A DNA stretch of 64,000 nucleotides from Alloalcanivorax mobilis (GTDB lineage: Bacteria; Pseudomonadota; Gammaproteobacteria; Pseudomonadales; Alcanivoracaceae). Of the stretch, positions 1-64,000 are shown in pieces. How positions within the stretch are numbered: the stretch's first letter is position 1; each line of letters starts with the position of its first letter. Made by a program: the position numbers and the translations under genes. The stretch is from contig NZ_NMQZ01000026.1 in NCBI RefSeq assembly GCF_002864685.1, positions 1 to 64,000 of the forward strand, written 5' to 3'. The notes below the pieces were generated by a model that did no database searches, was not told the DNA's origin, and saw only the letters and a program-made list of their open reading frames with translations.

Positions 1-99
1 GGCCCAGCCGCGAGCCAAAAGAAGCTTCCCGCTATTCCGCGATGACCCTTCCTTATTTGGCGGGCCTGAACGGCTCATTCCAACCTCTCAGGTTCGATC

Positions 100-120
100 A
101 TCTCGCTTTACAAGCGAGAT
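100..120. repeat. perfect 9-bp hairpin
   Basis: A perfect inverted repeat (ATCTCGCTT, 3-nt loop, AAGCGAGAT) lies in the gene-free first 287 bases of the window. No T-run follows on either strand, so it is not an obvious terminator. A second short hairpin (GCGGCAC/GTGCCGC) follows at about 129-145. No gene is supported in 1-287. Confidence 0.5.
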
Positions 121-160
121 AACGACGAGCGGCACAACGTGCCGCGAAGCCCCGCAGGGG

Positions 161-236
161 GCGAACCGGCTCTGCCAGGCCCGCCTCGCCTGCGGCTCGG
201 TTCGCGATCAAGGATCGCTCCCACAGCGGCGTTGTA
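161..236. repeat. REP-like palindromic element, copy A
   Basis: This is one member of a REP-like family built on GTGGGAGCGGTCCTTGACCG and its complement. Here the right half reads CGCGATCAAGGATCGCTCCC. Better-preserved copies are at 13632-13730, 33684-33716 and 37616-37713. The middle segment (CTCTGCCAGGCCCGCCTCGC) is shared with the 37616 copy. Such elements are typical intergenic repeats of pseudomonad-like genomes and may be spread by RAYT transposases; none is encoded here. Confidence 0.7.
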
Positions 237-287
237 GCGGGCCCCATCCCCACTGAAAACTGAAAACTGAACACCGAAAACCGCCCC

Positions 288-1406
288 CTACCCCCCCGCC
301 CAAATCCGCCGCAAAAAATAATCGTCACCACCAAACTGCACCCCCAACGCGGTGAGCCGTTTGAAGTAGTGGCCGACATCCAGTTCATCGGTCATGCCGA
401 TGCCGCCGTGCAATTGGATCGCCTGCTGACCGAGGTAGCGCCCGGCCTGGTTGAGACGCACTTTGAGCAGGGCGGCGGCGGTTTGGTTGTCGCCGTGCGG
501 GCGCCAGCCGGTGAGGGTGTGCTCCAGCAAATGTGCGGTGCCGGTGCAGGCGATGTACATGTCCGCGAGCCGGTGCTGGAGCACCTGAAAGCTGGCGATG
601 GGCACGCCGAATTGATGACGAGTGCGGGTGTAATCCAGGGTTTTGTCGAGCAGCGTTTGCATGATGCCAGTGGCTTCGGCGGTGGCCATCAGGATGGCCT
701 GGTCGAGCACCTGGCGCAGCAGCGCCACGGCTTGCGCGTCGGCGGTGAGCGGGCGGGCCGGGGCGTCATCCAGGGTGAGGTTGGCGGCCCTGTGGCCATC
801 CACGGTGGGGTAACCGGTGAGGGTGACCCCGCCGGCGGCCGGGTCGAGCAGAAACAGATCAACGCCGTGTGTCTCGGCGGCCTCGCCGGCGTGGCGCGCG
901 GAGACCAACAGGTGGGTGGCCTGGGCACCGTGCGGCACGCCGATCTTGTCGCCGTTCAGGCGCCATTGCCCACCCTGGTGGTGGGCGCGCACGCTCACCA
1001 GCGCCGGGTTGCCACGGCTGCCGGCTTCTTCCCAGGCCAGCGCCGGGCGCGCCTGGCCGGCCACCAGGGCGGCCAGCAAGCCGCTGGCCGTGGCCGTGTC
1101 CGCAACGCGGGCGAGTGCCTGGCCGGCCAGGCCGACCACCGCCAGGTAGGGCTCCACCACCAGGGCCTCGCCGAAGGCCCGCATCAGGCCGAGGGTGTCC
1201 GCCGGGGTGCCGCCGAGCCCACCATCGGCCTCGGTGAATGGAATGCCCAGCCAGCCCAGCTCCGCGAACCGTTGCCAGTGATCGGGCGAATAACCGGCCG
1301 CCCCGGCGGCGATCCGGCGACGCGCCGGAAAGTCGTAATGCTGTCGCAAATAGCGCTCGACACTGTGGTCGAGCAGGGCGCGGGCTTCCGCGTTGAGTGT
1401 GGACAT
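288..1406 (-). CDS. acyl-CoA dehydrogenase family protein, small partner subunit
   Basis: A 372-aa flavoprotein of the acyl-CoA dehydrogenase fold. It shows the dimer/FAD motif RTRHQFG (residues 261-267) and the C-terminal LHGGIGMTDE (332-341). The mid-domain is divergent and lacks the usual E-P-x-A-G-S-D motif. The chosen ATG sits 2 nt after the stop of the upstream, larger dehydrogenase (1409-2617); longer readings run back inside that gene and are not credible. A short, divergent ACAD tightly coupled to a full-length one is the arrangement known for heteromeric (alpha2beta2) dehydrogenases such as the ChsE-type steroid enzymes. It is therefore probably one half of such an enzyme. The acyl substrate is unknown. 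Confidence 0.85.
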   Translation of the reverse strand: MSTLNAEARALLDHSVERYLRQHYDFPARRRIAAGAAGYSPDHWQRFAELGWLGIPFTEADGGLGGTPADTLGLMRAFGEALVVEPYLAVVGLAGQALARVADTATASGLLAALVAGQARPALAWEEAGSRGNPALVSVRAHHQGGQWRLNGDKIGVPHGAQATHLLVSARHAGEAAETHGVDLFLLDPAAGGVTLTGYPTVDGHRAANLTLDDAPARPLTADAQAVALLRQVLDQAILMATAEATGIMQTLLDKTLDYTRTRHQFGVPIASFQVLQHRLADMYIACTGTAHLLEHTLTGWRPHGDNQTAAALLKVRLNQAGRYLGQQAIQLHGGIGMTDELDVGHYFKRLTALGVQFGGDDYFLRRIWAGG

Positions 1407-1408
1407 AA

Positions 1409-2617
1409 TCAGCGGCTCAGCAGCATTTTGGCGATGATGTTGCGCTGGATTTCGCTGCTGCCACCAAAAATGGTGGCGGCGCGATTGTTGAGGTACGACG
1501 GCATCACGGTGAGCGCCTGCTCCGGGCCAATGGGTGGTACCTCGCTGCCCACCACCAGCGCTTGCAACTGCAGCGCCAGGGAGGGCGTGCCGGCCACCTC
1601 CACCGCCAATTCGGTGATCCGTTGCAGGGTTTCCATGGCGGTGATCTTGATCATCGAACTGACCGGGCCGGATTCCGGCGAGCCTTTTTCCATGACCGCG
1701 AAACCCGCTTCGGTGGCGTCCACCACCGCCACTTCCGCCCACAGAGTGGCGAAACGGTGCTGGAACACCGGGTCATCGGCCAGGCGGCCACCCAAGCCGT
1801 CGCCGCTGATCTCGGCGAGCCCGCGCAGCCGCCGCAGTTCCTGCTCGAAGTGGGCGGCGAACGAGGAACTGCCGCCGCGCTCGTGTTCAAGCAGGTACTT
1901 GGCCACCGTCCAGCCGTCATGTTCGTCACCCAGACAGGCGTCCAGCGGCACCCGAACGTCGTCAAAAAACACATCGCATTGTTCGGGAAGACCGTCGAGA
2001 CCGATGATCGGCCGGATTTCCAGACCGGGCAGATCCAGGTTGTCCAGCAAGAAGAAACTGATGCCCTGCTGGGGTTTGCCGCCACGGTCGGTGCGCACCA
2101 GCAGGAACATGCGATTGGCGTGGTGGGCGTAGGTGGTCCAGGTTTTGCTGCCATTAATCCGATAATGGTCGTCGTGCCGGTCGGCGCGACAGCTTAGCGA
2201 AGCCAGGTCGGAACCGGCCCCCGGCTCGGAATAGCCCTGGGTCCAGAAATCCTCGCCGGAGACGATGCCAGGAAGGTGCCGGCGCTTCTGCGCCGCGCTG
2301 CCGAAGCGCATGATCGCCGGCCCCACCATCGACAACCCCTGGGGCAACAGCCTGGGCAGACGCGCGGCGCGGCACTCTTCTTCAAACGCTTTTTGCTGCG
2401 CTGGCGACCAGCCGGTGCCGCCGTGCTCCACCGGCCAGGACGGCGCCGCCCAACCCTGCCGATGCAGTATCCGGTGCCAGCGCATAACCGGCTCGAACGG
2501 TGCAAAGAAGCTGGTCATCTTGCGGCCCGCCTCACGGATTTCCGAGTCGGCGTTGCGTTCGATAAAGTCACGCACCCCGGCCCGGAATCCGGCCAGCGGA
2601 TCGTCCTGTTCCTGCAT
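1409..2617 (-). CDS. acyl-CoA dehydrogenase, large partner subunit
   Basis: A 402-aa acyl-CoA dehydrogenase that should introduce an alpha,beta double bond into an acyl-CoA. It has the signatures YSEPGAGSDLASL (129-141) and GSKTWTTYA (156-164), and a C-terminal FGGSSEIQRNIIAK where FAD is bound. The E-G-T/S position that carries the base in short- and medium-chain ACADs is G-G here, as in many heteromeric or FadE26-like enzymes. It lies 13 nt after the DctP gene and 2 nt before the small partner, so it is probably cotranscribed from the ligase at 5368 onwards. An electron-transfer flavoprotein would be the acceptor; none is encoded nearby. Confidence 0.9.
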   Translation of the reverse strand: MQEQDDPLAGFRAGVRDFIERNADSEIREAGRKMTSFFAPFEPVMRWHRILHRQGWAAPSWPVEHGGTGWSPAQQKAFEEECRAARLPRLLPQGLSMVGPAIMRFGSAAQKRRHLPGIVSGEDFWTQGYSEPGAGSDLASLSCRADRHDDHYRINGSKTWTTYAHHANRMFLLVRTDRGGKPQQGISFFLLDNLDLPGLEIRPIIGLDGLPEQCDVFFDDVRVPLDACLGDEHDGWTVAKYLLEHERGGSSSFAAHFEQELRRLRGLAEISGDGLGGRLADDPVFQHRFATLWAEVAVVDATEAGFAVMEKGSPESGPVSSMIKITAMETLQRITELAVEVAGTPSLALQLQALVVGSEVPPIGPEQALTVMPSYLNNRAATIFGGSSEIQRNIIAKMLLSR

Positions 2618-2630
2618 TGCGTTCTCCGTG

Positions 2631-3776
2631 TTAAAGCCCGTAGCGGTTCACATCCACTTTCGAATAGGTTTCTCGCCAGTAGAGTTCGGCGAGCTGCTCG
2701 GGATTGTCCACGTCGGCGACCAGCTTGACCCATTTCGACAGCGTCGCCTCAAAGGTCTTCACCATTTCATCGGCGCGTTTGATGCCATACCGCTTGGCAT
2801 AGTTGTCGGCGATGGTCTGGATGTCCTGGTCGATGAATTTCAACGTCGCCTGGCGCAGATCCTCGCTGGCCGCGTGCACTTCGATGTCGCTGTCTCCGGC
2901 CACCTCCAGCTCGTGGCTGGCGCCGACCTGATAATCCCAGCTGATCACCGCGCCGAGCACGGCGGAGGCGTGCAGCAGGGTTTTGCGCTGCTCGGGCTTG
3001 AGACTTTGCCACACTTCGCGATTGATCTGGTTGACACCGGTGCCACCGAACACGCCACCAGGCGCACCGGTGGTGACGTGTTCCGCCACCTCCTTGAGTT
3101 TAAAAATATCCAGGTCAACGCTGGAACTGATCGAGCAGTCGAGCACGCCCTGGCCGAGCGCTTCGTAGGAATCACTCACCGAGATGGTCACCGGGGCGGC
3201 GCCCACCGCCTGCGCCCAACGCGCCCATTGCGGCCCGGCACTGCGCAGCCGCTTGCCTTTGATCTGCGCCAGGTTGGTGACTTTGTCGTTGCAGATCAGC
3301 ATGTAGGGCGCGCTGGCGGATGCGCCGGCGAACACCTGGTTCTGCGCCGCGAATTCGCTGACGCACTCCGGGCACTGATTGAACAGGTATTCCGCCATCG
3401 CCCCCATGTAGGCGAGGCCCGCTTTGCTGTCCGGAATGTCCTGCCGTTCCAGCAGCATGGTCAGCTCCGACACCAGATTGGTGTTGGGAAACTCGGAGGG
3501 ATAATAGGAAAACAACACGAATCCGGAATCCGCCATGCCATCGCGTATGCCCGGCGACGTTTCGCTGAAGCTGAGCAACGACATCGGGTAGACCTTGGCT
3601 TTAAGCTCCCCGTCGGACATTTTTTCCAGAGTCTTCGCATAGGTGGCGGCGGCGTTGGCGCCAATCGAGTTGGGCGGGTAGCCGGTGGCGTAGGAAATAG
3701 TACGAGCATCGACGTGGGCGCTGAACACCAGCGCCGCCGCCATCGGCAGTAACCATCGGGTAGAGAATGACATCAT
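2631..3776 (-). CDS. TRAP transporter substrate-binding protein (DctP family)
   Basis: A 381-aa periplasmic solute receptor of a tripartite ATP-independent transporter. The N-terminus is a signal peptide (MMSFSTRWLLPMAAALVFSA, cleavage near VDA-R). The body shows DctP features: ISVSDSYEALGQGVLDC at the ligand site and KGKRLRSAGP. It should capture an organic acid and deliver it to the Q/M permease. It is separated from its likely permease genes (7453-9334) by two acyl-CoA ligase genes. It lies 38 nt downstream of the ligase 3815-5368 and upstream of two acyl-CoA dehydrogenases, which suggests the imported acid is activated to a CoA ester and oxidised. Confidence 0.9.
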   Translation of the reverse strand: MMSFSTRWLLPMAAALVFSAHVDARTISYATGYPPNSIGANAAATYAKTLEKMSDGELKAKVYPMSLLSFSETSPGIRDGMADSGFVLFSYYPSEFPNTNLVSELTMLLERQDIPDSKAGLAYMGAMAEYLFNQCPECVSEFAAQNQVFAGASASAPYMLICNDKVTNLAQIKGKRLRSAGPQWARWAQAVGAAPVTISVSDSYEALGQGVLDCSISSSVDLDIFKLKEVAEHVTTGAPGGVFGGTGVNQINREVWQSLKPEQRKTLLHASAVLGAVISWDYQVGASHELEVAGDSDIEVHAASEDLRQATLKFIDQDIQTIADNYAKRYGIKRADEMVKTFEATLSKWVKLVADVDNPEQLAELYWRETYSKVDVNRYGL

Positions 3777-3814
3777 GAAGTTCTCCGCGTATCGGGTGTT
3801 GTTGTTCTGCTGTG

Positions 3815-5368
3815 TCAGCCGATCAGCCGGCCATGGCCGGCCCAGTGTGGCTCTTTGAGTTTGTACTTAAGAATTTTTCCCGCGCCGGAGAGCGGCAGTT
3901 CAGTAACGAACTCAAAACTGCGCGGGCATTTGTAGGCGGCGATCAGGCTCTTGCAGTGTTCCATCAGCGCGCTCTCATCGCCGGGCTCGCCGGCTTTCAG
4001 CACCACCACCGCGTGCACCCGCTCGCCCCATTTGTCGTCCGGCACGCCGATCACCGCGCACTGGGCCACGGCAGGCTGGCGAAGCAGGGCGTCCTCGACT
4101 TCCACCGAGTAAACGTTCTCACCGCCGGTCACCACCATGTCCTTGATGCGATCAACCAGAAAAAGATAGCCGTCGGCGTCCATATAGCCGGCGTCGCCGG
4201 TGTGCATCCAGCCGTGGCGTAACGCCTCGGCGGTCTGCTCCGGGCGGTTCCAGTAGCCCTTCATCACCATCGGTCCGCGGGCCACGATTTCGCCCACTTC
4301 ACCGCGCGGCAGTTCGTTGTCCTGCTCGTCCACCACGCGCACTTCGGCCATGTGCGCCGGGCGGCCGGCGGAGGCCAGTTTTCCTTTCAACGCCGGGTCG
4401 CTGTGGCAGCGTGGCGGCAGCGCGGCCACCACCGGGGACAGTTCGGTCATGCCGTAAAGCTGTTGAAAGCAGGCGTTGGGCAGCTTTTTCAGGGCCAGCT
4501 CCAACAGCGTGGAGTCAATCGGCGAGGCGCCGTACAGCAAGGTATGCAGGCTGCTCAGATCGTACTGGTCGAAATCCGGGTGGTTGAGCACCGCGCGGAT
4601 CATGGTCGGCACCAGAAAGGTTTCGCCCACTTGCTCGCTTTGAATCGCCTCCAACACCGCCCGCTCTTCAAAGCGCGGCAACACCACATGAGTACCCTGC
4701 CGCAACGCCAGTTGCAGGATCAGGCCGACGCCGGCGACATGAAAAAACGGCGCCGAGTGCAGGCCAATCACCCGGTCGCGGCGGCACTCGTCGAGAATCG
4801 CGCCGAACGAGCAACTGTAGAGGTTGGCGTGGCTGAGCATCACACCCTTGGGGGCGCCGGTGGTGCCGCCGGTGTACAACACTCCGGCCAGATCGTCGCC
4901 GCCCCGGCCGGCGTCTTCCACCGGTTCGCCGGCATCCATCAGTTGCCGGTAATCCAGGGCATCCGGCGGGCAGTGCCGCTCGCCGATGTAGATCACCGTG
5001 TTCAAGGACCGGCTGCGCTGACGCACCTCCGCCAGCAACGGCACGAACTCGTCGTCCACCAGCAGCAGGCGAGTGTCGCAATCGTCCAGCGAGTAGGCGA
5101 TCTCCGCGGCGCTCCAGCGAATGTTGACGGTGTTGAAAACGCCGCCGGCCCACAGCGCGGCGAAGATCGCTTCGATATAGCGGTCCGAGTTGAGCGCCAG
5201 AATACCGACCCGGTCGCCCTCGCCCACACCCAGCCCACGCAGCACCCCGGCCAGGGTGGCGACGCGGTCGGTGAAGGCGGCGAAGGTGTGGCGACGGTCG
5301 GCGTAGATCACCGCTTCGACGTCGGGGGTTTCGCGCCGGGCTTTGTGCAACGGCTGGGTCAGGTACAT
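3815..5368 (-). CDS. AMP-forming acyl-CoA ligase
   Basis: A 517-aa member of the ANL (AMP-binding) superfamily that activates a carboxylic acid to its CoA thioester. The P-loop motif reads YTGGTTGAPKGVMLSH, with Gly for the usual Ser. The A5-like motif is YGMTELSP, the hinge motif DGYLFLVDRIKDM, and the catalytic C-terminal Lys lies in GAGKILKYKL. The start is supported by AGGAG upstream (CCAGGAGAGCCCGTTATG). It is the first gene of a likely unit ligase-DctP-ACAD-ACAD. A 16-bp palindrome at 5425-5440, with AATAAT 23 nt downstream, sits 57 nt before the start codon. Chain or ring specificity cannot be read from sequence. Confidence 0.9.
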   Translation of the reverse strand: MYLTQPLHKARRETPDVEAVIYADRRHTFAAFTDRVATLAGVLRGLGVGEGDRVGILALNSDRYIEAIFAALWAGGVFNTVNIRWSAAEIAYSLDDCDTRLLLVDDEFVPLLAEVRQRSRSLNTVIYIGERHCPPDALDYRQLMDAGEPVEDAGRGGDDLAGVLYTGGTTGAPKGVMLSHANLYSCSFGAILDECRRDRVIGLHSAPFFHVAGVGLILQLALRQGTHVVLPRFEERAVLEAIQSEQVGETFLVPTMIRAVLNHPDFDQYDLSSLHTLLYGASPIDSTLLELALKKLPNACFQQLYGMTELSPVVAALPPRCHSDPALKGKLASAGRPAHMAEVRVVDEQDNELPRGEVGEIVARGPMVMKGYWNRPEQTAEALRHGWMHTGDAGYMDADGYLFLVDRIKDMVVTGGENVYSVEVEDALLRQPAVAQCAVIGVPDDKWGERVHAVVVLKAGEPGDESALMEHCKSLIAAYKCPRSFEFVTELPLSGAGKILKYKLKEPHWAGHGRLIG

Positions 5369-5424
5369 AACGGGCTCTCCTGGAAACGTAGCCCGATTAT
5401 TCCCCGGCGGGGCCGCCGGGGTGA

Positions 5425-5440
5425 TCGTCGGATGCGACTA
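5425..5440. promoter_or_regulatory. 16-bp palindromic operator candidate, site 1
   Basis: The sequence TCGTCGGATGCGACTA matches consensus TCGTCSNWWNSGACGA with one arm mismatch. It lies 57 nt upstream of the ligase start at 5368. On the minus strand AATAAT (5396-5401) is 23 nt downstream of the site, which would place the palindrome next to the -35 region. Confidence 0.65.
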
Positions 5441-5444
5441 TTTT

Positions 5445-7025
5445 TCAGTCGCTGCGGGAATATTGCTCCCGCAGTGTCCTTTTCAGCAGCTTGCCGGCGG
5501 TGTTCTTCGGCAAGGCCTCCACGAAGAACACCGCCTTGGGCACCTTGAACGGCGCCAGATGGTCACGGGCGTGGCCGATCAGTGCCTCGGCGTCGGCCTG
5601 CTGGCCGGTCTTGAGCACCACCACGGCGGCGATCGATTCAATCCACTTCTCGTGGGGCACGCCGATCACCGCCACTTCGGCGATCGCCGGGTGCAGATAG
5701 AGCGCCTCTTCAACGTCGCGGCTGGCCACCAGCACGCCGCCGGTGTTCACCACGTCCTTGATGCGGTCGACGATGTACAAAAATCCCTGCTCATCCTGGT
5801 AAGCCAGGTCACCGGAATGGAACCAGCCACCCTGGAACGCCTCGGCGGTCTCCTTGGGTTTGTCCCAGTAGCCCACCATCAATTGCGGCGAGCGGTGCAC
5901 GATTTCGCCCTGCTCGCCGGGGGCGCAGTCTTCCAGGGTGCCCGGCTTGACGATGCGGGTCCGCACCGTGGTGATGGGCCGGCCGCAGGAGCTGAGACGG
6001 CCGGCGTGCTCCTCGGGGGCCAACACCGTCGCCAGCGGCGCGATCTCACTTTGTCCGTAGCAATTGAACAGGCGGCCTTGGGGCAAACGGCGGCCCAACT
6101 CCGCGACAATCGGCTCGGGCATGATCGAAGCGCCGTAGTAAAGATTGCGCAGGCTGGCAAGGTCACGGCGGTCGAAATCGTCGTGGCGCAGCAGGCCAAT
6201 CCACACCGTTGGCGGCGCGAAGAAGGAATTGATTTTTTGTTGCTCGATCAGCGACAACACCTGATCCGGGATCGGGCTTTCCACCAGCCAGGTGAAGGCA
6301 CCACGCAACAGCCCCGGCATCAGAAAACAGTGCATCTGCGCCGAATGGTACAAGGGCAGCGCCGCCAACATGCGGTCATCCTCACTGATTTCCAGGTGCA
6401 GCAGGCAGCCGATGTATTCCGCCATCAGCGAGCGGTGGGTGTGCATCGCCCCTTTCGGATCGGAGGTGGTGCCCGAGGTATAAAGGATTTGCACCACGTC
6501 GTCGTCGCTGATCGCCAGCTCCGGCGGCTGATCGTGATCGCCCTGACGGGCCAGGGTGAGGATGTCCCACCGTGGCTCGGCGGGCGCGCCGGCACGCAAG
6601 GTGCCGATCAGGGTGGCCCCGATTTCGCCACGAATCTCTTCCAGGTTGGCGCTCAGGTCGTCATCGCAGAACACCGCGCCAGCGCCGGACTGGTTACAGA
6701 TATAGGAGAGTTCGGCGCGCACCAGGCCATAGTTCACCGGTACATGGATCAGCCCGGCGCGGGTGCAGGCCAGCCACAGCAGAACGTAAGCATCGGAGTT
6801 CTTGCCGTAGGCGGCGACCCGGTCGCCTTGCTTCAGGCCGGCGGCGATCAGGCCATGGGCGACCCGGTTCACCGCCCGGTCCAGCTCGCGGTAGGTCCAG
6901 TCGCGCCCTTGAAAGTGCAGCGCCGGCGCGTCGGGCTGACGGCTCACCGAACGACCCAGCGCGTCGCCCAGGGTGTTGCGAATGGCGCCGGCGACGTCGC
7001 CGGTCATGGTGGTGGCCTGTTGCAT
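5445..7025 (-). CDS. AMP-forming acyl-CoA ligase
   Basis: A 526-aa ANL-superfamily acyl-CoA synthetase. Motifs: YTSGTTSDPKGAMHTH (P-loop), NCYGQSEIAPLAT, GFLYIVDRIKDVV (hinge) and the catalytic Lys in TAGKLLKRTL near the C-terminus. I prefer the internal ATG at 7025 because GGGAG lies 9 nt before it. The ATG at 7055 adds ten residues but has no ribosome-binding site. It stands between a dispersed repeat (7102-7345) and the next ligase gene 76 nt away, so it may have its own promoter or be read from dctQM through the repeat. It is the second of three AMP-ligases in this island; the three are not close duplicates of each other. Confidence 0.88.
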   Translation of the reverse strand: MQQATTMTGDVAGAIRNTLGDALGRSVSRQPDAPALHFQGRDWTYRELDRAVNRVAHGLIAAGLKQGDRVAAYGKNSDAYVLLWLACTRAGLIHVPVNYGLVRAELSYICNQSGAGAVFCDDDLSANLEEIRGEIGATLIGTLRAGAPAEPRWDILTLARQGDHDQPPELAISDDDVVQILYTSGTTSDPKGAMHTHRSLMAEYIGCLLHLEISEDDRMLAALPLYHSAQMHCFLMPGLLRGAFTWLVESPIPDQVLSLIEQQKINSFFAPPTVWIGLLRHDDFDRRDLASLRNLYYGASIMPEPIVAELGRRLPQGRLFNCYGQSEIAPLATVLAPEEHAGRLSSCGRPITTVRTRIVKPGTLEDCAPGEQGEIVHRSPQLMVGYWDKPKETAEAFQGGWFHSGDLAYQDEQGFLYIVDRIKDVVNTGGVLVASRDVEEALYLHPAIAEVAVIGVPHEKWIESIAAVVVLKTGQQADAEALIGHARDHLAPFKVPKAVFFVEALPKNTAGKLLKRTLREQYSRSD

Positions 7026-7101
7026 ATCGGTACTCCCGGTTTTTATTTGGTTCATCGCGGAATAGTGGGAATCGACTCATGCCAACTTACTTGCCAGCTC
7101 C

Positions 7102-7345
7102 GTTGACGCCCTCCGGGCGTTCTACTTTCTTGCTTGTCCAAGAAAGTAGACAAAGAAGGACACGCCGTTGTGTCGCCCTTCGGGTACCCGAGCCGCGGGA
7201 AATTGAGGGCCGGGTCGGCGCCGAGACGACATCCTGTCGTCCGCCGCCTCAGTTGGCCGTCCCTGGCCAACTGACCCTATCAATTTCCCGCGCCTCGGCG
7301 ACACAACAAGGGGGAGACCCTCCAGAGCGGCACGGTAAGGCTCTG
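7102..7345 (+). repeat. dispersed intergenic repeat, family R2, copy 1
   Basis: The 427-bp gene-free stretch 7026-7452 is mostly this repeat. It begins with a palindrome around TACTTTCTTGCTTGTCCAAG, then GTTGTGTCGCCCTTCGGGTA, GCGGGAAATTGAGGGCCGGG, and a hairpin CAGTTGGCCGTCCCTGGCCA. It closes with CGCGCCTCGGCGACACAACA, which is inverted relative to the first half. The same blocks occur in opposite orientation at 30190-30662 and as a deletion derivative at 13513-13609. No ORF spans it, so it is a non-autonomous repeat. It separates dctM from the ligase downstream. Confidence 0.75.
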
Positions 7346-7452
7346 ATACGGCTTTTCACCACTTTCAAGAACGGACTGCTCTGCTAGCCGGGCCTACGAG
7401 TAAAGCTATTTCCCACCGTTCCGCGAAGGACTTTTTTTGATTTCCTTGGCCA

Positions 7453-8760
7453 TCACCCGAAGCGGGTGGGCAGGAACAGAATAAACTCAGGCACCGTGAT
7501 CAGGAAAAGCAGAACCAGCAGGTCCATGACCAGAAACCAGAAGATGCCTTTGAAAATGTCGGTGGTGGACGCCAGGTCACCGACCACGCCCTTGATCACG
7601 AACACGTTCATGCCGATGGGTGGCGTGATCATGCCGATCTCCAACAGCTTGGTGAGCACCACGCCAAACCACAGCAGGCTCAGATCGGCGGCACCGATGA
7701 TCGGCAACACGATCGGCAGCGTCAGCAGCATGGCGCCGATCGGTTCCAGAAACATGCCCAGCAGCAGATAGATCACCACGATCATAAACAGGATCATCAC
7801 CGTGCTGGCGCCGCCGCCGATCACCATTTCCGAGAGATAGTCACCGGCCCCGGACAGTGACAGGAAGCGGGTCAGCAGGCTGGCACCAACCGCGATCACC
7901 AGCAGCGCGCCGGTGGTCAGCAGGGTTTCCAGCACGGCGTTTTTGAAGCGCTCCCAGGTCAGTGCCCGTTTGCACAGCGCCACGATGCACGACAGGAACG
8001 CACCCACCGCGCCCGCTTCGGTGGCGGTGAACACACCGCCGAACAGGCCACCGAAAATCCCCACCATGATCAGCAACACCGGCCAGGTTTCCCTGAGCGC
8101 GGCGAGCTTCTCCGAGGTGGGCACGTCTTCTTTCACCTGCGGCGCCAGGGCCGGGTTCAGTTTCACCCGGATCATCACCACCGCGATGTAACCCGCCGCG
8201 GTGAGGATGCCGGCGCTGATGCCGCCGAGAAACAGGCCGGTGATCGGCACCTGGGCGATGATGCCGTAGAGAATCATGATGATCGACGGCGGAATCAACG
8301 CGCCGATGGTGCCCGCCACCGCCACCGTGCCGGTGGCCAGTTGCGGCTGGTACCCGTGGCGCACCATCTCGGGCACCGCGATCCGGCCCATCGCCGCCGA
8401 ACAGGCCACCGACGAACCGGACACCGCGGCAAAACCGGCGGAGCCGAAGATCGAGGCCACCGCCAGCCCGCCGGGCACGCCCGCCAGCCACAGCCGCGCG
8501 GCGCGGAACAAACCCTGGGTCAGTTGGGCGTGGAAACAGATGAAGCCCAGCAACAGGAACATGGGCACCGAGCTGAGCACCCAGTTGGCGGCGAACTGGT
8601 AAGGAATCAGCCCCAGGGAGCCCCAGGCCACGCCCCAGCCCATCAGATACCAGAGCCCACCGAAGGAAACGCCGATCAGCGCGATGCCAATCGGCACCCG
8701 CATGGCAATCAGAAACAGCAACAACCCCAGCGCGGAGAGACCGATCTGAACATCACTCAT
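7453..8760 (-). CDS. TRAP transporter large permease (DctM family)
   Basis: A 435-aa integral membrane protein with about a dozen hydrophobic helices. It matches the large TRAP permease by length and by motifs such as SGSSVACSAAMGRIAVPEM and GTIGALIPPSIIMILYG. It forms the sodium-driven translocation channel that works with DctQ and a DctP receptor. Its start overlaps the end of dctQ by 8 nt, so the two are translationally coupled. The matching receptor is probably the DctP at 2631-3776, because no other receptor gene is adjacent. It is followed by about 400 bp of repeat DNA. Confidence 0.93.
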   Translation of the reverse strand: MSDVQIGLSALGLLLFLIAMRVPIGIALIGVSFGGLWYLMGWGVAWGSLGLIPYQFAANWVLSSVPMFLLLGFICFHAQLTQGLFRAARLWLAGVPGGLAVASIFGSAGFAAVSGSSVACSAAMGRIAVPEMVRHGYQPQLATGTVAVAGTIGALIPPSIIMILYGIIAQVPITGLFLGGISAGILTAAGYIAVVMIRVKLNPALAPQVKEDVPTSEKLAALRETWPVLLIMVGIFGGLFGGVFTATEAGAVGAFLSCIVALCKRALTWERFKNAVLETLLTTGALLVIAVGASLLTRFLSLSGAGDYLSEMVIGGGASTVMILFMIVVIYLLLGMFLEPIGAMLLTLPIVLPIIGAADLSLLWFGVVLTKLLEIGMITPPIGMNVFVIKGVVGDLASTTDIFKGIFWFLVMDLLVLLFLITVPEFILFLPTRFG

Positions 8761-9334
8761 CGCCCTCTCCCAGCTGCTGCTTGTCGACGGCTTGCCCGCC
8801 CACCGGCAGGTCGTCCGGCGAAGCCCGGCCCTGGTCCAGGCCCGACTTCAGACCGAACAGGTAGACCACGAACTTGTACACCAGCACCAGCGTCATCAGC
8901 CCCAGGCCGGCCGGCAACACAAAGTAGGTCTGCCACACTGGAATGCTGGTGTCGCCCTGCACCACCGAGGCGCCAATGCCATGTTTGGACAACGCCACCT
9001 CCCAGGTGCGCGCGGTGATCAGCGCGAACACCACGGCGGCCAGCAACAGCGCCCAGCCTTCCAGATGTTTCTGCACCCACGCCGGCAAACGTTCGGTGAC
9101 CACTTCCACCGAAATATGGGCGTTTTTCTGCTCCGCGAAGGCCAGCGGCACGAACGCGGCGACGATCATGTAGTAATGGGACACCACGGTGATGGTGCCG
9201 GGCACCGGCTTGCCGAACAGGAACCGGCACACCACATCGGCGGTCACGTGCAACATCATCAGAGCGATCGCCAGACCACCCAGAAGCGTCATGAACTGAG
9301 TCAGCCCGGAAAGCCAACGTCCCAATCGATACAT
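8753..9334 (-). CDS. TRAP transporter small permease (DctQ family)
   Basis: A 193-aa membrane protein with four predicted hydrophobic segments, typical of the small TRAP permease. Conserved-looking features are VTADVVCRFLFGKPVPGT early and LAFAEQKNAHISVEVV in the middle. The reading frame is open 71 codons further upstream. I place the start at the ATG at 9334 because AGGAG precedes it by 6-7 nt and the protein then begins at the usual N-terminal helix. It overlaps dctM by 8 nt. A 16-bp palindrome (9521-9536) lies 187 nt upstream of the start. Confidence 0.9.
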   Translation of the reverse strand: MYRLGRWLSGLTQFMTLLGGLAIALMMLHVTADVVCRFLFGKPVPGTITVVSHYYMIVAAFVPLAFAEQKNAHISVEVVTERLPAWVQKHLEGWALLLAAVVFALITARTWEVALSKHGIGASVVQGDTSIPVWQTYFVLPAGLGLMTLVLVYKFVVYLFGLKSGLDQGRASPDDLPVGGQAVDKQQLGEGDE

Positions 9335-9520
9335 ATGCGGCTCCTGTCCAGGCGCATCGCTTAAGCGCCCGTTTGTTGTTATCGGCACGGCCGGATTCTC
9401 CGCACGCAAACCTTTCTCCGCGCGCCTTGCCCGGCCGGTTTTGGGACGAACCGCCCAGGCGGCAACGCGGTCACCAAACGTGGTATGAGCAAACCCTGGC
9501 AGCCATCGACCACCCGCACA

Positions 9521-9536
9521 TCGTCGCTTCGGACGA
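9521..9536. promoter_or_regulatory. 16-bp palindromic operator candidate, site 2
   Basis: TCGTCGCTTCGGACGA, a full match to the consensus arms. It is in the 258-bp gap between the dctQ start (9334) and the end of the AlkK-like ligase (9593), 187 nt upstream of dctQ. I do not see a convincing -10 at the spacing found for most other sites. Confidence 0.55.
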
Positions 9537-9592
9537 AAGCGGTGCAACCCTCATGCCCTACCCCTCATGCCCTACCCCGAACACCGTCGGGA

Positions 9593-11230
9593 TCAGCGTG
9601 CCTGGGGCTGGTAATCCCGGAACTGTTCGCGCAAACGCAGCTTGAGCACCTTGCCGGTGGCGGTGTGCGGCAATTCGTCCACGAACACAATGTCGTCGGG
9701 GAGCCACCACTTGACCACCAGGCCGGCCAGGTGGGTCATCAGATCCTCCCGGTCGACCTCGGCGCCGGCGCGCTTGACCACCACCATCAGGGGGCGTTCC
9801 TGCCATTTTTCATGACGGATCGCCACCACCGCCGCTTCGGCCACGCCGGGGTGGGAGTAGGCGGCGTTTTCCAGATCCAGCGAGGGAATCCATTCGCCGC
9901 CGGACTTGATCACGTCCTTGGCGCGGTCCACCAATTGCATGTAGCCATCGCCGTCGATGTTGGCGATGTCGCCGGTGGGGAAGTAGCCTTCCTCATCCAG
10001 CACGTCGCCGCCCTCGCTGCGGTAATAGCCGCTGGCGATCCAGGGCCCGCGAATGCGCAGGTGCCCGGCCTGCTTGCCATCGTGGGGCAGGCGCTGGCCC
10101 TGATCGTCGACGATCTTCAGATCAACGCCCCAGACACCTCGCCCGGCTTTTGTTTTGACGTCTTCGCGCTGGGTCTGCGAGAGCCCCTCGTGCTTCGGCA
10201 GCCAGCGATTGGCGACGCCCAGCGGGCTGGTCTCGGTCATGCCCCAACCCTGCACCACTTCCACACCGAGCTGATCTTCCAGACGGCGAATCATCGCCCG
10301 CGGCGGCGCGCTGCCGCCGATGCCGATGGTCTCGATGCACAAATCCGCCGGGTCCAGTTCCGGGTGATCGTCCAGGTACTGGAACAGCATCAGCCAGATG
10401 GTCGGCACCGCCTGGCTGAAGGTGACGCGCTCGTCGCGCATCAGGCCATAGAGATTGTCGCCTTCCATGTTGTCGCCGGGCAGCACCAGCTTGGCGCCGG
10501 CCATGGCGGCGGCGTAGGGCATGCCCCAGGCGTTGGCGTGGAACATGGGCACCACCAGCAGCAATACCGACCGCGCCGACACGGAAAAGCTGTCCGGGGC
10601 CATCGCGATCAGCGAATGCAGCACCGTGGAGCGGTGCGAATACAACACCCCCTTGGGGTTGCCGGTGGTGCCGGAGGTGTAGCACAGGCTCGAGGCGGTG
10701 CGCTCATCGAACTGTGGCCAGTGGTATTCCTCGCTCTCGGCGGCCACCAGCTCCTCGTAACAGAGCAGGTTGGGCACCTGGATGTCCGGCATGTGCGCGC
10801 GGTCGGTCATCACCACGTAATGGGTGACGCTGGTCAACGACGGCGCCAACCGCTCGACCAGGTCGGCGAAGGCGATGTCGAACATCAGCACCTTGTCTTC
10901 GGTGTGATTGACGATGTACTCGATCTGCTCGGGGAACAGACGCGGGTTCACGGTGTGCAACACCGCGCCGCTGCCGGACACCCCGAAGTACAACTCCAGA
11001 TGCCGGGTGGTGTTCCAGGCCAGCGTACCGACCCGATCACCCAGCGACACACCCAGGGTGGCCAGCGCGTTGGCCACCTGTTTGGCGCGGCCGCGAAGCT
11101 GACGATAATTGGAACGCTGGGTGGGGCCCTCCAGGGTGCGCGAGACGATCTCGGTGTCCGGATGAAAGGTCGCCGCGTGTTCGATCAGCGACGAAATCAA
11201 CAGGGGCTTATCCTGCATCAGGCCAAGCAT
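9593..11230 (-). CDS. medium-chain acyl-CoA ligase, AlkK-like
   Basis: A 545-aa ANL-superfamily enzyme that closely resembles AlkK of the Pseudomonas alkane pathway as I remember it. It starts MLGLMQDKPLLISSLIEHAA and carries SSLCYTSGTTGNPKGVLYSH, VPMFHANAWGMPYAAAMAGA and the GWGMTETSPLG block. The catalytic Lys is in TATGKVLKLRL. AlkK-type enzymes activate medium-chain fatty acids, often those made by alkane oxidation. AAGGAG precedes the ATG. The gene follows the thiolase by 86 nt on the same strand and an 11-bp perfect hairpin (11265-11290) lies between them. It is probably cotranscribed with the thiolase from the site at 12606. Confidence 0.92.
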   Translation of the reverse strand: MLGLMQDKPLLISSLIEHAATFHPDTEIVSRTLEGPTQRSNYRQLRGRAKQVANALATLGVSLGDRVGTLAWNTTRHLELYFGVSGSGAVLHTVNPRLFPEQIEYIVNHTEDKVLMFDIAFADLVERLAPSLTSVTHYVVMTDRAHMPDIQVPNLLCYEELVAAESEEYHWPQFDERTASSLCYTSGTTGNPKGVLYSHRSTVLHSLIAMAPDSFSVSARSVLLLVVPMFHANAWGMPYAAAMAGAKLVLPGDNMEGDNLYGLMRDERVTFSQAVPTIWLMLFQYLDDHPELDPADLCIETIGIGGSAPPRAMIRRLEDQLGVEVVQGWGMTETSPLGVANRWLPKHEGLSQTQREDVKTKAGRGVWGVDLKIVDDQGQRLPHDGKQAGHLRIRGPWIASGYYRSEGGDVLDEEGYFPTGDIANIDGDGYMQLVDRAKDVIKSGGEWIPSLDLENAAYSHPGVAEAAVVAIRHEKWQERPLMVVVKRAGAEVDREDLMTHLAGLVVKWWLPDDIVFVDELPHTATGKVLKLRLREQFRDYQPQAR

Positions 11231-11264
11231 GGCGCTCTCCTTGGCGGCTTTATTGTTGTTGGCT

Positions 11265-11290
11265 GCCCCCGCGTCTCGCGACGCGGGGGC
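11265..11290. repeat. strong intercistronic hairpin
   Basis: A perfect 11-bp stem (GCCCCCGCGTC / GACGCGGGGGC) with a TCGC loop lies between the thiolase stop and the AlkK-like ligase start. There is no T-run, so it is more likely an mRNA stabiliser, processing site or attenuator than an intrinsic terminator. Confidence 0.45.
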
Positions 11291-11316
11291 CAGGGCGAGG
11301 GCACGGGCAAGAACCG

Positions 11317-12498
11317 CTATAAGCGCTCAATAATGGTCACGTTGGCCAGCCCACCGCCTTCGCACATGGTTTGCAGGCCGTAGCGCTTGCCCTGCTGATG
11401 CAGCGCGTGCACCAGGGTGGTCATCAGCTTGGTGCCGGAGCCGCCCAATGGATGCCCCAACGCAATCGCGCCGCCGTTCACGTTCAAACGTTCCGGGTCG
11501 GCGCCCAGGGTGTTGAGCCAGGCCAGCGGCACCGGCGCGAACGCCTCGTTGACTTCGTAGAGATCGATGTCGTCGATCTTCATGCCGGCTTTTTTCAGCG
11601 CCTTCTGGGTGGCGGGAATCGGCGCCTCCAGCATGATCACCGGGTCGTGGCCGATCACCGACAGGTGGTGAATGCGCGCCAGCGGCTGCACGCCCAGCGC
11701 CTTCAGGCCGCGCTCATTGACCACCATCACGCCGGTGGCGCCGTCGCAGATCTGGCTGGCGGTGGCGGCGGTCACCCGGCCGCCTTCCTGCAGCAGCTTG
11801 ACCGCCTGAATGCCTTCCAGCGAGGCGTCAAAGCGGATGCCTTCATCCACGGTGTGCGTCTCGCCGTCGCCTTTGCCGTCCACGCTGCGCACCGGCAGCG
11901 GCAGAATCTCCGCCTCGAAGCGGCCGGCCTCGGTGGCGCGTTTGGCTTTCTGGTGGCTCTCGAAGGCGAATTGGTCAAGCTGGTCGCGGCTAAGATCGTA
12001 TTTCTTCGCCATCATCTCGGCGCCCATGAACTGGCTGAAATCGTCCACGTCCGGGTAGCGCTCGCGAATCGCCGGGCTCATGTAATGGCCCAGCCCGTTC
12101 TTGTAGGGCAGCGCCACGGAGGTGCCCATCGGCACCCGGCTCATTGATTCCACGCCGGCGGCGATCACCACGTCCTGGGTGCCGGACATCACCGCCTGGG
12201 CGGCGAAGTGCAACGCCTGTTGGGAGGAACCGCACTGACGGTCCACCGAGGTGGCGGGCACCGATTCGGGCAGCCGCGAGGCGAGCACCGCGTTGCGGGC
12301 GATGTTCTGCGCCTGTTCACCCACCTGGCTGACGCAGCCCATGATCACGTCCTCGACCAGCGCCGGGTCGGCGTCGGCGCGCTGGAGCAGTTCATTGAGC
12401 ACCTGGCCGGCCAGATCCGCCGGGTGCCAGCCGGAGAGACGGCCGCCTTTGCGGCCTCCCGCGGTGCGCACCGCGGCAACGATATAGGCTTCACTCAT
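11317..12498 (-). CDS. acetyl-CoA C-acyltransferase (thiolase)
   Basis: A 393-aa thiolase, the usual family length. The active-site residues are at the classical places: the nucleophile Cys89 in [10 protein letters not shown], His349 in [14 protein letters not shown] and Cys379 in [10 protein letters not shown]. It would cleave 3-ketoacyl-CoA with CoA, the last step of a beta-oxidation round, or condense acetyl-CoA. AAGGA precedes the ATG. The neighbouring SDR (12632-13414) could supply the 3-ketoacyl-CoA, and the AlkK-like ligase follows. A 16-bp palindrome is found 108 nt upstream. Confidence 0.94.
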
Positions 12499-12605
12499 GG
12501 TCTTTTCCTTTGGTTAATGACAGCGCCAGGGCCGGGCCGGGTCCGGGGCGGGCAAAATCGGGCCGGGGAAAGCTCCACCCTGGCAGCCGACGGGGCCGGA
12601 AGGCG

Positions 12606-12621
12606 TCGTCCGAAGCGACGA
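12606..12621. promoter_or_regulatory. 16-bp palindromic operator candidate, site 3
   Basis: TCGTCCGAAGCGACGA, identical to site 6. It lies between the thiolase start (12498) and the end of the SDR gene (12632), 108 nt upstream of the thiolase. No good -10 is visible at the 22-23 nt spacing. Confidence 0.6.
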
Positions 12622-12631
12622 TTTTGCACGC

Positions 12632-13414
12632 TCAGCGGGGCGCCATGCGAATGGCGCCGTCCAACCGCACGCTCTCGCCATTAAAATAGCCGTTACAAAT
12701 CATCGTGTTGACCAGATCGGCGAACTCATCGGGGTTGCCCAGGCGCTTGGGAAACGGCACCGACGCGGCCAGGGAATCCTTGACGTTATCCGGCAAACCG
12801 GCCATCAGCGGGGTCTCGAAGATGCCCGGCATAATGGTATTGATGCGAATGCCCTCGCCCATCAGGTCCCGGGCAATCGGCAGCGTCATGCCCACCAGGC
12901 CGGCCTTGGAAGCGGCGTAGGCGGCCTGGCCGATCTGGCCATCCTGGGCGGCCACCGAGGCGGTGTTGATCATTACCCCGCGCTCGCCGTCGGCCAGCGG
13001 CGTCAGGTCCAGCATGCCACGCGCCGCCTTGGCGTTGCAGCGGAACGAGCCGACCAGGTTGATCTGGATCACCTTATTGAATTCCTCGATCGGGAAGTGC
13101 TTGGTCTCGCCGCTGCCCTTGGCGCGGCTGGCGGTTTTGAAAGCGTTACCGATGCCCGCGCAGTTGACCAGAATGCGTTCCTGGCCAAGTGCCTCGCGGG
13201 CCAGGGCGAAACCGGCGTCCACGGTGTCCTCGGCGGTCACATCGACCTTGCAGAACACACCGCCCAACTCGGCGGCCAGGGCCTCGCCGGCCTCCTGATT
13301 GAGATCGAACAGCGCCACACGCACGCCCTGGGAGGCCAGCCGGCGCGCCACCGCGGCGCCCAGCCCGGACGCGCCGCCGGTGATCACGGCGCTGATGGAA
13401 TCGTCCAATTTCAT
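12632..13414 (-). CDS. SDR-family 3-hydroxyacyl-CoA dehydrogenase-like oxidoreductase
   Basis: A 260-aa classical short-chain dehydrogenase/reductase. It has the NAD(P)-binding TGGASGLG (12-19), NCAGIG (84-89) and the catalytic triad Ser153, Tyr166, Lys170 (YAASK). Overall it looks like type-2 3-hydroxyacyl-CoA dehydrogenases (HSD10-like), which oxidise 3-hydroxyacyl-CoA with NAD+. The frame is open further upstream, but the protein proper begins at the ATG at 13414. Position next to the thiolase fits a beta-oxidation role. It is transcribed away from the MalT-like regulator across 668 bp of repeat-rich DNA. Confidence 0.88.
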   Translation of the reverse strand: MKLDDSISAVITGGASGLGAAVARRLASQGVRVALFDLNQEAGEALAAELGGVFCKVDVTAEDTVDAGFALAREALGQERILVNCAGIGNAFKTASRAKGSGETKHFPIEEFNKVIQINLVGSFRCNAKAARGMLDLTPLADGERGVMINTASVAAQDGQIGQAAYAASKAGLVGMTLPIARDLMGEGIRINTIMPGIFETPLMAGLPDNVKDSLAASVPFPKRLGNPDEFADLVNTMICNGYFNGESVRLDGAIRMAPR

Positions 13415-13512
13415 AGGGTTACCTTTGCTTGAATGGAAATAATGACCAATGCATTTGGGCGTCATCGCGACATGGCGGGAAGCAGGCTTATTTCCTGGCC
13501 GTTGCCTGGAGG

Positions 13513-13609
13513 CCACACCCCGTTGTGTCGCCCTTCGGGTGCCGCGACTCGGCGACACAACAAACTCGGCTGACACAACAAGGGGGGAGGCCCTCCAAAG
13601 CGGCACCAG
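13513..13609 (+). repeat. dispersed intergenic repeat, family R2, copy 3 (deleted)
   Basis: A shortened copy of the 7102-7345 repeat. It keeps the outer blocks (CCGTTGTGTCGCCCTTCGGG and CTCGGCGACACAACA) and the tail AAGGGGGGAGGCCCTCCAAA, but the central hairpin and flanks are missing. It lies in the 668-bp gap 13415-14082. Confidence 0.65.
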
Positions 13610-13631
13610 GCGCACATAGCGCCGCCCTCTC

Positions 13632-13730
13632 TACAGCGCCGCTGTGGGAGCGGTCCTTGACCGCGAACCGAGCCTGAAAGGCGAGGCTGGCCTGGCAAGG
13701 GCCATTCGCGGTCACGGACCGCTCCCACAC
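13632..13730. repeat. REP-like pair, copy B
   Basis: Two inverted REP units: GTGGGAGCGGTCCTTGACCG on the left and GCGGTCACGGACCGCTCCCA on the right, separated by about 45 bp. The pair can fold into one long cruciform. Nothing coding is seen in this part of the 13415-14082 gap. Confidence 0.8.
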
Positions 13731-13841
13731 CAGAATCCAACTCCGGCGCCAGCCTGGCTGGCCTGTTCCGGCCCGGCTACAGCGCCTGTTCCCGCTCACT
13801 CCACGACCAAGAAAATTTAACCCCCACCCTGACTCCCGGCA

Positions 13842-13857
13842 TCGTCGGATGCGACGA
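13842..13857. promoter_or_regulatory. 16-bp palindromic operator candidate, site 4
   Basis: TCGTCGGATGCGACGA, 226 nt upstream of the MalT-like regulator start (14083) and 428 nt from the SDR start. Downstream on the plus strand at 23 nt is TCACAC, a weak -10 like those at other sites. A site in front of the regulator gene would fit autoregulation. Confidence 0.6.
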
Positions 13858-14082
13858 AATCGGCCGCCGCCAGGCCCCAGTCACACCCTGACCGCCTCCC
13901 TGCTTGAATCCGGGCGGCGGCAGGGCTAGTTTTAGCGAAACCCTGCTTTGTCATACCCACCGGTATGGCAACGCCTTTGCCTGATCCCCGGCGCCGTTAT
14001 CCGGCACCTCGGAGGGCGATAACAACAAAACGGGCAGCGCCGTTTTTTACCCGGCACGGCCCGCCATCAGTGAGGCTCATCC

Positions 14083-16851
14083 ATGCCATCCACGACCACG
14101 CCCAGCCATCTGCTCTCGATCCGCAATCTGCTCACCAGCAAGCTCAACCCGCCCACCGTTCACGCCTCGCAGATTCCCCGCGCACGCCTGCAGGCGTGCC
14201 TGCGTGAGGAAGACGCGGCGCGGGTGATCCTGGTGCAGGCACCGGCCGGGTTTGGCAAATCCACGCTCATGGCACAGTGCCAGGAGCAGCTTGAGCAGGA
14301 GGGCACGGTCACCGCCTGGTTGACCCTGGACGACGCCGACAACGATCTGCAGCGCTTTCTCTCGTGCGTGGAAACCGCCATCGCCAATCTGGTGGAAAGC
14401 GCGCCGCCGACCAGCGCGGCGAGCACCGTGGCGCTGGCCGGAACGGCCGGCGAAGACGGCGGCAAATCCCTGGGCGACACCGCGCTCGACCTGGTCGCCC
14501 GGCTGGCCGGCGAACCGGGCACCTTCGCCCTGTTTCTGGACGACTTCGAGCGCATCCATGAGCCCACCGTGCTGGGGCTGGTGCGCGAGTTCATTGACCA
14601 CCTGCCGCACAATTGCCGGCTGGTGATCGGCTCGCGCGGGCAGCCGGAGTTGAACCTGGGGCGGCTGCGGGCACGCGGTCGGCTGCTCGAAATCGACGCC
14701 GAGCGAATGCGTTTTTCCCTCCAGGAAACCGGCCAGTTCCTCAACGAGCGGCGCGCTCTGGCACTCTCCGACGAGGACCTGCAGCGCATCCACGATAAGA
14801 CCGAAGGCTGGGTGGCGGCATTGTGGCTGGCCTCGCTGGCGTTGCAGAACCACGCCGCGCCGGGCGAGTTCATCACCCGCTTCTCCGGTGAGAACCAGGC
14901 CGTGGCCCACTACCTCGCCGAAGACGTTCTGGCCCGCCAGCCGGAGGCGGTGCGGCTGTTTCTGTTGCGCACCTCGGTGCTGCGCTATCTGAGCGTGCCG
15001 CTGTGCAACGCCCTGCTTCCCGACACCGACAGCGAATCCCTGATCACCCTGCTCACCGAGGCCAATATCTTCCTGGTGCCGATTGAGGGTCGCGAGCGCC
15101 TGTACCGTTATCACAGCCTGTTCGCCGATTTCCTGCGCCATCAACTGGAGCGCGAACGGCCCGAGGAGCTGGCCCGGCTGCACCACGCCGCCTCGGCCTG
15201 GTTCGAGGACGATCACCGGCCGGTGCCGGCCATCGATCACGCCCTTGAGGGCAAGGATTTCCCGCGCGCGCTGGCGCTGCTCTCCAAACACGCCGAGGAT
15301 CTGCTCGCCCAAGGCCGCATGCGCCTGCTCAGGCGCTGGTTCGCGGCGCTGCCCGAGGAACATCTGCAGGCCTATCCGCTGCTGCAGGCGATCCACGTGT
15401 GGGCACTGTGCTTCAGTTGCAGCCCGCGCAAGGCCATGGACCTGCTGCAAAGCAGCGGGCTGGAACACTCCCGGGACCCGCAGATTCGCCCCCATGTGCT
15501 GGCCTTGCGGCCGTCGATTCTGGGCATCATGGACGACATCGAGCAGGTCTATCAGATCGGCCGGCAGGCGCTGAACGAGATGCCCAACGGCGAGCCGTTC
15601 GCCAACATCACCCTGGTCAACGCGGTGGCCAACGCCTACGCGGTGCTGGGCAAGGAACAGGAAGCACGCCAGCTTCTCGACGGCGCCCGTGATGTGCAGG
15701 GGGTCTATGAAAGCGCCTTTAACGCCATGTACTCCGAATCGGTGGAGGGCATCATCGACCTGCAACAAGGCCGCCAGCGCCAGGCGGCGGCGCGCTTCCG
15801 GCTGGCCGCCAGCATGAGCCGCACGCGCGACGCCTTTTCGTTCATCGGCACCAACGGCAACGCCTGGGCCGGCGTGCTGCACGCCAGCTCGGTGTACGAA
15901 GCCAACGACCTGCCCCTGGCCACCCGCCTGCTCAATGTGTACGCGCCCCTGGCCCGCGACATCGGCCTGCCCGATCACATGCTGCTGGCGGACACCATGC
16001 TGGCGCGCATCGCCTTCCACGACGGCGACCTGGACAAGGCGTTTCAGATCCTCACCGTGCTGGAGCTGACCGGCCACAAGCGGCAGCTGCCCCGCGTGGT
16101 GGCCAGCGCCCGCCTGCAACGGGCGCACCTGCTGTTGCTGCAAGGCGACGACCAGGCCGCCCACGCCGAGCTGGAGCGCGCCGACGACCCGGCCACCTGG
16201 GCGCGGGTGCAACGTCTGCGGCTGCTCGCCAACGACCTGGACACCGCCCACATCGGCAAACTGCGCTGGCAGAGCCTGGTCGGCGACGCCAACCAGGCGG
16301 TGCTCGAGCTGACCCCGGCGATCGACACCGCCAGCGCCCAGAACCGCCACCGGCGTGCCTTCAAACTGCGCCTGCTGCGCGCCGCCGCCCGCCATCGCCA
16401 GGGCGACCTGCGCCACGCCCTGGAAGAGATCGAAGCGGTGCTCAAAGAGGGCTGCCGAGAGGGTTACCTGCGTCTGATTCTGGACGAGGGCCCACGCCTC
16501 GGCGCCCTGGTGGTGCGCCTGCAATCGGACATCCTCGAACGCAAACTGGACCGCCGCGAACCGCTGTTCGCGGAGTACCTGCAAACCCTGCTACAGGGTT
16601 TCGGCCCGGCGGTGTTCAATCTCTACCCCAACGGCGACGACGCCAACGCCGCCCTGCTCGAGCCGCTCACCCGCAAGGAGATCCGCGTGCTGAAACTGCT
16701 CGCCGAAGGCCACTCCAACAGCGCCATGGCGGAAAAACTGTTCGTCTCCGACAGCACCATCCGCACCCACCTGCGTAACATCAATTCCAAACTCAATGCC
16801 AGCAATCGCACCGAGGCGGTGGCGATCGCGCGGAAGGCGGGGGTGGTTTGA
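14083..16851 (+). CDS. MalT-like ATP-dependent LuxR-family transcriptional activator
   Basis: A 922-aa large regulator of the MalT/AlkS (LAL/STAND) type. The N-terminal NTPase has Walker A APAGFGKST (53-61) and Walker B LFLDDFERI (150-158). A long helical TPR-like sensor region follows. The C-terminal LuxR helix-turn-helix occupies about 861-922 (PLTRKEIRVLKLLAEG ... STIRTHLRNINSKL). Such proteins multimerise on binding an effector and ATP, then activate promoters. AlkS, which controls alkane degradation with AlkK, belongs to the same class. It is divergent from region I, and its upstream DNA carries one of the nine 16-bp palindromes, so it is the best local candidate for reading them. The effector is unknown. 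Confidence 0.9.
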   Translation: MPSTTTPSHLLSIRNLLTSKLNPPTVHASQIPRARLQACLREEDAARVILVQAPAGFGKSTLMAQCQEQLEQEGTVTAWLTLDDADNDLQRFLSCVETAIANLVESAPPTSAASTVALAGTAGEDGGKSLGDTALDLVARLAGEPGTFALFLDDFERIHEPTVLGLVREFIDHLPHNCRLVIGSRGQPELNLGRLRARGRLLEIDAERMRFSLQETGQFLNERRALALSDEDLQRIHDKTEGWVAALWLASLALQNHAAPGEFITRFSGENQAVAHYLAEDVLARQPEAVRLFLLRTSVLRYLSVPLCNALLPDTDSESLITLLTEANIFLVPIEGRERLYRYHSLFADFLRHQLERERPEELARLHHAASAWFEDDHRPVPAIDHALEGKDFPRALALLSKHAEDLLAQGRMRLLRRWFAALPEEHLQAYPLLQAIHVWALCFSCSPRKAMDLLQSSGLEHSRDPQIRPHVLALRPSILGIMDDIEQVYQIGRQALNEMPNGEPFANITLVNAVANAYAVLGKEQEARQLLDGARDVQGVYESAFNAMYSESVEGIIDLQQGRQRQAAARFRLAASMSRTRDAFSFIGTNGNAWAGVLHASSVYEANDLPLATRLLNVYAPLARDIGLPDHMLLADTMLARIAFHDGDLDKAFQILTVLELTGHKRQLPRVVASARLQRAHLLLLQGDDQAAHAELERADDPATWARVQRLRLLANDLDTAHIGKLRWQSLVGDANQAVLELTPAIDTASAQNRHRRAFKLRLLRAAARHRQGDLRHALEEIEAVLKEGCREGYLRLILDEGPRLGALVVRLQSDILERKLDRREPLFAEYLQTLLQGFGPAVFNLYPNGDDANAALLEPLTRKEIRVLKLLAEGHSNSAMAEKLFVSDSTIRTHLRNINSKLNASNRTEAVAIARKAGVV

Positions 16852-16862
16852 TTTTAGTGTCT

Positions 16863-17060
16863 GACGTCGGACGCTAGACGCTAGACGCCGGACGCCGGAC
16901 GCCGGACGCTAAGATCAAAACCCGCTACTGAGATTGTTGGCGTGTTTTCTGCCATTCATCGCAGCAAACACGCCGAGCCTTTCCGAGCCAGGGTTAAGCG
17001 TCCGGCGTCCGGCGTCTAGCGTCCGGCGTTCCGGCGTTCCGGCGTTCCGGCGTTCCGGCG
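16863..17060. repeat. composite heptamer repeat, copy E1
   Basis: An array of 7-bp units (GGACGCC, GGACGCT, TAGACGC) runs into a unique core starting AAGATCAAAACCCGCT and ending GAGCCAGGGTTAAGC. An inverse array (GTCCGGC units) follows and finally turns into 8-bp GGCGTTCC units. The two arrays are complementary, so the whole can form a long hairpin. It fills most of the 282-bp gap between the regulator and pyruvate kinase. Related copies are E2-E5. Confidence 0.8.
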
Positions 17061-17133
17061 CCCAACCGTTTGCCAGCCTCTTCAGCTTCCGCCACTCTTC
17101 CCCCACCACCACCCACCAAGGACCCCCACCCCC

Positions 17134-18582
17134 ATGTTCCGACGCACCAAAATCGTTGCCACCGTCGGCCCGGCGAGCGCCGGGCCGGAACGCCTTGCCG
17201 CGCTGATCGAGGCGGGCGTCAATGTGTTCCGGCTGAATTTCTCCCATGGCAGCGCCGACGATCATCGCGCGGTGGCGGAGGACATCCGCCGTTGCGCCAG
17301 CGAGCAGGGCCGCATTGTCGCCGTGCTCGGCGACCTTCAGGGGCCGAAGATCCGCATTGCCCGTTTTCGCGATGGCCCGGTGACCCTGGACAACGGCGCC
17401 GCCTTCACCCTGGACACGGCCCTGGATGTGGACGCCGGCGACCGCCACCGGGTGGGCGTGGACTACCCGGCCCTGGCCGGCGAATGCGCCGCCGGCGACA
17501 CCCTGCTGCTCAACGACGGCCTGATCGAATTGCAGGTGGAATCGGTGCGCGGCAGCCAGGTGAATTGCCGGGTGATCAGCGGTGGCGAGCTGAGCAACCA
17601 CAAGGGCATCAATCGCAAGGGCGGCGGCCTCAACGCCGAGACTCTGACCGACAAGGACCGCCGCGACATCGTGCTGGCGGTGAGCCTGGAGGTGGATTAT
17701 CTGGCGCTGTCGTTTCCCCGCCACGCCGACGACATTCACCAGGCACGGGCGCTGTACCGGCAGGCCGGCGGCCAGGGCGGGCTGGTGGCGAAAATCGAAC
17801 GCGCCGAGGCGGTCGCCGACCCGGACACCCTGGATCAACTGATCCTCGCCGCCGACGGCGTGATGGTGGCGCGCGGCGATCTGGCGGTGGAAATCGGCGA
17901 CGCCGAACTGGTCGGCGTGCAGAAACACATTATCCGCCGGGCACGGGCGCTGGACCGCTTCGTGATCACCGCCACTCAGATGATGGAATCAATGATCCAC
18001 AGCCCACAGCCGACCCGGGCGGAGGTGTCCGACGTCGCCAACGCGGTGCTCGATGGCACCGACGCGGTGATGTTGTCGGCGGAAACGGCGGTGGGCGAGT
18101 ACCCGCTGGCCACGGTCAACGCCATGGCGCGCATCATTCTCGGCGCCGAGCGCACCTATCAGAGCCGCCTGCCGGAACCGGTGGCCGAGCCGGGCATAAC
18201 CCGCAGCGACGAAGGCATTGCCCGGGCCGCCATGTACCTGGCCAATCACCTTGAAGGCGTGCAGGCGATCCTCGCCATGACCGACACCGGCACCACGCCC
18301 CGCTTGATGTCGCGCATCCGCTCGGGCATGCCGATCTTCGCCCTCACCCCGCACGCCGCCACCCGCCGCCGGGTGGCGATCTACCGGGGCGTGCAACCGC
18401 TCGCCTTCGACAGCGCCGGCCTCGCCCCGGAACAGGCCAACCAGGCCGCCGTGGCGCAACTGCTGCAACGCGACCTGGTCCACCCCGGCGCCCGCCTGAT
18501 CCTCACCAAAGGCGACGCCGTGAATCAGCATGGGGGAACGAATACGTTGAAGGTGATTACGGTGGGTGACGCTGGACGCTAG
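17134..18582 (+). CDS. pyk: pyruvate kinase
   Basis: A 482-aa pyruvate kinase (phosphoenolpyruvate + ADP to pyruvate + ATP), complete and of family length. It shows RTKIVATVGPAS at the N-terminus, NVFRLNFSHG, the metal/substrate region GVMVARGDLAVEIG, and the signature TQMMESMIHSPQPTRAEVSD followed by DGTDAVMLSAETAVGEYP. It has no glycolytic neighbours and is flanked on both sides by heptamer repeats. Its last codons and the TAG stop are contributed by the first heptamers of copy E2 (GACGCTGGACGCTAG), so the repeat has set the C-terminus (VGDAGR). A weak AAGGA lies upstream of the ATG. Confidence 0.96.
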   Translation: MFRRTKIVATVGPASAGPERLAALIEAGVNVFRLNFSHGSADDHRAVAEDIRRCASEQGRIVAVLGDLQGPKIRIARFRDGPVTLDNGAAFTLDTALDVDAGDRHRVGVDYPALAGECAAGDTLLLNDGLIELQVESVRGSQVNCRVISGGELSNHKGINRKGGGLNAETLTDKDRRDIVLAVSLEVDYLALSFPRHADDIHQARALYRQAGGQGGLVAKIERAEAVADPDTLDQLILAADGVMVARGDLAVEIGDAELVGVQKHIIRRARALDRFVITATQMMESMIHSPQPTRAEVSDVANAVLDGTDAVMLSAETAVGEYPLATVNAMARIILGAERTYQSRLPEPVAEPGITRSDEGIARAAMYLANHLEGVQAILAMTDTGTTPRLMSRIRSGMPIFALTPHAATRRRVAIYRGVQPLAFDSAGLAPEQANQAAVAQLLQRDLVHPGARLILTKGDAVNQHGGTNTLKVITVGDAGR

Positions 18583-18808
18583 ACGCTAGACGCTAGACGC
18601 CGGACGCCGGACGCCGGACGCGAAGATCAAAACCCGCAGCTGAGAGCATTGCGGCTACGCATACGGGGTTTGCTCTTCCGCAGCCGCACCAGTCATGGGT
18701 GAGGCTGGACGATTAACCCGCCTGGTGTTTCCCAGCAAACATCGCAGAAAACACGCCAAACCTTCCAGAGCCAGGGTTAAGCGTCCGGCGTCTAGCGTCA
18801 GGCGTCTA
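18568..18808. repeat. composite heptamer repeat, copy E2
   Basis: The heptamer array starts inside the end of pyk (GGACGCT/AGACGCT units, then GGACGCC). The core reads AAGATCAAAACCCGCAGCTG ... GAGCCAGGGTTAAGC, then GTCCGGC and GTCAGGC units. The core is nearly identical to that of E3 some 360 bp downstream. The whole stretch 18583-19167 is repeat DNA with no supported gene. Confidence 0.8.
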
Positions 18809-18837
18809 CGCGGCCCTGTAGAGGGACGTGTTTTTTT

Positions 18838-18876
18838 GTAGGAGAGGCTGGGCGGCATTCCGCCCAGCCAGCGACG
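18838..18876 (+). repeat. GTAGGAGAGGC palindromic repeat, copy 1
   Basis: It begins GTAGGAGAGGCTGGGCGG and ends GCCCAGCCAGCGACG, with an internal hairpin TGGGCGG/CCGCCCA. The same element is at 29976-30014 and, inverted, at 30121-30159. In each place it adjoins the heptamer-array module, so it seems part of the same composite element. Confidence 0.7.
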
Positions 18877-18926
18877 TCTTTTAGCCGAATGGCACGGCGT
18901 TTCTGCCCCGCACCTGAGGGTTTCAG

Positions 18927-19175
18927 GCCGGACGCCGGACGCCGGCCGCTAAGATCAAAACCCGCTGCTGAGAGCATTGCGGCTACGCTTACGGGGTTTG
19001 CTTTTCCGCAGCCGCACCAGTCATGGGTGAGGCTGGACGATTAACCCGCCTGGTGTTTCCCAGCAAACATCGCAGAAAACACCCCGATCCTTTCAGAGCC
19101 AGGGTTAAGCGTCCGGCGTCCGGCGTCTAGCGTCAGGCGTCAGGCGTCAGGCGTCAGGCGTCCAGCGTCAGCCGT
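18927..19175. repeat. composite heptamer repeat, copy E3
   Basis: A short left array (GGACGCC units), a core nearly identical to E2 and a long right array of GTCCGGC, GTCTAGC and GTCAGGC units. The right array overlaps the end of the enoyl-CoA hydratase gene: its TGA stop (19168-19170) lies within the repeat. The segment before it (18877-18926) is shared, inverted, with 30070-30118. Confidence 0.8.
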
Positions 19176-19989
19176 CCAAAAACCGCGCCACCCGCTTCTC
19201 CAAATTCGCATACACCGCCTCAACCTGATTGGGGCTGCCGATGATGGCGTCCTGTTCGCGGGATTCGGCCAGCAGGACGTCGGCGGCTTGGGCGGGTGGC
19301 ATGGCCGAGCGGGTCAGCAGGCGTTTCATGGCGCGCACCGCGTGCGGGTTGCGGCCGGCGATCTGTTCGGCGAGCGCCAGGGCGTCAGCGCGCGGGTCGT
19401 CGCAAATCCGGGTGACCAGGCCCAGTTGCTGGGCTTCGGCGCCGTCGAACACACGGCCGCTGTAGCACAGTTCGCGCACCTGGTCGGCGCGCGCCAGTTC
19501 GTTGAGCAGCACCATGCCGGCCATGTCCGGCACCAGCCCCCATTTGATCTCCATCACCGACCAGCGCGAATCCGCCCGCGCCAGCCGCAGGTCGGCGCCC
19601 AACGCCACCTGCAGGCCACCACCAAAAGCAACGCCGTGCACGGCGGCGATCACTGGCACCGGAATGTCCCGCCACACCATGGCGGCGTACTGGGGCTGGT
19701 TGCTGTCGCCGTGGGTGCGCGGTTCCAGCCGCGAACCCCCGCCGACCCCGGCGCCACCGCCTTCGGCCATGGCGGAGAAGTTGCCCATGTCCAGCCCGGC
19801 GCAGAAGCTCGGCCCTTCACCGCTGAGCACCACGGCGCGCAGGCCGGGCTCCGCCGCCAAGCGCTCGCCGATGCCGGCCAGGGCCTGGAACATCTCCGCG
19901 TCCAGCGCGTTGTGCTTGTCCGGCCGGTTGAGGCGCACCTCGCGCACCCCCGGCACACCGGTATCGATCACCCGCAGGCGTTCGCTCAT
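19168..19989 (-). CDS. enoyl-CoA hydratase/isomerase family protein (crotonase fold)
   Basis: A 273-aa crotonase-fold protein. It has an early LNRPDKHNALDAEMF, the oxyanion-hole segment SFCAGLDMGNF and the second oxyanion-hole segment HGVAFGGGLQVALGADLRLA. At the hydratase Glu position it has IKWGLVPDMAG, so substrate and reaction (hydratase, isomerase or lyase) are open. It lies 78 nt downstream of the CoA-transferase gene on the same strand and probably ends that transcription unit. Its 3' end is eroded or defined by a heptamer array that provides the stop. Confidence 0.87.
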   Translation of the reverse strand: MSERLRVIDTGVPGVREVRLNRPDKHNALDAEMFQALAGIGERLAAEPGLRAVVLSGEGPSFCAGLDMGNFSAMAEGGGAGVGGGSRLEPRTHGDSNQPQYAAMVWRDIPVPVIAAVHGVAFGGGLQVALGADLRLARADSRWSVMEIKWGLVPDMAGMVLLNELARADQVRELCYSGRVFDGAEAQQLGLVTRICDDPRADALALAEQIAGRNPHAVRAMKRLLTRSAMPPAQAADVLLAESREQDAIIGSPNQVEAVYANLEKRVARFLDG

Positions 19990-20067
19990 TGTTCTCTCCC
20001 ATGGCGCCAGCCGCCGCTGGCGATTGTGGTCGCGGCCGCGCCGGCCACGTTATTGGTCGGTCGGTGT

Positions 20068-21228
<1,161 letters not shown>

Positions 21229-21292
21229 ACCCTGAGCCTCCTGCGAACGGATTGATGGACGTTCAGGGTAAGCGCACGCCGCCGCGCGTGCA

Positions 21293-21308
21293 TCGTCGAA
21301 AACGACGA
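21293..21308. promoter_or_regulatory. 16-bp palindromic operator candidate, site 5
   Basis: TCGTCGAAAACGACGA, with perfect arms. It is 65 nt upstream of the CaiB-type gene start (21228). TACCCT on the minus strand (21265-21270) is 22 nt downstream. Confidence 0.65.
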
Positions 21309-21317
21309 AGCAGCTTA

Positions 21318-21472
21318 GCGTCGGACGTCGGACGTCGGACGTCGGACGTCGGACGCCAACATAACACCCCATCGCCAAAGGTATTGCGGCTACGCAACGC
21401 GTCTTTGTATCCGCTCAAACCGTTCCGCTTGGGGGTTAAGCGTCAGACGTCAGACGTCGGACGCCAGACGTT
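21318..21472. repeat. composite heptamer repeat, copy E4 (diverged)
   Basis: GGACGTC units run on the left and GTCAGAC/GTCGGAC units on the right, around a core that shares ATTGCGGCTACGC and GGGTTAAGC with E2/E3. It fills the gap between the CaiB-type gene and the thioesterase gene, directly behind operator site 5. Confidence 0.75.
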
Positions 21473-21473
21473 C

Positions 21474-22346
21474 CTAAACCGAAATGTCCGCCATTTTGGC
21501 GCGCATCGTGTCGGTGACCGGGGTGGGCCGATGACTGGCCTGGTCCATCAGCACCATTATGCTTTCCGAGGTGGCGACCAGGTCGTCGTCCATCAACACG
21601 CCACCGCGCAGAACGAAAGAGGTGTTGCCGATGCCGGCCACGCCGGAAGCCAGGGTGATGTCACCGAAGCCCTTGTCCCAGCGGTGATAACGCAGGTCGA
21701 TGCGCGCCACCAGCAGGCTCAGGCCGGGCATGCGGATCACGTCCATGGAACCGGCCCGGGCCTGTTCCGTGTAACGCGCCACCGACAGCTCACCCAGGCA
21801 ACGGTCCGGATCGAGATCGGCGTAGCGCATGGTCAGTGGCGAGCGGCTCGGGTAATCGTGAATGCGCGCCGAATACTCCTCGCTGCCGGATGGCGGCCAG
21901 TCGGCCACAACGACCTCGGCGCCAAGCCGGCCGGTGAGCGCCTCGCGTACCGACGCCGGTAACGCCACCCACGCCTCGTCGCCCCAGGCGCCCATCAGGC
22001 ACTCCTGCACGCCCACGCACTGGCCATCTTGGAACAGGCCCAGGGCGAGCCGGAAACGGTCTTCCTCCACCGCCACCACGCGGGCCGCGCAGAGCACATC
22101 GCGCCCGTAGTGAGTCTCGCCGGTAAACTGGGTGACGGTGCGCCGGGGGCGCAGCAGCAGGTGATCGGAAAACCAGCTGTCATTGCCCAGAACCGCCATC
22201 AGAAAACGCACCCGCACCTCGCTGTGCAGGCTTTGCACCGCCACATTGTTGACGTGGCGTTCGGTGTCCAGATGGCTGTACATCGGCGACAGAGTAATGC
22301 TGAAATCGTAATGGGAGGGGTCCAACTGCCAGGGCTGTGCTTTCAC
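21474..22346 (-). CDS. acyl-CoA thioesterase, double hotdog fold
   Basis: A 290-aa protein with two 4HBT-like hotdog halves. The first carries LSPMYSHLDTERHVNNVAVQ and the second MRYADLDPDRCLGELSVARY, each with the D-x-x-x-H/N-type turn typical of thioesterases. It would hydrolyse acyl-CoA to free CoA, perhaps as overflow control of the CoA pool in this island. I choose the GTG start at 22346 because GGAG lies 7 nt before it; upstream extension would run into the dctQ gene. It follows dctQ by 41 nt. The very 3' end abuts heptamer repeat E4. Confidence 0.82.
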   Translation of the reverse strand: MKAQPWQLDPSHYDFSITLSPMYSHLDTERHVNNVAVQSLHSEVRVRFLMAVLGNDSWFSDHLLLRPRRTVTQFTGETHYGRDVLCAARVVAVEEDRFRLALGLFQDGQCVGVQECLMGAWGDEAWVALPASVREALTGRLGAEVVVADWPPSGSEEYSARIHDYPSRSPLTMRYADLDPDRCLGELSVARYTEQARAGSMDVIRMPGLSLLVARIDLRYHRWDKGFGDITLASGVAGIGNTSFVLRGGVLMDDDLVATSESIMVLMDQASHRPTPVTDTMRAKMADISV

Positions 22347-22387
22347 CGAAACACTCCAACCGGAAAAGTAGGCGCATGAGAATCCAA

Positions 22388-22912
22388 TCAGCGCCCGGAC
22401 GCAAGCCCGGTCTTGCCCGATTCTCCACCACGCAGCGCCTTCCAGAGCAGGCGGAACATCTCCAGAAGCATCAGCCCGAACGCCAGCGGCATCATCAGCA
22501 TCACCGGCCAGACCGGCCACAACCGGGTGCCAATCTGCATTTCCCGGGCGCTTAACGTGGCCTCCCAGGCGAACCGGGCCAGGTACCAGAACAGGATCAT
22601 AAACACCGCGATCTCCACGATCAGCACCAGCGCGGTGAGCGCCCGTGACAGCGCCGCCGGCAGCCGCTCGGTGAGCACATCGAAGCGCGGGAAGCTGCCC
22701 TGACGGTGCCCCAGGGGCACCGCCCAGAACACCAGCAACGGGAAGGCGATGCGTTCGATCATGTTATAGCCGCCGGGAATCAGATCCATGCCCAGCACAT
22801 AACGGCCGAACACGCCGATCACGGTAATCATCATGATCAGAAACAGGCACAGCCCGGCTCCCACCGAAGCCAGCCCCCCTTCCAGACGATCTATCCAGCG
22901 CCAGAATGTCAT
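22388..22912 (-). CDS. TRAP transporter small permease (DctQ family), second system
   Basis: A 174-aa membrane protein with four hydrophobic segments in the DctQ pattern (FGRYVLGMDLIPGGYNMIER, then VPLGHRQGSFPRFDVLTERL). It would form the small subunit of a secondary transporter for an organic acid. Gene order on the minus strand is DctP (24308), DctM (22938), DctQ and then the thioesterase, with gaps of 59, 25 and 41 nt, so they are likely one operon. Confidence 0.88.
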   Translation of the reverse strand: MTFWRWIDRLEGGLASVGAGLCLFLIMMITVIGVFGRYVLGMDLIPGGYNMIERIAFPLLVFWAVPLGHRQGSFPRFDVLTERLPAALSRALTALVLIVEIAVFMILFWYLARFAWEATLSAREMQIGTRLWPVWPVMLMMPLAFGLMLLEMFRLLWKALRGGESGKTGLASGR

Positions 22913-22937
22913 CGTCGTTTCTCCGTGTGTGTGACCG

Positions 22938-24248
22938 CTACTGAATGCGCGCCGGCAACCAGGTCACCAGCGCCGGGTAGAAAATCAACAGCGAGGTCAC
23001 CACCACGCCGGCCGCCAACGCGAACATGGAAGCGGCGCGGAACACCGGCGCCGCCGGATAATTCACCGCGCTGGCGGCGGCGAACGAGGCCAGCCCCACC
23101 GGCGGGGTGAGCAGCCCCAGCGCGATCATCATCGACGCCGACACGCCGAACCACAGCAGGTCGATGCCGGCCGCTTGCAACAACGGCAGAATGATCGGCA
23201 CCAGCAGTACGATCACCGCGGCGGATTCCAAAAACATGCCGCCGACAAAAAACACCGCCAGCAGAATCGCCGCCACCAGACGCGGGCTGTCCAGCGTCGG
23301 CTGCATCAACGACAGCAGTTCGTTGGGCAATTGCGAAAACGAAAGAAAGCGGGCGAAGATCTTCGCCCCCAGCACCAGCATCATCAGGGTGGCGGTGATC
23401 TTCACCGATTCCGACAGCGCCAGAAACAGATCCCGCGCGCCCACCCGCCGCATCAGCAGCATGCCGACGATGGCGGCGAAGGCACCGAGGGCGCCGGCCT
23501 CGGCGACCGTGACAATGCCGCCATAACTGCCGCCGAACACCACCACCATCAACCCGAGCACGAAGGCAAACGCCGAACCGCTGCGCCGGGTTTCATCCGG
23601 GGCCGGCGGCTGATCCGGCGAGACGCCGTCCTCAACGCCGGGGCGCACCTCGCCAAACAGCCGCAAACAAATCATGTACACCAGCACGCACAGCACGCCC
23701 GGGCCGATGGCGCCAATGAACAAATGGCCAATGGGCACCGTGGTCAGCGAGCCATAGATGATCATGATCAGGCTGGGCGGGATGATCGCCGACAACGAGC
23801 CGGCCACCGCCGACAGGCTCAGCGAGAAGCGGCGCGTGTAACCGAGGCGCTCCAGCTCCGGCGACGCCAGCGAGGCCAGCGACGCGGCACTGGCGGCGCC
23901 GGAGCCGGACACCGCGCCAAGCAGGGAACCGGTGACGATGGTGGCGACACCGAGGGGAAAGCGCCGATAACCGGAGAGCCGATGGCCAACCTGGAACAGA
24001 TCCTTGATCACGCCGCCGCGCAACAGCATTTGCGCCATCAATAAATACAGCGGCACGATCGACAGCGAATAGATCGAGGCGGTGTAGAAGGTGTCCGGGC
24101 CGAGCAGCCCGCCCAGCACGTCGATGCCGACCATCAACACAATACCGAGCATGCCGGCGCCGAACAGCACGGTGGCCACGTTCTGGCCAAGCACCAGGAA
24201 GACCGCGAACCAGGCCAGCACGATCCAGATAATCAACGTATTCGACAT
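22938..24248 (-). CDS. TRAP transporter large permease (DctM family), second system
   Basis: A 436-aa polytopic membrane protein of DctM type, with motifs SGSGAASAASLASLASPELERLG and SLSAIIPPSLIMIIYGSLTT. I use the ATG at 24248; a GTG four codons upstream has no better ribosome-binding site. It pairs with the DctQ 25 nt downstream and the DctP 59 nt upstream. This is the second complete TRAP system in the window. It differs from region I in gene order and in receptor sequence, so the two probably take different acids. Confidence 0.92.
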   Translation of the reverse strand: MSNTLIIWIVLAWFAVFLVLGQNVATVLFGAGMLGIVLMVGIDVLGGLLGPDTFYTASIYSLSIVPLYLLMAQMLLRGGVIKDLFQVGHRLSGYRRFPLGVATIVTGSLLGAVSGSGAASAASLASLASPELERLGYTRRFSLSLSAVAGSLSAIIPPSLIMIIYGSLTTVPIGHLFIGAIGPGVLCVLVYMICLRLFGEVRPGVEDGVSPDQPPAPDETRRSGSAFAFVLGLMVVVFGGSYGGIVTVAEAGALGAFAAIVGMLLMRRVGARDLFLALSESVKITATLMMLVLGAKIFARFLSFSQLPNELLSLMQPTLDSPRLVAAILLAVFFVGGMFLESAAVIVLLVPIILPLLQAAGIDLLWFGVSASMMIALGLLTPPVGLASFAAASAVNYPAAPVFRAASMFALAAGVVVTSLLIFYPALVTWLPARIQ

Positions 24249-24307
24249 GGCGATCACCACAGCCGGGGCGAAGCGAATCGCGCCACCGCACGCGGCGGCG
24301 CGGGCGG

Positions 24308-25393
24308 TCAGTCCAGTTTCAGATAGCGGGCCGCGCCATCGGGAATCTCACCCCCCTGCTCGCGGATCAGGCGCGCCCACTGGGTGGCCGCCGCGCGGCC
24401 CGGGTGGCCGGCTTTTTCCATTTGCTCAATCCAGCGCACCCAGGTGCGGCTGGCCGCCTCGCCGAGGCGGGCCCGCATCGGCTCGGGCAAATCGGCCAGT
24501 TCCACGAAGGTGGCGCCTTTGGCGGCGGTGTCCTTACGCACCTGAATTTCCAGCTGATCAATGTAGGCGGCGTTGTCCATGGCGGTCTTTTTGGCCACCT
24601 CGTTCCAGGTGCGCCGCTGGTCATCGGTAAAACCGTTCCAGGTTTTTTCGGTGACCGCCAGATAGCTTTCCCAATGCCCCATGGAAAGCCCGGTGATGGT
24701 GTATTTGAGCAACTCCTGGAACGAGTAAGAAGGCCAGTCCGCCACTGAGAGAATGGTGCCTTCCACGGTTTTGCGCGACAGCGCCTCGTAGGAATCGGCG
24801 CTGGTCATGGTCACCGGCGTGGCCCCCAGCTCTTGAAGCAAAATGGTGTGCAGCGTCGAGCCGGCACGCATCGGCAACCCTTTCAGGTCGTCCGGATCAT
24901 CCAGCACCTTGCCGGTGGTGGACAACGAATACGCCGCCGTCGCCCCCACCGCCCAACCGCGCAGGCCCTTGTCGCCCAGTTCATACTGATAGAACGTTTT
25001 GCCGTCCACCAGTGTCTGGTCCGACGCCATCAAGGCCATCAGCGCGCGGGTCTCCTTGACCGAGTTGGTATTGAGGGTCGGCAGCTGGGTCACGTCGGAA
25101 AGCGGAAACTGGCCCTCATGATAGGGCGCCAGCAACGGCGCCGCCACCGAGACGATGCCGGATTTCAGCGCGCCCAGCTCGCGGCCGGGGGTCACCAGGG
25201 ACCCGGAATAAAAGGGCGTAAAGGTGAGATCGGATTGAGCCTGCATGCTCTTGATGAACGGGTCCATGAACTGGCCCACCCAGAAATGCTGCTGGCCCAT
25301 GCCGGCGGAGATTCTGAGATTCTCGGCGTGCGCGCCGAGGCTGAATACCACGGTGAACAGAACCAACAGGACCCGTAACGAACGCTGACGCAT
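24308..25393 (-). CDS. TRAP transporter substrate-binding protein (DctP family), second system
   Basis: A 361-aa periplasmic receptor. The N-terminus is a signal peptide (MRQRSLRVLLVLFTVVFSLG, cleavage near AHA-EN). The DctP core includes the arginine-bearing stretch DLKGLPMRAGSTLHT and TSADSYEALSRKTVEG. The frame is open further upstream, but the ATG at 25393 has AGGAG at a good distance and places the signal peptide at the N-terminus. It lies 83 nt downstream of the acyl-CoA ligase gene 25477-27081 and so may feed the substrate of that ligase. Confidence 0.92.
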   Translation of the reverse strand: MRQRSLRVLLVLFTVVFSLGAHAENLRISAGMGQQHFWVGQFMDPFIKSMQAQSDLTFTPFYSGSLVTPGRELGALKSGIVSVAAPLLAPYHEGQFPLSDVTQLPTLNTNSVKETRALMALMASDQTLVDGKTFYQYELGDKGLRGWAVGATAAYSLSTTGKVLDDPDDLKGLPMRAGSTLHTILLQELGATPVTMTSADSYEALSRKTVEGTILSVADWPSYSFQELLKYTITGLSMGHWESYLAVTEKTWNGFTDDQRRTWNEVAKKTAMDNAAYIDQLEIQVRKDTAAKGATFVELADLPEPMRARLGEAASRTWVRWIEQMEKAGHPGRAAATQWARLIREQGGEIPDGAARYLKLD

Positions 25394-25476
25394 AACGCTG
25401 TCTCCTGGGCCGGATCGGCTCCGGCCGTTGTTGTTGTTCGATAATTTTTCCGGTGCCGCCAACGCCAGCGGCCGCT

Positions 25477-27081
25477 TCAACCGGCGCTAAGGCGCTGTCG
25501 CAGTTGCGCCTTGATCACCTTGCCGTTGGCGTTGCGGGGCAACGGCTCGCTTTGCAGGGTGATGTAATCGGGAATCTTGTAATCCGCCAGATGCTCGGCG
25601 CAGAACCGCTTGATGGCGTCGTCTTGCACCGCCGGGCTTTGTTCGCCGTGGCTGATGAAAATGTGGATTTTCTCGCCCAGCACCGGGTCCGGTTGCGCCA
25701 CCGCCGCGCACTCCACCACGCCCGGATGCCGCACGATCAGGTTCTCCAGCTCCACACTGTAGATGTTGTAGCCGCCACGATTGATCATGTCTTTCTTGCG
25801 ATCGTGCACGCGCACGTAACCGTGCTGGTCTTTTGAACCGATGTCGCCGGAGCGCCAGTGTCCGGCGACGAACTCGCGCTGGTTGGCCTCGGCGTTGTTC
25901 CAGTAACCCGGCACCACCATGGGCCCGCTGATCCACAACTCACCGGCCTCACCGGCCGGCACTTCACGGCCTTGATCGTCCATCACTCTTACTTCGCCGC
26001 AGGTCACCACGGTACCGACGCTGTCCGGGCAGTGGGCGGCGTCGCCCGGCGGCAGCACCGTGGTGGGCGAGGTGGTTTCGGTGGCGCCGTAGGCGTTGAT
26101 CAGCTGCAGCGCGGGCAATTGTTCGTGCAACCGGGCGATGGTCACTTCCGGCATCGGCGCGCCGCCAAAGCCGCCGATCCGCCAGGCGGACAAATCGTGT
26201 TCGCTGAAATCCGCGCGCAGCAGGCACAGGTTGTACATGGCCGGCACCATGGAGGTGTGCGTAATGCGCTCGCGCGCCGCCAGCGCCACGAAGGCGGCGG
26301 CGTCAAACTGGCGCACCAGCACCACGCAACCGGCCACATGCATCATCGTCAGGATCACCGCCGCCACCCCGGTGACATGGCTGGCCGGCACCACCAACAA
26401 CGAACGCTCACCATCGACCAGCGACATGCGCTGCTGGTAGTGCATCAGAGTGTGAATCAGGTTGAGGTGGGTCAGCATCACACCCTTCGGGCGACCGGTG
26501 GTGCCCGAGGTGTAGAGAATGATGGCGGTGTCTTCTTCGTTGAGAGCCGGCTCGGGGGCCGCCTTTCCGGGGTCCGCCAACAGCGCCTGGAAAGGCTCCC
26601 CGTCACCGGCGTCGCCACCAACTATAAAACGGTGCGCCAACGCCGGCAGCTGCTCGGGGCCGGCGATCTTGGCGATTTGATCGGCATCGCAGATCACCGC
26701 GCGGGCTTCACAGTGGCCGAGGATGTAACCAATGCCGTCGCGCTGTTCACGCACATTGACCGGCACCGCGATGGCGCCCAGGCGCGCAATCGCCAATAAC
26801 GACAGCACAAAGGGCGCGTCGTTGCCGAGCAGCAACGCCACCCGGTCGCCGGCTTCGACGCCCCGTTGCGCCAGTTGCGCGGCGATGCGCTCGGCGGCGT
26901 CAGCGGCCTGGCGATAACTGTAGCGGCCGCCGTCGGCGACGATGCAATCGTTTTGTGGCGCGCGGCCCAGCGCCCGCCGGAAGGAGTCGAGCACGCTGCC
27001 CGGCCGATGCGCGAAACAACGAACCAGGCGATCGCCGAAATGTTGTTCGTAGCGAGTGGCGAAATGATCTCGGCCAGACAT
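25477..27081 (-). CDS. AMP-forming acyl-CoA ligase (LvaE-like position)
   Basis: A 534-aa ANL-superfamily ligase. Motifs: AIILYTSGTTGRPKGVMLTH (P-loop), INAYGATETTSPTT, HGYVRVHDRKKDMINRGGYN (hinge) and the catalytic Lys in NANGKVIKAQL. GGGAG precedes the ATG. It follows the acyl-CoA dehydrogenase 27202-28473, in the order kinase, DUF6285, ACAD, ligase, as in lva clusters where LvaE activates levulinate or other 4-oxo/4-hydroxy acids. A 16-bp palindrome 82 nt upstream suggests a separate promoter for the ligase and the TRAP genes below it. The actual substrate is not known. Confidence 0.9.
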   Translation of the reverse strand: MSGRDHFATRYEQHFGDRLVRCFAHRPGSVLDSFRRALGRAPQNDCIVADGGRYSYRQAADAAERIAAQLAQRGVEAGDRVALLLGNDAPFVLSLLAIARLGAIAVPVNVREQRDGIGYILGHCEARAVICDADQIAKIAGPEQLPALAHRFIVGGDAGDGEPFQALLADPGKAAPEPALNEEDTAIILYTSGTTGRPKGVMLTHLNLIHTLMHYQQRMSLVDGERSLLVVPASHVTGVAAVILTMMHVAGCVVLVRQFDAAAFVALAARERITHTSMVPAMYNLCLLRADFSEHDLSAWRIGGFGGAPMPEVTIARLHEQLPALQLINAYGATETTSPTTVLPPGDAAHCPDSVGTVVTCGEVRVMDDQGREVPAGEAGELWISGPMVVPGYWNNAEANQREFVAGHWRSGDIGSKDQHGYVRVHDRKKDMINRGGYNIYSVELENLIVRHPGVVECAAVAQPDPVLGEKIHIFISHGEQSPAVQDDAIKRFCAEHLADYKIPDYITLQSEPLPRNANGKVIKAQLRQRLSAG

Positions 27082-27162
27082 GCCGGGCTCTCCCTGCTGC
27101 GGGCCACCCTGCGGCCCGGTGAATGCATGCTTCAGGTGTAATCGATGAGCGCCGCCATGACC

Positions 27163-27178
27163 TCGTCCGAAGCGACGA
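27163..27178. promoter_or_regulatory. 16-bp palindromic operator candidate, site 6
   Basis: TCGTCCGAAGCGACGA, identical to site 3. It lies between the ligase start (27081) and the ACAD stop (27202). TACACC (27135-27140, minus strand) is 22 nt downstream. Confidence 0.65.
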
Positions 27179-27201
27179 TATTGGTACCGCCGTGACCGGG
27201 G

Positions 27202-28473
27202 TCAACGCTTGCCCAGATAACCGAACAGATGGCCGGCCACCTTACGCATCTGAATTTCTTCGCTGCCTTCGGTAATGCGATAGCGGCGATGGTGACGATA
27301 GATGTGCTCGAACGGCTTATGCCGGGAATAGCCGATGCCGCCGTGCACCTGCATGGCACGGTCGGCCGCTTCGCAGCACAGGCGATTGGCCCGGTAATTA
27401 CACATGGACACCTTGTCGGAAAGCTGTTTTTCGATTTCCGGCTTGGGCAACTGATCCATTTCCCAAGCGGTTTTGCGGATCAACAAACGCAACATCTCCG
27501 CTTCGCTGTGCAGTTCCACCAGCGGGAATTGAATCGCCTGATTTTTTGCCAGCGCCTCGCCAAACGGTTTGCGCTGGCGGGCGTATTGGACGCTTTCATT
27601 AATGCAGTAACTGGCGGCGCCAAGGCTGGAGGCGGCCTGGCGGATGCGGTTTTCGTGCACGAAATGCTGAGCCAGGGCCAGCCCGCCATCGCGCGGGCCG
27701 AAGATGGCGCTGTCGGGCAGCCACACGTCACGCAAGCTCAGGCGTGGGTGATCGGTGGGCATGTTGAAGGTCCACAGATACTCCTCGATGGTCAGCCCGT
27801 CGATCGGCGAAGGCATCAGGAAGGCGGTGATTCCTTTGGCGTCGCCGTCGTCGCCGGCGGTGCGCGCGAACAGCACACAATGGGTGGCGGTATGCATGCC
27901 GGTGATCCACATTTTTTCGCCGTTGATCAACCAGCCGTCCACGCCGTCACGGCGTGACGGCACCGCGCGGGTTTCCATGTGCGTGGCGTCGGAGCCGTGG
28001 TTCGGTTCGGTCAGGCCAAAGGCGATCTTGTGGGTTTCAGCGAGCATGCCATTGACGAACTCTTCGCTTTGCGCGGCGCTGCCGAAGTCGCGAAACATCA
28101 ACACAAACGGATTGTTGGCGACAATCGAGTGCTCGTTTTGAAGATCGTTGTGCAAGCCCAGCCCGCGCGCCGCCAGGTGCTCACGGATCACGGTCATGGC
28201 GAGGTGCGAACCGTCCTGGCCGCCGTAGGTTTTGGGCAGCGGGAAACGCAAATGCCCGGCTTCATCGGCCAGTTGGCGCGCCTCGGCGAGCAGCGCTTCC
28301 CACTCCGGCCGTGGCAGGCCACCGTTTTCGAAATCGGTGCGCGCCCATTCGCGGCGGTGGTCAAAAAAACGGATGTTATCGTCGCGCTGCTCAAGCGGCT
28401 TGATGCGCGCCTCGATGAAGTCGTCCAGTTGATCCAGGTAAGCGGTCAGTTCCGCCGGCAGGTTAAAGTCCAT
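27202..28473 (-). CDS. acyl-CoA dehydrogenase, ACAD11/LvaC-like
   Basis: A 423-aa acyl-CoA dehydrogenase. It has AFGLTEPNHGSDATHMET, NGEKMWITGMHTATH, ARQRKPFG and QVHGGIGYSRHKPFEHIYRH. The base motif TEGSEEIQ (E402) is present, unlike in the paired ACADs of regions I and VI. The N-terminal blocks (RFFDHRREWARTDFENGGLP, GLGLHNDLQNEHSIV) are typical of the ACAD10/11 and LvaC group. LvaC acts on 4-phosphoacyl-CoA made by the LvaA/LvaB kinase. It lies 13 nt downstream of the DUF6285 gene, which itself follows the kinase by 6 nt, so the three are one operon. Confidence 0.9.
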   Translation of the reverse strand: MDFNLPAELTAYLDQLDDFIEARIKPLEQRDDNIRFFDHRREWARTDFENGGLPRPEWEALLAEARQLADEAGHLRFPLPKTYGGQDGSHLAMTVIREHLAARGLGLHNDLQNEHSIVANNPFVLMFRDFGSAAQSEEFVNGMLAETHKIAFGLTEPNHGSDATHMETRAVPSRRDGVDGWLINGEKMWITGMHTATHCVLFARTAGDDGDAKGITAFLMPSPIDGLTIEEYLWTFNMPTDHPRLSLRDVWLPDSAIFGPRDGGLALAQHFVHENRIRQAASSLGAASYCINESVQYARQRKPFGEALAKNQAIQFPLVELHSEAEMLRLLIRKTAWEMDQLPKPEIEKQLSDKVSMCNYRANRLCCEAADRAMQVHGGIGYSRHKPFEHIYRHHRRYRITEGSEEIQMRKVAGHLFGYLGKR

Positions 28474-28486
28474 GGGTGAGTCCTTG

Positions 28487-28870
28487 TCAGCGGTCGCCGA
28501 GGCGCTGCAGCGCCTGCTGATACGCGGCGTACCGGGGCTGATCCACCGCCACCTTATTGAGCGTGACGAACCAGAGAAAATCTTTCAGGCCGGGCGTGCT
28601 CAGGCTCACCTCGCCGGCGGCGATGCGTTGGCAAAGCGCGCTGGTCAGCGTGGCAACGTCGCCGCGCTCTCCGGTGAGCCGCTCAAGTTGCTGTTGCTCC
28701 TGGCGGGCCAGCTCCGCCGGCTGCCGCCACTGGCGGCAGGCCATGTCAATGACGTTGGCGGCGACCCGGGTTTGAAACGCCAGGCTGCCCTCCAGCGTGG
28801 GCACCAATTCACGGCGCAGGAATTCCGCCACCACGGCGAGCATGTCAGTGCTGTCCGGCAGGTCATGCAT
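28487..28870 (-). CDS. DUF6285 small protein, LvaB-like kinase partner
   Basis: A 127-aa, mainly alpha-helical protein with no signal peptide. It has the DUF6285 look: LVPTLEGSLAFQTRVAANVI near residue 25, then an ELARQEQQQLERLTG stretch. In the Pseudomonas putida levulinate operon a small protein of this kind (LvaB) is required with the kinase LvaA to phosphorylate 4-hydroxyacyl-CoA. Here it sits directly between an APH-type kinase (6 nt) and an ACAD (13 nt), the same order, which supports the same role. The assignment rests on context and remembered family features. Confidence 0.78.
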   Translation of the reverse strand: MHDLPDSTDMLAVVAEFLRRELVPTLEGSLAFQTRVAANVIDMACRQWRQPAELARQEQQQLERLTGERGDVATLTSALCQRIAAGEVSLSTPGLKDFLWFVTLNKVAVDQPRYAAYQQALQRLGDR

Positions 28871-28876
28871 GGGGGT

Positions 28877-29872
28877 CTACTCCTTCGGCGCCAGCAGGTT
28901 AAGAAGATCCAGTTCGGTTTCCGAGGCGCGCCGGCCAATCGCGCCACGCTCGACCGTGCGGTCCGCACCGCTGATGAACGAGCGCGCCATCTTCTGGCAG
29001 ATCACGCCCCAGCGCAGGGTGCCCAACAGCTCCCAGAAGGCCACCCGTCGCCGGCAAACACGCTGGCCGCTGGCCTCCTGATAGCCGGCGTAAAGCTGTT
29101 CGCGGCTGCCGAAGCCGCCCACCGGCAACTGGCTCCCGAAGCGCCAGGAGTTGACGCAGATCCAGCCCAGGTCCGCCATCGGATCACCCACATAGGCCAG
29201 CTCCCAATCGAGCACCGCGCGCAGACCGGTGCGATCGATCATCAGGTTGCCGTTGCGGAAATCGCCGTGCACCAGCGCCGGTTCCGGCTCGTGGGCCGGC
29301 AGGTTGTCGTGCAGCCAGCGCAACGCCAGTTCAAACACCGGGCGCGGCTCGCCGTAGCCACGGTATTCCTCGGCCAGCTCCGCCAGCGCCCGGGCCGCGT
29401 TCAAACGGCGTAAAAAAGGTGCGTCATCGAAGGGCACCTGATGGATGCCGGCCATCACCCGCCCGCACTGGCGGGCCAGCACCTCGCGGGCGCCGGCATA
29501 GGTGTCGTCACGGAGAATGCGCTGCGGCAGGGTTTCGCCTTCCACCCTTTGCATCAGATAGCCGATGCCAAGCCCATCGCCGTGTTCCAGCACATGGCGA
29601 ACCCGCGGCACCGGCACGTCGTGCCGCTCCACCAGCTGCAGCAATCGGGCTTCCTGATCCAGCGGCAGCGAGCCACGCTCCTGGCCGTTCCAGGGGCCGG
29701 CGAGACGCAGGATCAAAGGCTCGATGCGCTCGCCCTGCACCAGGTCCAGGGACCACATATGCTGGCTGGCGCCGCCGGTCAGTTTCACCAGCCGTTGCAC
29801 CGCAGCGCCCGGCAACAGACGCGGCGCCAGACTCTGCAACGCGTCCATCACCACTTTGCCGTCGCGTTCCAT
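28877..29872 (-). CDS. APH-family phosphotransferase, LvaA / ACAD10-11 kinase-domain-like
   Basis: A 331-aa protein kinase-like-fold phosphotransferase. It has the catalytic loop LVHGDFRNGNLMID (200-213) and the metal-binding DWELAYVGDP (222-231), plus an N-terminal nucleotide-binding lobe with GGASQHMW. Family members next to ACAD genes are not antibiotic kinases. LvaA and the N-terminal domains of mammalian ACAD10/ACAD11 phosphorylate the 4-hydroxyl of hydroxyacyl-CoA so that an ACAD partner can remove it. It heads the operon kinase-DUF6285-ACAD. A 16-bp palindrome lies 69 nt upstream with TAGACT 23 nt below it. The ribosome-binding site (GGAG, 12 nt) is rather distant. Confidence 0.85.
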   Translation of the reverse strand: MERDGKVVMDALQSLAPRLLPGAAVQRLVKLTGGASQHMWSLDLVQGERIEPLILRLAGPWNGQERGSLPLDQEARLLQLVERHDVPVPRVRHVLEHGDGLGIGYLMQRVEGETLPQRILRDDTYAGAREVLARQCGRVMAGIHQVPFDDAPFLRRLNAARALAELAEEYRGYGEPRPVFELALRWLHDNLPAHEPEPALVHGDFRNGNLMIDRTGLRAVLDWELAYVGDPMADLGWICVNSWRFGSQLPVGGFGSREQLYAGYQEASGQRVCRRRVAFWELLGTLRWGVICQKMARSFISGADRTVERGAIGRRASETELDLLNLLAPKE

Positions 29873-29940
29873 TGATCCACTCGCTCCACGTTCTTCTTCA
29901 TCGTAGCGGGCAGTCTAGGGCGGCGCGGCGGGCCGGCTCG

Positions 29941-29956
29941 TCGTCGCATCGGACGA
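29941..29956. promoter_or_regulatory. 16-bp palindromic operator candidate, site 7
   Basis: TCGTCGCATCGGACGA, 69 nt upstream of the APH-type kinase start (29872). TAGACT (29912-29917, minus strand) is 23 nt downstream and is the best -10-like hexamer in the gap. Confidence 0.68.
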
Positions 29957-29975
29957 TTTAGGGGGTTGTCTTTTT

Positions 29976-30159
29976 GTAGGAGAGGCCGGGCGGCGCCCCG
30001 CCCCGCCAGCGACGGGGTTGATTTTGATTTTCGCGTTGAACGTCTGACGTCGGACGTCGGACGTCGGACGCAAAAACCATAAGGTGCGGGGCAACCGCGC
30101 AGTGCCATCCGGCCAAAACACGTCGCTGGCACGGCGGAACGCCGCCCAGCCTCTCCTAC
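29976..30159. repeat. inverted GTAGGAGAGGC repeats around a heptamer array, copy E5
   Basis: Two inverted copies of the GTAGGAGAGGC...CCAGCGACG element (29976-30014 and 30121-30159) flank a short GGACGTC heptamer array (about 30037-30070) and a module at 30070-30118 that matches, inverted, 18877-18926. The whole resembles one end of composite repeat E3 turned around. It occupies the start of the 913-bp gene-free gap 29873-30785. Confidence 0.75.
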
Positions 30160-30189
30160 GGCAGCGTTGTAGAGGGGCTGTCAGCGTTA

Positions 30190-30662
30190 CGGTGCGCCCC
30201 GTGCCGAGCTGGAGGGCCTCCCCCTTGTTGTGTCGCCGAGGCGCGGGAAATTGATAGGGCCAGTTGGCCAGGGACGGCCAACTGAGGCGGCGGACGACAG
30301 GGCGAAGCCGGATCAAGCGAAGCATTGCTTCGCCCGGCGTAGCGCGCCGAGCACGCAGGCTCGGGGCCGGGGCCGCAGGCTCGTCTCGTCGCCGACCCGG
30401 CCATCAATTTCCCGCGACTCTTGTTTGGAGAATGAAGGGTACCCGAAGGGCGACACAACGGGGTGTCCTTCCTTCTCTTCATAAAAAAGAGGCGCTTCGC
30501 TCCGGCCTACGGCCCGCACTTCGTGCGTTCACCCGCTGCGCGGGATGTGTTTACTTTCTTGGAGAAGCAAGACCAGCCGCTTGCGGCTGGAACGCCGAAG
30601 GCGGCCCGAAGGGTGAGTGGCAACGCCACGAATCAAGTAAAACGCCCAACAGGGCGTCAACA
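30190..30662 (-). repeat. dispersed intergenic repeat, family R2, copy 2
   Basis: The same blocks as 7102-7345 in opposite orientation: CCCCCTTGTTGTGTCGCCGA, CCAGTTGGCCAGGGACGGCC, GGGTACCCGAAGGGCGACAC and the TTTACTTTCTTGGAGAAGCA end. It has an extra insert of about 80 bp near 30300-30380 and a longer right arm. Long open frames here are by-products of the high GC content. A short GTAGGAGA...TCTCCTAC palindrome follows at about 30665-30723. Confidence 0.72.
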
Positions 30663-30785
30663 GCGGTAGGAGATGTCTTCTCACGGTCATTGCTCTTGCA
30701 GGACACCATAGAATCTCCTACGGCGGCCTAAAGGGCCTCAGCGGCGAAGGGGGGAAGGGTTCGGTAAAAACCGATTCCCGCCAGC

Positions 30786-31559
30786 CTATTTTTTCTTGGC
30801 GGCTTTCTCTTTGAAGGCGGCGATGGCGGTTTTCGATTCTTCGCTGTCCATGCACAGCTGCTGGGCAATGGCTTCCTGCTCGACGGTTTCGGCGAAACGG
30901 TTGTTGGCGGCGGCGCGCAGCAGCTTCTTGGCTTCGGCGTTGGCCAGCGCGGAACGCTGGGCGAGCTCGGCGGCCCAGCTGGCGGCGGCGGCGTCCAGCT
31001 CCGTTACTGGCAGCACTTTATTGGCGATGCCGATTTGCAGGCATTGCTCGGCGCTCAGGCTGCCGCCCTCGACGATCAGCTGAAACGCGCGCTGATAGCC
31101 CAGGTGCTGATAGAGCAGCCAGGTGGCGCCACCATCGGGGACCAGGCCGATGTGGCTGAAGGCCATGTAGATGCGCGCCTCGTCGGCCATCATCACCAGG
31201 TCACAGTTCATCAACAAGGCCGCGCCGACGCCGGCGGCGACGCCCGGCGCCACGCCGATCACCGGCAACGGCGAACGGGCGATCTTCTCCAATAACGGCC
31301 GGTAACCCTGCAGCAGCTCATCCACCACGCTGTGGTTTTCGGATTTCGGCTCGGTGAGATCGGCGCCGGCGGAAAAGCCCCGCCCGGTGGAGCCGAACAC
31401 AATCACCTTGATCGCCGGGTCCCGTTCGGCCCGGTCAAAGGCGTCGATCAGCGCCCGGCGCAACCCGGGCGTAAAGGCGTTGAGCACTTGGGGGCGATTC
31501 ATGCGCAACGTCGCCACCGCGCCGTCCACCCGATACTCAACCAGTTGTTCTTCACTCAT
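30786..31559 (-). CDS. enoyl-CoA hydratase/isomerase family protein
   Basis: A 257-aa crotonase-fold protein: RMNRPQVLNAFTPGLRRALI, GRGFSAGADLTEP (first oxyanion segment), GVAAGVGAALLMNCDLVMMA and FSHIGLVPDGGATWLLY. Asp rather than Glu is seen in the last block, so isomerase or other activities are as likely as hydration. The true start is the ATG at 31559 with AAGGAG upstream. It is divergent from the SDR at 31768, and the 208-bp gap between them holds two 16-bp palindromes. It ends in a Lys-rich tail (EKAAKKK). Confidence 0.88.
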   Translation of the reverse strand: MSEEQLVEYRVDGAVATLRMNRPQVLNAFTPGLRRALIDAFDRAERDPAIKVIVFGSTGRGFSAGADLTEPKSENHSVVDELLQGYRPLLEKIARSPLPVIGVAPGVAAGVGAALLMNCDLVMMADEARIYMAFSHIGLVPDGGATWLLYQHLGYQRAFQLIVEGGSLSAEQCLQIGIANKVLPVTELDAAAASWAAELAQRSALANAEAKKLLRAAANNRFAETVEQEAIAQQLCMDSEESKTAIAAFKEKAAKKK

Positions 31560-31645
31560 TGCGTTCTCCTTAATGTCTGCCCAAAAGCCGGGCTCGCCGA
31601 TGCGGTGCCAAACCCCCATTATTCGAGCCTTGCGCGCCGCTGGCG

Positions 31646-31661
31646 TCGTCCAATGCGACGA
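31646..31661. promoter_or_regulatory. 16-bp palindromic operator candidate, site 8
   Basis: TCGTCCAATGCGACGA, 87 nt upstream of the enoyl-CoA hydratase start (31559). AATAAT on the minus strand (31618-31623) is 22 nt downstream. Confidence 0.68.
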
Positions 31662-31687
31662 ATCCGCCGACGCGAACGCCCGCCTTT

Positions 31688-31703
31688 TCGTCGCAACCGA
31701 CGA
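31688..31703. promoter_or_regulatory. 16-bp palindromic operator candidate, site 9
   Basis: TCGTCGCAACCGACGA, 65 nt upstream of the SDR start (31768). AATCAT on the plus strand (31727-31732) is 23 nt downstream. The start is 42 bp from that of site 8, about four helical turns, so both lie on the same DNA face. Confidence 0.66.
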
Positions 31704-31767
31704 TTGTCCCACGACGAGCTCTGGCCAATCATGACAGCCTTGATCACTGCGACAGGAGCACGGCGCC

Positions 31768-32571
31768 ATGACGGAGACCCGGGTACGTACGGTACAACAA
31801 CTGTTCGATCTTAGCGGCAAGACCGCTTTGATCACCGGCGGCTCCCGTGGCCTGGGCCTGCAAATGGCCGAGGCCCTCGGCGAGGCCGGCGCCCGGCTGG
31901 TGATCACCGCGCGCAAGGAAGGCGAGCTGCAGCAGGCTTGCGCGCATTTGCGCGAGGCCGGCATTCAGGTAACGCCGATGGTCACCGATCTGGCCCGCGA
32001 AGAGGAAGTGTTGAGCCTGGCGGAGCGCGCGCTGGAAACCCTCGGCCAGGTGGATATTCTGGTCAATAACGCCGGCGCCACCTGGGGTGGCGCGGCGGAA
32101 GATTACCCGCTGGAAGGCTGGGACAAAGTGATGACGCTGAACCTGCGCCATCTTTTTCTGCTGACCCGGGAGATCGGCCGGCGCAGCATGATCCCGCGCC
32201 GCTACGGGCGGGTGGTCAACATCGCCTCCAATGCGGCCCTGGGCGGCAACCGGGAATTCATGCAGGCGGTGGGCTACAACACCAGCAAAGGGGCGGTGGT
32301 GACCTTCACCCGGGCACTGGCCGCTGAATGGGGTGCTTACAATATTACCGTCAATGCCATCGGCCCCGGGGTGTTCCCCAGCAAGATGTCCCGCTATCTT
32401 ACCGAACGGCATGGCGTCGACGACCTCGCCGCGCGCGTGCCACTGAACCAGGTCGGCGACGAAGAAGGCCTGAAAGGCGCCGTATTATTGTTCGCATCCG
32501 ATGCGGGCAAGCACACCACCGGCCAGTTCCTGCTGGTGGACGGCGGCGCCTCGGCCATGATCGCCGGCTGA
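31768..32571 (+). CDS. SDR-family oxidoreductase
   Basis: A 267-aa classical short-chain dehydrogenase/reductase. It has TGGSRGLG (23-30), NNAGATWGG, NIASNAALGG and the active-site pair in GYNTSKGAV, then NAIGPGVFPS and a C-terminal LLVDGGASAMIAG. It resembles RhlG/FabG-type ketoreductases acting on 3-ketoacyl or related substrates. If regulated with the lva-like operon it could supply an LvaD-like keto reduction, which that operon lacks; this is speculative. It is the first gene of a plus-strand run followed by an enoyl-CoA hydratase 139 nt away. Confidence 0.88.
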   Translation: MTETRVRTVQQLFDLSGKTALITGGSRGLGLQMAEALGEAGARLVITARKEGELQQACAHLREAGIQVTPMVTDLAREEEVLSLAERALETLGQVDILVNNAGATWGGAAEDYPLEGWDKVMTLNLRHLFLLTREIGRRSMIPRRYGRVVNIASNAALGGNREFMQAVGYNTSKGAVVTFTRALAAEWGAYNITVNAIGPGVFPSKMSRYLTERHGVDDLAARVPLNQVGDEEGLKGAVLLFASDAGKHTTGQFLLVDGGASAMIAG

Positions 32572-32710
32572 TTGTCGCGGCACTGATTGCCATTGATCAC
32601 GCCAATCATCGCGCCAACCATTGAAATTCGCGACCGGGCACCGTTTGCCCGGCCGCCCGCCACGGGGCCACGGCCCTGCCTTTATCCAGTTGCATCACTC
32701 GGGAGCCATC

Positions 32711-33586
32711 ATGCAAATCCCCAGCTTTCAAACCCTGGAACTCCAGGTCGAGGACGGCATCGCCACCCTCTTTCTGAATCGTCCTGACCGGATGAACGCT
32801 TTTACCCGTGAAATGAAAGACGAGCTGATCGCCGCGTTCGATTTCACCGACGCCAGCGATGAAGTGCGCGCCGTGATCGTCACCGGCAAGGGCCGCGCCT
32901 TCTGCGCCGGCGCCGACTTGTCTTCCGGCGGCGACACCTTTGATTACAAGAAGCGCGGCGGCGAAGGCGCCAACCCGGACGACGCCCACCGCGATGGCGG
33001 CGGCCAGGTGTCACTGCGCATTCACCGCAGCCTCAAGCCGGTGATCGCCGCGGTGAACGGCGCGGCGGTGGGCGTGGGCATCACCATGCAATTGCCGATG
33101 GACGTGCGCATGGCCTCCGAGGACGCCAAGTTCGGCTTCGTCTTTTCCCGCCGTGGCATCGTCAACGAAGCGGCTTCGTCCTGGTTCCTGAGCCGTGTGG
33201 TGGGCATCTCTTCGGCGCTGGAGTGGTGCTTCTCCGGCCGCGTGTTCAGTGCCGCCGAGGCCAAGGAGCGCGGCCTGGTGCGTTCCGTGCACAAAGCCGA
33301 TGAGCTGTACCCGGCGGCGGTGGCGCTGGCCCGTGAGTTCGCCGATCAGACCGCGCCGGTGTCGGTGGCGGTGATCCGCCAAATGATCTGGCGCATGGCC
33401 GGCGCGGAAACGCCGATGCAGGCGCACCAGATGGACAGCCGCGCGATGAAATCCCGTGGCGCCTCCGAAGACGTTAAGGAAGGGGTCACCTCATTCCTGG
33501 AAAAACGCCCGGCGAAGTTCCCGGACCAGGTCTCCAAGGACCTGCCCGACTTCTTCGACTGGCAGAGCGAGCCGCCGTTTAAATAA
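32711..33586 (+). CDS. enoyl-CoA hydratase family protein
   Basis: A 291-aa crotonase-fold protein. It has LNRPDRMNAFTREMKDELIA, GRAFCAGADLSSGG (first oxyanion segment), VNGAAVGVGITMQLPMDVRM and FSRRGIVNEAASSWFLSRVV with Glu in the hydratase position. A C-terminal extension ends SKDLPDFFDWQSEPPFK. The ATG at 32711 begins the conserved fold; the frame is open upstream without homology. It belongs to a set with the SDR upstream and probably hydrates or isomerises an unsaturated acyl-CoA. Confidence 0.9.
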   Translation: MQIPSFQTLELQVEDGIATLFLNRPDRMNAFTREMKDELIAAFDFTDASDEVRAVIVTGKGRAFCAGADLSSGGDTFDYKKRGGEGANPDDAHRDGGGQVSLRIHRSLKPVIAAVNGAAVGVGITMQLPMDVRMASEDAKFGFVFSRRGIVNEAASSWFLSRVVGISSALEWCFSGRVFSAAEAKERGLVRSVHKADELYPAAVALAREFADQTAPVSVAVIRQMIWRMAGAETPMQAHQMDSRAMKSRGASEDVKEGVTSFLEKRPAKFPDQVSKDLPDFFDWQSEPPFK

Positions 33587-33683
33587 TCGGCTGAGCGGCT
33601 GAGCGGATAACGTGCTAGCCCTCTCCGGCGACATCCCGGGGTCGCCCGCGACGGTGTGGATGGCGCTTCTACCGGGCTACGAA

Positions 33684-33716
33684 GCCGCTGTGGGAGCGGT
33701 CCTTGACCGCGAACCG
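33684..33716 (+). repeat. REP-like single unit, copy C
   Basis: A single REP unit, GCTGTGGGAGCGGTCCTTGA followed by CCGCGAACCGG, in the 236-bp gap between the enoyl-CoA hydratase and nitroreductase genes. It has no inverted partner. Confidence 0.7.
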
Positions 33717-33822
33717 GCGCAGCCGGGGGGAGCGCCAGCCCCGGCCATGCTTTATCTACCGCGAAGGCCCGAAGCAGTGTGCGCTCGGGCCATCCGTGGC
33801 CACCATCAACCTGGAGATGGTT

Positions 33823-34509
33823 ATGAACGACACCGCCAACAGTGTCAGTGAGGCCCTGGCCACGCGCCGTTCGGTGCGCGGTTTTCTGGATAAACCGGTG
33901 GATGGCGCGCTGCTGCGCGATCTGCTGGAGAAAGCCGCGCGCGCCCCGTCGGGGGGCAACCTTCAGCCCTGGCACCTGCATGTGGTGGGCGGCGAGCGCA
34001 TGAAGGCCCTGAAGGCTCTGGCCTGGGAACGGGTCGCGGCGCGGCCCGGCGGCGAAGACACCGAGTACGACGTGTATCCGAAAAACCTGGTGGCGCCCTA
34101 CCGGGACCGCCGTTTTCAGGTTGGCGAAGACATGTACGGGCTGCTCGGCATTCCCCGTGAAAGCAAGGCCGCCCGCCTGCAATGGTTCGCCCGCAATTTT
34201 CAGTTTTTCGGCGCGCCGGTGGCGCTGTTCTGCTATGTGGACCGGCGCATGGGCCCGCCGCAGTGGTCCGACCTGGGCATGTACCTGCAATCACTGATGT
34301 TGCTGTTGCGTGAGGCGGGCCTGCACAGCTGCCCTCAGGAATGCTGGTCGCTTTACCCCCGCACCATCGCCGAATTTGTTGGCGCCCCGAATGAACAGAT
34401 GTTGTTTACCGGCATGGCGATCGGCTACGAAGACCCGGATGAGCCGGTCAACCAGCTGCGCTCACGGCGCGCCCCCTTGGATGAAATCGCCCACTTCCAC
34501 GGTCTGTAA
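33823..34509 (+). CDS. nitroreductase family protein
   Basis: A 228-aa FMN-dependent nitroreductase-fold protein. It has ATRRSVRGF (13-21) and RAPSGGNLQPWHLHVV at the FMN site, the helix MYLQSLMLLLREAGLHSCPQ and the C-terminal GMAIGYEDPDEPVNQLRSRR. Family members reduce nitro, quinone or enone groups with NAD(P)H. The ATG at 33823 is preferred to one at 33816 because GGAG then lies 6 nt away. A dyad with TTTT follows at 34532-34573. Relation to the acyl-CoA genes is unclear. Confidence 0.9.
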   Translation: MNDTANSVSEALATRRSVRGFLDKPVDGALLRDLLEKAARAPSGGNLQPWHLHVVGGERMKALKALAWERVAARPGGEDTEYDVYPKNLVAPYRDRRFQVGEDMYGLLGIPRESKAARLQWFARNFQFFGAPVALFCYVDRRMGPPQWSDLGMYLQSLMLLLREAGLHSCPQECWSLYPRTIAEFVGAPNEQMLFTGMAIGYEDPDEPVNQLRSRRAPLDEIAHFHGL

Positions 34510-34531
34510 ACGCCTCCGGGCGGGGTATACG

Positions 34532-34573
34532 GTCCGCGACGACATATCTTGCAACACATTGTCGCGGACTTTT
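34532..34573 (+). terminator. terminator-like dyad after the nitroreductase gene
   Basis: GTCCGCGAC and GTCGCGGAC pair perfectly around a 20-nt loop and are followed by TTTT. The large loop and short T-run make it a moderate candidate. Confidence 0.5.
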
Positions 34574-35153
34574 CCGTGGGATTTCCCCTCCAAATGATGA
34601 CATCAGTCACAATCCCATCACCAACGTGAACAAATGTTCTCATTCCTATGGAGATCATTTTTTACGCGCCCGCGCTGTTTCATTTTTCCGCTCCTCGCCC
34701 GCCAGCCCAATAATTACGCGGCATCAACATACCGAAGAGTATCTTTACAGGCTGTAAACATTTTTTTGTTTTATAACTACGCCACCACTAGTGTTCACAT
34801 CATACCGAAGGGTGAGTCTCCGGAAGTCGGCGCAAGCCCTTGGCGCGCCAGTATTTATGGGCCTCAGACTATTGCTTCCGCGAACACAGGGGCTCTAAGA
34901 TAGCCTTCGACTTAAGCGTAATGGATACGTGAATATTCGTGCTTTACGCTAAGCGTTAAGTGGTTCCGTCAACGACCAAAATGAAATGACGGGCCGCTCG
35001 GGAGATATTGCTCTTGGATGGGCAAAGAAGAGGGTACTTAAACCTGTCGCTATGTTTTGAGGTCTGTCACGCCTCGTTAGCGGCCCGAGGTCAGGGAACG
35101 CCGTTACCCACCCTCTCAATACCAATAAACCTCGAAGAAACAGGAAAAAAACA
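34574..35153. other. AT-richer leader region of the outer-membrane protein gene
   Basis: This 580-bp gene-free stretch is visibly richer in A+T than its surroundings. It contains a dyad GAACAAATGTTC (34627-34638) and inverted CTTAAGCGTAA (about 34916) / TTTACGCTAAG (about 34943) segments. I found no convincing gene. It probably holds the promoter and long leader of the gene at 35154. Confidence 0.4.
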
Positions 35154-36524
35154 ATGGCACTTAAGTGGACCGCTAAATCCAATGGGGCGCTGGCAAACAG
35201 TGCCAACGTTCAACCCAAACTCTCTCTTCAGCGCCTCGGCCAAGCCATCGGCCTGTGCTCCGTGGTCGGTGCCGCCGCTCTGCTGTCACCCACCGCTCAC
35301 GCTCTGAAAACCGATTTCGGCATGGAATACCGTGCCACCGCCTTCGCCAGCGGCTCCGATGCTTTCGAAACTCTCGGCGGCAGCGACAGCGACACCGGTT
35401 TCGGCCAGCTGATCCGCGTCAAGGGTAACTTCCTCGACGAGGAAACCGGCATTTCCGTGTACACCAGCGTTGAGCTGGCCGGCGACCGCTGGACCGGCGA
35501 CGACCGCAAATACGGCACCACCAACGACCAGTCCTTCAACAGCACCAGCCGCGGCGACAACGTGCGTCTGGACCTGGGCTACCTGCAGATCCCGGTGGGC
35601 CACACCGTGTTCCGCGTGGGCCGTCAGGCCACCAGCTACAACAACTGCTTCCTGGTGTGTGACGACCGTCGTGACCGGATCATCATGATCCAGCCGTTCA
35701 GCAAGACCCTGTCCGTGGTGCTCGGTTACGACCGCCGCCAGGACAGCACCCCCTTCGAGCACCAGGACAACGGTGACATGATGAACCTGGGTGTGATCAC
35801 CAAACTGGGTGACTGGGACCTGGGCCTGCTGTACGTGAAGTGGATGAACAACTACGAAGGCACCGTCGGTGTGGCGCCGACCCCGTATGTTCTGCAGAAC
35901 GTGGATCTGTTCTCCGGTTATCTGTCCGGCGACCTGCTGGGCCTGGCCAAGGCCACCGTCGGCTTTAACTACTTCATGAACGGCAACGTGGAAAACCCGG
36001 TGGATAACGTTTATTTCACCGATAAGTCCCCGTCCGCCTATCTGCGCTTGACCCAGAGCTTTGGCGTCATCGACGCGGGTCTGCAGTACGTCACCTCCAA
36101 GGATGGCGGCCTGATCTCTCCTGGCTTCGACACCTACTCCAGCCTGATCAACTCCAACCCGGAAGCCACCGCCAGCGCCACCAGCATGTATCGCATGGGC
36201 GGCACCCTGGGCCGCGAGGATTTCGACGAGAACCTGATCATCGGCAAGGCCACCTGGAACCTGACGCCGAAGTTCGCGATCACCGGCGCCGTGGGTAACC
36301 TGGACATCGACAACGGCACCGACAGCGACGACAGCATGGTCTACGACCTGCAGCTCAGCTACCAGGCCAATAAGGCTCTGCGCACCTGGCTGTCCGTGGG
36401 CATGATCGAGAAGAACGACGCTGGCGCCCTGACCGGTAACGACCTGGTCGGCTCCCTGGCCGGCGCCGACTTCTCCGACGACGACGTCAAAGCCGCCAGC
36501 CTGAACATGTCGGTGAACTTCTAA
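35154..36524 (+). CDS. outer-membrane beta-barrel protein
   Basis: A 456-aa secreted protein. A longish signal region ends around LLSPTAHA-LKTDFG (residue about 51). The rest is alternating beta-strand sequence rich in aromatic/Gly pairs, ending SLNMSVNF with the terminal Phe expected of BAM-assembled barrels. It looks like the large uncharacterised porin or channel proteins common in Alcanivorax-type bacteria. Two Cys (FLVCDD and NNCF) may form a loop disulphide. Codon use is biased to C-ending codons, and a strong terminator follows, so it is probably highly expressed. Substrate unknown. AGGA lies upstream of the ATG. Confidence 0.8.
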   Translation: MALKWTAKSNGALANSANVQPKLSLQRLGQAIGLCSVVGAAALLSPTAHALKTDFGMEYRATAFASGSDAFETLGGSDSDTGFGQLIRVKGNFLDEETGISVYTSVELAGDRWTGDDRKYGTTNDQSFNSTSRGDNVRLDLGYLQIPVGHTVFRVGRQATSYNNCFLVCDDRRDRIIMIQPFSKTLSVVLGYDRRQDSTPFEHQDNGDMMNLGVITKLGDWDLGLLYVKWMNNYEGTVGVAPTPYVLQNVDLFSGYLSGDLLGLAKATVGFNYFMNGNVENPVDNVYFTDKSPSAYLRLTQSFGVIDAGLQYVTSKDGGLISPGFDTYSSLINSNPEATASATSMYRMGGTLGREDFDENLIIGKATWNLTPKFAITGAVGNLDIDNGTDSDDSMVYDLQLSYQANKALRTWLSVGMIEKNDAGALTGNDLVGSLAGADFSDDDVKAASLNMSVNF

Positions 36525-36563
36525 ACCGATTGCCTTTCGGGGCATCAGGTACGGCAACAAAAC

Positions 36564-36602
36564 GAATCGGGGTGGCGCAAGCCACTCCGATTCTTTTGTT
36601 TT
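36564..36602 (+). terminator. intrinsic terminator of the outer-membrane protein gene
   Basis: A 13-bp stem with one G-T mispair (GAATCGGGGTGGC / GCCACTCCGATTC) and a GCAA tetraloop, followed by TTTTGTTTT. This is a textbook Rho-independent terminator 40 nt after the stop. Confidence 0.92.
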
Positions 36603-36685
36603 AAGGAGCCGCTGGACAATCCACCCCGCCGTTGCGCACACTCACCAGTTGCGTTTATGCGTCTTGATACTACGGGAAAGCCCCC

Positions 36686-37561
36686 ATGACCGATTTCACC
36701 CCCAAGCAGGCGCTGCTCGGCGCCCTGATCGCCGCCCTCGCTCTCGGCGGCTGCGCCACCACCGATTCCGATGCCCGACAAGCCGTCGAAATGGTCGATT
36801 CCGAAGCCGCGCTCGATACCCCCCAACCGGACTGGGACACGCCGTTCTGGGAGCGCTTCTCCAAGAGCGACAACAGCGCTCAGGCCAACGCCAGCACGCA
36901 GGCTTTTCAGCGCCGCGACGAACCGCTCAATAACGTCGGTGTTCTGATCGAGGGCAACGTCAACAATGCCGACGCCTTCATGGCCGCGTTGCGCGACGGC
37001 GCGCCGCAACACGGTTTCGTGATCGTGCCGCCGGGCACCTTGCGCGAAGCCATGAACAACACCCAGGGCTGCGGTTCGTCCGCCGGTGACAGCGGCTGCC
37101 TCGCCGGGCTCGCCATTTACCCCGGTGTGCGCCTGCTGGCGAACGTCAAAGCCAACGGTCAAGGCGGCCTGGATGTGACGCTGCGCGACACCACCCGGGA
37201 CAACAGCGCCAGCGCCACCCTGAACGCCGCCAGCGAACAATCCGCCGGCGCCCTGCTGGACGAGCTGGAAGCCCGCGCCGGCTCCGCGCGCTGGTCGGTG
37301 AAAGCCTTTGACGGCGGCGATGGCCACCTCTACATCAGCGCCGGTCGTCGCAATGGTCTGGACCTGGGCACCGAACTGCAAGTCCGCCAGCCCGGCACGC
37401 CAATCCGCACCCCCGCCGGCCAGGTGGTGGCCTGGCGCCCCGGCGCCGTGTCCGGCACCGTGAAAGTGACCCAATGGGTGGGTGAAGGCATGTCCGTGAT
37501 CGAAACCGTCTCCGGCACCGCCCCCACCGCCAGCGACTGGCTGACTCTGCCCAGGGAATAA
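36686..37561 (+). CDS. putative lipoprotein, unknown function
   Basis: A 291-aa protein with a lipoprotein signal: KQALLGALIAALALGGC with the lipobox Cys at about residue 24. A low-complexity linker follows (SEAALDTPQPDWDTPFWERF). The rest is soluble and mixed alpha/beta, with GVLIEGNVNNADAFMAALRD, VIVPPGTLREAMNNTQGC and a C-terminal SGTVKVTQWVGEGMSVIETV that could be a small beta domain. The latter resembles the C-terminal segment of FlgT/CsgG-like periplasmic proteins only vaguely. I do not recognise the family. It stands alone between a terminator and an inverted-repeat/REP region. Confidence 0.75.
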   Translation: MTDFTPKQALLGALIAALALGGCATTDSDARQAVEMVDSEAALDTPQPDWDTPFWERFSKSDNSAQANASTQAFQRRDEPLNNVGVLIEGNVNNADAFMAALRDGAPQHGFVIVPPGTLREAMNNTQGCGSSAGDSGCLAGLAIYPGVRLLANVKANGQGGLDVTLRDTTRDNSASATLNAASEQSAGALLDELEARAGSARWSVKAFDGGDGHLYISAGRRNGLDLGTELQVRQPGTPIRTPAGQVVAWRPGAVSGTVKVTQWVGEGMSVIETVSGTAPTASDWLTLPRE

Positions 37562-37566
37562 CCGGC

Positions 37567-37801
37567 GGGGAACAGGTTGCAGGGAACAGCGGGGCCCGCG
37601 CCGGAGTTAAATTCTGGTGTGGGAGCGGTCCTTGACCGCGAATCGGCTCTGCCAGGCCCGCCTCGCCTTCGGCTCGGTTCGCGGTCAGGGACCGCTCCCA
37701 CAGCGGCGCTGTAGCAAAGTTTTTCCTGCGCCGTGGCGCGGGCGCCTGCCGGCCCCGTCAGCCTTCCCCGCGCTGTTCCTGTTCCCTCCCAACCTGTTCC
37801 C
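37567..37801. repeat. inverted repeat enclosing REP pair copy D
   Basis: GGGAACAGGTTG (37568-37579) and CAACCTGTTCCC (37790-37801) are perfect 12-bp inverted repeats, with further pairing of CAGGGAACAGCG against CGCTGTTCCTG just inside. Nested between them is REP pair D (37616-37713). The gap lies between two convergent genes. Confidence 0.7.
37616..37713. repeat. REP-like pair, copy D
   Basis: The best-preserved REP pair in the window: GTGTGGGAGCGGTCCTTGAC on the left, GGTCAGGGACCGCTCCCACA on the right, with the CTCTGCCAGGCCCGCCTCGC spacer shared with copy A. Confidence 0.82.
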
Positions 37802-37804
37802 GCC

Positions 37805-39445
37805 TCAGGGCCGCCGCTGCATCCGATACAACCCGCCCTTGGCGTCGGCGGTGAAGTAAAGATCGCCGTTGGCGGCTTCCACCACGTCGTTGAAGACACC
37901 GGTGGGCGGCAGTCCTTTAAGAGCCGGCAGGCCCAACGGCAGTTTGCTCGCCAGTACCCGGCTGTCGCCATTTTCCGGGTCCACTTCAAGAAGCTGCTTT
38001 TTGCCGGTTTCCATTACCAGCAACTTGCCCTCACGGGTCAGGTCGATGCCTTCGGGCAGAGACAGGTCATCGCGAATCAGCGTTTTTGACCAGTCCTCAA
38101 CGGTGATCGCCCACAATTTTCCCGCGGCGGTGCTCAAGTAAACTTTGGCGCCATCCTTACTGATGGCCATGCCCGCCGGCGCCGACAGCCCCTTGACCAC
38201 AACATTGCGTTTCTTGCCTTGCTCGCCGCTGACGCGAACCAGAGTTCCGGTGGCCAGTTCCGCCACCAGCAGGTCGCCATTGCCCAGCCGCACCACATCG
38301 TGGGGCGCCTGGAAATCATGCAGGCTGCGCTTGAGCGTCAGGGTGTCACGATCAAATTCCTGCACCGTGCCGGTGGCCCAGCTGGAAAGCACCACGGTGT
38401 CGTTGTCGGCCCAGGCGTTCATCGGGTATTCCAGTTTCGAGGCCCACATGCGCGCCGCTTCGCCCACGTTTCCGCTGGCGGTGTCGTAGGTGCGGAAGGC
38501 AAAAATATCGGCGATGTAAACGGTATCGCCGACCACCGCCAAACCGGCCGGCGCGGCCAGCTTGCTGCTCACCAGGGTGCGCGTTTTGCCCGTGTCCGGG
38601 TGGATCTCCTGGATCGAATCGTCGGCCATGTTGGAGACATAAATCAGGTTACGCTGGCGGTCGATGGCCAGGTTATCCAGGGACGGTTTCAAGGTGGCGA
38701 CCACGGTTTTCTCACCGCTGTCCACGTTCACCCGGATCAGTTCACCGGTTTCACTGTCGACCACGAACAACCGGCCCTGCCCGTCGAAATTCACCGCCGC
38801 CGGTGTTTTGAAGCCCTTCGCCACGGTCTCCATGTCGCCGCTGTCCACATCCAGGCGCACCACTTTGCCCTTGAACCAGAGCGGGCCGTAAAGCTTGCCG
38901 TCGGGTCCGAAATCAAAGCCGTTCAAGCCCCCCATGCCCTCCTTGATTTTGCGGGGCGGGGTTTCACCGGTGCGGTCGATCTCATAGAGCGCGTCGCCAA
39001 GAAACACCCGCGAGGCAAACAGACGGCCTTCTTTGTTGTAGGCCAGCGAATTGATCCCCGGCAAACCCAAAGCGGCGTCGCGCACCTGACCGTCGGCGGA
39101 GCGGATACGAAGCGTGCCGAGCAGATAGGAGGTCCAGGCCATCTCGCCGTCCGGGCCGAACGCCAGGTCGTCCGCCATGCCGTCGCCAGGGCCTTCGAAC
39201 ACCGACACCTTGCCGGTTTTGCGGTCCACCAGAGACAGGGATTGACCGACCACGCTGCCGGCCATCAGCCGGCCCTGATCGTCGATGCCCAGACCGTGCA
39301 CGCCGAGAAACGGCACCGGCCCGACCACCGCCCTGGGGGCGGCGTACCCGCCGGCCATCGCCTGGCTGGCGCTGACCACACTGCTCGCCAACATCAGCGC
39401 CACGGACAACGCCCGCCAATGCGTTAGCGACGACTGCAACTTCAT
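37805..39445 (-). CDS. secreted SMP-30/NHL-type beta-propeller protein
   Basis: A 546-aa exported protein. The signal peptide spans the first ~31 residues (ALSVALMLASSVVSASQAMA). The rest is a series of roughly 40-residue repeats such as GRLFVVDSETGELIRVNVDSG, NLIYVSNMADDSIQEIHPDTG and GDLLVAELATGTLVRVSG, typical of six- or more-bladed SMP-30/gluconolactonase/NHL propellers. Function could be a lactonase or a structural or binding protein; no catalytic residues can be asserted. The ATG at 39445 has GGAG upstream. It is convergent with the lipoprotein and 161 nt from the endonuclease V gene. Confidence 0.82.
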   Translation of the reverse strand: MKLQSSLTHWRALSVALMLASSVVSASQAMAGGYAAPRAVVGPVPFLGVHGLGIDDQGRLMAGSVVGQSLSLVDRKTGKVSVFEGPGDGMADDLAFGPDGEMAWTSYLLGTLRIRSADGQVRDAALGLPGINSLAYNKEGRLFASRVFLGDALYEIDRTGETPPRKIKEGMGGLNGFDFGPDGKLYGPLWFKGKVVRLDVDSGDMETVAKGFKTPAAVNFDGQGRLFVVDSETGELIRVNVDSGEKTVVATLKPSLDNLAIDRQRNLIYVSNMADDSIQEIHPDTGKTRTLVSSKLAAPAGLAVVGDTVYIADIFAFRTYDTASGNVGEAARMWASKLEYPMNAWADNDTVVLSSWATGTVQEFDRDTLTLKRSLHDFQAPHDVVRLGNGDLLVAELATGTLVRVSGEQGKKRNVVVKGLSAPAGMAISKDGAKVYLSTAAGKLWAITVEDWSKTLIRDDLSLPEGIDLTREGKLLVMETGKKQLLEVDPENGDSRVLASKLPLGLPALKGLPPTGVFNDVVEAANGDLYFTADAKGGLYRMQRRP

Positions 39446-39606
39446 AACGGACACTCCCTGGTCCTTCACTGCCGCGAATGGCGTCGCGCGGCCACGGCCG
39501 GGGAGCAACCCTCTTGTGCCACCGGTGCGACGCCGGAACGCCCTATCCTAGGGCAAAAGCGTGCTCCGGACAGCGTTTGCAGACGGTCATTGTTTGTCAA
39601 AAATGA

Positions 39607-40314
39607 TCAAACGCCGGGCAGCCGGCTCAGCCAGCGCTGGCCCCGATTGGACGCAATGCCGTCGGCCCAGCGGGTGGTTTCCGGCAGCCGGTAGCGGGTG
39701 GTGCAGTGCATCACCAGCGCCACCGCGGTTTGCAGGCAGACTCGATGGCCCGGGGAAACAAACAAGGGCTTGGTGCCTTCCCGGGTGCGCAGCACCGCGC
39801 CGATGGTGTCACCGCGATCACGCAGCGGCGTCCAGTCACCACGGCCTTCCGGCACCTCACCGTGTCGCCCGGTCAAACGGCTCTTGCCCACCCCCACGGT
39901 GGGCAGGCCGGTGAGCACACCCAGATGCGAGGCAATGCCCAGGCGGCGCGGATGGGCAATGCCCTGGCCATCGCACAGCAACACATCCGGTGTCACCGGC
40001 AACGCCTGCAAGGCGTGCAGAATCACCGGGCATTCGCGGAACGACAATAAACCCGGCACATAGGGAAACGACACCGGCAACCGCGCCAGCGCATGCTCCA
40101 ACGGTTCCAGGGTGGCGTAGTCGAGCACCACCACCGCCGCCCGCGCCACCGTGTTGCCCTGCTCGAAGCCCACGTCCACGCCGGCCACGGTGCGCGGCGG
40201 TGGCAGATCGTCATGCCGTATCACCTGGCCGGCGGTTTCGATTTGCAGGGCGCGGGCGCGGGCCGGCGTCATATCGGCCCATTGCTGTTGCAGTGTCTCG
40301 GCACTGATGGCCAT
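39607..40314 (-). CDS. nfi: endonuclease V
   Basis: A 235-aa DNA-repair endonuclease that nicks 3' to deaminated bases such as inosine. Key parts are AGVDVGF (44-50, catalytic Asp47), PYVPGLLSFRE (84-94, Glu94), DGQGIAHPRRLGIASHLG (115-132, Asp115) and GVGKSRL. Length is normal for the family. It has no functional link with its neighbours and is a housekeeping gene between catabolic regions. Confidence 0.95.
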   Translation of the reverse strand: MAISAETLQQQWADMTPARARALQIETAGQVIRHDDLPPPRTVAGVDVGFEQGNTVARAAVVVLDYATLEPLEHALARLPVSFPYVPGLLSFRECPVILHALQALPVTPDVLLCDGQGIAHPRRLGIASHLGVLTGLPTVGVGKSRLTGRHGEVPEGRGDWTPLRDRGDTIGAVLRTREGTKPLFVSPGHRVCLQTAVALVMHCTTRYRLPETTRWADGIASNRGQRWLSRLPGV

Positions 40315-40356
40315 GCTGGCTCCTTCGAACGGACAGTCAGGCGTCAGCGTAGCATG

Positions 40357-41598
40357 TCAGCGGCTGTCCACCAGCAACCCCAGCCAGTCGGTATCGTCGC
40401 GCTCCCTGTCCTGCATCTCCAGACGGGCCAGCGTCTGCAAGTGGATTTCCGAAGGGCCGTCGTAAATGCGGAAGGCGCGCATGTCGGCGAGAAAATCCGC
40501 CAACGGTGTGTCTTCCATCATGCCGGCGCCGCCGAACACCTGAAGCGCCCGGTCCGCCACCTTGAAGCAGCTTTCCGAGACCGCGTATTTGATCATCGAG
40601 ATGGAACGGCGGGCCCCGCGGTCACCAAGCCGGTCGAGCTGGTCGGCGCTGTCCAGGGTCAGCAGGCGGGCCTGGTTCAGTTCGATCCGCGACAGTGCGA
40701 TCCACTCGCGCACCTTGTCCCGCTCGATCACCGGTTTGCCAAAGGTGTTACGGGTTTCGGCGCGACGGATCAGTAATTTCAGCGCCACTTCGGCGGCGCC
40801 GATGCTGCGCATGCAGTGGTGAATGCGGGCCGTCGCCAGGCGCACCTGGGCGGCGGCGAAGCCCTTGCCGCGCTCACCCACCAGGTTGGTTTTCGGTACC
40901 CGCACCCGGTCGAGTTTCACTTCCGCCTGCGGGCTCCAGCGGCGCCGGGCGCCAAGAATATTGTATTGGCGCACCACTTCGAAGCCCGGCGCGTCGGTGG
41001 GCACGATCACCGCACTGTGCTGGTCGGTGCGCGGCGCGTCCGGGTCGGTGACGCCGATCAGCACCACGTAGTCCCAGTTGCGCAGGTTGGAGTTGCCGAC
41101 GAACCATTTGCGGCCTGTGATCACGAAGTGGTCGCCGTCTTCCGTGATCGAGCAGGCGATGTTGCGCGCGTCCGAGGAGGCCACGTCCGGCTCGGTCATG
41201 GCGAAGCTGCTGGCCACCTTGCCTTCCAGCATCGGCTTCAACCATCGCTCCTTTTGCGCCTCGGTGCCGAGCTTCTGCAGCATTTCCATATTGGGCAAAT
41301 CCGGGGCGTGGCAATTGAACACCTCCGGTGCCCAATGCACCCAGCCCAGGGTTTCGGCCACCGGCGCGAATTCCAGGTTGCTCAGGCGCGTGCCCGGGGC
41401 ACCCTCCGGCAGTTCCGGCAAGCCCAGGTTCCACAGGCCCTCGGCCCGGGCCTGCTCACGCAGATCATCCAGTAGCGCCGGGCGGTACTCGCCGGTCGCT
41501 TCTTGAGCCTGGCGGTGCAGCGCGGCGCACTGCGGCAGAATCCGCTCTTTCATGAAACGTTCAACGCGCCGCTGAATTTCCGATTGCTGGCTTTGCAT
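40357..41598 (-). CDS. acyl-CoA dehydrogenase, FadE-like
   Basis: A 413-aa acyl-CoA dehydrogenase with ASSFAMTEPDVASSDARNIA, ITGRKWFVGNSNLRNWDYVV, RNTFGKPV and the C-terminal RALQVFGGAGMMEDTPLADF, then RIYDGPSEIHLQTLARLE. Asp replaces Glu in the E-G-T base motif (YDGPSE), as in the ACAD10/11-related FadE group. I place the start at 41598, where GGGGAG lies 5 nt upstream; an ATG at 41616 overlaps the stop of the hydratase gene and has no such site. It is the last gene of the run ACAD (43518), ACAD (42400), enoyl-CoA hydratase, ACAD. Confidence 0.9.
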   Translation of the reverse strand: MQSQQSEIQRRVERFMKERILPQCAALHRQAQEATGEYRPALLDDLREQARAEGLWNLGLPELPEGAPGTRLSNLEFAPVAETLGWVHWAPEVFNCHAPDLPNMEMLQKLGTEAQKERWLKPMLEGKVASSFAMTEPDVASSDARNIACSITEDGDHFVITGRKWFVGNSNLRNWDYVVLIGVTDPDAPRTDQHSAVIVPTDAPGFEVVRQYNILGARRRWSPQAEVKLDRVRVPKTNLVGERGKGFAAAQVRLATARIHHCMRSIGAAEVALKLLIRRAETRNTFGKPVIERDKVREWIALSRIELNQARLLTLDSADQLDRLGDRGARRSISMIKYAVSESCFKVADRALQVFGGAGMMEDTPLADFLADMRAFRIYDGPSEIHLQTLARLEMQDRERDDTDWLGLLVDSR

Positions 41599-41612
41599 GG
41601 TCGCTCCCCGGT

Positions 41613-42395
41613 TCATTCGCCTTTAAAGCGTGCTTTGCGTTTTTCCAGAAAGGCGCTGGCGCCTTCCAGGAAATCGTCGGACACAAAGGTGCGCGCCGCG
41701 GTTTCGCGCTCTTCGTCCAGGCGTTCGGAAAGACCGGCGGCGAGATCGGCGAACTGGCGTTTGATGTACGCCTGAGCCAGCGGCGGGCCGGCGGCCAAAC
41801 GCTCGGCATGGCGCATCGCCACCGCCAGCGCCTCGCCTTTGTCGGCACGCACATCCACCAACCCGATCCGCACGGCGTCGTCCAAATTCACTTCTTCACC
41901 GGTGAGCAGAATGCGCCGGGCAGGGCCGGTGCCGACCCGGAACGGCAATGACCACATCAACGAGCCATCCGGTGCCGCGCCAACGCGAATCTGCGCGGCG
42001 CAGAAGCGCGCGCCCTCGGCGGCCACCATCAGGTCGCAGGCGGCGGCCAGCCCCAGGCCGGCGCCGAAGGCCGGCCCTTCCACCGCCGACACATAGAGTT
42101 TGTCCGAGGTGAGAATGCGCTCCAGCAGCGGGCCACCGCCTTTAAGCCGTTCGCGAATCTTGTCGAGATCGCGGATCTTGCGCAGGGCGTCCAGGTTGCC
42201 ACCGGCCGAGAACACCCCGCCACTGCCGGTGAGCACGAACACGCGCAGGGCGGCGTCGTTCTCGAAACGTTCGATGGCGGCCAGCAGACCGTCGCGCACG
42301 CCGGGGGCGCCCATCGAGTTGCGCATTTCGAAGGCGTTGATGGTGACCACCGCCACCGCGCCCCGGGTTTCCATCAATACCGCTTGGTCAGTCAT
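41613..42395 (-). CDS. enoyl-CoA hydratase/isomerase family protein
   Basis: A 260-aa crotonase-fold protein with INAFEMRNSMGAPGVRDGLL, GGVFSAGGNLDALRK (first oxyanion segment), EGPAFGAGLGLAAACDLMVA and AQIRVGAAPDGSLMWSLP. The usual Glu positions are not obvious, so the precise reaction is uncertain. It starts 4 nt after the stop of the small ACAD (42400-43509), with GGAGG upstream, and its stop is 14 nt before the next ACAD. This marks a compact four-gene operon. Confidence 0.88.
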   Translation of the reverse strand: MTDQAVLMETRGAVAVVTINAFEMRNSMGAPGVRDGLLAAIERFENDAALRVFVLTGSGGVFSAGGNLDALRKIRDLDKIRERLKGGGPLLERILTSDKLYVSAVEGPAFGAGLGLAAACDLMVAAEGARFCAAQIRVGAAPDGSLMWSLPFRVGTGPARRILLTGEEVNLDDAVRIGLVDVRADKGEALAVAMRHAERLAAGPPLAQAYIKRQFADLAAGLSERLDEERETAARTFVSDDFLEGASAFLEKRKARFKGE

Positions 42396-42399
42396 CTCT

Positions 42400-43509
42400 C
42401 TATACCTCCAGGGTGGCCAGATAAAGGCCGCCGTTATGAGCCGCGTCGCCGAACAGCCGGCTGAGCGCGTTGACGCGCAACAGATAGCGGCCAATGCCCA
42501 GTTCCTGGGTCATGCCGATGCCGCCGTGCATCTGAATCGCTTCCCGGCAAACGTGATCGCCCACCGGCACCGCCAGCGCCAGCGCCGCGTAGGCGTCGCC
42601 GTGGGCCGGGTTTTCGGCCAGGCTCTGGCAGGCGCCGGCCACCAGTGAACGCAGCATTTCCAGCTCCGCGTGCAAATCGGCGGCGCGGTGCTGCAACGCC
42701 TGGAAGCGGCCGATCACGGTGCCGAACTGCTCGCGGATGCGCAGGTAATCCAGTGTGCGCTCGAGCGCGCCTTCACAGGCCCCCAGCGTTTCCGAGGCAG
42801 CGGCCAGGGCGCCGGCGGCCAGCGCCGCGTCCAGGGCGGTTAGGGCGGCGTCGCCGCGGGCCAGGATCGCGTCGTCGCTTACCGCCACCGCGTCCAGATA
42901 CACGGTCGCCAGAGAGGTGCCATCGAACGCGGCGTAGGATTCCACGCGCAGCCCGGAGCTGGCGGCGTCGACGACCAACAGGGCGGGTGCGTCATCAAGC
43001 CGGCAGGAAACCAGCACATGCTCGGCGATGCCGGCGTCCATGACCGCTCGCTTGCAGCCGCTCAAACTCAGGCTGTCGCCGGCGCGGCTGGCCTGCGCTT
43101 CGATAAGCCGATGATCGTAACCGGCGTCGCTTTCCAGGGTGGCCAGGGTCAGCGTCACGGCGCCGCCGGCCAGTTGCGCCAGCAAAGCGTCGCGTTTGGG
43201 GCCCGCCGGCGCATGCGCCAACGCGGTGCCGGCCAGCACCTGGGAGGCCAGGAAAGGCGCGCGCACCTGATGGCGCCCGAAGCGCCGACACAGGATCGAC
43301 AACTCGGCGGGGCCCATGCCACCGCCGCCGGCGGACTCGGGCAGCGCCAGGCCAAGCAGACCGAGCTCGTTGAGTTCCTTCCATAAGGTGCCGCCCGCCA
43401 TCTGGCTGGACTGCGTGTTCATTTCCCGGCGCGGGTCCCATTGCTTGTCCAGCAGGCGCGCCACGGTGTCATCGATAAGCTGCTGTTCTTCAGTCGGTAT
43501 AAAACCCAT
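42400..43509 (-). CDS. acyl-CoA dehydrogenase family protein, small partner subunit
   Basis: A 369-aa divergent acyl-CoA dehydrogenase with MGFIPTEEQQLIDDTVARLL at the N-terminus, IREQFGTVIGRFQALQHRAA and QMHGGIGMTQELGIGRYLLR. Length and divergence mirror the small partner of region I (288-1406), and it lies 8 nt downstream of a full-length ACAD. This suggests a second heteromeric dehydrogenase. The middle domain lacks the E-P-G-A-G-S-D block, so FAD and substrate contacts are probably shared with the partner. Confidence 0.87.
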   Translation of the reverse strand: MGFIPTEEQQLIDDTVARLLDKQWDPRREMNTQSSQMAGGTLWKELNELGLLGLALPESAGGGGMGPAELSILCRRFGRHQVRAPFLASQVLAGTALAHAPAGPKRDALLAQLAGGAVTLTLATLESDAGYDHRLIEAQASRAGDSLSLSGCKRAVMDAGIAEHVLVSCRLDDAPALLVVDAASSGLRVESYAAFDGTSLATVYLDAVAVSDDAILARGDAALTALDAALAAGALAAASETLGACEGALERTLDYLRIREQFGTVIGRFQALQHRAADLHAELEMLRSLVAGACQSLAENPAHGDAYAALALAVPVGDHVCREAIQMHGGIGMTQELGIGRYLLRVNALSRLFGDAAHNGGLYLATLEV

Positions 43510-43517
43510 GGATCACC

Positions 43518-44711
43518 TCAAAGATCGAGCACGTGCTTGGCAATAATGTTGCGCTGCACTTCATTGGAGCCGGCGGCGATGGCCGGGCCACGCAGGTAGT
43601 AACGGGATTCCGCCACGTAGCGGGCGTCACCGCCCGCATTGAGAACGTCACGCGGGTGCTCGTCGTAGGCACTGTCCGCCGCCAGGCCGTCAATGCCGGC
43701 GACATCCAGAATCGCCTCGTCCACGGCCTGGTTAATGGCCACCCCTTTCAGGTTCAGTGACGACGCGAACACGCCAATGCGGCCGTCCTGGATCAGCATC
43801 TCCAGGCCGCGACGGGTGGCGTATTCCAGGGCTTTGACCTGCACCGCCAGGTGGGCGATGCGCGCGTGCATATCGGGGCGTTCATACAAGCTGCCGGAGC
43901 GGTCCCGATTGGCTTTCGCCAGTGCCAGAAGGCGGCCCAGTTTGCGGCGCGCCTCGGCGTGGCGCGAGGTGGCCAGGCGCTCGTGTTCGAGCAGCGCCTT
44001 GGCGGTGGTCCAACCGGTATTCTCTTCGCCGATGCGCTGGTCCACGGGCACACGCACGTCGTCGAAGTTGACCTGATTGAGAATGTGCGCGCCGTAGAAA
44101 TGGCGGATCGGCTCAACGCTGACCCCATCGCTGCGCATGTCCAGCAACAGAAAGGAAATGCCTTTCTGCTTCTTCACCTCGGTGTTGGTGCGCACCAGGC
44201 AGAACATCCAATCCGCGTACTGTGCGTAGCTGGTCCAGATCTTGGCGCCATTGATGCGGTAGTGATCGCCGTCGCGTACCGCTCGGGTACGCAGAGACGC
44301 CAGGTCGGAACCGGCGGAGGGCTCCGAGTAACCCTGGCACCACCATTGGTCCATATTCAAAGCGCCGGGCAGAAAACGTTCCTTTTGCGCCTCGGTGCCG
44401 TACTCAAGAAGAATCGGACCCAGCATGCGCATGTTGAAGGCCGGCACCCCGGGCGCGCCCGCCAGCGCCATTTCCTCTTCGAACACAAAACGTTTCTCCA
44501 GGCTCCAATCCGTGCCACCCCAGCGCTTGGGCCAGTGCACCGCGCCCCAGCCTTGCGCCACCAGCTTGCGCTGCCAGGCGATCGTCTCGGCACGGCTGGC
44601 ATCCCGACCCTGCGCCATCTTGAGACGGATCTGCTCGGGTACTTCGCTGGCCACGAATTCGCGAATCTCTTCACGAAAGCGGCCTTCCTCCTGTCGAGAC
44701 ATGATCGACAT
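43518..44711 (-). CDS. acyl-CoA dehydrogenase, large partner subunit
   Basis: A 397-aa acyl-CoA dehydrogenase with QGYSEPSAGSDLASLRTR, INGAKIWTSYAQYADWMFCL and a C-terminal IAAGSNEVQRNIIAKHVLDL. It resembles the large ACAD of region I and likewise lacks Glu in the E-G-T base motif (A-G-S). Of the candidate starts, the ATG at 44711 is preceded by AGGAGG at 7 nt. It heads the operon that runs to 40357; the porin upstream ends in its own terminator, so a promoter should lie within 44712-44775. Confidence 0.9.
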   Translation of the reverse strand: MSIMSRQEEGRFREEIREFVASEVPEQIRLKMAQGRDASRAETIAWQRKLVAQGWGAVHWPKRWGGTDWSLEKRFVFEEEMALAGAPGVPAFNMRMLGPILLEYGTEAQKERFLPGALNMDQWWCQGYSEPSAGSDLASLRTRAVRDGDHYRINGAKIWTSYAQYADWMFCLVRTNTEVKKQKGISFLLLDMRSDGVSVEPIRHFYGAHILNQVNFDDVRVPVDQRIGEENTGWTTAKALLEHERLATSRHAEARRKLGRLLALAKANRDRSGSLYERPDMHARIAHLAVQVKALEYATRRGLEMLIQDGRIGVFASSLNLKGVAINQAVDEAILDVAGIDGLAADSAYDEHPRDVLNAGGDARYVAESRYYLRGPAIAAGSNEVQRNIIAKHVLDL

Positions 44712-44775
44712 GATCGTTCCTCCTGCTGTCAAAGGGCCAAGCGGAGCGGCTCACGGCATTGCCGGTACGCTCCGC

Positions 44776-44803
44776 AAAAAAAAGCCGGCATGGGGATGCC
44801 GGC
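44776..44803 (-). terminator. intrinsic terminator of the porin gene
   Basis: On the minus strand an 8-bp perfect stem (GCCGGCAT/ATGCCGGC) with a CCCC loop is followed by eight T. A second dyad (GCGGAGCG/CGCTCCGC, 44741-44775) lies just beyond. It separates the porin from the ACAD operon. Confidence 0.9.
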
Positions 44804-44939
44804 GAAAAAAAGCGCGCGAGACGGGAGTGACTCAACTTGGACGGGGAGAGCATCCGCGCCGATTTCCAGCCATTCCCGTGGCGGCGTGCCGAAGCACGCC
44901 ACCGGGACCGTTTTCCCGCGCGCCCTGTTCAGCGCTGCC

Positions 44940-46088
44940 TCAGAATTTCAGTTGCGCGCCCACCGAGACCGACCAGGGGTCACGACCGGGCAACGTGGCG
45001 AGCTTGTCGCCATGGGCATAATCCACACCACGGTAGGAGGCGTTCTCGCCGTTCTGGGTGGTGGTGTACATGGCGTGCAGAAGCACCGCATCGCTGAGCT
45101 GGTGGAACAGGCCCACGCTGTACTGGTCGGCTTCATCGTCGCCCACCTTTGATTCCTCGGCGTGGTTCCATTGCCCCACGGCGGTCCAGCGCGGCGCCAG
45201 GGTGTAGTTGACCTGCAGGCCATAGGCTTCGCGGTCCAGGGCATCGAAATCATCTGGCGTGATGTCTTCGTAAACGGCGCCGAGAGTCAAAGCACCGAAA
45301 TCGTACTTGGCGAACCCACGATAGGCGTCCAGCGCGCCGGTACCGAACGCGTCGGCGTAATGAATGAACGCACCACTGAGCTGCAACGCACCCGGCTTCC
45401 AATCGACCCAGCCGCTGTAGCTTTCGCGGTCGTTGTCATCCACCGCATTGACCGAGCCGGCCTGATCGGAGGAGTACTGCAGTGCCAGCGAGACGTTGCC
45501 GAGGCGTGCCTTCCAGTTCAGGCTATTGGAACCGAACAGATCAAGCCGGCCGCCGGCGCCGGCCGCCGACGTGCCGAGAATGGCGTGGGAATCGCCCACC
45601 GTGGTATTGAAATAGCCCAGGTAAGAAACACCCAGGTTCTTGAACGGCGTGTTCATACGGCCGATCAGGAAAGTACCTGCCGGAGTATCAAAGCCCAGGA
45701 AGCTGTCGCGGGTGGTCCACACGTCACCACTGTCCACGTCGTCGACATCGACTTGTTGCTCGTACTGCCACAAAAATTTATAACCGTCGCGGTAAGGAAC
45801 TTCGCCACGAAAGCCGATCATGCTGGTGTTGCTGGAGACACTGACGCCGCCATCGGAGAGCAACGGACTGGCTTCCGCCTCGCTGCCGCTGACATCGGAG
45901 TCGGAGTACTCGGTGGACAGACGCATCGCACCATAGAGTTCTACTTTTTTGGTGATCGCCCGTTCCGGGTGAATAACCTCTTCAAGCACCTGGATCGCCG
46001 CCGCCGATGCAGTGGCAGGCAGCATCGCGGGAGTCAGTATCGCGACCAGGCAGAGCCCGGACTTCACCGTGTTTTTATAGAGTTTCAT
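44940..46088 (-). CDS. outer-membrane porin (Gram-negative general porin family)
   Basis: A 382-aa porin. The signal peptide covers about the first 30 residues (KSGLCLVAILTPAMLPATASA). The barrel shows the classic KVELYGAMRLSTEYSDSD first strand, the loop-3-like FLGFDTPAGTFLIGRMNTPF and a terminal Phe (SVSVGAQLKF). It would admit small anionic solutes to the periplasm for the TRAP receptors nearby. AGGAG lies upstream of the ATG. A dyad (46191-46208) stands about 100 nt upstream and a strong terminator follows the gene. Confidence 0.92.
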   Translation of the reverse strand: MKLYKNTVKSGLCLVAILTPAMLPATASAAAIQVLEEVIHPERAITKKVELYGAMRLSTEYSDSDVSGSEAEASPLLSDGGVSVSSNTSMIGFRGEVPYRDGYKFLWQYEQQVDVDDVDSGDVWTTRDSFLGFDTPAGTFLIGRMNTPFKNLGVSYLGYFNTTVGDSHAILGTSAAGAGGRLDLFGSNSLNWKARLGNVSLALQYSSDQAGSVNAVDDNDRESYSGWVDWKPGALQLSGAFIHYADAFGTGALDAYRGFAKYDFGALTLGAVYEDITPDDFDALDREAYGLQVNYTLAPRWTAVGQWNHAEESKVGDDEADQYSVGLFHQLSDAVLLHAMYTTTQNGENASYRGVDYAHGDKLATLPGRDPWSVSVGAQLKF

Positions 46089-46190
46089 GTTGATCTCCTA
46101 GAACCTGTTTTGTTGTGTCATTTAAAGGCCACTTGGCCTTGGTTCAGGCGCACGTTCCCGCTGTCACCACGAACCTGTTCTTTGCAGACC

Positions 46191-46208
46191 GGTATCCGTT
46201 CCGATACC
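46191..46208. promoter_or_regulatory. inverted repeat upstream of the porin gene
   Basis: GGTATC and GATACC are separated by 6 nt, with CC/CC flanks. It lies 103 nt before the porin start and 17 nt beyond the end of the metallo-beta-lactamase-fold gene. It could be an operator; it is not followed by a T-run. Confidence 0.4.
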
Positions 46209-46224
46209 ACCGGCAGTGCCGGCG

Positions 46225-47484
46225 TCAGGCATCACCACTCATCCGCCGCGCCACCGACCGATAAATCTGGCCGGAAACATAGGACGGCGAGCGCTCCGCC
46301 AGTTCTTCGAGAATTTCCGCTTTCATTTGCCGCGCCTCGCGGCTGAACGCGTCTTCGCCGCGTTCCGGCGAGAGCACATCGAGCACATGCAACGCCAGTT
46401 GCGGTTCACCGGCGGCGCGCTTGGCGGCGGCGGTATCCAGAACGTGGCGCGGGTCGCTGATCGCTTCGCGCAGAGCGGCGGCCACGGCATTGGGCTCGCC
46501 GGGGTGAAGCTGGGTGGCATTGCGGTCCCACCAGCCGTTCTCCGAGCGCCAGATATCGCGCACGATGTATTCGGGCATGCCATAGCTGGGCTTCATCAGC
46601 GGGTGGCCGAAGATCTCTTCCGGGTAGCTCATGTCGTGCAGAATTTCCGCTTCGCTCATACCACGGTTCATTCGCTCGACCGTTTCCCGGCGCAAATAAC
46701 GCAGCGCATCGATGCTCAATTGCAGCGCGTCCCGTGCTTCCGCCTCACCGTTGATCGGCTTCCCAAACTCGGGGATAAGGGTCTTCGGACGTAACGCCTG
46801 AAGTCGCTCCAGGGTGTTCGCCCAGCGAACCGGGTCGCGCAGGGTGCGAAGCGGTGTGCCGATGTTGGGAATTGATTTGATGAAACCCGGGCCGGCGTAG
46901 AGGATGCGGCTTTCCGGTAACCACAGAGCCATGCAGTCATCGGTTTCCGACGGCGCCGCCAGAATTTCGATGTCGCGGTCTCCGCCCTCGATCACATAGC
47001 GATCATCAAACTCAATGGTTGGGAAGGTGAACCATTTCTCCGGCGGCTGCTCGGGCATCTGAAAGTTAAACTGCAGTCCATTCAAATGACTTTGCAGGCG
47101 CCAGGGCTCCTGATAACGGCGATAACGGTGGGCAAGACGGCTCTGAGCAATGATGTCGGGCTTTGGATGGCCACGCTCGGCGGCGTCTTCCAACCAACGC
47201 TTGGCACCGTGGTTGTAACCCACATGCCCGTGGCTGTAGACGATCGCCAGCAAGGGCTTGTCGCTGATGCCCCGTACATGCTCAATCATGGATCGGGTGA
47301 CTTTCCCGCCCGGGCCCGAATCGGTAATCACCAGGCCGCGCTCAGTCTCCACCAGCACACTGTTGCCCTGGCCGCCGACCAGATGCACGCCGTCGGCGAC
47401 CGTTGTGACGTCTTTCTTCGCCAGCAAAAAATCGCTGACGACCGGCGCCGCACTGCTGCTGTTGCTTGCTTCTTGTTCACTCAT
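46225..47484 (-). CDS. metallo-beta-lactamase-fold protein with degenerate metal site
   Basis: A 419-aa protein with an MBL-fold N-terminal two-thirds and a C-terminal helical part like the alkyl-sulfatase dimerisation region. Compared with the intact relative at 54510-55826, only the first two metal ligands remain. The motif reads SHGHVGY (84-90), so Asp and His of HxHxDH are Gly89 and Tyr90. TDDH is TDDC (Cys184), TGD is AGP (Pro199) and PGH is PEF (Phe240). It is therefore probably a non-hydrolytic or altered-metal paralogue. The ATG at 47484 has AAGGAG upstream. No signal peptide is seen. It lies between the porin and the DUF1254 gene. Confidence 0.85.
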   Translation of the reverse strand: MSEQEASNSSSAAPVVSDFLLAKKDVTTVADGVHLVGGQGNSVLVETERGLVITDSGPGGKVTRSMIEHVRGISDKPLLAIVYSHGHVGYNHGAKRWLEDAAERGHPKPDIIAQSRLAHRYRRYQEPWRLQSHLNGLQFNFQMPEQPPEKWFTFPTIEFDDRYVIEGGDRDIEILAAPSETDDCMALWLPESRILYAGPGFIKSIPNIGTPLRTLRDPVRWANTLERLQALRPKTLIPEFGKPINGEAEARDALQLSIDALRYLRRETVERMNRGMSEAEILHDMSYPEEIFGHPLMKPSYGMPEYIVRDIWRSENGWWDRNATQLHPGEPNAVAAALREAISDPRHVLDTAAAKRAAGEPQLALHVLDVLSPERGEDAFSREARQMKAEILEELAERSPSYVSGQIYRSVARRMSGDA

Positions 47485-47590
47485 GATCCGCTCCTTTCCC
47501 GGGGCCAGCCTTTTTTCAGACAAGGGGCGCCCGAAGCAGGCGCTGAGTGTTAAACGCCCGCTGGTGGTTGATCGCTGTGCTGCTCTTTCT

Positions 47591-48871
47591 TTAAGCGCGC
47601 TTCACGGCAGGTAGACGGTAGCTACCACTCAGTAAAGCCCGCTTCGGAATGTAGCCTCGAAAGGTGAGCGCGAACGGCCCTTGCGGTGCCGGCAACCAGT
47701 TCGACTGCCGTTGTTCCCCGGGGCTGCGCGAGCCGATCCAGATGTCCAGCGAGCCGTCCTCATTCCAGCTCAGGCCCGGCGACCGGTCGCCCACCGCATA
47801 GCGGCGTAAAGGGGTATCGGCAAAAAAGAACTGGCCGTCGTCGGTGGCCTCATAAAGACTCAACGACCAGAACGATTCCAACGGTGGCATTTCGCCGGCG
47901 GGAAAGTGCAGCACGTAGTCCTGGTTGCCGTCGAACAGACCCTCGGCCTGATCGCCGTCGGCGCGCATATAGATCGCCTCTTCAATCGGCAGTGCGCCCA
48001 GACCACCCACCGCGACCACCGCACGCAGCAGATAGTCCTGCCCGAAGTTGCCGTTACCGCTGTTGGGGTAAGTCCAGCCCTGAATCATCGCGCCGCGCGC
48101 GCGCTGGATTTTCACCAGATACGCTTTTGCATCCTCGATGCCAGCCTCGATGGCTCCGGCCTGCTCCTGGTCGAAGACGGACGCGTCGAAAGTCTGGTCC
48201 GGGCCGATTCCCAGCGCGGCGATACGTTGCAGCACCAGGCCGTCGGTGACCGGCGGACGCTCGCGGCGCAGCAAACGATTAGCGGCCTTCAGGTACTCTT
48301 TCCAATCCGCGGAGCGCAGTACCGGATCACCGGGTTCGACATCATCTTTGCTGGCGCCTTCGTGCACGAACAGGCCGTCCTGAACCGCGCAGGCGGCTGC
48401 CAGATCATCCGGGCCGTCGACCAGGATGCGCGCCAGCGCCCAAACGCGCGTGGTCGGCGCCCGCACTACTTCCGCGGCGTCGCCGGGTATCGCCTGATCC
48501 GGCCCCACCACGGTATAGACGCCGCCGTTGTTGCCGGTGGTGCGTGTACCCAGCACCACGAAGTTATTGGTGTACATGTCCATGAATGCCAGCGAGATAT
48601 AGCGCTCACCGGTGTCCGGCACGGTGATCGTCACCGGGCCTTTGGAGAGATCGAGCCAGGCGTCCGAGTACAACGTATCGTTGTTCGGCGTCGTGACCCA
48701 ACGGCTGCGATGGTTCAACAGCTTGCGGGCGTGATTAAACACGTTGGCACCGGCGCCGATGCGCCACTTCCGTGTCGTTTCCATGATCACCAGCGGCACC
48801 GTGTAGAGGTAGGCCTGCTTGGCGATGCTTCTTAAAGCCGCCGGATCAACGGCGGGCAGTTGCTTACTCAT
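47591..48871 (-). CDS. DUF1254/DUF1214 domain protein
   Basis: A 426-aa protein. The N-terminal half matches DUF1254 (KQAYLYTVPLVIMETTRKWR, WVTTPNNDTLYSDAWLDLSK, RYISLAFMDMYTNNFVVLGT). The C-terminal half matches DUF1214 (LHFPAGEMPPLESFWSLSLY, then YAVGDRSPGLSWNEDGSLDI). Both domains are widespread with unknown biochemistry and often occur beside lipid or aromatic catabolic genes. Many homologues are exported, but no signal peptide is visible here. GAGG followed by eight A precedes the ATG. It lies 33 nt after the acyl-CoA synthetase gene on the same strand. Confidence 0.88.
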   Translation of the reverse strand: MSKQLPAVDPAALRSIAKQAYLYTVPLVIMETTRKWRIGAGANVFNHARKLLNHRSRWVTTPNNDTLYSDAWLDLSKGPVTITVPDTGERYISLAFMDMYTNNFVVLGTRTTGNNGGVYTVVGPDQAIPGDAAEVVRAPTTRVWALARILVDGPDDLAAACAVQDGLFVHEGASKDDVEPGDPVLRSADWKEYLKAANRLLRRERPPVTDGLVLQRIAALGIGPDQTFDASVFDQEQAGAIEAGIEDAKAYLVKIQRARGAMIQGWTYPNSGNGNFGQDYLLRAVVAVGGLGALPIEEAIYMRADGDQAEGLFDGNQDYVLHFPAGEMPPLESFWSLSLYEATDDGQFFFADTPLRRYAVGDRSPGLSWNEDGSLDIWIGSRSPGEQRQSNWLPAPQGPFALTFRGYIPKRALLSGSYRLPAVKRA

Positions 48872-48904
48872 TTTTTTTCCTCGTTGTCTTGCCAACCCGC
48901 GGCG

Positions 48905-51025
48905 CTATCGGCGGCCGATCAGCAGACCATCCAGCGCCACCACGCCTTCGCCTTTGGCGCGCACCAACACCGGATTGATGTCCAGACTTTCCAAAGAGTC
49001 GCCGGCGGCGACGGCGAACTCGGAGACTCGCATCAGCAGGTCCACCAGCGCGTCGACGTCGGCGTGCGGCCGTCCCCGAGCACCGAACAGCAGCGCCTTG
49101 CCACGCAGCTCGTCGATCATTTCCATGGCCATGTCGCGGTTCAGCGGCGCGGTGCGGAAACTGACGTCGCCGAGCACTTCCACCAGAACGCCACCGAGGC
49201 CCAGCATCACCACCGGCCCGAACGCGGGATCACGCTGCACGCCAACAATGCACTCGACGCCTTCGCTTTCCATCGGCGAGAGCAGCACGCCATCCAGACG
49301 CGCATCCGGGCAGGCCTGGCGCGCAGCGGCGAGAATCTCGTCGCAGGCACGGGCCACCTGATCGGCGCCACGCAGGTTGAGACGCACGCCGCCAATGTCG
49401 GATTTATGGGTGATGTCGGCGGAGGCGATCTTCGCCACCAGGGGCCGGTCGATATGGCCGGCGACCACCGCCGCCTCTTCGCCGCTGTGCACCAGGTGAG
49501 TTTCCGGCACCGGCACGCCGAAACGCGACAGCACTTCGAAGCTGCGTGCCTCGGAGTAGGTGCAATCGTCCAGGGTGACCGGGTCCGGCTCGCGCTCGGC
49601 ACGGGCACTGACGGTGCGCGCCTGGAACTCGGCGAAGCCGGCCAACGCCGAGAGTGCTCGAATGGCGCGGCTCGGGTCCTGGAACGCCAGACAACCGTTG
49701 CGTTCAAGGATTTCCCGCACCGGATCGTTGAACACCGACACCGCGCAGAAAACGCGATCGGGGAAACGCTGGCGCACGGCGGCGATCTGCCCGGCGATGT
49801 TCTCGCCCAGCGCGCCCAGGCCGGCGGCGGCCAGGAAGGCGATCATCATCTGATAGTCGCCGTTGTCGAGCATGATCTGCAGGCTGGTTTCGAACAGGGT
49901 GACGTCGTTGGTGATCTGCCCGGTAATGTCCACCGGATTGCGCGGCGCGGCGAACGGCACCAGGCCTCGGATCTTCGCCTGACCCTCAGCGCCCAGCTCC
50001 GGCAACACCAGCCCCGCTTCGTCGGCGGCGTCGGCCATCAGTACCCCGGCGCCACCGGACACGGTGAACACACCCAGCTTGTTGCCCTTTGGCAGACCTG
50101 CCACCGAAACCGCGTAGCCCACGTCGAAGAATTCCTCGATGGAGTTGGCACGGTACACCCCATACTGACGGAACACGGCATCGAAGATGGCGTCTTCGCC
50201 GGCCAGGGCGGCGGTGTGCGAGGCCGCCGCCTGCGCACCGATGGCGGTGCGGCCGACCTTGGTGATGACCACCGGTTTGCCCGCGTCCCGGGCGGCGGCC
50301 AGCGCCGCCTCCAGTTTGCGGCCATCGCGGCAACCTTCCATATAGCCAAGGATCACATCGGTGTCCGGATCGTTAGCGAGCCAGGCCACGCAGTCGGCGA
50401 AATCCACGTTGCCTTCGTTACCGGTGGTGATCCAGTAGTTCAGGCCGATGCCACGCTGACGCGCCAGGGTAAAGGCATAGGCGCCGTAGGCGCCGCTCTG
50501 GCTGACCAGCCCGATGCGGCCGGTGGGCGCCACGCCCTGGCCAACCACCGGTGAGAAGGTGGCGAACACCTTCTCTTTCAGATTCATGAATCCCAGGCAG
50601 TTGGGGCCGAGCACGCGCACGCCGGCGGCTTCGGCCCGGGCCATCAGAGCCTGCTGCGCCTGGCTGCCTTCGTCGCTCACCTCGGCGAACCCCGAGGAGA
50701 ACAGAACAATGCCACTGACCTGAGCGGCGATGGCGTCATCCAGTGCCTGCTCGACCATCGCCGCTGGCACCGCCACGATCACCAGGTCAACCTTGCCAGA
50801 CACCTCGCGAATCGACGGGTATGCCTTCAAACCCTGAATTTCAGTGGCCTTCGGATTGATTGGATAGATTTCACCCTGAAAGCCATTAGCGAGCAGGAAA
50901 GCAATCGGCAGCCCGCCAATTTTCGACGGCGTGGAGCTGGCTCCAATCACCGCCACGGAGCGCGGGCGGAACAGCCGGTCCAGGGAATCACGCTGCTCGA
51001 TAACGCTGCTGACTTTTGCGTTCAT
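48905..51025 (-). CDS. ADP-forming-type acyl-CoA synthetase (fused CoA-binding and ATP-grasp)
   Basis: A 706-aa protein of the NDP-forming acetyl/acyl-CoA synthetase family. It has an N-terminal CoA-binding Rossmann domain (RSVAVIGASSTPSKIGGLPI), a succinyl-CoA-ligase-like middle with the candidate phospho-His loop in AASHTAALAGEDAIFDA, then FTVSGGAGVLMADAADEAGL. The C-terminal ATP-grasp domain includes HLVHSGEEAAVVAGHIDRPL, ADITHKSDIGGVRLNL and VMLGLGGVLVEVLGDVSFRT. It would activate an organic acid reversibly with ATP or GTP. The ATG at 51025 overlaps the TGA of the TAXI receptor gene (TGATG), so transport and activation are translationally coupled. Substrate unknown. Confidence 0.9.
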   Translation of the reverse strand: MNAKVSSVIEQRDSLDRLFRPRSVAVIGASSTPSKIGGLPIAFLLANGFQGEIYPINPKATEIQGLKAYPSIREVSGKVDLVIVAVPAAMVEQALDDAIAAQVSGIVLFSSGFAEVSDEGSQAQQALMARAEAAGVRVLGPNCLGFMNLKEKVFATFSPVVGQGVAPTGRIGLVSQSGAYGAYAFTLARQRGIGLNYWITTGNEGNVDFADCVAWLANDPDTDVILGYMEGCRDGRKLEAALAAARDAGKPVVITKVGRTAIGAQAAASHTAALAGEDAIFDAVFRQYGVYRANSIEEFFDVGYAVSVAGLPKGNKLGVFTVSGGAGVLMADAADEAGLVLPELGAEGQAKIRGLVPFAAPRNPVDITGQITNDVTLFETSLQIMLDNGDYQMMIAFLAAAGLGALGENIAGQIAAVRQRFPDRVFCAVSVFNDPVREILERNGCLAFQDPSRAIRALSALAGFAEFQARTVSARAEREPDPVTLDDCTYSEARSFEVLSRFGVPVPETHLVHSGEEAAVVAGHIDRPLVAKIASADITHKSDIGGVRLNLRGADQVARACDEILAAARQACPDARLDGVLLSPMESEGVECIVGVQRDPAFGPVVMLGLGGVLVEVLGDVSFRTAPLNRDMAMEMIDELRGKALLFGARGRPHADVDALVDLLMRVSEFAVAAGDSLESLDINPVLVRAKGEGVVALDGLLIGRR

Positions 51026-52065
51026 CACTGCTTGGCCTCCGGCGGAATGGCGCTGTCGGGCAGTTCGATGCCGCGCTCGCGGTAGTAGCGCAGCGCGCCC
51101 GGGTGCAGCGGACAGTTCATCTGCTTAATGGCGTTCTCCATATTGACGCTGCTCATGAACTTGGCGGCGTTATGGAAGGTGTCGAGATTCTCGAAGATGG
51201 TCTTGGTGATCTGGTAGACCAGCTCTTCATCCACATCTTTATTGGTGCCCAGACCGACCCAGGTGCCGACCGCGTTGACCGGCTCGGTGTTGACCTGGTT
51301 GTCGCCATAGATGTCCGGCGGAATCTGCATGATGGTGCGGCCCGGCAGATTCATTACCTTCTGCATGACCTCGGTTTTCAGCGCTTCATCGGGCACGCCC
51401 AGGAAACGGACTTTTTGCAGCAGAACGATTTGTTCAATGGACGCCGACGGAAGCTGAGTGGGACCGATGTAGAGATCCACCTGGCCGTCCTGGAACGCCT
51501 GATTGCCGGAGTTCCAGTCGAGCTTGGCCATTTCATAATCTTCGCCGGCTTTGTAGCCGGTGGCGCCTTCAATGATCGACAGCGCGACCAGGGTGGCGGC
51601 GCCACCCGGCGGGCCGATAAACACGCGCTTGCCCTTGATCTGCTTCAGAGACGTGATGCCCGAGTTCGCGTGCACCATGATGTGATACGGCCCGAGCGGG
51701 AAGTTCATGATCTGACGAACGTTCTTATACAGCTCCGGCGCGCTGGACATATTGGCGAACATGCCGGTGCCGGTGCTCATGAAGTGGTTGATCGACGGGC
51801 TGCTGATAAACAGATCCACCTGACCGCGGGCGGCGTCCAGAGTGGAACGGGTGGACGCCATGCCGGAGGTCATGTTGATGCGCACCGGCAGGTTTTTCTG
51901 CAGTACCGATTGCAACGTTACCGCGAACACGTACGGCGAAGAGCCGGCCTGGGCGGTGTGCATGCGCAGGTTGGTGTCGGCGGCGCCGGCCTGGCCGGCG
52001 AGCCCGACGGCCGCCAGCATGGCGCCGGCCAGGCCGAGATTCTTGAGACGCTTGGTGAAGTTCAT
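51025..52065 (-). CDS. TAXI-family TRAP transporter solute-binding protein
   Basis: A 346-aa periplasmic receptor with a signal peptide (GLAGAMLAAVGLAGQAGAAD, cleavage near AGA-AD). The body is TAXI type: YVFAVTLQSVLQKNLPVRIN, SGMASTRSTLDAARGQVDLF and IKGKRVFIGPPGGAATLVAL. It would deliver a carboxylate (or glutamate/alpha-keto acid-like solute) to the fused permease 67 nt upstream in the operon. Its stop overlaps the start of the acyl-CoA synthetase. Confidence 0.9.
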   Translation of the reverse strand: MNFTKRLKNLGLAGAMLAAVGLAGQAGAADTNLRMHTAQAGSSPYVFAVTLQSVLQKNLPVRINMTSGMASTRSTLDAARGQVDLFISSPSINHFMSTGTGMFANMSSAPELYKNVRQIMNFPLGPYHIMVHANSGITSLKQIKGKRVFIGPPGGAATLVALSIIEGATGYKAGEDYEMAKLDWNSGNQAFQDGQVDLYIGPTQLPSASIEQIVLLQKVRFLGVPDEALKTEVMQKVMNLPGRTIMQIPPDIYGDNQVNTEPVNAVGTWVGLGTNKDVDEELVYQITKTIFENLDTFHNAAKFMSSVNMENAIKQMNCPLHPGALRYYRERGIELPDSAIPPEAKQ

Positions 52066-52132
52066 CGAACTCTCCCTTTATTGCTGTTTGTATTTGCTGT
52101 TTGTTGTTTAAAGTTTTGTCTTTGATGAATGT

Positions 52133-54052
52133 CTATTCGGCTTTCGGTTTCACCACCGGGTTGGAGTCACCCAACCAGCGCGGCTTAAGGTTGGGCAGGA
52201 AGCTGGCGCCGAGCACCAGCAGCCCCAAGGCGAAGCCCACCAGTTCGATGGAAGTGCCGCGCATCATCAGCAGCACGGCGACCACAAAACGCAGCCCCCG
52301 TGCCAGCGGCCCCAGTTTCATCGCACCAAAGCCGGCGAACGCGGTGGTCAAGGCCCAAATCACCAGCAGCATGCGCACCACGCCCCAGATCAAATCGGGC
52401 ATGTTGAAGCCTTCCACGATCAACAGCAGTGACGGGTTAAAGACGAACAGGAACGGCACCAGGAAACCGACCAGCGCCAGGCGCACGGACACCGCCGCCA
52501 CCTTCATCGGGTTGGCTTCGGCCAGCGGCGCGGCGGCGAAGGCGGCCAGCGCCACCGGCGGCGTGATCGCGGACAGTACGCCGAAGTACAGCACGAACAG
52601 ATGCACCGACAGCAACGGCACGTCGAAGCTGGTCAGCGCCGGGCCCATCACCAACACAATGATCAGGTAGGCGGGCAGCGTCGGCATGCCCATGCCCAGC
52701 ACCAGACAGCCGGCGGCGGTGAGGATCAGGCTTAACAGCAGGCTGTGCTCGCCCAGGGTGGCCACCGCCTGGGCAAAGCTCAGCCCCAAGCCGGTGAGGT
52801 CCATGCCGGCGATGACGATGCCGATGGCGCCCACCGCGATCATGATGCGCGAGCCCGCCACGCCGCCATGGGCCAGTGCGACAATCAAACGTTGCGGTTG
52901 GCGGCGGATTTCCGGATTGAGAATGCCGAAGCCCATCGCCACCAGGGTCGCCCAGACCCCGGCGAGCGCCGGCGAACGGCCGGCCGCCAACACCAGAATC
53001 ACGGTGGCCACCGGCGCCACGAACATCAGCGAGCGAATCCAATCGTCTTTGGTCAGTACCGGCAATTCATCCGCCGGAGTCGGTTTAATGCCGAGGCGGC
53101 GCGCTTCGTAGTAGACCGCCGCGAACAGCGCTGACACATAGAAGAACGCCGGCAAAATCGCCGCCACGCAGATCAGCAGATAGGGGGTGCCGGTGAGTTG
53201 CGCCATCATAAAGGCGGCGGCGCCCATGACCGGCGGGATCACCTGGCCGCCGGTGGAGGCGGCGGCCTCGACAGCGCCGGCGAACGCCGGGCTGAACCCG
53301 CGCCGCTTGATCATCGGGATGGTGAAGGCGCCGGTGCCGGCCACATTGGCGGTGACACTGCCGGACATGGTGCCAAACAACATGCTGGCGAAGATCGCCG
53401 CGTGGGCGGGGCCACCGGGCAAGCGCCCGGTAACGCGGATCGACATACGCACCAGCGCCGGGCCCGCGCCCGTGGCCTCCAGAATCACGCCAAAGATGAT
53501 GTAGATAAACAGCAACTCGATCATCACCGCCACCGGCGCACCGAACACGCCGCTGAAGCCGTACCACATGCCCTGCATCACCTGATCCAGCGAGAAGCCG
53601 GCATGGCGTACCGAGGCCGGCAGCAGATCGCCGAACAGGCAGTACAGCAGAGTGATCGCCGCGAACAGTGACAGGCCCAGGCCGAATTCCCGGCGGGTCA
53701 ATTCGATCAGAGCCAGCACCCCGCCCAGCGCGATGAACTGGTCGGTGCGGCTGTAATCCACCAGCATGTTCTCCATCTGGCTGGCGGAGCCGACAAAGCG
53801 CTGAACGGCCAGGAAGATCAGGCCGACCAGCAGCGCATCGATCAGCCAGAGCAGGATTTTCACCGCCGGCTGGCGGGGCGGGTACATCACCACCAGCGGC
53901 TTCACGAACACCGCCACGGCGATGCAGGCCGCGAAGGTCAGCGGTCGCTGATAGCTGGGATCAAAAATTCCAAACAGGGACGTGTAAATGGTGATCGCCG
54001 CAAGCACGACACCAATAACCAGCCCTAGCTGCCGGATTGACGCTGTAAACAC
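52133..54052 (-). CDS. TRAP transporter fused permease (DctQM)
   Basis: A 639-aa polytopic membrane protein combining a DctQ-like N-terminal part (four helices, to about residue 160) with a DctM-like part. It carries GTMSGSVTANVAGTGAFTIP, AAASTGGQVIPPVMGAAAFM and GMGMPTLPAYLIIVLVMGPA, which are diagnostic of fused TAXI-TRAP permeases. I choose the GTG at 54052 because GGAGG stands 5 nt upstream; longer in-frame readings lack a ribosome-binding site and add a non-membrane stretch. It is the first gene of the operon permease-receptor-synthetase-DUF1254. Confidence 0.9.
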   Translation of the reverse strand: MFTASIRQLGLVIGVVLAAITIYTSLFGIFDPSYQRPLTFAACIAVAVFVKPLVVMYPPRQPAVKILLWLIDALLVGLIFLAVQRFVGSASQMENMLVDYSRTDQFIALGGVLALIELTRREFGLGLSLFAAITLLYCLFGDLLPASVRHAGFSLDQVMQGMWYGFSGVFGAPVAVMIELLFIYIIFGVILEATGAGPALVRMSIRVTGRLPGGPAHAAIFASMLFGTMSGSVTANVAGTGAFTIPMIKRRGFSPAFAGAVEAAASTGGQVIPPVMGAAAFMMAQLTGTPYLLICVAAILPAFFYVSALFAAVYYEARRLGIKPTPADELPVLTKDDWIRSLMFVAPVATVILVLAAGRSPALAGVWATLVAMGFGILNPEIRRQPQRLIVALAHGGVAGSRIMIAVGAIGIVIAGMDLTGLGLSFAQAVATLGEHSLLLSLILTAAGCLVLGMGMPTLPAYLIIVLVMGPALTSFDVPLLSVHLFVLYFGVLSAITPPVALAAFAAAPLAEANPMKVAAVSVRLALVGFLVPFLFVFNPSLLLIVEGFNMPDLIWGVVRMLLVIWALTTAFAGFGAMKLGPLARGLRFVVAVLLMMRGTSIELVGFALGLLVLGASFLPNLKPRWLGDSNPVVKPKAE

Positions 54053-54509
54053 ACTCTCCTCCCACGGACTCGAAAGGGCCCGCCTTGGTCTTGTTGTGAC
54101 CGAATCACACCACGGCTGATTAATGGCTGTCAATTATATTGTTTGCATTTCCATCAGGCCCGCGACTCCATTGCAATGAACTTCATTAATTTCCATGCCC
54201 CTCCTCCAGGCCCATCGCCGACATCTGTTTCCGACCAGTTTTAACTTGAAACCAGGTTCGCCGAAGCCTGAAATTTCAGCGCATTTCTTGCTAAAGGCGG
54301 CCAAATCCCGGCATTGAGCGCACAACTGTTTACCGGGCCCCGCCGCGCCACCCATTCCATAAAAACCGCACCGGGCGCCAGGTCGAGACCCTGCATGCCG
54401 GCGCCGGCCGCCGCGCTGATTAATGGCCTCCATGCATTTCAGGCTTCCTTTTTTAATGACCTCGCATTACTTTAAGTAACACTTGCCCCACGACACAGGA
54501 GATTCAACA
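54053..54509. other. divergent intergenic region with spaced direct repeats
   Basis: This 457-bp gap lies between the fused TRAP permease (minus) and an MBL-fold gene (plus). The 13-mer GCTGATTAATGGC occurs at 54115-54127 and again at 54415-54427, exactly 300 bp apart, each 60-80 nt from a flanking start codon. No gene is convincing here; the open frame 54134-54433 has no recognisable features. The repeats may be operators of one regulator, for example the TetR protein at 55886. Confidence 0.45.
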
Positions 54510-55826
54510 GTGATCAATCATGAGCTCAGGGCCATCGGTGACGCCTGCTGGGACCGCTTCGATTTCGGCCGCGACTGGAACCATCACATCAGCGGCAGCC
54601 AGGTCATCCCGATTAATGATCGCCTTGCCTATATCGCCTCGCGGGGCGTGGTCGGCAATGTCACGCTGGTGCGGACCGACGACGGCCTGGTGGTGATCGA
54701 TTGCGGCAGCCGCAACACCGCGAAGAATATTCACCGCGCCATCCGCGCCTGGTCGGACCAGCCGATCCATACGGTGATCTATACCCACGGCCATCTGGAT
54801 CACGCCTTCGGTACCCCCCTGTTCGATCAGGAGGCGGAAGCCGCCGGGCTGCCAAAACCGGAGGTCATCGGCCAGGCCAACATCGAACGCCGCTTCCGTC
54901 GCTATCGGGCCAGCGCCGGCTGGAACGCCAACATCAACGGCCGTCAGTTCAAAGTGGCCGGCTTCACCTGGCCGGACGAGTACCGCTATCCGGACACCTT
55001 CTATGAAGAGGAAATGACGCTGGAAAAGGGCGGGCGGCGCTTGGAGCTGTACCACGGCATGGGCGAGACCGACGATCACACCTGGACCTGGATCGCGGAA
55101 GACAAAACCGTGGTGACCGGCGATTTCGTGATCTGGGCCGCGCCCAATGCGGGCAACCCGCAAAAAGTGCAGCGCTTCGCCAGACCCTGGGCAGAGGCGT
55201 TGCGGGCCATGGCGGCCAAGAAACCGGAAGTGCTGGTGCCCGGCCATGGCCCGGCGGTGTTCGGCGCCGAGCGGGTCGCCACCTTGCTCGACGACACCGC
55301 CACCTTCCTGGAGACGATTCACGATCAGACCCTGGAAGCCATGAACGAAGGGCTGAAGCTGGCCGACATCGTCGACAAGGTGACGTTGCCCGAAGGTCTT
55401 TTGGAAAAGCCCTACTTGCAGCCCACCTACGACGATCCGGAATTCCTGGTGCGTAATGTGTGGCGGCTTTATGGCGGCTGGTACGATGGCAACCCGGCGC
55501 ATTTGAAACCGGCGCATCCGCAAGCCCTGGGCACGGCCATCGCCGCCATTGCCGGTGGCGCCGACGGGCTCGCCGAGGCCGCCAGTCAGTGGTTGGAAAA
55601 AGGCGATTTAAGACTGGCCGGGCATCTCAGCGAATTCGCCGTGCAGGCGGAGCCAGACCACAAAGAAGCCCACCGCGTGCGTGCACGGGTGAACCAGGCC
55701 CGCGCCAAGGCGGAGACGTCATTGATGGCGAAGGGGATTTTCAGCGACGCGGCCAACGTGTCCCTGCGGGAACTCGGCGACGACGGCGAGGGCGGTTACC
55801 CGGGCTCACGGGTGGGCATCGGCTGA
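54510..55826 (+). CDS. metallo-beta-lactamase-fold hydrolase, alkyl-sulfatase-like
   Basis: A 438-aa MBL-fold enzyme with all seven metal ligands: HGHLDH (His93, His95, Asp97, His98), His190 in GETDDHTW, Asp205 in VTGDFV and His246 in PGHGP. A C-terminal helical part follows, as in alkyl-sulfatase dimerisation-domain proteins. It could hydrolyse an ester, thioester, lactone or sulfate; sequence alone does not decide. The GTG start at 54510 has AGGAG 8 nt upstream. It is the intact counterpart of the degenerate protein at 46225-47484, with which it shares length, order of blocks and the YRRYRxxxG-type region. It is convergent with the TetR gene. Confidence 0.88.
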   Translation: MINHELRAIGDACWDRFDFGRDWNHHISGSQVIPINDRLAYIASRGVVGNVTLVRTDDGLVVIDCGSRNTAKNIHRAIRAWSDQPIHTVIYTHGHLDHAFGTPLFDQEAEAAGLPKPEVIGQANIERRFRRYRASAGWNANINGRQFKVAGFTWPDEYRYPDTFYEEEMTLEKGGRRLELYHGMGETDDHTWTWIAEDKTVVTGDFVIWAAPNAGNPQKVQRFARPWAEALRAMAAKKPEVLVPGHGPAVFGAERVATLLDDTATFLETIHDQTLEAMNEGLKLADIVDKVTLPEGLLEKPYLQPTYDDPEFLVRNVWRLYGGWYDGNPAHLKPAHPQALGTAIAAIAGGADGLAEAASQWLEKGDLRLAGHLSEFAVQAEPDHKEAHRVRARVNQARAKAETSLMAKGIFSDAANVSLRELGDDGEGGYPGSRVGIG

Positions 55827-55885
55827 TCCTTCGCGCGCCTCTCAAGCTCGCCGGACGGCAAGCCTGAGAGGCGGTCAGCGTGTTC

Positions 55886-56698
55886 TCAGGCGCCGGCTTT
55901 TTCGTCTTCGGCGGCGCTGCGCACCGCCGCCGGTTGCCAGCTGCGTTGCTGATCCATGGCGACGCCCATGTAGGTGGGCATGGCGTGCCGGGCGTCCGCT
56001 TCCTGAATCGCCGCCAGGGTCGACGGGGACAACGGCGCGTCGAATATCGCCGCCGCGGTGGTGATCATGTCATCCACTCGTATCCAGCCTTCGTCGAGGC
56101 GAAAACCGCCTTTCTTTTCCGACTTCACCTGCTCGATCGCGGCCAGGCCATTAATGTGCATGTACTGCATGCTCACATAACGCTGATCCAGAATCGCCAC
56201 CGGCATATACGGCTTGGCTTCGTGAAGCGCCTTGCGGCTGTTTTGTGAACCCTCGCCGTGCAAGCCATTGAAACGGCGCCAGGCATTGCGGTCCATGCGC
56301 AGCTGCACCAGAAACCGCAGGTAGTAGCCGGGCTCATCGTTATCGAGCACATATCGGGCCAGGGGCATGATGCAGGTTTCAGCGATCACCATGGACGATA
56401 AGGGAAGGCCATTATTTTTGCGCCGCAACTCGGCCAACATGGCGAGGCGCTCGGCATCGATCGGGTTGGAGCGGAGATTCAGGATCGACTCGATGATCGC
56501 CTCTCGGGAACCGAAGTGATAGTGGATCACCGATTCGTTTTTCTGCCCGGCCTCTTCCCTGATCTGGCGCAGCGTGGCACCACGCAGGCCATTCATGGCG
56601 AAGACCTTTTCGGCGGCCAGGGTCAGCTCAAGTTTGGTGCCGTTGATCTCACCGGACCGGTTCTTCGTCGGACGACTTTTGTTCTTTGCATCCGCCAT
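55886..56698 (-). CDS. TetR-family transcriptional regulator
   Basis: A 270-aa regulator, rather long for the family. After a basic N-terminus (KNKSRPTKNRSG) comes the TetR helix-turn-helix AAEKVFAMNGLRGATLRQIR, with ESVIHYHFGSREAIIESIL. The ligand-binding part is TetR_C-like and larger than usual, with ETCIMPLARYVLDNDEPGYY. It probably controls the adjoining MBL gene and/or the TAXI-TRAP operon, whose divergent promoters hold a spaced 13-bp direct repeat. Confidence 0.88.
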   Translation of the reverse strand: MADAKNKSRPTKNRSGEINGTKLELTLAAEKVFAMNGLRGATLRQIREEAGQKNESVIHYHFGSREAIIESILNLRSNPIDAERLAMLAELRRKNNGLPLSSMVIAETCIMPLARYVLDNDEPGYYLRFLVQLRMDRNAWRRFNGLHGEGSQNSRKALHEAKPYMPVAILDQRYVSMQYMHINGLAAIEQVKSEKKGGFRLDEGWIRVDDMITTAAAIFDAPLSPSTLAAIQEADARHAMPTYMGVAMDQQRSWQPAAVRSAAEDEKAGA

Positions 56699-56812
56699 GG
56701 GCGCCTGCCTCGTTCCACTGAATTTAATGGCCCTATACTAACACTCTCTCGTCTCCATGGTCTCCGCCGACCGGGCTTTTCCGTGGTCCGGCGGTCACCC
56801 CCGTCAACGCCG

Positions 56813-57586
56813 CTAATCCTGGTAGATCATCTTGCAGGTCATGCCGCCGTCCACGGTGAACTGTTGCCCGGTAATAAAACCAGCCTGGTCAGAGGCGAGA
56901 AACGCAACGGTGGCGGCGATGTCTTCGGGCACGCCAACCCGGCCCACCGGGTGCTGCCGCCGATCCGTCTGACTGTGTTGTGGGTGGGAACGTCGTGCGC
57001 GCCGCTGCCAGGGCCCGGTCTCGATCCAACCTGGGCAGATCGCATTGACGCGGATGTCCGGCCCCAGGCTGATCGCCAGGGCGTGAGTGAGGGCCAGCAA
57101 CCCACCCTTGGCGGCGGCGTACGCTTCGCAGTGAGGCTCGGACTGCAACGCCCTTGTAGAAGCGATGTTGACGATCACACCCTGCCGGGCACGGAGCAAC
57201 GGCACCGCCGCCCGGCTACACAGGAACGCGCCGGTTAAGTGGCTGTCCTGCCAGCGGCGCCAATCTTCCAGGCTGAGACTTTCCAGCGGCCCACTGACCG
57301 GATCGGCAATGCCGGCGTTATTCATCAACAGGTCCAGCCCCGCCGGCTGACCATCCTGTTCTTGCCAGGCCCGCAGCGCCTGGAAAGCCTCCGCGACCCG
57401 GTCTTCATCTCCCACGTCCACGGCGGCCACCCGCAGCGCGTCGTCCCGCCGCTCCGCGGCCAGCTCCTCAAGGGCCTGGTGGTCGCAATCCAGCACCATG
57501 ACCCGCCATCCCCGGTCCAACAGAAAGGCCACGGTGCCCCGGCCAATACCTTGAGCGCCTCCCGTAATCAATGCGGTCGATCTCAT
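56813..57586 (-). CDS. SDR-family oxidoreductase
   Basis: A 257-aa short-chain dehydrogenase/reductase: ALITGGAQGIGRG (6-18), NNAGIADPVSG, NIASTRALQSEPHCEAYAAA with active-site Tyr and Lys in YAAAKGG, then NAICPGWIE and GQQFTVDGGMTCKMIYQD. It is FabG-like, but a residue of unusual SEPHCEAY spacing precedes the Tyr. It stands 68 nt from the MetX-like gene on the same strand and may be cotranscribed with it. Substrate unknown. Confidence 0.86.
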   Translation of the reverse strand: MRSTALITGGAQGIGRGTVAFLLDRGWRVMVLDCDHQALEELAAERRDDALRVAAVDVGDEDRVAEAFQALRAWQEQDGQPAGLDLLMNNAGIADPVSGPLESLSLEDWRRWQDSHLTGAFLCSRAAVPLLRARQGVIVNIASTRALQSEPHCEAYAAAKGGLLALTHALAISLGPDIRVNAICPGWIETGPWQRRARRSHPQHSQTDRRQHPVGRVGVPEDIAATVAFLASDQAGFITGQQFTVDGGMTCKMIYQD

Positions 57587-57654
57587 ACCTGTCTCCTTGA
57601 GTCTGCTTAAGAAGACATGCGGCCAACGCCAGCAGGATCAACGGCAAAGACGTA

Positions 57655-58674
57655 TCACGGCGGCGTCGCCAACAACTCCGCCATGACCCGCCACCAGTGG
57701 CCGGTGCTGGCGCGCTCGCGACCCGGCGCGCCGGCGGCGTGGCCGTAGTCGGAATCCAGTATCTCCAGGCGCGCGCCGGCAATGCGCTCGCTCTCATAAC
57801 GAGCGTCCTCGACGGTGAAATACAGATCGGTGCGCGAGGGCATCACCACCGTGTGGGCGCGAATGCCGTTGAGCGCGGCGTCAAAGTCGCCGCCGTATTC
57901 GGCGTCGTTGGCCGGGTCGGCGTGCTGCCAGGCGAGCATCATCGCCAGCAGATCGTTGGCGTCCTGGTGCAGATGATCGCGGTCCCAGAAACGCAGCAGC
58001 GCTTCGATGCTCTCGAACCCCAACTCCTTATAGAGCTCACGGCGGAAGAACGCCTGACTGTAGGCCCAGCCGGCGTAGACCCGGGCAAAGGCGCGTAAAC
58101 CCGCTTGCGGCGGGCGCGTGTAAGCACCCCCGTTGTAAACCGGGTCGGCCAGCAACGCGCTGCGCACCCCCTCCAGAAACACCTGGTTATGCGGCCAACA
58201 GCGCGCCGTGGCGCACACCGGCAGCAGGCGCTTGACGCGCCGCGGGTGACGCATCGCCCACAGGTAGCTTTGCATACCACCCATCGACCAGCCGGTGGCC
58301 CGGGCGATCTCCGTGTCACCGAACCAGGCATCCAGCGCGCGCCGCTGGGCCTCCACGTTGTCGTCCAGAGTCACCAGCGGAAACCGGTGCCCGCGCTGCG
58401 ACGGGTGCGCGTTGCTGGGCGAGGTGGCACGGCCATTGCCAAACAGGTTGAACAGCACCACGCAATACCGCGCCAGCGGCCCGCCCGCACCAACCAGGGG
58501 CAGGCTGCCCTGTTCCGTACCACCGTAGTAGCAGGGCACCACCACCAGATTGTCCCGGCGTGCGTTCAACTCACCGATCTGCACCGCGATCATGCGTGCC
58601 TCGCGCAGCACTCCGCCCTCCTTGAGGGGCAGGTCTCCCAGCGCGATTTCACGGCTAATGATTTGATTTTTCAT
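57655..58674 (-). CDS. alpha/beta hydrolase of the homoserine O-acetyltransferase (MetX) family
   Basis: A 339-aa alpha/beta-hydrolase-fold protein. The nucleophile elbow is GWSMGGMQ (Ser130), with NLFGNGRATSPSN and FPLVTLDDNVEAQ ahead of it. The Asp and His partners are expected in the SRTDLYFTVEDARY and DSDYGHAAG blocks near the C-terminus. Many members of this shape are not MetX and act as hydrolases or acyltransferases. The ATG at 58674 with GGAG 7 nt upstream begins the fold; a much longer open frame overlaps the divergent glutamine synthetase and is rejected. A dyad between the two genes may be their shared operator. Confidence 0.85.
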   Translation of the reverse strand: MKNQIISREIALGDLPLKEGGVLREARMIAVQIGELNARRDNLVVVPCYYGGTEQGSLPLVGAGGPLARYCVVLFNLFGNGRATSPSNAHPSQRGHRFPLVTLDDNVEAQRRALDAWFGDTEIARATGWSMGGMQSYLWAMRHPRRVKRLLPVCATARCWPHNQVFLEGVRSALLADPVYNGGAYTRPPQAGLRAFARVYAGWAYSQAFFRRELYKELGFESIEALLRFWDRDHLHQDANDLLAMMLAWQHADPANDAEYGGDFDAALNGIRAHTVVMPSRTDLYFTVEDARYESERIAGARLEILDSDYGHAAGAPGRERASTGHWWRVMAELLATPP

Positions 58675-58725
58675 GCGTTTTCTCCATTGCGAACGGCGTG
58701 GCAAGGCATCTTGGTTCACCGTTAT

Positions 58726-58747
58726 ATATACAGGCTGGCATGTATAT
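58726..58747. promoter_or_regulatory. inverted repeat in a divergent promoter region
   Basis: ATATACA and TGTATAT, perfect 7-bp arms with 8 nt between, lie in the 138-bp gap between the MetX-like gene and the type III glutamine synthetase. GTATA-type arms recall GntR-family operators. No GntR gene is in the window. Confidence 0.5.
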
Positions 58748-58812
58748 TGAATGAAGGAATCGTGCCAACCGCCATGCCCGCGCCGCACGCGGCACCACTG
58801 GAGAGAATCAGC

Positions 58813-60171
58813 ATGAACGCCTACGAACCGATTGAAAGCCTGCGCCAGGAGTTGACCCAAAAAGGGGTCAAGTACGCCATCGCCAGCTACGTGGATATCC
58901 ACGGCGCGATCAAGGGCAAGTTTGTCCCGATGGCCCACCTGGATCGCATGATGGGCGGCTCGGAACTGTACACCGGCGCCGCGCTGGATGGCGTGCCCCA
59001 GGACATCAACGACGATGAAGTGGCGGCCATGCCGGACGCGGCCACCGCCACGCCCTGCAGCTGGAACCGGGAACTGGCCTGGTTCGCCAGCGACCTGTAT
59101 TTGAACGGTAAGCCGTTCGAAGCCTGCTCGCGGCACATTCTTAAACGCCAGTTGGCCGCCGCCGCCGACCTGGGCTTTGCGTTCAACCTGGGCATTGAAA
59201 CCGAATTTTTCCTGTTCAAGGACACCGCCGACGGCGGCTTCGCGCCGATCAGCGACCGCGACACCCTGGAAAAGCCCTGCTACGACCCGCGCCTGCTGAT
59301 GGACAACCTGCCGATCGTCAATGAAATCGTGGAGGCCATGAACGAACAGGGCTGGGACGTTTATTCCTTCGACCACGAAGACGCCAACGGCCAGTTTGAA
59401 ACCGACTTTATGTACACCGACGCGCTGGGCATGGCCGACCGGTTGGTGTTTTTTCGCATGATGGCCAACGAAATTGCCCGCAAACATGGCGCCTTCGCCA
59501 GCTTCATGCCCAAGCCGTTCGCCGACCGCACCGGCAGCGGCGCCCACTACAACATGTCCCTGGCCGATCTGGACAGCGGCAAGAATCTGTTCGAACCGCA
59601 CGGTGACGACCCGCACGATTGCGGTGTGTCACCGCTGGCCTACCATTTTATCGCCGGCGTTTTGAAACACGCGCGCGCCATCTGCGCGGTGATCGCGCCC
59701 ACCGTCAACAGCTACAAGCGGCTGGTACAACGTGGCGCCATGTCCGGTTCCACCTGGGCGCCGGTGTTCTGCTGCTACGGCAACAACAACCGCACCAACA
59801 TGCTGCGCATTCCCTCCCAGGGCGGCCGCGTGGAATGCCGCGCGCCGGACATCAGCGGCAACCCCTATCTGGGCGCCGCGCTGATGCTGGCCGCCGGCCT
59901 GGAAGGCATTCGTGAAAAGCTGAACCCGGGGCTGCCGCACCGGGAAAACATGAACGATTACTCCCTCGCCGAAGTGAAAGCCATGGGCATTGAGATGCTG
60001 CCGCGCACCCTGGGTGAAGCCATCGATGCCTTCGAAGCGGACCCGCTGGCGAAGCAGGTGTTCGGTGATCTGATGTTCGACAGCTTCGTGGAATTCAAAC
60101 GTTCCGAATGGGAGCAATACCACAATCTGGTTTCCGACTGGGAAATCAAACGCTATTTGAAAATGTTCTGA
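58813..60171 (+). CDS. type III (GlnT-like) glutamine synthetase family ligase
   Basis: A 452-aa glutamine-synthetase-fold ligase. It has SYVDIHGAIKGKFVPM near the N-terminus, the metal site IETEFFLF (128-135), DHEDANGQFETDF (187-199) and the nucleotide/metal block MPKPFADRTGSGAHYNMS (232-249). Length and motifs fit the GlnT/type III group, which includes glutamine synthetase and gamma-glutamylmethylamide synthetase. It joins glutamate (or a similar acid) to ammonia or an amine with ATP. GGAGAG precedes the ATG at 58813. It lies 30 nt before the broken ABC receptor gene, suggesting a former nitrogen-compound uptake and assimilation unit. Confidence 0.9.
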   Translation: MNAYEPIESLRQELTQKGVKYAIASYVDIHGAIKGKFVPMAHLDRMMGGSELYTGAALDGVPQDINDDEVAAMPDAATATPCSWNRELAWFASDLYLNGKPFEACSRHILKRQLAAAADLGFAFNLGIETEFFLFKDTADGGFAPISDRDTLEKPCYDPRLLMDNLPIVNEIVEAMNEQGWDVYSFDHEDANGQFETDFMYTDALGMADRLVFFRMMANEIARKHGAFASFMPKPFADRTGSGAHYNMSLADLDSGKNLFEPHGDDPHDCGVSPLAYHFIAGVLKHARAICAVIAPTVNSYKRLVQRGAMSGSTWAPVFCCYGNNNRTNMLRIPSQGGRVECRAPDISGNPYLGAALMLAAGLEGIREKLNPGLPHRENMNDYSLAEVKAMGIEMLPRTLGEAIDAFEADPLAKQVFGDLMFDSFVEFKRSEWEQYHNLVSDWEIKRYLKMF

Positions 60172-60201
60172 TTCAAGGTTCTCAAATCACGGGAGAAAAC
60201 C

Positions 60202-61545
60202 ATGTCCTTCGTTAAACGCAGTTTGCGCTTCACCGGTATTGCGGCGCTGCTTGTCGCCCTGCTGGCGCCGGGTCTCGGCGTGGCCGCCGAGCGTCAGAGT
60301 TTCCGTCTGGCGTGGACCATCTACGCCGGCTGGATGCCCTGGAAGTACGCTCAGGAATCCGGAATCATGAAAAAGTGGGCCGACAAATATGGCATCGATG
60401 TCGAGATCACCCAGATCAATGATTACATCGAATCGATCAATCAGTTCACCGCCGGCCAGTATGACGCGGTCACTCTGACCAGCATGGATGCGCTGTCGAT
60501 TCCGGCGGCCAGCGGCGTCGACTCCACCGCGCTGATCATCGGCGACTACTCCAACGGCAACGACGGCATTGTGATGAAACACCCCGACGGCGGCATCAAA
60601 TCGCTTAACAGGCTGCTGAAGAACCCCTTGCGTGCTCAGGCTTTCAGGTTGGCACGTAATCCAGGCGCAGTTTTGAAGATGTGTGTCCACCCATCGAAAA
60701 ATTGCAACGACGAGTACGGGCCAGCCTGAAAGCCCCGAAGGGCGCGGCCTGAAGCGCACATCTGCTGCGCCTTGTCTCTAGGAAAGGGAACCACCCTGTC
60801 CGTTGAGACAAGACACAACAGCTGCACGCTTCAGGCCACGCTGAGCATGCAAGGGGTTCTTCAGCAGCCTGTTAAAGGCCAGAGCATCAATCTGGTGGAA
60901 TTGTCGGTGTCCCATTATCTGCTGGCGCGGGCCTTGGAAGAGCAAGGTCTCAGCGAACGGGATGTGAGCATCGTCAACACTTCGGACGCCGATATCGTGG
61001 CCGCCTTCAACAGCGACGATGTGAACAACATCGTCACCTGGAACCCGCTGTTGAGCGAAGCCGCCAGCAAGCCCGGTGCCGAAGTCGTGTTCGATTCCAG
61101 CCAGATTCCCGGCCATATCAAGGATCTGACTCTGGTCAACACCCAGACGCTGAAAGAGAATCCGAAGCTGGGCAAAGCCCTGGTGGGTGCCTGGTACGAA
61201 GTGATGGGCGTTCTTGAAAGCGACACCAACAAAGGCGCCGAAGCACGGGCGTTTCTGGGGCAGGCCTCGGGCACCGATCAAAAAGGCTATGAAGATCAAC
61301 TGGCCGGCATGAAGATGTTCTGGAAACCGCGCGATTCACTGGGCTTTCTGTACAGCGATGAAGCGATTGAGGCGATGGACAGCGTCCGCCAGTTTTCTTT
61401 CGAGCATGGCCTGCTTGGCGAAGGCGCCGACAGCGCGGACTTTATCGGCATCACCTTTCCCGAGTCCACGCTCGGCGATCAGAGCAACATCAAGCTGAGA
61501 TTTGATCCCACTTATATGAAAATGGCCGCCGACGGCAAACTTTAA
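60202..61545 (+). pseudogene. ABC transporter substrate-binding protein (urea-carboxylase-region type), disrupted by a MITE
   Basis: Two in-frame pieces flank a 263-bp insertion (60609-60871). Removing it with one TTAA copy joins ATCAAATCGCTT to AAAGGCCAG and restores a 358-aa protein. It has a signal peptide (ALLVALLAPGLGVAA) and NMT1-like binding-protein features: TIYAGWMPWKYAQESGIMKK, INDYIESINQFTAGQYDAVT, SNGNDGIV and VNTSDADIVAAFNSDDVNNI. It resembles receptors found beside urea carboxylase genes. As it stands translation would stop inside the insert near 60729, removing the second lobe. No ABC permease or ATPase gene follows. The sequence on both sides is otherwise undamaged, so the insertion looks recent. 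Confidence 0.92.
60609..60871. mobile_element. 263-bp MITE with TTAA target duplication
   Basis: Terminal inverted repeats of about 31 bp with one mismatch begin CAGGCTGCTGAAGAACCCCT at each end. TTAA lies directly outside at 60605-60608 and 60872-60875, a 4-bp target duplication. No transposase is encoded. Inside, GGCCTGAAGCG and CGCTTCAGGCC, and CTTGTCTC and GAGACAAG, pair to form a long hairpin. The ends recall IS1182-type elements from memory, but I cannot confirm that. Confidence 0.93.
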
Positions 61546-61601
61546 CAAGGAGCTTCGCTCGCCGCCCGGGTTGTCCAGACCCGGGCGGCGGCGTTCACAT
61601 C

Positions 61602-62210
61602 ATGCGACGCACAAAAGAAGACGCGGAGAAAACCCGCCTGAAAATCCTCGAAGCGGCGCTGGAACTGTTCAGCCGCAACGGCTACACCAACACCACGCTG
61701 GCCAGGATCGCGGAGCAGGCCGGTTACAGCCGTGGCCCGATTTACTGGCACTTTAAAAACAAGGACGAACTGTTCGAAGCGGTTCTGTCGTTTTCGCAAC
61801 AACCGCTGGGCGCCCTGATTGACGAAGCAAACGCCGCCGCCCACCGGCCGCTGCAGGCGATCGAACATTTTTCCCGCCATTGGCTGCGGCTGTTGGTGGA
61901 CAATCGCTGGCACCGGCAATCGTTCGAAATTCTGCTTAACAAAACCGAACTCACCGCCAACCTTGAGCGCACCCTGAAACGCGAGCGCAAACTGACCCGC
62001 TCGGTGGTGGCCACGCTTACCGCACTGGTGCGGCAAGCGCAAGCGCACGGCCTGGCCACCCCCCACGCCGGCGCCGATGAACTCGGCCTGCTTTGCTATA
62101 CCTACCTGATGGGCATCACCCAGACCTGGCTGTTCTCGCCACGCTTGTTCAACCTGGAGCAGGAAATCGATTTCTTCGTCGAGCGCCTTCTGGTTCTGGT
62201 TAAAACCTGA
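61602..62210 (+). CDS. TetR/AcrR-family transcriptional regulator
   Basis: A 202-aa TetR-family repressor of the AcrR/MexZ style. The N-terminal DNA-binding domain is KTRLKILEAALELFSRNGYT followed by TLARIAEQAGYSRGPIYWHF. The C-terminal part resembles TetR_C of efflux repressors (HRQSFEILLNKTELTANLER, TYLMGITQTWLFSPRLFNLE). In this family an efflux pump is usually adjacent, but none is in the window; the neighbour downstream is a convergent PepSY protein. Its target is therefore unknown. Confidence 0.9.
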   Translation: MRRTKEDAEKTRLKILEAALELFSRNGYTNTTLARIAEQAGYSRGPIYWHFKNKDELFEAVLSFSQQPLGALIDEANAAAHRPLQAIEHFSRHWLRLLVDNRWHRQSFEILLNKTELTANLERTLKRERKLTRSVVATLTALVRQAQAHGLATPHAGADELGLLCYTYLMGITQTWLFSPRLFNLEQEIDFFVERLLVLVKT

Positions 62211-62220
62211 GTCTCCGGCG

Positions 62221-63801
62221 TCAGACCGGCTCGGCGATGGTGGCGATCCGGCGCTGGCGGCGAACCTCCCAAAGCGGATGAGCCCCGGCCCGGCGCAGGC
62301 GCCGCGCACGCAGACGATCGACGGCGAACAGACTGGCGGCCACCGCCAATAAGGCGCCACTTACCAGTCCAATGTCCGGGTCGGCCCAACTGGTAAACCC
62401 TTCGATGACGCCCTGAACCAAGGGGGCGAGCAGATACAGCAACGCCGAGAGTGGCAGCCAGACACGGGTCACGCCCAGCGGCGTGAACCGGAACGCGCAC
62501 AACAATGCCGCCAGCAACAGGCTCACGAAACCGCCTTTCTCGGCCATCACCACGGCGCTCGCCCAGGGCGAATGCATCACCACTTTGTTGGCGATAAAGC
62601 TCACCGCCAGCCCGGCCATCACGCCGTAGGTCACGCCCAGCGTAAGCCGCAGCATAAAGGCCGCTGAGCGGCTCGGACCGTGCCGGTCGGTGCGTCGCTC
62701 CGCCCACATCACATTGCCGGAGAAAAACAACAAACAGCCGAGCAGAGCGAGTACGAAATAGATCACACGCAGGAACAGCCCGCCGTAATCGCCGCCACCG
62801 TAATCGCCAAAGTGCAGGGAATAGATTGGTGACAGCACCGCGTGATTGAACGGCCGCGCCCCCGGCGCCGTGATCGTCAGTTGCTCCGCGTCGCTGCCTT
62901 TCATCACCACATGAGCATGGTGCGCCACATAGCCGCGCACCGAGCCAGCGACGTCAACGGTGGCGTTCTTGTCCCCGTATTGCTGCAGCTCGATCCAGTC
63001 CACCCGCATTCCGGGCAGTGCCTGCTCGGCGCGGGCCAGATAGCGCCCGATGCCGGCCATGGCGACGGTTTCGCCGCTCGCTTCGGGCGCCGGCCAGGCC
63101 TCGGTGGCGCTGGTGATCGCGCCCTGCAATTGCGGGCCGAACACCAGGGCACCCAGCACCACGGTGAGCAGCGCCAGGCACCCCATGGCGGCACCGGTGA
63201 CGGCGAAGATCAAATGGAACGGAAAGCTGATCACGCCCACCAGGTTGTGCAGGTTTTTCCAATAACGGCGCACATTGCCCTGGTGTTTGAGGGCGAACAA
63301 CTCGCGCTTCATTTTCGGCCAGTGAATGATCAGGCCGCCGATCAGCGCCGCGCCGTAAAGCACCGAGATCAACCCCATCAGCCAGAGGCCGACCTTGGGA
63401 ATGGCCAGCTCATAGTGCAGCTCGTTGACGAACTCGGCGAGGCTGGAGCGGGTGCGCTCCTGGTATTCGCCATTGCTGGCGAAATCACCGGCGTAGCTGG
63501 TGTGCCAGATGTCCTGGCCATCCACCCGCTCGTGCCAGATCACGGTGGGCTCGTCGCCGGGAATCATATACAGCCAGGTGCCGGCGTGGGGGTCGGCCTG
63601 GAGCACCTTGTCGAGCAGCGTCTGCAGGCCGGCATGGTCGGCGGGCGTCGCCTGTTGGCCGCGCGGCTCCTGCCAATGGTGCAGTTCATGGTGAAACATA
63701 TTCAAAGCGCCGGCGAAGAACGCCACGAACAGCGCCAGACCACTGACAATACCGACCCAGGCGTGCAGATCGATGTGCCGTCTCAGCGTCTCGGCTCGCA
63801 T
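62221..63801 (-). CDS. PepSY-associated transmembrane protein (PiuB-like)
   Basis: A 526-aa inner-membrane protein. The N-terminal helix HAWVGIVSGLALFVAFFAGA leads to a PepSY-like periplasmic region (TWLYMIPGDEPTVIWHERVD). Further helices include WKNLHNLVGVISFPFHLIFA, LRVIYFVLALLGCLLFFSGN and four C-terminal segments. Conserved His residues (LHAW, HLIF) are typical of the PiuB / iron-regulated membrane family, which may reduce ferric siderophores with haem or flavin. The ATG overlaps the stop of the gene upstream (TGATG), implying an operon that continues past the window edge. Confidence 0.88.
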   Translation of the reverse strand: MRAETLRRHIDLHAWVGIVSGLALFVAFFAGALNMFHHELHHWQEPRGQQATPADHAGLQTLLDKVLQADPHAGTWLYMIPGDEPTVIWHERVDGQDIWHTSYAGDFASNGEYQERTRSSLAEFVNELHYELAIPKVGLWLMGLISVLYGAALIGGLIIHWPKMKRELFALKHQGNVRRYWKNLHNLVGVISFPFHLIFAVTGAAMGCLALLTVVLGALVFGPQLQGAITSATEAWPAPEASGETVAMAGIGRYLARAEQALPGMRVDWIELQQYGDKNATVDVAGSVRGYVAHHAHVVMKGSDAEQLTITAPGARPFNHAVLSPIYSLHFGDYGGGDYGGLFLRVIYFVLALLGCLLFFSGNVMWAERRTDRHGPSRSAAFMLRLTLGVTYGVMAGLAVSFIANKVVMHSPWASAVVMAEKGGFVSLLLAALLCAFRFTPLGVTRVWLPLSALLYLLAPLVQGVIEGFTSWADPDIGLVSGALLAVAASLFAVDRLRARRLRRAGAHPLWEVRRQRRIATIAEPV

Positions 63802-63998
63802 CAGGCGGCTCCGTATAAAGAGGTGGCCTGCAACAGCAGCCAGGCCAGGCCGTTGGCCAAGACCAGACCGAGGGCGGCGCGCCAAGGAGTGCGCGCCAGC
63901 CCGGTGAGGACGATCAGTGCCGCCCACACCATCAGTACCAGCAGCATCAGCAGCACCAGCCAGCGGTGCCAATCGAGCGGCAACGTCGCCGCCAGCAA
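63801..63998 (-). CDS. small membrane protein, partial at window edge
   Basis: At least 65 aa of a mostly hydrophobic protein with two membrane segments (WLVLLMLLVLMVWAALIVLT and ALGLVLANGLAWLLL). Its stop overlaps the start of the PepSY gene. Small proteins in this position of iron-uptake operons are often DUF3649 or DUF3325 members; the sequence fits loosely and I cannot decide. The true start may lie outside the window. Confidence 0.6.
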   Translation of the reverse strand: MLAATLPLDWHRWLVLLMLLVLMVWAALIVLTGLARTPWRAALGLVLANGLAWLLLQATSLYGAA

Positions 63999-64000
63999 CC

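Follow-up and report, generated by a model that had tools for sequence, protein, structure and literature searches.

The kinase, the DUF6285 protein and the Glu-type acyl-CoA dehydrogenase (ACAD) encoded in the window (the whole stretch of 64,000 nucleotides of Alloalcanivorax mobilis DNA analysed here) are best read as a near-obligate unit that parallels, but does not equal, LvaA-LvaB-LvaC of the Pseudomonas lva operon. In this reading, to which we assign a probability of about 0.5, the ACAD would be redox-active and a separate LvaC-type enzyme would act as the eliminase. The operon seems to encode a second form of phosphorylation-assisted fatty-acid breakdown, one that has gone unstudied.

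The original prediction had described an operon with the gene order APH kinase, DUF6285, ACAD and AMP ligase, and all four genes were found in this order on the minus strand. They encode an APH-fold kinase of 331 aa (28877–29872; PF01636, 122 bits; 34% identity to LvaA of the lva copy compared, L054), a DUF6285 protein of the LvaB family with 127 aa and an all-helical model (28487–28870; PF19802, 100.8 bits), the Glu-type ACAD of 423 aa (27202–28473; PF00441/PF02770) and an AMP-forming acyl-CoA ligase of 534 aa (25477–27081; PF00501, 308 bits), which is 32% identical to LvaE, the window's three other ligases reaching 27–34%. The kinase, DUF6285 and ACAD genes are spaced by 6 and 13 bp, and the ACAD and ligase genes by 120 bp. 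A hydratase remnant in the 120-bp gap was considered and rejected, the best match being the ACAD's own out-of-frame end. The TRAP genes, CaiB and thioesterase predicted to follow are present, also on the minus strand: DctP (24308–25393; PF03480), DctM (22938–24260; PF06808), DctQ (22388–22912; PF04290), a 4HBT_2 thioesterase-like ORF (21474–22520; PF13279, 34 bits), whose longest reading overlaps DctQ, so that its start is probably further in, and a CoA_transf_3 (CaiB) protein (20068–21378; PF02515, 298 bits). An enoyl-CoA hydratase/isomerase family protein (19168–19989, minus strand; PF00378, with NF005699 above cut-off) accompanies them. Upstream of the kinase operon lies a further enoyl-CoA hydratase (30786–31964 in its longest reading, minus strand; PF00378); in the sister species, a hydratase is located between the ACAD and the ligase.

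The 16-bp palindrome TCGTCSSAWSSGACGA stands 69 bp before the kinase (29941–29956) and 82 bp before the ligase (27163–27178), as had been noted. Within the window it occurs at eight sites with at most one mismatch: the remaining ones lie as a pair in the divergent promoter region (31646–31661, with one mismatch, and 31688–31703), between a short-chain dehydrogenase (SDR) and a regulator (13842–13857), 108 bp before a thiolase (12606–12621), upstream of a second set of TRAP genes inside the longest DctQ reading (9521–9536) and, with one mismatch, 57 bp before the ligase 3815–5368 (5425–5440). We rejected a chance origin, because the zero-mismatch sites of the 4.1-Mb genome are all on the window's contig and the palindrome is kept in the sister species and in Marinobacter, where locus L105 retains the divergent-promoter pair at 5693 and 5734. 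A narrower pattern with up to three mismatches was observed 12 times, against at most 6 in 100 shuffles.

The cluster marked by the palindromes spans about 33 kb. It encodes two TRAP importers, four ligases, hydratases, a thiolase and reductases, together with a LuxR/MalT-type regulator. On the plus strand are the regulator (14083–16851; PF17874, PF00196), an SDR (31768–32571; PF00106) and an enoyl-CoA hydratase family protein (32621–33586; PF00378). The minus strand carries another SDR (12632–13615; PF00106), the thiolase (11317–12498; PF00108/PF02803), an AMP-forming acyl-CoA ligase (9593–11230; PF00501), the second TRAP permeases, DctM (7453–8760; PF06808) and DctQ (8753–9547; PF04290), two more AMP-forming ligases (5445–7055 and 3815–5368; PF00501), the second DctP (2631–3776; PF03480) and an ACAD-family pair (1409–2617 and 288–1742; PF00441/PF02770/PF02771). 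The regulator has a 1495-bit homologue in the sister cluster L055 and is probably the protein that reads the palindrome. It stands in place of LvaR, which, as predicted, has no match within the window. The predicted absence of an LvaD-like reductase holds for the operon but not for the cluster, which contains the two generic SDRs; the 33% identity of the one at 31768–32571 to LvaD is at generic SDR level.

The catalytic loop of the kinase is intact, as anticipated, with D204, N209 and D222 all retained, each in more than 93% of the 16 LvaA-type and of the 54 window-type kinases. In the tree, 70 DUF6285-linked kinases separated from four other APHs of the genus (SH-aLRT 99) and divided into an LvaA side of 17 rows (SH-aLRT 82) and a window side of 52 rows (92), with one row unplaced; the fragmented ORF L283_k was left out of the tree and the clan counts. 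The unplaced kinase, L262 (genome G528), goes with the window clan when judged by best match; for the Thermus kinase L052 the window kinase is the slightly better match, yet the tree puts L052 on the LvaA side. The proposed equivalence to LvaA was thus correct as to the DUF6285-linked clade, but the window kinase belongs to a sister clan and not to that of LvaA itself. Its place in a clade with LvaA and apart from other APHs makes a hydroxyacyl-CoA kinase a good reading. The DUF6285 protein could be matched to LvaB as proposed, since the annotated lvaB product of L054 also matches PF19802. A fold search with its structural model (mean pLDDT 84.9, pTM 0.55) gave no solved structure with an E-value of 0.001 or lower, and no openly accessible paper was found under the name DUF6285.

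The ACAD, in contrast, is not the LvaC counterpart that had been proposed. It was said to keep its Glu, and Glu402 indeed occupies the base position, as it does in 105 of 105 relatives. Glutamate is the canonical dehydrogenase base, however, and LvaC and ACAD10/11 use Asp, so the retained residue argues against LvaC chemistry. At the ACAD11 positions R626/H634/R637/D753, where LvaC has R/H/R/D, the window ACAD has F/Q/S/E. Among the 47 LvaC matches of its own genome (site residues were read in 30) it ranks 23rd, with 22 others scoring higher, and we rejected the LvaC assignment on the four differing phosphate-site residues and this rank. In ACAD10/11, changing R626, H634 and R637 to Ala or Leu most disrupted ACAD activity (PMC12440821). 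By sequence, the best solved relatives of the window ACAD are CarC and SCAD. It shares the Glu base at the usual position with canonical ACADs of the SCAD/MCAD type and differs from them in a family-specific insert (residues 33–47), in R278, H394, H395 and R397, and in its kinase–DUF6285 partner.

This ACAD is inherited together with a particular kind of kinase. The Glu-type ACAD was found in 30 of 398 genomes surveyed; up to 4 ACAD and up to 12 DUF6285 candidates were scored per genome, so that match counts are to be read as "at least". In all 30, the DUF6285-linked kinase is nearer to the window's than to LvaA; PF19802 is present in 29, and the last has a divergent kinase–DUF6285 fusion beside the ACAD. 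Conversely, the kinases of all ten DUF6285 genomes that lack the Glu-ACAD are closest to LvaA and, in the tree, all ten group on its side. Mapped on the kinase tree, the Glu-partner label (genome-level where the genes are unlinked) changes 3 times, compared with 19.6 in shuffles. The ACAD is single-copy (one match in each of 25 genomes, with all candidates scored); Chelatococcus reniformis (L111, L112) is the only named genome with two copies, each accompanied by a kinase and DUF6285. At the level of loci, 79 of 80 named Glu-ACAD loci are in genomes with DUF6285. The kinase and DUF6285 share the locus in 59 of the 80 (by profile search, with fused and divergent copies counted), and for the remaining 21 the genome encodes DUF6285 at another place in 20 cases, each time next to, or fused with, a kinase whose closest match is the window's. 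Many sphingomonad-type loci consist only of a fused kinase–DUF6285 and the Glu-ACAD, among the families looked for. Two exceptions were noted: L142, a 7.3-Mb MAG with the Glu-ACAD in which no DUF6285 was found, and L063 (genome G035, 81% complete), where a window-clan kinase adjoins an R/H/R/D ACAD and there is no Glu-ACAD. This co-inheritance across genomes and loci points to a near-obligate triad of the three proteins, in parallel with LvaABC.

Candidates for a separate eliminase are available. An LvaC/ACAD11-type ACAD with R/H/R/D intact and 35% identity to LvaC is encoded 10.5 kb from the kinase (40357–41616, minus strand), and the genome holds three more of this type. The link of the nearby one to the operon is weak, since none of its matches in 24 other genomes, those of sister species among them, exceeds 49%, and it has no palindrome nearby at up to one mismatch; we retained it as a candidate eliminase and not as a fixed partner. 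Matches to it at E 1e-60 or better occur in 25 of 25 family genomes. Among the 80 named loci, 19 include an R/H/R/D ACAD (16 in Bradyrhizobium and one in Marinobacter, L106), as does the Sulfitobacter cluster L051, and four sister species have a palindrome outside the cluster, ahead of a kinase–SDR–R/H/R/D ACAD operon. Such ACADs are common, and therefore their presence proves little. A search for triad genomes lacking an LvaC-type ACAD found the profile matched in 26 of 26 (R/H/R/D in 29 of 30 loci examined, the other being cut off), so that this distribution cannot separate elimination by the Glu-ACAD from elimination by an LvaC-type ACAD in trans.

We infer a sequence of reactions in which the ligase would turn an imported hydroxy acid into its CoA thioester and the kinase, with DUF6285 as a subunit, would phosphorylate a hydroxyl on the resulting hydroxyacyl-CoA. 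The dedicated pathway partner would be the Glu-type ACAD, acting as a redox-active alpha,beta-dehydrogenase whose base is Glu402, and phosphate loss, if LvaC-like, would be carried out by a separate R/H/R/D ACAD, either 40357–41616 or one of the three others. The substrate could be a 4-hydroxy acid or derive from a gamma-lactone. Both 4-hydroxy acids and their lactones commonly arise from lipids and biomass.

The Glu-ACAD might instead remove the phosphate itself, as a second eliminase of separate origin from LvaC/ACAD11 with a relocated anion-binding R278. The near-obligate triad speaks for this, and the many triads linked to no other ACAD fit it better than they fit a separate eliminase. At least 99% of the 105 relatives have R278, H394, H395 and R397, and none of these is seen in 32 other ACADs encoded by the genome; R278 is invariant and on the helix face that bears R626 and R637 of ACAD11, a helical wheel at 100 degrees per residue putting position 633 between 626 and 637. 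On the other hand, none of the four known phosphate-site residues is retained, the base position holds an ordinary Glu, and the R/H/R/D ACAD carried by several clusters would be redundant. We consider such an eliminase somewhat unlikely, and give a similarly low probability to the reading that the unit is an independently evolved second class of phosphorylation-dependent acyl-CoA processing in which the kinase–DUF6285 pair passes phosphoacyl-CoA to the Glu-ACAD and the phosphate is handled through R278 and its neighbours.

A kinase acting elsewhere than at C4 (at C5, say, or at C3 of a tertiary alcohol) would account for a partner ACAD unlike LvaC, and both the co-variation of kinase clans with ACAD types and the neighbours unlike lva (TRAP, CaiB, ACAD pair) agree with it. 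We nevertheless find it improbable: only four positions strongly separate the two kinase sets, and the window-clan kinase of L063, paired with an R/H/R/D ACAD, suggests 4-phosphoacyl-CoA. The resemblance to lva in gene order and families would agree with a plain lva-like operon with the ACAD as LvaC equivalent on 4-phosphoacyl-CoA, which is made very improbable by the diagnostic residues and rank given above and by the absence of the Glu-ACAD from all ten LvaA-clan genomes of the sample. Finally, PF01636 includes aminoglycoside kinases, but a drug- or sugar-modifying APH lying by chance beside beta-oxidation genes is hardly credible when no NCBIfam aminoglycoside-kinase model comes near its cut-off (at best 43 bits against a required 205) and the kinase is tied to DUF6285 and the ACAD across the phylum.

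Two further known systems can be set beside the operon. With lva (LvaABCDE; L054 is on plasmid p12939-PER) it shares an adjacent, co-oriented DUF6285-clade kinase, DUF6285/LvaB, ACAD and AMP ligase, and differs in kinase clan and ACAD residues, in having no internal SDR and no LvaR, and in its TRAP import, CaiB and LuxR/MalT regulator. ACAD10 and ACAD11 of animals are kinase–ACAD fusions for 4-hydroxyacyl-CoA (PMC12440821, PMC11342911); the logic of a kinase with an ACAD partner is common to both, whereas the window ACAD has neither the Asp base nor the Arg/His/Arg site and works from separate chains with DUF6285. LvaABC and ACAD10/11 represent the one enzymatic route for 4-hydroxy acids that these papers describe, and among the matches listed, openly accessible literature on APH-ACAD-TRAP clusters or on 4-hydroxy-acid/lactone phosphotransferases contained no Glu-type unit. 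R/H/R/D versus F/Q/S/E offers a simple sequence test that prevents Glu-type ACADs from being mislabelled as LvaC, and the function of these ACADs is now directly testable. An independently evolved class, if real, would occur widely among Pseudomonadota and have escaped notice until now; a second kinase–LvaB–ACAD unit, if confirmed, would mean that phosphorylation-assisted beta-oxidation exists in at least two chemical versions.

The four genes of the operon all lie on the minus strand, in the order APH kinase (28877-29872), DUF6285 protein (PF19802; 28487-28870), acyl-CoA dehydrogenase (ACAD; 27202-28473) and AMP ligase (25477-27081), exactly as the original prediction had placed them. The successive gaps are 6, 13 and 120 bp, and the last of these, between the ACAD and the ligase, contains one copy of the palindrome TCGTCSSAWSSGACGA. 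Downstream of the ligase we found TRAP dctP/M/Q, a 4HBT_2 ORF, CaiB and an enoyl-CoA hydratase. A short tandem repeat, GACGTCGGACGTCGGACGT, is located 5' of the kinase operon (30040-30075).

The lva operon of a Pseudomonas aeruginosa plasmid (L054), in which the small gene is annotated lvaB, served as the reference. Since this LvaB matches PF19802 at 85 bits, DUF6285 is the LvaB family. Between the window kinase and LvaA of the same plasmid, identity is 34%. In a kinase tree of 74 rows, made by a quick method, 70 DUF6285-linked kinases were separated from the four remaining APHs with an SH-aLRT of 99. Seventeen of the 70 grouped with LvaA (SH-aLRT 82) and 52 with the window kinase (92), and a single one, the L262 kinase, was placed on neither side. 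When the kinases were grouped by best reference (16 LvaA-type and 54 window-type), 34 positions were conserved above 93% in both groups, including the catalytic D204, N209 and D222, and strong differences between the two types were confined to four positions. Fusions of the kinase with DUF6285 accounted for 28 ORFs among the profile-searched loci, two of them of the LvaA type (L276 and L278). The predicted DUF6285 model has six helices (mean pLDDT 84.9, pTM 0.55); a fold search with it returned no solved structure matching at E 0.001, and a literature search found no paper on DUF6285. A histidine phosphatase is encoded 3' of DUF6285 in a Thermus locus (L052:7318-7971), and in P. citronellolis a histidine phosphatase replaces LvaB, according to PMC6692424; a phosphatase adjoining this kinase was thereby seen twice and may serve to control side reactions.

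The ACAD had been taken as the counterpart of LvaC, with the remark that it keeps its Glu. According to PMC12440821, the base of ACAD11 is D753, the phosphate is held in a model by R626, H634 and R637, and substitutions of these three residues by Ala or Leu are the most disruptive. At these four positions the reference LvaC has R/H/R/D and the window ACAD F/Q/S/E. This site, together with a rank of 23rd among the 47 LvaC matches in its own genome (91 bits), rules out the window ACAD as LvaC. The Glu is indeed there (E402), but it speaks against LvaC, whose base is Asp. The R/H/R/D set occurs in four ACADs among 30 fetched loci of the 47 matches, one of them inside the window (40357-41616). Among 80 named relatives of the window enzyme, hereafter Glu-ACAD, the site reads FQSE in 74, FQGE in 4 and VQSE and FQAE in 1 each, and R/H/R/D in none. 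E402, R276, R278 and Q279 are invariant across 105 relatives, and an insert characteristic of the family (residues 33-47) is nearly lacking in 32 further ACADs encoded by this genome.

In one sample of 398 phylum genomes, PF19802 was found in at least 39 and a Glu-ACAD profile matched in at least 30, both counts being lower bounds because only some of the initial candidates were scored; the Glu-ACAD matches, one per genome, spread over 9 family codes. PF19802 is carried by 29 of the 30 Glu-ACAD genomes, and in the 30th (G686) a fusion of the kinase with a divergent DUF6285 directly adjoins the Glu-ACAD. The kinase is closer to that of the window than to LvaA in all 30, including G528, the source of tree row L262, and the kinases of the 10 PF19802 genomes without Glu-ACAD are best matched by LvaA and all fall on the LvaA side of the tree. 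Fisher's test (29/1/10/358) gives 1.9e-34, but because the genomes are related this value should not be read as if the events were independent. In 26 selected genomes whose DUF6285 kinases are nearest to that of the window, every Glu-ACAD candidate was scored: 25 carry a single Glu-ACAD, far from the kinase in eleven, and the exception, G035 (81% complete), has none, with an R/H/R/D ACAD adjoining its kinase. The 80 named loci are the best 80 of at least 584 relatives (mostly Alphaproteobacteria, one genome twice); 59 hold kinase and DUF6285 within the locus, and for 20 of the remaining 21 DUF6285 is elsewhere in the genome, where a kinase closest to the window's adjoins it or is fused with it. 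No DUF6285 was found in the 7.3 Mb searched of the MAG containing L142, whose Glu-ACAD is on a 3.8-kb contig.

We compared the ACADs in 51 DUF6285 loci, drawn from the phylum sample (39), the class sample (8) and plasmids (4): within the stretch examined, 15 have Glu-ACAD only, 11 R/H/R/D only, 7 both and 18 neither. Both types occur in six genomes of family f229, with a gene order like that of named Bradyrhizobium loci, and on a Sulfitobacter plasmid (L051); a Marinobacter locus (L106) has both as well. An R/H/R/D ACAD is present in 19 of the 80 named loci, 16 of them from Bradyrhizobium. LvaC-type matches were obtained in 26 of 26 genomes searched, among which no genome had the triad (kinase, DUF6285, Glu-ACAD) without any LvaC-type ACAD. 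The R/H/R/D ACAD of the window is only a candidate partner of the triad, because no match above 49% was found in 24 other genomes searched and no palindrome lies near it. It belongs to a minus-strand group (40357-44732) with an enoyl-CoA hydratase and two ACAD-family proteins (42400-43509 and 43518-44732), and a similar fatty-acid gene set adjoins the kinase on the Sulfitobacter plasmid. Further along the window, 46225-47523, with metallo-beta-lactamase and alkyl-sulfatase dimerisation domains (PF00753, PF14863), and 54480-55823 encode related proteins (185 bits to each other), adjoined by a porin (44940-46088) and a DUF1254/DUF1214 protein (47591-48895); a large CoA ligase of the ATP-grasp/succinyl-CoA ligase type (48905-51028; PF13549, PF13607) lies near beta-oxidation genes.

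The palindrome has eight sites in the window at up to one mismatch, spanning 5425 to 31703, and its exact copies are confined to this contig within the 4.1-Mb genome. Single sites precede the kinase and the ligase, as foreseen, and also the thiolase and another ligase; one separates an SDR gene from that of a LuxR/MalT-type regulator (14083-16851), two lie within the divergent promoter that an enoyl-CoA hydratase shares with an SDR, and one is 5' of the second TRAP transporter. Seven genus members were searched alongside the window's own genome (both strands, up to one mismatch): matches number 19 to 25 in the four that bear the cluster and 1 or 2 in the three that lack it, and a reversed-pattern control gave 1 to 5 and 6 to 11 matches, respectively. 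In a Marinobacter locus (L105) this divergent promoter likewise contains two copies, and in Aquisalimonas (L115) the palindrome adjoins a homologue of the LuxR/MalT-type protein, the putative reader of the palindrome. From this distribution and conservation, the triad operon is part of a cluster of ~33 kb (288 to 33586, including genes 3' of the outermost sites). This cluster encodes two TRAP importers, four ligases, several hydratases, a thiolase, two SDRs and an ACAD-family protein pair. A pyruvate kinase gene (17134-18582, plus strand) stands amid these catabolic genes. Each of the four sister species with the cluster also has a perfect palindrome outside it, preceding an operon of a kinase, an SDR and an R/H/R/D ACAD (for example L308:6974-10175), an arrangement suggesting that the triad and the ACAD11-like pair are under a single regulator there; a genome-wide search found no comparable off-cluster site in the window's own genome. 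In G005, three more off-cluster palindromes are near ligase or TRAP genes (L309, L310 and L312).

In the pathway we propose, the ligase would form a hydroxyacyl-CoA, which the kinase with DUF6285 would phosphorylate by analogy with LvaA and LvaB. Rand et al. 2017 reportedly found that LvaA and LvaB phosphorylate hydroxyacyl-CoA. This role is relayed in PMC6692424 and PMC9399607. Glu-ACAD would be the dedicated partner of kinase-DUF6285, and because its Glu base is kept and the phosphate site is missing, its residues suggest plain FAD-linked dehydrogenation, the phosphate then being eliminated by R/H/R/D ACADs. Alternatively, and less probably, Glu-ACAD might itself eliminate phosphate using other residues, and a helical-wheel calculation does place R278 on the same helix face as R626 and R637. 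ACAD10 yielded trans-2-enoyl-CoA without an electron acceptor (PMC11342911).

Judging from the TRAP importers, CaiB, the four ligases and the ACAD pair, the substrate is likely a carboxylate that is imported and requires both stereochemical and beta-oxidation steps; a 4-hydroxy, branched or cyclic acid would fit. The LvaC/ACAD10/11 kind is the sole kind described in the consulted passages of PMC12440821, PMC11342911, PMC6692424 and PMC9399607, and the Glu-type unit differs from it.
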